Of a stretch of DNA of 22,551 nt, positions 1-22,551 are shown piece by piece. Where the stretch lies: positions 1 through 22,551 of IMG/VR virus record IMGVR_UViG_3300030406_006292, one strand, 5' to 3'. Position numbers and translations under genes: made by a program. Positions within the stretch are counted from its first letter, which is position 1; the number at the start of each line of letters is the position of its first letter. This DNA comes from a virus. The notes below the pieces were generated by a model. The model did no database searches and was not told the DNA's origin. It saw only the letters and a list, made by a program, of their open reading frames with translations.

Positions 1-244
1 TTCCACGAAAACTTTGATCTGCAAGAACTTTTAGAGCATTATCTAAAAATCCTGAAGGAATTGTATTATGTGCTTCTACCGTTACACTAGAAGCCGCAAT
101 AACGCCAGGAACTGCTGTTGGAACTGCTAAATTATATGCTTCGATTTTAGTAACATCATCAGTAAGATTAATAGAGATTTGGTCTCCAGTCGCAGTAATC
201 TCTGACACACTTTCAGTTACATCAATAGTTGTTTGTGCAGGCAT
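1..244 (-). CDS. Partial phage appendage/structural protein of unknown function
   Basis: A frame that starts with ATG at 244 and stays open for 81 codons to the left edge, so the C-terminus is missing. Its ATG shares one base with the TAA of the preceding gene (TAATG), which indicates translational coupling. The visible product begins MPAQTTIDVTESVSEI and is rich in Thr, Val, Ile and Ala, with alternating hydrophobic residues that suggest beta structure. There is no signal peptide or membrane segment. I do not recognise a family. Its place downstream of the J-type tip protein and an Ig-like protein suggests a tail-fibre or virion appendage component; this is inference from context only. It is probably transcribed from the promoter at 636-664. 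Confidence 0.75.
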   Translation of the reverse strand, partial: MPAQTTIDVTESVSEITATGDQISINLTDDVTKIEAYNLAVPTAVPGVIAASSVTVEAHNTIPSGFLDNALKVLADQSFRG

Positions 245-615
245 TATCGAGTTACCTCAGGGTTGATTGTAGCAGTTCCTTGAATGATTCTTTTTACAAT
301 TGCATCTGCATTTGTAAAGATTTCAATATCATATACATACTGTCCGGCCGCAATATCTTTGCTACCATTTCGTGCTGTGCCTCCTGAGTCCGTCCAGTTT
401 CCATTTGGTAGTTCAACTTTAAGAGCGCCCCCGGTCGGATTAGTAACTGTAACTTTAAAATAGCCTGCAATTGTAGTAGAAGTATGAGACGTGCGCAGTT
501 GTCCACGACCTGAGTAGTTTGCCAGATTCAATGCTGAAGAGTTTTCTTTGATAACCAAGTCAACAGCAAAGTCGGATCCTTGGTCAATGAATAAGTTGTA
601 AGTAGCTGCGCTCAT
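244..615 (-). CDS. Small Ig-like tail appendage protein (BppU N-domain-like)
   Basis: A complete 123-aa gene with ATG at 615. GGAG lies 8 nt upstream, which supports this start. The N-terminus (YNLFIDQGSDFAVDLVIK, then a NLANYSGRGQLR segment) resembles the small phage proteins that begin Y-N-hydrophobic-hydrophobic-QG-x-D/T-F and adopt an immunoglobulin-like beta sandwich, found next to baseplate or fibre genes. The second half has a typical GQYVYDIEI strand and ends in a GTATINPEVTR segment. Such proteins are thought to attach or decorate tail-tip fibres. It is the first gene after a strong promoter and its stop overlaps the start of the next gene. The family assignment comes from recalled sequence patterns, so the exact role is uncertain. 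Confidence 0.8.
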   Translation of the reverse strand: MSAATYNLFIDQGSDFAVDLVIKENSSALNLANYSGRGQLRTSHTSTTIAGYFKVTVTNPTGGALKVELPNGNWTDSGGTARNGSKDIAAGQYVYDIEIFTNADAIVKRIIQGTATINPEVTR

Positions 616-682
616 TTAAAGTTCTCCATGATGAAATTATAACAAAGGGGACATTTTATGTCAAGTGTTATTTTTTTGGTGG
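616..682. other. Intergenic gap between J and the appendage genes
   Basis: This 67-bp gap holds the promoter at 636-664 and the ribosome-binding site of the appendage gene. I see no intrinsic terminator hairpin after the J stop codon, so read-through from J is expected in addition to initiation here. Confidence 0.7.
636..664 (-). promoter_or_regulatory. Perfect sigma70-type promoter upstream of the appendage genes
   Basis: On the minus strand TTGACA (664-659) is followed by exactly 17 bases and then TATAAT (641-636). The -10 is preceded by TGT, making it an extended -10 (TGn). An A-rich block with AAAAATAA lies just upstream (668-675), like an UP element. Transcription would start near 629, leaving about a 14-nt leader before the ATG at 615. 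A 13-bp inverted repeat, GACAT-TTT-ATGTC (650-662), overlaps the -35. This promoter would express the appendage genes independently of the J gene. Confidence 0.88.
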
Positions 683-3600
683 TTATGTTAGCTTTCCAAG
701 TATTACTCTATCTTGTGAACCATCATTAATTACAATTCTTTGATTACTGCCACTGAGAGTGACAGAGCCCGTTCCGCTTCCAACAGTTAAAGAAGAGCTC
801 ATACTGCTTGATTGACCTATAACTATTCCTCCTGAAAATTGGCCTACACCATTTGAATCTACTCTAAAAGCTTTTGTAGCTATAACTCCATTGGTTAAGT
901 TAAAATAACTGCCAGTACTAGTAAAGTCACTACCATCTGCAGTAAAACTTGTGCTGTTATTTACTGCTACTCCATTAGATTTTATAATACCAGTTGTTAT
1001 ATTACCGCCATCGATTGTTGTAATAGTACTTCCGCCAGTAGAAAAATCTCCATTTGCAAAAGTAACAAGTCCTGTAAAACTTGTTCCTTCTGTTACATTA
1101 CCAAAACTTAAACCAGAACCTTCATCGGAGTAATTTAGTAAAGTCCCACTATTGTTGGTTGATTCGACCGCAGTATATTTTGAGTAATAAATAACATTAT
1201 TTGTACTATTAAAAGTAGGTGGATTTTCACTCCAATTCGAATTTATAGTTGTAAATCCTGGAGTTCCGCTAAAGCTATACCGAGCAACTACTCCAAACCC
1301 AGGCCCTACACTATTTTGTACAGAGTATACATATCCAGTGGCAATTTTAGGTGGAGTTACTCCTGAGTCGATACTAGTAAATGTTTGAACTTTATTTATT
1401 GGGCCAAAAGCAGTTCCATCAGCAGTTTGCCCTCTAATTATAAGAGTTCTTGTTCCAGTAGTAGCAGTAAAGCCGCTTAGATCAGCAACAGGATTACTAG
1501 TAGAGCGTACGCCCCCAGAAGCCAAATTGTTAGCTGATGCAACACCAGTGCTTACCGAAATACCTATATTAAACTCTCCTGCAGCTAAGTTAGCTGTAGT
1601 CTTATTTGCAAAAGTAAGAGGCGTTGTTCCTTCAAGAACTGTAATAGTTGCTTGAGTATCGGAAAGGTCATTATCTGTAATAGTTACATTATCATTATCT
1701 AGTAATACAACAACAGGATTTGTACCTTTTTTTGATTTAGCAATACTTTGTCTTGTTATTACCTCTGCATTGCCCTCTTTAGTTCCAACAACTATAGTCC
1801 ATGTAAATGTTTCAACATCGTCGCCGAAGAATTGAGTATTTCCAGTACCGCTTGTATTTGCAGGTAGAGTTGCATCTGCAATAGTAACAACCTCATTGGC
1901 TTCGCCTGTAATATTTCCTACAGTAAAAGGACTATTACTAGATTTAGCAACACTTTTAATATACCAAGTGCCTCTTGCTAGAGTTGGATTGCCTGTTGAT
2001 GTTGCATGGCCAAATGCTGCTCCTGAAGTTTTTCCAACATATGTTCCTACTTGACCTCCTAAAAATACTTCTAAAGTTGTTCCCGATCCTGTAAGAGTTC
2101 TAGGGAAGTTTCCAGACCCAAAACTTCCATCGGCTTCTGTGGTTATAGAGTGTGCAAAATTTGAATTTGAAATTGAAATTCCACTCTCTCCTTCTTCTAC
2201 AAAAACGATAGAGATACTGTCAGTAGCAAGTACTGTGCTTCCTCCAGATTCTTGTACTTCAACTTCTATAGTTGCGCTATTTGCAGAGCCTCTAGTACTA
2301 GGAACTACAAATTCAGCAGTTGAAGTAGTTGAAAAAGCTGATTGGAGAGGAGTGCCATTAACACTAAATCTAAATTCAGGATTTGCAGCAAAATTTCTAG
2401 CAGTTGCAGTTAGTGTTATAGCGCTACCACTTGAAGCAGTACCACTATGACTAGGGGTTGTTCCTCCAGGTTTATACACTACCGAGTAGTCTTCTGCTGT
2501 TAACTCTACTGTTCTTCCTTGAGTACCTTCGGCTCCATCTTTTACTCGAATGATATCAGTTGTTCCAAAAGCATTTAATCCAACATTATTCTTCTCTCGA
2601 ACCTCAATTTTTATAGGTAGAGCAACTCCAGTACCATAAGCAAGAGCACTAGAATTATGCAGTGTAAATGTTTTGGTAAACTCACCCGAAGCAGGATCAG
2701 AAAATCCTTGATTTTCTAAAGATTCATCTGTTTGATTAAACTCATCTGAAGTAGCTGAGTCTACTTTAAACTGTGGTTCGTTAAATCCAATTGCTGTTGC
2801 AGTTACTTGTATATTACTAAATGTAGTCTCTTGTACTTGAGTACCAGCAGAGTTTGTATCGTATTGAATAACATCCGGAGTTGCTTCTAAAGCTACGAAC
2901 TTTCCTTGAGCTAAATTATCGCTTAAACTAATAAATTTATCTACTGCAAAGTTATTAGCTCCATTTGAAAATGAACTCCATCTAACTCTACCAAATACTG
3001 CATCATCTCTATAATCTGGTCGATATGCAGCTTTGTAAATAGTTCCGGAAAATGCTGCAGGGAAACTTCGATCTAGAATAACTTCTTTAATAGAACTACC
3101 ATCATCTTCATAGATAACAGCAGTAACTTTAGCTGCTTGAGCGTCTACTTTTCTAAACCATCCTCCATTAGTGAAGGTTCCGGTAATAGTTGAGTTGGTA
3201 ACTGCAACTGATACAGCTTCATCTGTATATAACGTTACTTGTGTATTTGAACTTTTTTCTACAAAGAAAGTTTTATTATTTAGCTGAGTTGCACCTCCAA
3301 CCTCTTCGACAATGATTTTATCGCCGGTAACTAAATTATGATCGCTTGAACAACTTAAAGTGACTGCGGCACTGGAACTTGCAACTGCTGATACATAGTT
3401 TGCCTGTAACTTATTTGGATTTTCAAAAAGAAAAATATCTCGAAGAGCGCAGGTAAAAGCGGTTCCACCTTTTGTAAGTCTAGTAGAATTAGCTGCGACC
3501 GTCCAACCACTACTCTGATTAACCCAAACAGAGTTAGTATTTTGACTTGTACCTCTCCATCCCTCTGAAGGTATTTTTCTGTAAAATGGAAGATTTTTTA

Positions 3601-6600
3601 AACTATCAGTATCCCATACAGCTAAACCTGTGCCTCCATCAAATAGTAACCAATACCATGTGGGAGTCTGTCTAAGAGTTTCTCTATTTGTAGCTGCTCC
3701 TATACCTTCTACACTTATACTAGATAAACTAACTGCAACTGAAGAAGCTTGATCAAGAGTATTTCCTATAGAAAAACCTGCTGCTGAATTTCCTGCAAAT
3801 CTTATAGCTTCATTTAAACCACTTGAAGCTGCGAGGTCTAAAGAATAGTTAAAAGTAGAACTTGAAATTATACCTTTTGGTAACCCTCCAACAATTCTTG
3901 GAACATTTGCACCATATTGATCTGAGACATCATATTTTGTAGAAATAAAATCAGAATAATTTTGTTTTCTCGAAACAGTTCGAACTCTAAAAGTATACAG
4001 ATTGTCTTCAAGTGCTTCAAATCTGTGCGATAATTTATCTGTTACAATTGGAGAGTCTATATGTGGAACGGTATGGTGTAACTCAAAACCATCCAAGAAA
4101 GAATATTCTCGTTTCCTAGTAGTAGGCGGTGTATTACTATCTGTAAAAGTTTCTTGAGGAACTGTCCAAGATATTGTTAATTCTTCGCCAGGTTTTGAAG
4201 AATCACTATCAATCGCTACATAAAGCTGTTCTGGCGGAGGCACAAACTCATCTTCATCTTCAATAGTAGGAAAAACATTTGTTGGAGTAGTTCCTAGAGC
4301 ATAGTCTAAGTCAACTGCATCAAACTTTTCATTAAAATGCTCTACTGCACTTATTTGAAAAGTATTTTTCTCATCTGAAGGAGCAATTCCTAAAACTTTA
4401 TACTCTTTCTTTGAGCCTAAAATTTGTACTTCGTCATTGTCTTCCGCTTGTAATGCCCATACAGTGCCCGGTACAGGTCTTTCTGCTATTTCATAGTTTG
4501 TACTTTTACTTAAATCAACATTTGCTCGTGTAAAAGTTTCACCACTAATTGTAATATCTTCAACTGTAACAGTTTTAGTAACAACATAAGTGTACTCTTT
4601 CCATTCTAAAGGTAGGGGAGCACTATTATATCGAGTTCCCCCCGCTACATTGTCTCCTTCGCTATTTAAAGGCCCGTTAGTTTCTTCAAAAACAGTGAAT
4701 GCATTAGTAACCGCTTTTTCTGCATTTTCTGTGCTAAGGGCATAAATATTTGATACGGGATCTAAGTCAAAGGTGGCAGGATCATCAGGAGTTGTATCAG
4801 CATTCCAAAATTTTGCTGTAAATCTATCTCCTCTATTAAAAAGAGTTCCCCCGCTAGTAACTTTATAGCCATTTGTATCAATTCGTATAGGATCTAAACC
4901 TGTATAAAAAGCCGCAAACCTAGTTACAATCGTACTTAGCTCATATTTATTAACACCGCTTAAAGCCGTAATTTTTCTGTCAAAAATTACTCTATTTGGA
5001 GAACCTGCATCTATTGATTTTACTACACCACTAAAATCAACTCCATATCTATCTCTGTCTTGTACATTTATAATATCTCCAGGACGTATAAACGCACCCT
5101 GCATTCCAGTTCTAAAACTTACAACTTCTTTTTGATTTTGTGCAGTAAAAAGCTTCCATCTTCCATATCTATATGCTTGGCCTTCGGAAGTAGCTCCCAT
5201 GGCGACTGCTTTTTGAGAAATAATTTTTTTAGTTTTTACAATATTTTCTCTATCTTCAACAATTAAAGGCACTTGCTCATAGTTAGCATTAGGATCATTC
5301 CAACTTACAACTACTTGATTAGATCGAGTTTTTCTTCCAGAGCTTTCATAATTAAAAGTTCCATCTATAACATTTGCTTTTGAAAAAGTATATACAGGAT
5401 CTGAAGGAACATCTTGAACAGGAGTTACTTTACCGTCTAACCAGTATAACATACCTGTAAAGACTGTTGCCATATCTTTAAGAACTTTGTATACTTCGGC
5501 AGATTTAGACAAATATAGATTAGCACGAAATCTTGGTTCAAACCCACCTTTTCCATCAGGTACTAATTCATCACAATACTTTGCAATTCTGTAAAGTGCA
5601 AATTTATTTACTAGATTGCGATCAATCCATTCTCCTGCACCATATCTATTATTTGTTACAATATCATAAAATACCCAAGCAGGATTATCTGTATAAAAAA
5701 GCTGATGAGTGCCATCTATATCTTTTTTAAACTCTCCATTCCAAAATGCTTCATATTTTGCAACTCCATCATCAGAATATTCTCTAGGAGTATATGCTGT
5801 AGGTATTCTAACTTTTAAACCTTGAAGTAAATAACTACGACTAGGAAGGCTACCAAATGTTCTCGATGAGAAAGTAATTCCAGCATGGGCTGTAAAAGGG
5901 TAAATAAATTTATCTTTTATAGTTGCTTTTAAGTCGGCTCCACTTAAACTTGATGAAGCTTGAAGTGTCCATTTTTTCTTTTCATCGTTTGTTATTGGTC
6001 TACCACCTGTTGTACCATTAGTCCAAACAGGTAATCCTAAATCTCGAGTCAATCGAATAATACGAATTCTAAAGTCATCAAAAGGTTTAAAACGATTTAA
6101 TCCAATTGTGTGATCAAAGGAGACACCAGCAGTGGTTTTATCAGTATGTACTACTCTTCCTCCGTTCTGGCTAAATAAAGTTTGGTAGTCTCCAAAGTTT
6201 GTTTCTCCAGGTCCTTTTATTGCAATTTGAAATACATAGATAGCGCTTGCGGCCTCTTTATCACCACCTTCATTATTATGAGTTATAAGAGCAGGATAGT
6301 TAATTCGAATTCCGAGTTCGTCTACTTGTTTTTTCTGTGCAGCATTCAATCCAAAGTGTGGTCCAGTAGCAGCGCTAGAGGGAATTACTATAGGAGCAGC
6401 TCTATTATCCGCAAAAGTTTGATCCTCTGGGTAACCATTAGTAGTGTATAAAGGAAATCCAAATGCGGTAGTAGTAGAAATAGGATCTGTACTAGAATCA
6501 AAACTTTGCTTTAATGCAACACCGCCGCCCTGTCCAGTTATAGTTACACCGCCAGATAAACTATTCACTTGCTCTAGAGGAGCTTGATCTAATGTGCCAC

Positions 6601-7312
6601 GTCTAAATTGTACTGTAGATCCATCAAACTTAGAAACAGTTCCATTTAAATCATCGATAGTTGAACTAATTGTTCTGGTTTCTTCTATAAAAAATGGTGC
6701 ATTTGAAAGGTTGGTTGCAAAACTGCTATCAACTACTATAGTAGTATCATTAGTTCTAGAAACAATTTTGACCGTTTTTATTCGCTGAATAGTCCACGAA
6801 CCCATTGTTTGATACTGATTTGCAAGTTGACTAACATTAGAGTGAAGAAGTAGTGTATTAGTATTTCCATCATACGCGGAACCATCTGCTACTAGTTCTG
6901 CGCCTCCGGGGCGTACACAACGTAAGTAAGTTGAAGTAGTTGCTACAGTATTAAAGTCAGTGCTTAAACCGGCTCCTGTTGCACTCATAAAGCTTGCATT
7001 AACAGGAAAACCAATCGGTTGAACGGTTATAGTTATATTAGATACTTCTTCTACAACAACATGAATAAACTTTCCAATATCATCATCGGTTATTGTTATA
7101 TTTGATACTGTAACAGTAGTGCCGGAAGAAGAGAGCGTAGGTGCTCCAAAAGTACCATTCACCGTTTCATTCATAGTGCCTACGACAGTTGATTTTTCAA
7201 AAGGAATATTATTTATGTATACAGAAGCTTTGCCATCTACCAAACCTTGAATAGGCCCTTCGCAAAGCATATCTGTTATACCTATAAATTGTTTTGAAGC
7301 TCCAAATGACAT
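683..7312 (-). CDS. J: J-type tail tip / host specificity protein (2209 aa)
   Basis: Central tail-tip protein that forms the end of the tail and contacts the host receptor. ATG at 7312 with GGAAGG about 9 nt upstream, 6 nt after the I gene stop. Residues 8-36 match the gpJ N-terminus (FIGITDMLCEGPIQGLVDG). Residues 505-800 carry the conserved gpJ core: YEAFWNGEF, NPAWVFYDIVTNNRYGAG, ALYRIAKYCDELVPDG, WNDPNANYE, and ATSEGQAYRYGRW before a RPGDII segment. A VWAL module lies near 950, an FN3-like domain near 1026-1120, an E1-FCCH-like beta domain near 1305-1392, and Ig-like repeats near 1590-1980. The C-terminus (2080-2209) is a Gly/Ser/Thr-rich fibre end with GNITTGIIKSNG. It is about twice the length of lambda J (1132 aa). 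A segment of about 185 residues (40-225) interrupts the N-terminal domain relative to lambda. The receptor is unknown. Confidence 0.95.
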   Translation of the reverse strand: MSFGASKQFIGITDMLCEGPIQGLVDGKASVYINNIPFEKSTVVGTMNETVNGTFGAPTLSSSGTTVTVSNITITDDDIGKFIHVVVEEVSNITITVQPIGFPVNASFMSATGAGLSTDFNTVATTSTYLRCVRPGGAELVADGSAYDGNTNTLLLHSNVSQLANQYQTMGSWTIQRIKTVKIVSRTNDTTIVVDSSFATNLSNAPFFIEETRTISSTIDDLNGTVSKFDGSTVQFRRGTLDQAPLEQVNSLSGGVTITGQGGGVALKQSFDSSTDPISTTTAFGFPLYTTNGYPEDQTFADNRAAPIVIPSSAATGPHFGLNAAQKKQVDELGIRINYPALITHNNEGGDKEAASAIYVFQIAIKGPGETNFGDYQTLFSQNGGRVVHTDKTTAGVSFDHTIGLNRFKPFDDFRIRIIRLTRDLGLPVWTNGTTGGRPITNDEKKKWTLQASSSLSGADLKATIKDKFIYPFTAHAGITFSSRTFGSLPSRSYLLQGLKVRIPTAYTPREYSDDGVAKYEAFWNGEFKKDIDGTHQLFYTDNPAWVFYDIVTNNRYGAGEWIDRNLVNKFALYRIAKYCDELVPDGKGGFEPRFRANLYLSKSAEVYKVLKDMATVFTGMLYWLDGKVTPVQDVPSDPVYTFSKANVIDGTFNYESSGRKTRSNQVVVSWNDPNANYEQVPLIVEDRENIVKTKKIISQKAVAMGATSEGQAYRYGRWKLFTAQNQKEVVSFRTGMQGAFIRPGDIINVQDRDRYGVDFSGVVKSIDAGSPNRVIFDRKITALSGVNKYELSTIVTRFAAFYTGLDPIRIDTNGYKVTSGGTLFNRGDRFTAKFWNADTTPDDPATFDLDPVSNIYALSTENAEKAVTNAFTVFEETNGPLNSEGDNVAGGTRYNSAPLPLEWKEYTYVVTKTVTVEDITISGETFTRANVDLSKSTNYEIAERPVPGTVWALQAEDNDEVQILGSKKEYKVLGIAPSDEKNTFQISAVEHFNEKFDAVDLDYALGTTPTNVFPTIEDEDEFVPPPEQLYVAIDSDSSKPGEELTISWTVPQETFTDSNTPPTTRKREYSFLDGFELHHTVPHIDSPIVTDKLSHRFEALEDNLYTFRVRTVSRKQNYSDFISTKYDVSDQYGANVPRIVGGLPKGIISSSTFNYSLDLAASSGLNEAIRFAGNSAAGFSIGNTLDQASSVAVSLSSISVEGIGAATNRETLRQTPTWYWLLFDGGTGLAVWDTDSLKNLPFYRKIPSEGWRGTSQNTNSVWVNQSSGWTVAANSTRLTKGGTAFTCALRDIFLFENPNKLQANYVSAVASSSAAVTLSCSSDHNLVTGDKIIVEEVGGATQLNNKTFFVEKSSNTQVTLYTDEAVSVAVTNSTITGTFTNGGWFRKVDAQAAKVTAVIYEDDGSSIKEVILDRSFPAAFSGTIYKAAYRPDYRDDAVFGRVRWSSFSNGANNFAVDKFISLSDNLAQGKFVALEATPDVIQYDTNSAGTQVQETTFSNIQVTATAIGFNEPQFKVDSATSDEFNQTDESLENQGFSDPASGEFTKTFTLHNSSALAYGTGVALPIKIEVREKNNVGLNAFGTTDIIRVKDGAEGTQGRTVELTAEDYSVVYKPGGTTPSHSGTASSGSAITLTATARNFAANPEFRFSVNGTPLQSAFSTTSTAEFVVPSTRGSANSATIEVEVQESGGSTVLATDSISIVFVEEGESGISISNSNFAHSITTEADGSFGSGNFPRTLTGSGTTLEVFLGGQVGTYVGKTSGAAFGHATSTGNPTLARGTWYIKSVAKSSNSPFTVGNITGEANEVVTIADATLPANTSGTGNTQFFGDDVETFTWTIVVGTKEGNAEVITRQSIAKSKKGTNPVVVLLDNDNVTITDNDLSDTQATITVLEGTTPLTFANKTTANLAAGEFNIGISVSTGVASANNLASGGVRSTSNPVADLSGFTATTGTRTLIIRGQTADGTAFGPINKVQTFTSIDSGVTPPKIATGYVYSVQNSVGPGFGVVARYSFSGTPGFTTINSNWSENPPTFNSTNNVIYYSKYTAVESTNNSGTLLNYSDEGSGLSFGNVTEGTSFTGLVTFANGDFSTGGSTITTIDGGNITTGIIKSNGVAVNNSTSFTADGSDFTSTGSYFNLTNGVIATKAFRVDSNGVGQFSGGIVIGQSSSMSSSLTVGSGTGSVTLSGSNQRIVINDGSQDRVILGKLT
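3138..3400 (-). other. FCCH-like beta domain inside J (residues about 1305-1392)
   Basis: Within J, the segment with DHNLVTGDKIIVEEVGG followed by TQLNNKTFFVEKSSNTQVTL has the H/N-x-L/F-x-x-GD-x-hydrophobic...V-x-G-x-x-x-LN-x-x-x-F-x-V pattern of the ubiquitin-activating-enzyme FCCH-like fold that recurs in phage tail proteins. It is probably a structural spacer or carbohydrate-contacting domain; the role is inferred. Confidence 0.6.
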
Positions 7313-7318
7313 TATAAA

Positions 7319-8053
7319 TTACCTTCCATCTCTTTTAGATCCATGATCATTATCTGGGCCATTATTTTGGGGTCCTTGACTAGGAGAATCTAATAAAGGT
7401 TGATCATAGTCTACAAAACTTCTTGCCGCATTTTTAATTTCAAAAGAGATTGGTCTGCCAGGTATTCTCAACTGACCATATAAAACAGGAACAGGATCTC
7501 CTTCGACTAAATTTTGCCCAGATCCTTGAAAAAGATAATCTTCAGGATCTTGTTGTATATCTACAGAAGGGTCGGGAGCCATCATTTCTTGCAGTCCTGT
7601 TAGTGCCAAATTTATTGCTAATCCTATTGCTAATTTACCAAGTATAGTTCCGGCGGCAAATTGTAATCCTGCAGCAAGGGCTCCAAAACCTCCTCCAAGA
7701 GCTGCAGTTCCTCCTGCAGCGATAACTGCACCGGCTCCCGCAGTAACAACAATAAGTGCTATTGCTAAGAATAATTTTCCTAGCCCTCCCTTCGAGCCTA
7801 AAGGCAAAGCTTGTATCGTTAAACTACCTTGAGGATACTCTAAAAGAAGTTGATCTTCATAGTCTAAAGGTTTATCAGCAACTGAACAAACAAAACCTAT
7901 TCCTCGTTCATGGCAACTTAGCATATATTGACGAAATTCTTGAAAATTTAATTCAAAACACTGCAAAGCTTCTCCAAAAGAAGATACATTCATTTCAAAT
8001 TCACTACCAAACTTATCAGCAATTTCACCTTCTAAGTATACTTTACGCAACAT
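7319..8053 (-). CDS. I: Tail assembly protein I (lambda gpI-like)
   Basis: A 244-aa protein that acts with K, L and J in building the tail tip; the precise role of the gpI family is not settled. Residues 1-84 form a beta-grasp-like N-terminal domain. Residues 91-155 form a long hydrophobic Gly/Ala-rich stretch that could span membrane. It is followed by LQEMMAPDPSVDIQ and by the conserved NLVEGDPVPVLYGQLRIPGR motif (182-200), which is close to the lambda gpI signature NMVAQGNVLPVLYGEMRVGS. The C-terminal 40 residues are polar and low in complexity. The ATG at 8053 lies inside the end of the K gene (11-base overlap), so translation is coupled. J follows after 6 nt. Confidence 0.93.
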   Translation of the reverse strand: MLRKVYLEGEIADKFGSEFEMNVSSFGEALQCFELNFQEFRQYMLSCHERGIGFVCSVADKPLDYEDQLLLEYPQGSLTIQALPLGSKGGLGKLFLAIALIVVTAGAGAVIAAGGTAALGGGFGALAAGLQFAAGTILGKLAIGLAINLALTGLQEMMAPDPSVDIQQDPEDYLFQGSGQNLVEGDPVPVLYGQLRIPGRPISFEIKNAARSFVDYDQPLLDSPSQGPQNNGPDNDHGSKRDGR

Positions 8054-8729
8054 AACGATATATTCCTACTAAATGCTCTGCCCAGAAAGGATATAAATTT
8101 TCTCGGCAAGATAATCTATTTTCTGCATGATGATAAAAAACATCATTTCCTAAAAATACTCCACAATGATTTGCAGTATTTGATCTAACTTTAAATATTA
8201 AAACATCATTTTTTTCGGGCGTATCAACTTTTTTATGCTTCCAATTTTTTATATTTTCTTCTGTAAAATAATCTAAATTATTCTTCCACCAGTTATCTTC
8301 AAAAGGCTCTCGTGGAGGAATATTTATATTTTCTTTAGCTAGCCAGTCTCTCATAGCTTCAAAACAATCTGTAATTCCAAACTTATAGTCTCTTCCGATA
8401 AGAGGATATGCCCGTTTTTTTGGCTCTACTATATTTAACTCCATAGTAGGATAGCTAAAAATATAGTATGGAATACCTAGAGCATTGCAGCAATCAATAT
8501 CATGTTGAGAGGGCTCATTAGACTCATCTGGATGGCTGTGAACAATAGCAAAAATATCTGCCCGCCTTTTTATATCTAAGTATTCTGTTGAAGATAAAAT
8601 GAAGTTTTCTTCTCCTCTTGCAAGATTTGTGCAAGGAAACCACTGTTTTTTACCTTTTACAATTCCTATTACTCCGCATCCCTCTCTAGGATACTCTTGT
8701 TCAAAATGCTTTTCTATTTCGTCTATCAC
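8043..8729 (-). CDS. K: Tail tip peptidase K: JAMM metalloprotease plus NlpC/P60
   Basis: A 228-aa two-domain tail-tip protein. The N-terminal Mov34/JAMM domain has Glu16 in YPREGCGVIG and the zinc motif HSHP...D (His64, His66, Asp77; H-x-H-x10-D). The C-terminal NlpC/P60 cysteine peptidase domain has the nucleophile Cys122 in GITDCFEAMRDWL and His188 in ANHCGVFLG, with further His at 200 and 201. NlpC/P60 domains cleave peptidoglycan peptides, and in tails they are thought to open the cell wall during DNA entry; the JAMM domain may process a tail protein. The start is GTG at 8729, overlapping the L stop as GTGA. All key residues appear intact in both domains. Confidence 0.95.
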   Translation of the reverse strand: MIDEIEKHFEQEYPREGCGVIGIVKGKKQWFPCTNLARGEENFILSSTEYLDIKRRADIFAIVHSHPDESNEPSQHDIDCCNALGIPYYIFSYPTMELNIVEPKKRAYPLIGRDYKFGITDCFEAMRDWLAKENINIPPREPFEDNWWKNNLDYFTEENIKNWKHKKVDTPEKNDVLIFKVRSNTANHCGVFLGNDVFYHHAENRLSCRENLYPFWAEHLVGIYRYVA

Positions 8730-9919
8730 TTAAATTTCTTCGAGCCTGGGAAGCCCCCAAAAGGTAAAGGAACTGCACTATCTAAAGTATCATCACTCGC
8801 ATTTCCTTGGAATCTTATTTTGCAAGAAGTTAAACTTTTTCCACATAAATCAATTCTTTTCCAATATTTTCTATGGTGTCTAGGATCCTTGTCTGTATTG
8901 TCAAACAAAGCTTCCCATATCTGTACTTGATTAGAAATTTCTTGTGCTACTCCAGTTCCAGAGCCCGCAGCTGTTGCTCTAAAAATTGTGTTTGCATTAT
9001 CATTATTAGAACCTATAGAGGTAAAACCAGTTCCGCTAACAATTTTATAAAGCTGACCTATAATAAAGTTTCCTGCAGAGACGTTTGGCCCTGTTGTTTC
9101 TGTAGTTTTAACAATACTCGCAGCTGCAGTCGTAGTTGCTGCAGTATAACTTGTAGTATCATTCCATGTAGTTATACTAGCATTAGGAATTCTTGTATTA
9201 TCACTGCGAAAAAAAGAGTGTTGTTCAGAGTCTGTATATCTCCAAGTGCATCCACCTCCAAAACCTAACTCTCTTCCTTGGTACTGCCAAGGACAGTACT
9301 GCCCGATTACATTTCTTGCAGGAATTTTTGCTCTTTCAACATCCATTGGAGAGGCAAGTTCAAAAATTACAAAAATATTACTTTCAGACGCTATTCTATC
9401 TATATAATAAACTTGTGGAGGAAATTCATTAGGAGTTGCAGAATTAGTATTACAGTCAGATAAAAAAGCCTGTCTATAAACTACTTTAGTTCCAATAAGA
9501 TCATCATTAGTTTCAAACTCAGCATTTAAGGTTCCGTCAATAGAAGTGCCGCGTATTGACGGATCTCGAATATTGTGTAAAGTTATTTCTTTATTGTCTA
9601 TAGTTTTGGATAATACTGGAATATTTGCAATGGTAAGTGTTGGCCTTGCAATAGCACCGGAAGATGCAACTTCTATTCCCGTTATTTGAATAGGTATTGC
9701 ACTATAATTATTTTGACGAAACTCAATTTGAGTAGTTCCTTCATCATCTAATCCGGAAAATAAAAAATAGTTACCATTCCCTGTGCCTGGGTCATAGCCA
9801 GGAAGAGTAATGTCAAATAGCTCAACAAAACTATCTAATACCTCATGAGAATTTGTATAAGTATCAGTTAGCGTTGTAGTTATCTGAGGTTGCTGTACCT
9901 TATCTACTGTATCTGTCAC
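8726..9919 (-). CDS. L: Minor tail protein L with iron-sulfur-type cysteines
   Basis: A 397-aa tail-tip protein longer than lambda gpL (232 aa). After an N-terminal beta-rich domain (about 30-200, with ITLHNIRDPSIRGTSIDG), it carries four cysteines in the gpL pattern: Cys209 and Cys224 in GQYCPWQYQGRELGFGGGC, and Cys359 and Cys366 in DLCGKSLTSCKIRF. In lambda these ligate an iron-sulfur cluster. Between the pairs, residues about 232-350 contain an extra domain with GQLYKIVSGTGFTSIG and a GSGTGVAQE end, a beta module seen in other phage structural proteins. The C-terminus is PLPFGGFPG. GTG start at 9919 overlaps the M stop as GTGA, and the stop overlaps the K start in the same way. Confidence 0.92.
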   Translation of the reverse strand: MTDTVDKVQQPQITTTLTDTYTNSHEVLDSFVELFDITLPGYDPGTGNGNYFLFSGLDDEGTTQIEFRQNNYSAIPIQITGIEVASSGAIARPTLTIANIPVLSKTIDNKEITLHNIRDPSIRGTSIDGTLNAEFETNDDLIGTKVVYRQAFLSDCNTNSATPNEFPPQVYYIDRIASESNIFVIFELASPMDVERAKIPARNVIGQYCPWQYQGRELGFGGGCTWRYTDSEQHSFFRSDNTRIPNASITTWNDTTSYTAATTTAAASIVKTTETTGPNVSAGNFIIGQLYKIVSGTGFTSIGSNNDNANTIFRATAAGSGTGVAQEISNQVQIWEALFDNTDKDPRHHRKYWKRIDLCGKSLTSCKIRFQGNASDDTLDSAVPLPFGGFPGSKKFK

Positions 9920-10314
9920 GGCTCAAAAACTCTTTTTAAAGTTGCTGAAAGGGTATGTATCTCAGAATTAATATATGTTATATTGTATTGATCGCAAACT
10001 ACTTTAATTGTATTATCGGACTCATTGTGCTCAGTAACTACAAGACTAAATTTTGAACCTGACTGCCTGTCAAAAAAAGCAGCTAATTTATTTACTTCTG
10101 CTCTTGATCTATTACCAAACTTTACGTTAAAAATTTCATCAGTAGGATTTATACCGGCTTTGACTCTTTGAGAGTAACCGTCTCCAAATTGAGCAGTAAG
10201 AACTCGTTGTGTTACTCTACGCGTAGCACCCCTATCCAAAGGTATATCTTCACTTGCACTAGGATTTGTACCATCGTATCCACCTTGAGGAACCACTATT
10301 TTATAAACTGCCAT
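9916..10314 (-). CDS. M: Minor tail protein M (distal tail, lambda gpM-like)
   Basis: A 132-aa distal tail protein. It has the family hallmark QFGDGYSQRVKAGINP (residues 42-57), which corresponds to RFGDGYSQRAPAGLN in lambda gpM, then a FDRQSGSKFSLVV strand and a C-terminal TLSATLKRVFEP strand resembling the FSAEFEQV end of gpM. These small proteins form the ring joining the tail tube to the tip and fold similarly to tube proteins. Its ATG at 10314 shares one base with the tape-measure TAA (TAATG), and its TGA overlaps the GTG of L. Length is close to the family (109 aa in lambda). Confidence 0.94.
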   Translation of the reverse strand: MAVYKIVVPQGGYDGTNPSASEDIPLDRGATRRVTQRVLTAQFGDGYSQRVKAGINPTDEIFNVKFGNRSRAEVNKLAAFFDRQSGSKFSLVVTEHNESDNTIKVVCDQYNITYINSEIHTLSATLKRVFEP

Positions 10315-13300
10315 TATGCCACTCCATTTGGATTAAGAATACCGCCCTGTCGTTTTTGATTCAAAAGTTCTTGTTGAACAACGTTTGCAATAGTTGTTCC
10401 TAAGTCTAATCCTTGACCTTCAGTTTCTTGTGTTACTGCACCGCCCGAATCAATATTTACATTTACAACTACATTATTTTGCTGTTCAGAGCCATTTCTC
10501 ATTTCTACAGGAATTTCTTTGCCGTTAGGTAACGGAACTACTGCTTCTGTTCCATGAAGAATTGCAGGATATCCTGCTTGTCTACCCTTTGCGATTCCTC
10601 CTCCTGTAAACTGTTGAACTTTTTCTGCAACTCCTCCATAACGCATATTTGGATCTTTTTCAAATACTGCGCCATCTCTTCCAAGTAGGTTTGCAAAAAA
10701 CCCGCCCTGGCCGCCTGTTGCAGCTATAAGCATATTTAATACTAGTTGTTTTGCAATCATTCGTGCAATATCTGCTAGAATTGCTTTTGCCATATCTTTG
10801 AACGCTTCTTTTGCAGATTTTGTACCATCAATTAAAGATGCAAATGCATTAGTCATATTGCTTTCAAGACTTCTAGCTGTCCCATCTATTAAAACATTTA
10901 CATCTTCTAAATTTGCTCGAGCTTCTTTTAATCCCTCTAGCTTTTCTTTCAGTTCGTCAACTTTTTGTTCAACTTCTGCCTCAGCTGCAGCTCCTGCTTC
11001 TGTTGCTTGCTCTGCCACTTTTCCGGATAATTCAAATAACTTAGTTGCTAATCCTTCTAATTTCGCTGCTGCAGCCGCCACGGAAGGATCATTTGGATTA
11101 TCTGCAACAACAGCAGCAGCTCTGGTTCTAGCTATGCTAGCTTCGGCAGCTAATCTAGCGGCTAAAACTTCAAACTCTAATTCTGCTAACTCTCTTGCAA
11201 TACGTTTTCGATCATCTAATTCGTCTATTTGTTTTGCTAATAGTTTTTCAGTTCTGTCTATCTCTAAATCAAGAGATCGTCGATCTTCTGTTAAAAATGC
11301 AAAAGGATTAGATTGTCTCTCTTCTCGAAGAGTTCTGCTATCTTCAACTCTTTGTCGAGCAAATTCTTGTTGTGCTCGTTTTGCAGCTAAATCTGAAAGT
11401 TTTTGCTCTACATCTAAAAGGCGTTTCTTTTGCGCCCCTTCTGCTTCTAAAACTGCTAGAGTTCTTTCTTCGTTAGTTTTTTTACTGCGGGTTAGTGCAG
11501 TTATTTCTGCATCTATTCCTCTGATTCTCTCTTTTTCTTCTGCTCCTTCAAGAAGTAATTCATTATTTGTTTTTTCAGCCGTTAATGCGTCTATTTTGGC
11601 ATCAATAACCTTATCTTCTTGCTTTAATCTTAGCTCAGTAAACCCTGCTCCTATTTTTTCTAGTCTAGAAAGTTCTGAAAGAACTGCTTGTTGGTTCTTT
11701 AATACTCCATTTTTCTCAATAAGAATTTCATTATTCTTTACGAGCTGTTTATTAAAGACTTCCTGTGCATTTGTTAATTCACTTGCACTTTCTATTGTCC
11801 CTCTATCAAGTTTTAATGCGTCCTCAAGTTGATGTGCAAGATCTATTGTTCCCGGAAAAACCTCTTCTAAGTCTTCAATATTTGTTTTAGCTGCTGTTGT
11901 GCCTGGATTTTGTTCTAAAAATCCACTCATAACCGCCTTTACACTTTTTTCAAGCTCTAAACTTTGTTCCAGTGCATTACTAAAAGGAGTTACTTGTCTC
12001 CCTCCAAGTTTAGTTATTTCTGCATTAAGGTTTGCAAATTGTTGAATTGCTCCTTTTACATTTCCAGTAAAATTTTCAAAAGGCGTACTAATTTCTTTTA
12101 TTCTTTGAATAATATCTATAATATTAATAGTGCCGGATTCACCCATACTCTTAATATCTGCCTCTAATGTTTGGAATCCTTGTTGAACTCCAGGAAGCAC
12201 ATCACCCATACCAGCTAGTCTTAGCTGAGCGCTTGTTAAGAGTTCTATGGCTTGATCCTGTTGTACGGTTCCAATTGAATCAAGAGCTTCTTGTTGATTA
12301 GCTTGTGCTCTTTTTGTATCACGCCCCCTATTTCTGCTTGCTTGTCCTGTTAATCTTTGTGCACGAACTTCAGCTTCTTGTGCTTCTTTAAGTTTCGCAA
12401 TGTATTCCTCATCTATTGCTTTTCCTAGTCTAACATAAGAGGCAGCTAGCTCATCAAAAATTCCAGTGCTTGCTCTAGATTGATTAGCAAACAGCTCAAT
12501 TGCAGAGCCAGCATCTTCTGCAGTCTCTCTAACTAATTGAATTGTTTTTGCAAAAATTTTGAATCTTTCGTCGCTTTCTTCTATTGATTTTTTTACAGCA
12601 CTTGACTCAAAGGCCTTTTGAAATGCCGGAGCTACTAGACCTATAACAAATAATATTTGTCCAATGATGGGAATAGCATTTAAAAGAGCTCTACCAAATA
12701 GGGATACAGAGGTACTTGCAGTTCTCACAACTGCTGCAAACTTTCCATGAACATCTGCCGATCTTCCTACTTCTTTTGCTTGATTTTTTACTCCTCTTGC
12801 AGCTATTCCTAAACTATCAATAAACCCTGCATTATCAATTGCTTGACCATAAATTGCATTTCTTTTTGCTGATCTTGATGCGCTTGCTGCATTTCTACCT
12901 GTGGCTGTAAAGGTTTCTCTACCTCGCTCTGCTGTAGCTAACCCTTCTAATGCTTTTCTTTGTTCAATAATTGCTGCTGTTTCTGCTTTATATTTAGCTG
13001 AAACTGTGGTTGCATTTGCTTTTTGATAAGCAAGCCTGGCTGCTTCCGACTTTCGTAAACTTAGAATAGCCCTTTTTAAATCTTTTGTAGAAGCCTCTCC
13101 AGCTTTAATTTGTGGGATAAGCTGCTTAGCTATAGGAGGAGAAAAATCTAATACTTTTATTTGTTTTGCTTGCTTTTCAAATTCTCCTACAACTTTTGTT
13201 CTGCCCTTTCTTGCGGCGGCTGCTGCTGAAGTTGCTATTGCCGCATTTCTTGCAATTACATCATCAATTGCAGGAATAACTTGATTTACCAAAGTTCCTG

Positions 13301-14189
13301 CAAAGAAAGTAAGAGCAGCAGTCAAAGCAATTTTATTTGTTGCAAAAAAGTCAATAACTGGCCCTAAAATATTATTTGAAAAAACAATTATTTCTTTACT
13401 TAAATTATTAAAAGAAGCAGCTAATTTGTCATAAGGACTCGGATCTACTGCCTCTGAAATTTGTTGATATTTATTTAAACCCTGAGTTATTGTAGCATTC
13501 ACAAAAGCTTGAACTTTTTCAAACTGAGTAAGTTCAGTAGTAAGTTTTCCAATACTAGTAGCAAAGTCAGATGCTGCTTGATCTAATCGTACAATAATAC
13601 CTAATTCATCTAGAATTTCTGGTTCGAGTTTTGCAGTACCACGAATCAAGCGATCAATAGCATCGCCCATATCTCTTCCAAGAGCTAATGATGCACCTTT
13701 TGCTACTTCTGCTAATTGAAGAATTTGTGTGCTAGAAAATCCTGCGGAAGTACCTACAGAAACCGCACGTAGTGATTGTTCAGTAGAAATTGCTTGATCA
13801 GCTACAGTTCTTAAATCGGCTGCTAATGCTCCTAGATTTCTACCGGATAAAGCACCAATTCTCTCCAAACTGGTTTCTAACCTTTCTAATGCTGCCGCTC
13901 TTTTAAGCACTCCGAAAGCTGCTGAAACTGCAAAAACGTTAGCAGCAAAAGTTGCATAAACAGGTACAAGACCTCCTACAACTCCTGCTTGTTTAGAGAA
14001 TGCTTTTGTAGAGTTAGAAGTGGCTTGTGCAGAGCCTTGCATGGCTCTATAGCCTTTACGGGTGGAGGCATTTAAGCCATCTTGACTAGCTTTTGTTTCA
14101 TCCAGGGCTTTCTTTAGCTTCTTAGCAGAAAGCGTTGCTTTCTGCATTTTACCATTGACTTCAATATCAATTGTAACTTTTTTTGCCAT
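10314..14189 (-). CDS. Tail tape measure protein (1291 aa)
   Basis: Sets tail length and is released into the host envelope on infection. The length is typical, and at roughly 0.15 nm per residue it predicts a tail of about 190 nm (inference). There are hydrophobic, membrane-like segments near residues 69-95, 280-305 and 500-522. A long Glu/Lys/Arg/Ala-rich helical region with coiled-coil character spans roughly 560-1110. The C-terminal 190 residues resemble the lambda gpH tail: FASLIDGTKSAKEAFKDMA near 1116 and the YPAILHGTEAVVPLPNGKE block near 1207-1225. ATG at 14189 overlaps the chaperone stop (TAATG), the usual place directly after the G/GT pair. No lytic domain is visible. Confidence 0.95.
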   Translation of the reverse strand: MAKKVTIDIEVNGKMQKATLSAKKLKKALDETKASQDGLNASTRKGYRAMQGSAQATSNSTKAFSKQAGVVGGLVPVYATFAANVFAVSAAFGVLKRAAALERLETSLERIGALSGRNLGALAADLRTVADQAISTEQSLRAVSVGTSAGFSSTQILQLAEVAKGASLALGRDMGDAIDRLIRGTAKLEPEILDELGIIVRLDQAASDFATSIGKLTTELTQFEKVQAFVNATITQGLNKYQQISEAVDPSPYDKLAASFNNLSKEIIVFSNNILGPVIDFFATNKIALTAALTFFAGTLVNQVIPAIDDVIARNAAIATSAAAAARKGRTKVVGEFEKQAKQIKVLDFSPPIAKQLIPQIKAGEASTKDLKRAILSLRKSEAARLAYQKANATTVSAKYKAETAAIIEQRKALEGLATAERGRETFTATGRNAASASRSAKRNAIYGQAIDNAGFIDSLGIAARGVKNQAKEVGRSADVHGKFAAVVRTASTSVSLFGRALLNAIPIIGQILFVIGLVAPAFQKAFESSAVKKSIEESDERFKIFAKTIQLVRETAEDAGSAIELFANQSRASTGIFDELAASYVRLGKAIDEEYIAKLKEAQEAEVRAQRLTGQASRNRGRDTKRAQANQQEALDSIGTVQQDQAIELLTSAQLRLAGMGDVLPGVQQGFQTLEADIKSMGESGTINIIDIIQRIKEISTPFENFTGNVKGAIQQFANLNAEITKLGGRQVTPFSNALEQSLELEKSVKAVMSGFLEQNPGTTAAKTNIEDLEEVFPGTIDLAHQLEDALKLDRGTIESASELTNAQEVFNKQLVKNNEILIEKNGVLKNQQAVLSELSRLEKIGAGFTELRLKQEDKVIDAKIDALTAEKTNNELLLEGAEEKERIRGIDAEITALTRSKKTNEERTLAVLEAEGAQKKRLLDVEQKLSDLAAKRAQQEFARQRVEDSRTLREERQSNPFAFLTEDRRSLDLEIDRTEKLLAKQIDELDDRKRIARELAELEFEVLAARLAAEASIARTRAAAVVADNPNDPSVAAAAAKLEGLATKLFELSGKVAEQATEAGAAAEAEVEQKVDELKEKLEGLKEARANLEDVNVLIDGTARSLESNMTNAFASLIDGTKSAKEAFKDMAKAILADIARMIAKQLVLNMLIAATGGQGGFFANLLGRDGAVFEKDPNMRYGGVAEKVQQFTGGGIAKGRQAGYPAILHGTEAVVPLPNGKEIPVEMRNGSEQQNNVVVNVNIDSGGAVTQETEGQGLDLGTTIANVVQQELLNQKRQGGILNPNGVA

Positions 14190-14626
14190 TAGCCCTGTAC
14201 ATTATGGGTGTACGTTTTACCACCCCCTGCAGAAGATTTTGCTTTTCGTTCTTCTGCTTTTCTTTTTCGCTCCGCTTCTTGTAGTCTGTGCGCTACTAAA
14301 ATATTTTCCCACATTTTCATATAGAAATATGTTGTGGCAGGATCTGGTATACCATATATTTTAAAAATGTAATCTATACCTTCCCAGTGCTTTCCTAAAT
14401 AGGAACCACTCATACCTTCCCATCTATCTGTAAGTAATGAAAACACAAAAAATGCCACTTGAACTTCTTCGGGAAAATCCGAAAGCTCTAGCGGCATTTT
14501 GGCGGGATCGGGATCTTGTCCTAGCTGATCACATATTTGTAGATATTTTTCAACATCTATGTTTGAATCAGCTTCTTTTGCAAACCGTTCAAGTAGCTTT
14601 TCAACTTCCGCTACTTGCTGCTGGTA
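14189..14626 (-). CDS. Chaperone -1 frame extension (gpT-like part of the G-T fusion)
   Basis: A frame open from just after a TGA at 14633-14635 down to TAA at 14189, overlapping the end of the short chaperone. Read from the slip site it adds 145 residues (starting YQQQVAEVEKLLERFAKEA) to the first 137 residues of the short form, giving a 282-aa fusion. An ATG at 14497 could be mistaken for a start of a separate 102-aa gene, but the 43 codons upstream of it are protein-like and helical, there is no convincing ribosome-binding site, and the position matches lambda T, which is made only as GT. The T domain is thought to recruit tube protein to the tape-measure complex. It ends in a Lys/Arg/Glu-rich helix. 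Confidence 0.9.
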   Translation of the reverse strand, partial: YQQQVAEVEKLLERFAKEADSNIDVEKYLQICDQLGQDPDPAKMPLELSDFPEEVQVAFFVFSLLTDRWEGMSGSYLGKHWEGIDYIFKIYGIPDPATTYFYMKMWENILVAHRLQEAERKRKAEERKAKSSAGGGKTYTHNVQG

Positions 14627-14632
14627 AAATTT
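14590..14632 (-). promoter_or_regulatory. Programmed -1 ribosomal frameshift signal
   Basis: On the minus strand the heptamer A AAT TTT (14632-14626) sits in the correct phase, with zero-frame codons AAT TTT. It fits X XXY YYZ. After 8 nt a perfect 8-bp stem follows: CAAGTAGC (14617-14610), a 12-nt loop, and GCTACTTG (14597-14590). The zero-frame TAG lies in the 5' arm of the stem. The -1 frame has a TGA at 14633-14635, so slippage can only occur in the window of about 20 nt that contains the heptamer. Confidence 0.92.
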
Positions 14633-15036
14633 TCAAGATCACCGACTACTTCTGTAACCCAAGAATCAAAATGTGTAGAGTTCTTCATGAGAAGCTCTGC
14701 ATTTTCTTCTGTATAGGGCAGCTCATCCTCAGGATCAAGTTCAGAAATATCCACCAAAAGAAACTCTTCTAGGTAGCGATATTTAAGTCCCTTCCATCCT
14801 TTTATTACATCCTTACAATATTCTGTAAGAAATTTATCTTCGTCTAAGATTTCTTCTGGCTGTCTTGTTTTTCGATCAAACTTTGTACTTACGCACTTTT
14901 TTCTTAGCTTTAAAAGAGCATCTCTTGCTAAGTAGCATAAATCAATTTTTAGTCCTGTATATCCAGGAAAGTCTAAAGTTACCGTTTTACTAGGAGTCAT
15001 CAAACTCGCAAGAGAAACTGATTTTTTATCTGTCAT
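14611..15036 (-). CDS. Tail assembly chaperone, short form (gpG-like)
   Basis: A 141-aa protein from ATG at 15036 to TAG at 14611. It starts MTDKKSVSLASLMTPS and has conserved features of N-terminal tail assembly chaperones: an alpha-helical body, DVIKGWKGLKYRYLE, then LPYTEENAELLMKNS and a FDSWV...DLENF end. It sits directly before the tape measure and is the first gene after a strong promoter, exactly as gpG of lambda-like phages. These proteins coat the tape measure during assembly and are absent from the finished virion. Most ribosomes should stop at the TAG. A minority should slip at 14626-14632 and continue in the -1 frame to give the 282-aa long form. Confidence 0.92.
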   Translation of the reverse strand: MTDKKSVSLASLMTPSKTVTLDFPGYTGLKIDLCYLARDALLKLRKKCVSTKFDRKTRQPEEILDEDKFLTEYCKDVIKGWKGLKYRYLEEFLLVDISELDPEDELPYTEENAELLMKNSTHFDSWVTEVVGDLENFTSSK

Positions 15037-15082
15037 GTTGTACCTGTTCCTTTTAAAAAGTTGTAATCAATTTATACCACAT

Positions 15083-15111
15083 ATTATATCTAAGGTCAGC
15101 TGATATGTCAA
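15083..15111 (-). promoter_or_regulatory. Perfect sigma70-type promoter before the chaperone/tape-measure unit
   Basis: TTGACA (15111-15106), a 17-base spacer and TATAAT (15088-15083) on the minus strand. The A-rich AAAAATAA (15115-15122) is placed exactly as in the promoter at 636-664. Transcription would start near 15076, leaving about a 40-nt leader with AAGGA and CAGG upstream of the ATG at 15036. An 8-bp palindrome TCAGCTGA (15096-15103) lies in the spacer. It restarts transcription directly after the terminator at 15136-15160. Confidence 0.9.
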
Positions 15112-15135
15112 GAATTATTTTTATCACCTGGAACG

Positions 15136-15160
15136 AAAAAACCCGCCGAAGCGGGTTTTT
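15136..15160 (-). terminator. Intrinsic terminator after the tail tube gene (cUUCGg loop)
   Basis: A perfect 10-bp inverted repeat, AAAAACCCGC and GCGGGTTTTT, with a 4-base loop that reads TTCG on the minus strand and is closed by C-G: the very stable cUUCGg tetraloop. A run of six T follows on the minus strand. It begins 14 nt after the tail tube stop. The A/T arms could also terminate plus-strand transcripts. Confidence 0.93.
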
Positions 15161-15173
15161 AAGTCGTACAAAA

Positions 15174-16838
15174 TTATACGTCGTATAGTTGTTGATTTGC
15201 AGTTGTGGTATCACCAAAGTAGGTAAGCACCAGTTCATCTGCTTTATCAAAGTCATTAGTATACGCACCAAATCCAGTTTCAAGTGAAATAACATCTTCA
15301 ACTGAGTGTACGGGAACGTCAATGTGCACTCTTGGCATACTTACATAGAGTCGCGGATCTCCGTCTGTCGCACCACCAATCTGGAAAGTGACTCCGAAGT
15401 CGTTTACAACTTTATCCAGACCTTTTCCAGAAGTTGTCATATCATTGAAAAGATCAACAGAACTTCCTTTATTTACTCCGTCAGTATCAAGAGTTAGATA
15501 GCAATTAAAGTTACCTGTAACTGTTCTACCACCGGTTACACCCTCAATTGGAATATTTACGTTACCCAGTTCTTCTGGAACAAGATAAGTAATATTATTT
15601 GAAATTGTAATATTTCCACCAATAAGAGTTAAATAGTAGTCAAGAGACGGGAAAGCTGTCGAATCAGTAGTTGAAACAATAAGCTGAGTCAAACGATTTC
15701 GAATAAAGTTAGTAGTTGTATCAACACCTGCACCGATGGCTCGTGCTGCTGCACCAGTATCACCTGCAGTAGTAACGAGATAGAATCTCATATCATCACC
15801 AGTGTTGAGAATAACATCTCCCACAGAAGGATTAGTAGTGTTTACTGAATCAGCATTTGCTGCAGTTACAGCGGCTCTGTGATCATCGCCTGTAGCAAAA
15901 GCAGCAGTACCAACTGTATATACACTGCCTGCAGACTGCATATCTACAATATTCTTTGCAAATCCTGACCAGTTAATTGTTGCAATACCATCAACTTCGA
16001 AGTCGATAGAGGCTTCATTAAGTTGAACATTTTGCAGCTTATAAACCATAGGGCTGTCAGTGCTTGTTTCCATTACAAAGTACAAATTACAAGTTGCGAG
16101 TACCGCACGATTTGACTGTCCAAAGTTGATTGTTTGAGAAGCCGGGGTAGGCATAGCTACAACTTCATCAAACTTTGAATTTGTGTCTACATTATTTGTT
16201 CGGAAAAATGCAGTTGGACTCCCAGAATCTATTGTGCCAGTCGTAACTGTAATAGTTCCTGTACCATCTCCAATCATTGAAGCAGGAATTATAAAAGTTT
16301 TACCTGTAGTATATCCTTCACCAGCACTAACTACTCTTGCTGCGGAGGCAGTTCCTGCGGCATTTACTTCTATTTGAAGAGTAACTCCTTCCCCATCATG
16401 AGTTCCAGTAACCAAAGCATCATCAGTGTCAATAATATAAGTTCCTGTAGTTCTATCTGTAGCACTATCAGTTGCAAGAGTAACTGTTTGAACAGCGCCT
16501 TGAGAAGATACTGTACCATATGTATCAGCACCTGCCATTACAGCCCAAAGAGCTTCTTCTACTGCGTGGTGCTCAGTGCCACCATCACTTGCTGAGGTCG
16601 TATAAAAAGGACGGACATAAGTACTAAAAGAAAACTCTGCCGGAGCAAGAGAATCTGTAAAGAGTCGTCGACCTCGACGGCTAATTCCATCTGCACCCTG
16701 CATTTCTGACAAAGTGATATCAGATGTATTAGTAGACTGTGAGAAACTAAATCCATCTAGTATAGGGATTTCCCACATTTTACTATTAAACTCCATGTAG
16801 AGTTTCGAGTCTCTACTAAAGTATAGTTGTTGTGCCAT
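15174..16838 (-). CDS. Major tail tube protein with inserted beta domain (554 aa)
   Basis: Subunit of the tail tube. ATG at 16838 with AGGAG 7 nt upstream. The N-terminus (MAQQLYFSRDSKLYMEF, then IPILDGFSFSQSTNTSDITL and ADGISRRGRRLFTDSLAPAE at 49-68) and the C-terminal strands are of the kind seen in siphophage tube proteins of marine phages, and the position between tail terminator and chaperones fits. It is much longer than typical tube proteins (150-250 aa). Residues about 115-205 look like an inserted Gly/Thr-rich beta domain (SAGEGYTTGKTFIIPASMIG, then GDGTGTITVTT), a module common in phage virion proteins and likely exposed on the tail surface. Its own terminator and higher GC than its neighbours fit high expression. 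The family call rests on pattern and context. Confidence 0.85.
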   Translation of the reverse strand: MAQQLYFSRDSKLYMEFNSKMWEIPILDGFSFSQSTNTSDITLSEMQGADGISRRGRRLFTDSLAPAEFSFSTYVRPFYTTSASDGGTEHHAVEEALWAVMAGADTYGTVSSQGAVQTVTLATDSATDRTTGTYIIDTDDALVTGTHDGEGVTLQIEVNAAGTASAARVVSAGEGYTTGKTFIIPASMIGDGTGTITVTTGTIDSGSPTAFFRTNNVDTNSKFDEVVAMPTPASQTINFGQSNRAVLATCNLYFVMETSTDSPMVYKLQNVQLNEASIDFEVDGIATINWSGFAKNIVDMQSAGSVYTVGTAAFATGDDHRAAVTAANADSVNTTNPSVGDVILNTGDDMRFYLVTTAGDTGAAARAIGAGVDTTTNFIRNRLTQLIVSTTDSTAFPSLDYYLTLIGGNITISNNITYLVPEELGNVNIPIEGVTGGRTVTGNFNCYLTLDTDGVNKGSSVDLFNDMTTSGKGLDKVVNDFGVTFQIGGATDGDPRLYVSMPRVHIDVPVHSVEDVISLETGFGAYTNDFDKADELVLTYFGDTTTANQQLYDV

Positions 16839-16900
16839 AGTTTATCTCCTATGAACTTTGAAAAGACTCGGACGTGAACCTTTGTTCGTGCCGGTCGTTT

Positions 16901-17356
16901 CTAGTATCGAACCTCTATTAAAAGTTCACCAACTCCTAGAGGATCTAATACACCTTCATCAGTATCTATACTGAGGATTGTGATTTGTTGTGTAAATTGT
17001 TCTATTCCAAACCTATCATAGTACCGTAATCGACTATTATCTTCTATTACTGTTTCTACATCTTCGAGTAATTCATCAAGAGCTTCTACTGCATCTTCTT
17101 GATTGACATAACATCTAACAGTAACATTTAAAAATCGATCTTTGTACCCACCGCCTTGGTATTCTCTAGTTTCTGATCCTGCATTCAAGTGAACTGCAGG
17201 AAACTCTTCTACTTCATCCCAAAACTTTAGACGAGGACTTACTTCATTTATTGCAGTGTGAAATATTCCTCGACCATCAATTAAAGCAAACTTATCTGCT
17301 AACGCTTTTGTAATTGCAGCTCTACGACTACTATATTGTCTATTTGTATCACTCAC
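16901..17356 (-). CDS. Tail terminator protein (gpU-like)
   Basis: A 151-aa protein. GTG start at 17356, supported by AGGAG 6 nt upstream; it overlaps the TAG of the preceding gene by one base (TAGTG). The segments FPAVHLNAGSETREYQGGGY, then a RFLNVTVRCYV strand, a Glu/Asp-rich helix EALDELLEDVETVIED and a final GVGELLIEVRY strand match the alpha/beta layout of tail terminator proteins, which cap the tube when it reaches full length and join it to the head. Its position immediately before the tail tube gene agrees. A 62-bp gap follows (16839-16900), in which I see no clear promoter or terminator. Confidence 0.82.
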   Translation of the reverse strand: MSDTNRQYSSRRAAITKALADKFALIDGRGIFHTAINEVSPRLKFWDEVEEFPAVHLNAGSETREYQGGGYKDRFLNVTVRCYVNQEDAVEALDELLEDVETVIEDNSRLRYYDRFGIEQFTQQITILSIDTDEGVLDPLGVGELLIEVRY

Positions 17357-18663
17357 TAGACTCTCCTAGTATAGAATCTTCCTAAAGCCATTTGTGCTGC
17401 AATTTCTCTAATAGAAGCGTCGATAACTCTTCTTGGATCTCTTTCTGGAGTAGCCCAAGGTGGTTTTCCTCGACCTACCTCATAAACTTCATATGGATTC
17501 CTAGCATAAGTATATCCAAAACTTGGAAAACCCTGATTAGTTGTTGATACATCTGTCACTTTAACACTATTTGCAAAACGTCCTGTTCTATTTTCAAGCC
17601 CTGGAGATCTCATATTTTTCCTTACTACTTCTGGCAATCTTTGATTAATCATTGCCATAATAGAAAACATAGATCGTTTATTTTGTGTAGCTTTATTAGT
17701 TCTGCGTGTTCTTTTAGGAGCCACCCGCTTTGCCGTTGCAACACTAGTATCTTTTTTATTGCTTGCTGCTTTTCTGTCCCTTTTCTTTTTTGCTACCGCT
17801 TGCTTTCCAGCTATTATTGAAAAAACAACTTCTTCTGCTTTTTCGGCAGACTCGTCTTCAATTGTATCACTGCCCGGTATTCTAGCAATATCTTTTCGTG
17901 CTAACCAAGTTGCTAGTTCTCTTTCTAAAACTTTACTTACTTGTGCCCAGTCATTTTGTTCTGAGCCAGGAAAGTTTTTTCCTTTTCTTTGTACTAAAAT
18001 TTCTACATCACCAATATATCGAATAGTTTCTCTTCCGCCTTTATTTACTAACTCAAACTGAGCTAATAAGTCTTTATACTTTTCGAATATTGTTTTAAAG
18101 TTTTTTGACTGTATAAATTTTTTACCTAGACCTGCTTCATCTTTGTCTAGTATATCTATAACTTTTTTTAATCTGGCGATACCTACAGTTGTGTCTTTAT
18201 GCAGTCTTTGTAATCCAAAATCAAGTGCTTGCGTAAAGTCTGATCCTAAGTCTGTAGCTGATTTTTTAACTCTGCCTTTTGCTTTTAGAATCTCAAGTAA
18301 CTTTCCTTGACCTCCTTTCTTAATATTTCTAAAAGGGGCTCGGGCTGTTCTAGACTGATGAAATACTACTTTATTTCCATCAGACTCATCTTCCATTATC
18401 GCAGAAATTCTGCTTCTTGCTAAACTCTGTTTTAAGCCTCTTAAAGCTGCAGAAGCGATCTCATTAAAGTCATTATCAGTTAAAGGATTTTCTTCCCCTA
18501 ATCCTGCAAAATATTTATCAGTAGATTCTATAAAAGCAGCTTTAACATTATATCTAGTTACTACTACTCTCTGTGCACTTCTATCAATTCCTTTTCTTGC
18601 CCAAGTATCGTTTGCAAATTCCAACGCTTCTTTCATTAAGTTATCTAAATGTTTCTGGGCCAT
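17356..18663 (-). CDS. Neck / tail completion protein (HK97-gp10 or gpZ-like C-terminus), 435 aa
   Basis: ATG at 18663 shares one base with the adaptor TAA (TAATG). The C-terminal 90 residues have the pattern of HK97-gp10/gpZ-type head-tail completion proteins: ENRTGRFANSVKV (357-369), YTYARNPYEVYEVG (384-397), then ERDPRRVIDASIREIAA (407-423). The preceding 350 residues are mostly helical, charged and not recognised. Residues 291-330 are strikingly basic (17 Lys/Arg of 40), resembling a nucleic-acid-contacting linker. The family is usually 110-200 aa, so this protein carries a large N-terminal extension, and no separate head-tail stopper gene is present nearby. It may combine several neck roles. 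The function of the N-terminal part is unknown. Confidence 0.72.
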   Translation of the reverse strand: MAQKHLDNLMKEALEFANDTWARKGIDRSAQRVVVTRYNVKAAFIESTDKYFAGLGEENPLTDNDFNEIASAALRGLKQSLARSRISAIMEDESDGNKVVFHQSRTARAPFRNIKKGGQGKLLEILKAKGRVKKSATDLGSDFTQALDFGLQRLHKDTTVGIARLKKVIDILDKDEAGLGKKFIQSKNFKTIFEKYKDLLAQFELVNKGGRETIRYIGDVEILVQRKGKNFPGSEQNDWAQVSKVLERELATWLARKDIARIPGSDTIEDESAEKAEEVVFSIIAGKQAVAKKKRDRKAASNKKDTSVATAKRVAPKRTRRTNKATQNKRSMFSIMAMINQRLPEVVRKNMRSPGLENRTGRFANSVKVTDVSTTNQGFPSFGYTYARNPYEVYEVGRGKPPWATPERDPRRVIDASIREIAAQMALGRFYTRRV

Positions 18664-19250
18664 TAAAAGTTCTTATACAAATCAAGTACACGTTTTATGT
18701 GATCTGGAAATGCCACATTATTACGCTGACTTGTGCTTGACTGATTCTGAATACTAGCGCCTGCAATAGAGCGTCGCTCTTTATGTTCATCTTTCAAGTA
18801 GTATGTAATCAAATCAAAAACTGCAAGTTGTAAATCAGAAGGTAGAGATGCATATCCTGCTTTATACACTACACGAACTGATGCTGGGCCACGAGCCCAG
18901 TTTTTATAGCTTTGTCCTGTTGTTCTATACAAACAATCTGTGGACTCATCAAGATAATATTCATGAGCTCCTGTAGTAAGAGTAGTATAACTTTGACTAT
19001 AATTATCTCTCTCTTCTACGGATACAATACTGACAATAGGACTTTCTGTTAACTGTACAATATGTGTTTCCCAGTTTACAGAAATTGTCTCTGTTTTATT
19101 AGTTGAGTAGAAATCTACAAAACTATTTGCACAATAAGTTTTTACGAGTTGACTCACAGAGGGAATGATAAAGTTCAGACGGCTATCATCTTTTGGACTA
19201 TTGATGCCCTCTGCCGCCTTGTAATCATTTAATGTAACTAAATCCGCCAT
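18663..19250 (-). CDS. Head-tail adaptor protein (HK97 gp6-like)
   Basis: A 195-aa protein of the connector ring that binds beneath the portal. It begins MADLVTLNDYKAAEGI and has DDSRLNFIIPSVSQLVKTYC (21-40), the typical N-terminal helices of gp6/gp15-type adaptors that follow short cysteine-poor leaders. The middle contains GPASVRVVYKAGYASLPSD, the conserved V-x-Y-x-A-G-Y-x-x-x-P motif, then AVFDLITYYLKDEHKE, a helix. ATG at 19250 has only a weak GAG upstream and lies 13 nt beyond the T-run of the capsid terminator, with no visible promoter between. Expression therefore probably depends on read-through. It ends overlapping the next gene (TAATG). Confidence 0.9.
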   Translation of the reverse strand: MADLVTLNDYKAAEGINSPKDDSRLNFIIPSVSQLVKTYCANSFVDFYSTNKTETISVNWETHIVQLTESPIVSIVSVEERDNYSQSYTTLTTGAHEYYLDESTDCLYRTTGQSYKNWARGPASVRVVYKAGYASLPSDLQLAVFDLITYYLKDEHKERRSIAGASIQNQSSTSQRNNVAFPDHIKRVLDLYKNF

Positions 19251-19262
19251 AAATTAACTCGT

Positions 19263-19290
19263 AAAAACTTGGGGCGGCGTACCGCCCCAG
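19263..19290 (-). terminator. Intrinsic terminator after the major capsid gene
   Basis: GGGGCGG and CCGCCCC (19271-19288) form a perfect 7-bp GC stem with a 4-base loop (TACG on the minus strand), extended by a T-A pair, and followed on the minus strand by AAG and five T (19267-19263). The capsid stop is 40 nt upstream. It should end most capsid mRNA and reduce read-through into the neck genes. Confidence 0.88.
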
Positions 19291-19293
19291 GCC

Positions 19294-19340
19294 AACTAGA
19301 AGAAGTATTTCTTCCAGTTTAAACTCTATCTTACTGGAAG
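19294..19340 (-). repeat. Overlapping alternative hairpins at the capsid mRNA 3' end
   Basis: Two inverted repeats share one arm. The first pairs CTTCCAGT (19311-19318) with ACTGGAAG (19333-19340), spanning the capsid stop codon. The second pairs AACTAGAAGAA (19294-19304) with TTCTTCCAGTT (19309-19319), with one mismatch and a 4-nt loop. Both cannot form at once. They lie just before the terminator at 19263-19290. Confidence 0.6.
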
Positions 19341-20752
19341 GGCCAGCGGATAGAAGGCTTGTTAGCGCCAGAATTAGCAACCAACTCATTAAAGCCAAGA
19401 GACTGAGTTGCGACCAGTACGGTACGCTGCTCTTTGACGATGTAGTCGGTTTCTACGTTGACACCACGGAGACGCGGAGCCACATAGTTCGGCATATAAA
19501 CAGCCAGAGCTGCAGTCGTAGTTGCTGCACCAGCAGCACCAAGGTTCTGAGCCAGTTGATCAGTAGCGATCACGGGTGAACCGAAGACCGTACCAACCAT
19601 ACCGGTGAGTTTGGTTGCCAGATCGGAACCAACTTCAGTAACGTCGGTGAAGCCAGAAGCATCAATCAGCTCGTAATAGCAATCAGTCGGTACGATATAC
19701 GCGACTTGAGAAGCCTCGAGACCATACTTGCCCATTTCCTTACGCATTGCGAGAAGGTTAGCAGGAGTAACTTCGTCAGTACCAGAAGCATCCAGGGCAG
19801 TCTGAGCAGATGCAGTAGCATAACCGTTAGTGTCGTCAGTACCAGAAGCACCTACGAGACCAGTGGTGTAGCCGCCAGAGTTACCAACAAGGATGGCCTT
19901 GTCGATAGCGATAGCGTGTGCACGAGCCAGAGCTGAAGTAATCATAGGCAGTACTGAAAGAACGATTTGCTCGTCCGTGTCGTTCGTGATGAACGTACTA
20001 GAAATCAGTCGATGCGCTTGCAAGATTACCTGATTGATGTTATAGTTGTTGTCACTTGCGCCAGCCTCTTCGAGGTTGTTAGCAGCAACATCCGCACCCG
20101 TAGCAGCCCAGTTTGCAGGCTCAGTATCGGGAGCGATCGGCAGTACAGTAGCGCCAGAAGTAACATTGATCTCTCGGAAGAGAGGAGCAATCTTCTGTGC
20201 TTGACGTACTTCTTCTTCAAACTGGGTTGATACGACAACGTCGATACCAGCTGAAGTAGTAGCCGTGTAAGTAATTTCTGCCTTCTCAAGCAGGTCACGA
20301 CCATAGTCAGTGTCCCAACCCTTACGAGTAATTTTGCCGAGAATGTGAGCAGAGAGGAGATCCTTAGCGATGGGCTTCAGATCACCGGGAGCCTTACGGC
20401 CAGAGAAGTCACGCTTGCTGTTACGCATGGCTTCGAGTTCAGCAGACTTCTCTTCAAGATCAGTCTTGTACTTGTTAAGAATTTCAGTAGTATCCGCTTC
20501 CTTAGCTTCAAACTCTTTCTGCAGATCAGCCATCAGGCGCTCAGCACCAGACTCAACGCCTACTTTGATAGCAGACTGAACTTCTTCTTCTTGAGCAGCT
20601 TTAGCCATTTCGGCCTCTTCTGCTTCCTTACGAGCAGCTTCAGCAGCTGCTTTTTCTTCGGCCTGCTTCATTGCAATCTTAGCAGCAGTTTCCTCTGCTA
20701 CTTTCTTAGCAAAAGCATCCAGGTCGATTTCGGGAGTTTGTACTTCCGACAT
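19331..20752 (-). CDS. Major capsid protein from nested internal start (473 aa)
   Basis: Within the 675-codon frame, ATG at 20752 (residue 203, MSEVQTPEIDLDAFAKK) is preceded by AAAAGGAG with 6 nt spacing, the best ribosome-binding site in this region. From here on the GC content and codon choice change sharply. The product would be scaffold domain (first 110 residues) plus HK97-fold capsid shell, 473 aa, somewhat longer than the 385-aa HK97 gp5 precursor because of its long helical delta domain. This start would give hundreds of capsid subunits per virion without equal amounts of protease. Whether it is used is inferred from sequence alone. Confidence 0.8.
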   Translation of the reverse strand: MSEVQTPEIDLDAFAKKVAEETAAKIAMKQAEEKAAAEAARKEAEEAEMAKAAQEEEVQSAIKVGVESGAERLMADLQKEFEAKEADTTEILNKYKTDLEEKSAELEAMRNSKRDFSGRKAPGDLKPIAKDLLSAHILGKITRKGWDTDYGRDLLEKAEITYTATTSAGIDVVVSTQFEEEVRQAQKIAPLFREINVTSGATVLPIAPDTEPANWAATGADVAANNLEEAGASDNNYNINQVILQAHRLISSTFITNDTDEQIVLSVLPMITSALARAHAIAIDKAILVGNSGGYTTGLVGASGTDDTNGYATASAQTALDASGTDEVTPANLLAMRKEMGKYGLEASQVAYIVPTDCYYELIDASGFTDVTEVGSDLATKLTGMVGTVFGSPVIATDQLAQNLGAAGAATTTAALAVYMPNYVAPRLRGVNVETDYIVKEQRTVLVATQSLGFNELVANSGANKPSIRWPFQ

Positions 20753-21358
20753 TTTCATCTCCTTTTGGGCTTTTGTAACCCCGTCCGGTGTGTCACTAGC
20801 TACCGATGAATTTTCATCCTTAGCCAGAGACTGACCGGCTAGATCTACACTATTTTTGAAAGTTTTCTTAAAATCTTCATATTCTTCCATAGAATCAAAA
20901 GACTTTGAGAGCGAGAAAGTTGCTGCTTGATTGCAAGGTACCGATACAACTGATACTTCAAACAACTCAGCATCCTTTATCTTTAATCCGTCAGTTTCCT
21001 CCAGGTAATCAGCATCCTTGACTCGAAAACCGACGGAGAAAGCTCCAAGGATACCTTCTTTAACTAGTTCTGCTACATGATCGGGAGCAGACTTAGAAAT
21101 TTTTGCTTTAAGCTCAAGACCGTTATCATTAACTTTTAGTCCTGTAGCTCTGCCAATAGGCTTATTATAATCATGATTGAATAAAATAATTGGATTCTTT
21201 TCAAAGTTTGAAAGACCACCTTTTGTCCATGCTTCGGCTGCAATTACATCACCAGCACGGTCAGTATCGTGAGTACTGGCCATTCCACAGATGTGGACGC
21301 CGCCATCGTCCTCTTCAAAAGCTTTGAAAGTAGAAGTAAGATTAAATATCTTTTCCAT
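19331..21358 (-). CDS. Prohead protease-scaffold-major capsid fusion protein (675 aa)
   Basis: A single uninterrupted frame. Residues 1-150 are an HK97-gp4-type prohead protease (U35/S78): GMASTHDTDRAGDVI, His62 in ILFNHDYNKPIGRA, Ser108 in LGAFSVGFRVKD and the ELFEVSVVSVP strand (131-141). Residues 150-202 are a polar linker. Residues 212-312 form an Ala/Glu/Lys-rich coiled coil, the delta-type scaffold domain, which the protease would remove after assembly. From about 325 onward is the HK97-fold capsid protein, with AIAIDKAILVGNSGG and a C-terminal VAPRLRGVNVETDYIVKEQR segment. ATG at 21358 has AGGA 7 nt upstream and overlaps the preceding gene by 17 bases. No stop codon or frameshift separates protease from capsid, unlike HK97, where they are separate genes. 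The fused form would carry the protease into the procapsid (inference). Confidence 0.93.
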   Translation of the reverse strand: MEKIFNLTSTFKAFEEDDGGVHICGMASTHDTDRAGDVIAAEAWTKGGLSNFEKNPIILFNHDYNKPIGRATGLKVNDNGLELKAKISKSAPDHVAELVKEGILGAFSVGFRVKDADYLEETDGLKIKDAELFEVSVVSVPCNQAATFSLSKSFDSMEEYEDFKKTFKNSVDLAGQSLAKDENSSVASDTPDGVTKAQKEMKMSEVQTPEIDLDAFAKKVAEETAAKIAMKQAEEKAAAEAARKEAEEAEMAKAAQEEEVQSAIKVGVESGAERLMADLQKEFEAKEADTTEILNKYKTDLEEKSAELEAMRNSKRDFSGRKAPGDLKPIAKDLLSAHILGKITRKGWDTDYGRDLLEKAEITYTATTSAGIDVVVSTQFEEEVRQAQKIAPLFREINVTSGATVLPIAPDTEPANWAATGADVAANNLEEAGASDNNYNINQVILQAHRLISSTFITNDTDEQIVLSVLPMITSALARAHAIAIDKAILVGNSGGYTTGLVGASGTDDTNGYATASAQTALDASGTDEVTPANLLAMRKEMGKYGLEASQVAYIVPTDCYYELIDASGFTDVTEVGSDLATKLTGMVGTVFGSPVIATDQLAQNLGAAGAATTTAALAVYMPNYVAPRLRGVNVETDYIVKEQRTVLVATQSLGFNELVANSGANKPSIRWPFQ
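20752..20766 (-). promoter_or_regulatory. Internal ribosome-binding site for the nested capsid start
   Basis: AAAAGGAG (20766-20759) lies 6 nt before ATG at 20752 on the minus strand. A nearer in-frame ATG at 20758 directly abuts the GGAG and is too close to be used. The site decides the probable start of the separate capsid protein. Confidence 0.75.
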
Positions 21359-21647
21359 CTTCTTTTCCTGTTTTCTTAGCCAGCTTCTCTAAGGGTGTTT
21401 CTTCCTTCTTAGGTTCGGGGGCTGGTTCAATACCGTGAATGGTATTCCACAGTTCGGGTTCATACTTCTCAATCCATTTTACTGCTAAAGTATAAGAGCC
21501 CATTACTTTTACAATTTCTTTCATGGTAAGATGTTTTGGACGATCTGAAACACGCTTGTATTCTGGTGCTCTTACTACTCTACCTTTTTCGGCAAAATAT
21601 AGTCCTAGTTCTCTTACTAACTTATGTTTTCTATTCCTCGTTATCAT
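21342..21647 (-). CDS. Small basic protein of unknown function between portal and protease
   Basis: A 101-aa gene with ATG at 21647. It overlaps the portal end and the protease start by 17 bases each, so it is embedded in a coupled operon and unlikely to be spurious. The sequence is Lys/Glu-rich. The middle (HLTMKEIVKVMGSYTLAVKW, then IEKYEPELW) looks like a compact helical bundle, perhaps helix-turn-helix-like, followed by a Pro/Glu/Lys-rich tail. I do not recognise a family. Small genes at this place in other phages are sometimes head components or assembly factors, but nothing here shows which. Confidence 0.8.
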   Translation of the reverse strand: MITRNRKHKLVRELGLYFAEKGRVVRAPEYKRVSDRPKHLTMKEIVKVMGSYTLAVKWIEKYEPELWNTIHGIEPAPEPKKEETPLEKLAKKTGKEDGKDI

Positions 21648-22551
21648 CAGATTCCTCTGGTCGACCTCCTTCGTCTGGGTTTACTGCACTTCCTGCAATA
21701 TTTTGTGGAACACGAATATCATCTTGTCCATCAAGAGTTTCATAGCCCAGAGAGTCTCTTGCTTCATTTATTGTAATAATACCGCCATTTACAAGAGCAG
21801 TATAGTATGAAGCTGCATCGCGCAACTCAGGTTGCAAAGCAGGAATATCTGTTACATCTTCTGAGATTTCAAATCCGAAAAATCTAGAGTATGCTGCATT
21901 TATTTTTCGTACAATCGGAAGTACTGTTTCAAGATAGTACATTCTCATGTTTGGACGAATATTTGCATTGTTACCAGAGTCCAACATAATTGGTGGTACT
22001 CCCAATGCTTTTAAAATAATTTTTTCATTTTCAGCAATAGCTACTTGGAAATCTAGCTCTCTGAAGTTTACATTTGAAATCTCGTCGACTTCAATACCGC
22101 CATCAAGAATCAGAGGTCGTCTACCTCCTGCGTCTGGGCGATAACGCATAGTCCAAGACTGAATCATGCGCTCTTTAATTTTTTCTGATAAAGTATTTGG
22201 AGACTTTAGTACAAGACCTGGAACTGCTCCGTTCTTGAAAAAGTTATCCTGAAACTTTCTCATATTTGTGGTAAGTTGCATTGTTCTTACCGCAGGCTTG
22301 AGTCTTGATGTTCCTCGAAAGATTGAATAAAAAGAATTTTCTTTTATGTGTATAATCTCTTCGGGAGCGTAGTCTACATCATTATAAGTATACTTTTCAA
22401 TATACGTTTTACTATCCGCATGAATTGTTACATTATCTGCGGGAAGATGATATAAATGAGCGCCATCAAAATAGATAAAAATGTTACCATCGAGAAGAAA
22501 GTCAGTAACTAAGTTACGCTTAAAGGAACTAATATCTTGAAAAAGATTAGG
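21631..22551 (-). CDS. Portal protein, HK97 type (partial, N-terminus beyond window)
   Basis: A frame open from the right edge to TAG at 21631, with 306 residues visible. An in-frame ATG at 22281 is internal, since the 90 codons upstream are clearly portal-like: SSFKRNLVTDFLLDGNIFIY near the edge and YAPEEIIHIKENSFYSIFRG. Further on are FFKNGAVPGLVLKSPNTLSE, then ILDGGIEVDEISN, a helix with IAENEKIILKALGVPPIMLD and a C-terminal GGIITINEARDSLGYE helix. These match the C-terminal two-thirds of HK97-type portals (about 420 aa). The portal dodecamer forms the DNA channel at the unique capsid vertex. The acidic end (ESDDNEE) is typical. Roughly 100 residues are missing. Confidence 0.93.
   Translation of the reverse strand, partial: PNLFQDISSFKRNLVTDFLLDGNIFIYFDGAHLYHLPADNVTIHADSKTYIEKYTYNDVDYAPEEIIHIKENSFYSIFRGTSRLKPAVRTMQLTTNMRKFQDNFFKNGAVPGLVLKSPNTLSEKIKERMIQSWTMRYRPDAGGRRPLILDGGIEVDEISNVNFRELDFQVAIAENEKIILKALGVPPIMLDSGNNANIRPNMRMYYLETVLPIVRKINAAYSRFFGFEISEDVTDIPALQPELRDAASYYTALVNGGIITINEARDSLGYETLDGQDDIRVPQNIAGSAVNPDEGGRPEESDDNEE

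Follow-up and report, generated by a model that had tools for sequence, protein, structure and literature searches.

Conserved sigma70-type promoters with a shared upstream A-tract among the structural genes of an uncultured T5-like phage lineage

The window, meaning the whole stretch of DNA analysed here, is a 22,551-base fragment record from a virus (IMG/VR record IMGVR_UViG_3300030406_006292) with a GC content of 38%; further members of the promoter family were sought in the records of relatives. The 16 genes taken from the ORF list of the window are on the minus strand. They encode a cut portal, a protease-capsid fusion, connectors, a T5-type major tail protein, chaperones, a tape measure, a tail tip, and a fibre-assembly-like protein. 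The head maturation protease and the major capsid protein are apparently fused in one 675-aa ORF (19331-21358); a single protease-capsid ORF is also present in the relatives G001 and G004, whereas T5 has two genes. Two tail-chaperone ORFs lie about 113 nt apart (14189-15036), and in many siphoviruses such ORFs are joined by a programmed frameshift. The tail tip (683-10314, minus strand) is of the lambda type (M, L, K, I, and J-like) within a T5-like genome, at the place where T5 has pb3/pb4. The features around two intergenic sites, A and B, are listed in the direction of transcription.

15174..16838, minus strand: T5-type major tail protein gene, the last gene of the unit ahead of promoter A
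15136..15160, minus strand: intrinsic terminator, a UUCG hairpin with a T run (-16.4 kcal/mol, z -3.44)
15115..15122, minus strand: A-tract AAAAATAA of site A, positions -46..-39, putative proximal UP-element subsite
15083..15111, minus strand: core promoter of site A, TTGACA-N17-TATAAT, with transcription predicted to start at about 15076
14611..15036, minus strand: tail assembly chaperone gene, the first gene behind promoter A
683..7312, minus strand: J-type central tail fibre gene, the last gene ahead of promoter B
668..675, minus strand: A-tract AAAAATAA of site B, positions -46..-39, putative proximal UP-element subsite
636..664, minus strand: core promoter of site B, TTGACA-N17-TATAAT with an extended -10 TGn, predicted start at about 629
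244..615, minus strand: small fibre-assembly-like gene (phrog_1084/phrog_3304), the first gene behind promoter B

The pattern AAAAATAA-N2-CTTGACATA-N15-TATAAT has exactly two matches in the window, at 636-675 and 15083-15122 on the minus strand, each with 0 mismatches. No third site was found in the window at up to three mismatches to this 40-base pattern, and reversed-pattern controls gave 0 matches. Sites A and B are also the sole window sites that match the sigma70-type hexamers (TTGACA and TATAAT at a spacing of 17 ± 1) at 12 of 12 positions, with a spacer of 17 bases in both. Only site B has an extended -10 TGn, which is absent from site A. The initial annotation had described a long shared motif with perfect boxes and a 17-bp spacer at both sites, and the pattern search found this to be exact. 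Its placement of the promoters in intergenic gaps before units was likewise borne out, with site A between the stop of the gene at 15174-16838 and the start of that at 14611-15036, and site B between the stop of the gene at 683-7312 and the start codon at 615.

In dinucleotide-preserving shuffles of the window (n = 1000), perfect TTGACA-N17-TATAAT occurred at a mean of 0.01 per window, and neither two perfect sites nor the long motif appeared in any shuffle (0/1000 for each). General promoter-like matches in the window do not exceed those in shuffles (30 vs 35.8 and 18 vs 24.3). Because ordinary matches show no such enrichment, sites A and B stand out. The low GC content and the same lack of general enrichment would be expected if AT-rich spacers had yielded both sites by chance, but this explanation is at odds with the shuffles, with the near-zero reversed-pattern controls, and with the presence of the sites at the same place in every scanned relative. 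We rejected it on the strength of the shuffle result and conservation in relatives, and regard its probability as negligible.

A search through the major tail protein found 51 relatives, of which the longest contig, G001, has 94,590 bases. Thirty ORFs of G001 match T5 ORFs (blastp, E ≤ 1e-3), including those for terminase, portal, DNA polymerase, primase, helicases, flap endonuclease, and a split NAD ligase. Judged by these matches and by the T5-like major tail protein of the window, the lineage is T5-like. ORF comparison with T5 found no counterpart of T5 A1/A2 in G001, which is not known to be complete. A search of six lineage records, all fragments of which none is known to be complete, likewise gave no match to T5 gp026. 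No tRNA was found in the 10 loci searched. Across three loci, nrdA is 54-55% identical in two alphaproteobacterial MAGs and 81% identical in one contig of a Neomarinimicrobiota MAG. The latter, L273 (PBPT01000068.1), is a 5-kb contig whose nrdA was compared with that of G001, and it may be a phage contig that was wrongly binned. CTTGAC, with a C at -36, is an alphaproteobacterial promoter form. A guess at the host from the C at -36 and from nrdA is a weak lead.

Site A is conserved in all scanned relatives. In 49 of 49 loci, a promoter with a 17-base spacer and 10 to 12 hexamer matches lies 56-69 nt past the stop of the major tail protein gene; the loci include near-identical ones, and one (L003) has the same major tail protein sequence as the window. 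The scan left out L036 and L052, in which the match ends within the gene. A C(UUCG)G hairpin with a T-rich tail precedes the -35 box in 49/49 loci, with the end of the loop 33-36 nt from the box. Among 33 distinct sequences of the terminator stem, pairs 1-7 are always paired and two-sided changes occur at pairs 3-6. A second terminator-like hairpin (19270-19289, minus strand) lies directly past the capsid gene and has counterparts in G001 and G004, and the T5 annotation places a putative terminator at this capsid-gene border too. Just past the transcription start at site A, ATAAAT is conserved; it resembles the late -10 box of T4. This reading was rejected, as sites B and the further sites C and D mostly lack the motif and T5 promoters carry ATAAATT at about +1..+7.

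Site B is present in all 11 records that have room for it, the window included. In the window, 18 nt separate the stop of the J-type gene from the -35 box, and 20 nt separate the -10 box from the next start codon; the latter distance is 20-21 nt in six of 10 relatives and 47-50 nt in the others. For promoter B of the window, the predicted leader has a length of only about 14 nt, with GGAG directly past the predicted start (615-641). Two other sites were found in relatives. Site C, between the genes for large terminase and the pre-portal protein and past the window's end, has a strict match in 18 of 21 loci with room and one -10 mismatch in the remaining 3/21, with two further loci that lack room left out of the count. 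Site D, ahead of the small terminase gene, was found in G001, G004, and L043. G001 and G004 thus have four conserved promoter sites in the structural region, in the order D, C, A, B, which cut it into packaging, head and major tail, tail, and fibre units.

The initial annotation had considered such promoters unusual for a late module, by reference to lambda-type phages that are read from one antiterminated promoter. The tail-tip genes are of lambda type, but the lineage is T5-like, and T5 late genes have sigma70 promoters of their own (available part of PMC7472727; annotation of the T5 record). Lambda-type regulation from a single antiterminated late promoter was rejected, given the layout with four promoters in G001 and G004. 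With T5 itself built in this way, the presence of several sigma70-type promoters within the late module of a T5-like lineage is normal.

The same promoters recur throughout the lineage, as the initial annotation had anticipated in suggesting a promoter family. Exact CTTGACW-N17-TATAMT has 57 sites vs 0 in reversed controls in six long records, and allowing up to one mismatch gives 73 vs 5 in 19 records. In ligA loci, which were gathered independently of promoter sequence, the best 80 of 220 (852 kb) contain 321 sites vs 1 reversed control. G021 (77.7 kb) has window-like sites A and B and also sites like those ahead of both ligase genes of G001, with identities judged by likeness of promoter sequence. 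A DNA scan with the long motif found at least 119 stretches. Among those listed, 108 encode a protein like those of G001 or G004 and 105 encode at least two (E ≤ 1e-10 for both), although this is a loose likeness because such proteins include general phage proteins.

The upstream part of the motif has a fixed position. In profiles of 33 nonredundant sites, and of 92 from the best 80 of 220 ligA loci, AAAAATA occupies -46..-40 (with the -35 box taken to begin at -35) and there is little conservation further upstream. An A-tract with at least six of seven matches to AAAAATA begins exactly at -46 in 26 of the 33 sites (other offsets ≤5) and in 67 of the 92 from the best 80 of 220 ligA loci (other offsets ≤6). 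The proximal UP-element subsite is given as -46 to -38, with an A-tract at -44 to -41, in the accessible portions of PMC5664571 and PMC4390567, and the A-tract of the lineage falls within it. In contrast to the E. coli UP element, only the proximal half is conserved and there is no conserved A/T block at -57..-47. In constructs of PMC5664571, as far as its accessible portion describes them, a proximal half-element raised binding but hardly changed strength. T5 promoters as annotated have A at -45..-42, in a profile of 37 of 47 with the other 10 left out for a spacing other than 17 or a poor fit. The initial annotation had called the motif phage-specific. This did not hold up as the main reading, since the block at -46..-39 has the place and sequence type of the proximal UP subsite and annotated T5 promoters have nearly the same tract. 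From the position within -46..-38 and the tract in T5 promoters, we take the extra motif to be most plausibly a landing site for the alpha subunit of the host polymerase.

By their sequences, A and B are real and conserved, and they look like functional promoters of the host type in a T5-like lineage. They are very probably T5-style promoters for host RNA polymerase with its primary sigma factor, with their use, strength, start points, and timing all predicted. Host sigma would read TTGACA and TATAAT at their 17-bp spacing, and the A-tract AAAAATA(A) at -46..-39 is most likely a contact point for the alpha subunit's C-terminal domain. With this contact, no phage sigma factor would be required for the promoters to be strong. 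The terminator would close the unit that ends with the major tail protein, perhaps separating transcription of that abundant product. Transcription of the chaperones, tape measure, and tail tip through J would restart immediately at promoter A, and that of the fibre unit would restart at promoter B.

Bases outside known elements are also conserved. In the early-region set (best 80 of 220 ligA loci), C at -36 and a pyrimidine at -22 reach 96% and 93%, respectively; G at -13 is present in 60 of 85 early sites from those loci and in five of 17 late sites. These bases, which exceed what sigma70 and UP elements account for, raise the possibility that the A-tract, the C at -36, the pyrimidine at -22, and the discriminator are together recognized by a phage-made factor (an activator or altered sigma) and that the promoters are phage-specific. 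Different discriminator classes of early and late sites and the many lineage proteins without a family match are in its favor. However, the boxes are already a full sigma70 consensus, the A-tract is exactly on the subsite of the alpha C-terminal domain, and T5, a user of host sigma70 polymerase according to the available part of PMC7472727, has the same tract. Moreover, Sigma70_r2 had no match in six lineage records, with the control matched in 10 of 14 genomes. Pfam searches of 10 proteins of G001 and G004 found no polymerase or sigma factor; in a search with PF00940 (T7-type polymerase), the control matched nowhere. We consider a phage-made factor of this kind quite improbable.

Discriminators differ between groups of the promoters. 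Here, early means near ligA, and gene content rather than timing decides between early and late. In counts that left out sites with fewer than five of seven A-tract matches, positions -6/-5 are AT in 75 of 85 nonredundant sites of the early (ligase) region from the best 80 of 220 ligA loci, in none of 10 at B, C, and D, and in six of seven at site A. Fisher tests on these early sites (best 80 of 220 ligA loci) gave p = 1.8e-8 against B/C/D and 1.3e-5 against all late sites, values that are indicative only because nonredundant sites are still related by descent. As AT is found mostly at A and never at B/C/D, sites A and B belong to different discriminator classes. An early/late code in the discriminator fits the counts, but a simple one is opposed by site A in most clades and by PG25, a late T5 promoter whose discriminator begins with AT.

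Because its discriminator is of the early type in most clades, the label of late for site A comes from gene content alone. Site A could be early or constitutive and merely located ahead of tail genes, with site B late. Its AT matches that of early-region sites and is absent from B/C/D, and ATATT at the discriminator is reported as common to the early promoters of T5 (available part of PMC7472727). Against this, site A of the G001 clade has no AT, PG25 starts with AT though called late in the same part of that paper, and the genes behind A are structural. We find an early or constitutive site A unlikely. Also improbable is a broader proposal, in which early and late sigma70 promoters across the lineage, with a common UP subsite and boxes, would be told apart mainly by the discriminator, via a phage factor without detectable sequence likeness to T5 gp026. 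Site A would then be an exception, at which tail synthesis begins before the other late units or at the same time as them.

This kind of promoter is already known. New are its layout in an uncultured lineage, with its own form of -35 box and its own promoter placement; a literature search on promoters of the lineage found no paper, which does not disprove that one exists. According to the available part of PMC7472727, it is unknown how T5 moves from early to late genes with one and the same sigma70 polymerase; that part sees the early/late difference in the discriminator, where gp026 acts weakly. The lineage supplies dozens of early-region sites and several late sites, of which the clearest difference found is also the discriminator, and this set makes a discriminator-swap test concrete. 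It also supplies a promoter signature that can be relied on when uncultured T5-like phages are annotated.

T5 (AY543070) promoters, including late PG25 and PJ5, resemble those of the lineage in 17-bp spaced sigma70 boxes and in discriminators that mostly start with AT, and the G001 sites ahead of ligA and ligB match annotated T5 promoters ahead of the same genes. The -35 box differs, as it is CTTGAC[AT] throughout the lineage and TTGCTT-like in most T5 promoters; boxes of TTGCTT/A were found at 0 sites in the best 80 of 220 ligA loci. Late PG25 (TTGATA) and PJ5 (TTGACA) are closer to the lineage form. PG25 lies directly behind an annotated terminator, as site A lies behind the UUCG terminator, but T5 has no promoter annotated between major tail protein and chaperone, and its late promoters are at other gene borders than those of the lineage. 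PG25 lies at pb3/pb4; in the lineage, site A comes earlier than this and site B later. Vibrio phage VspSw_1 (Demerecviridae, MH925094; relaxed scan of 85408-113760) has no such promoter directly past the major tail protein gene and has one past the tape measure gene, as with PG25 of T5. Its A-tract promoters just ahead of the small terminase gene and just past the large terminase gene are like sites D and C.
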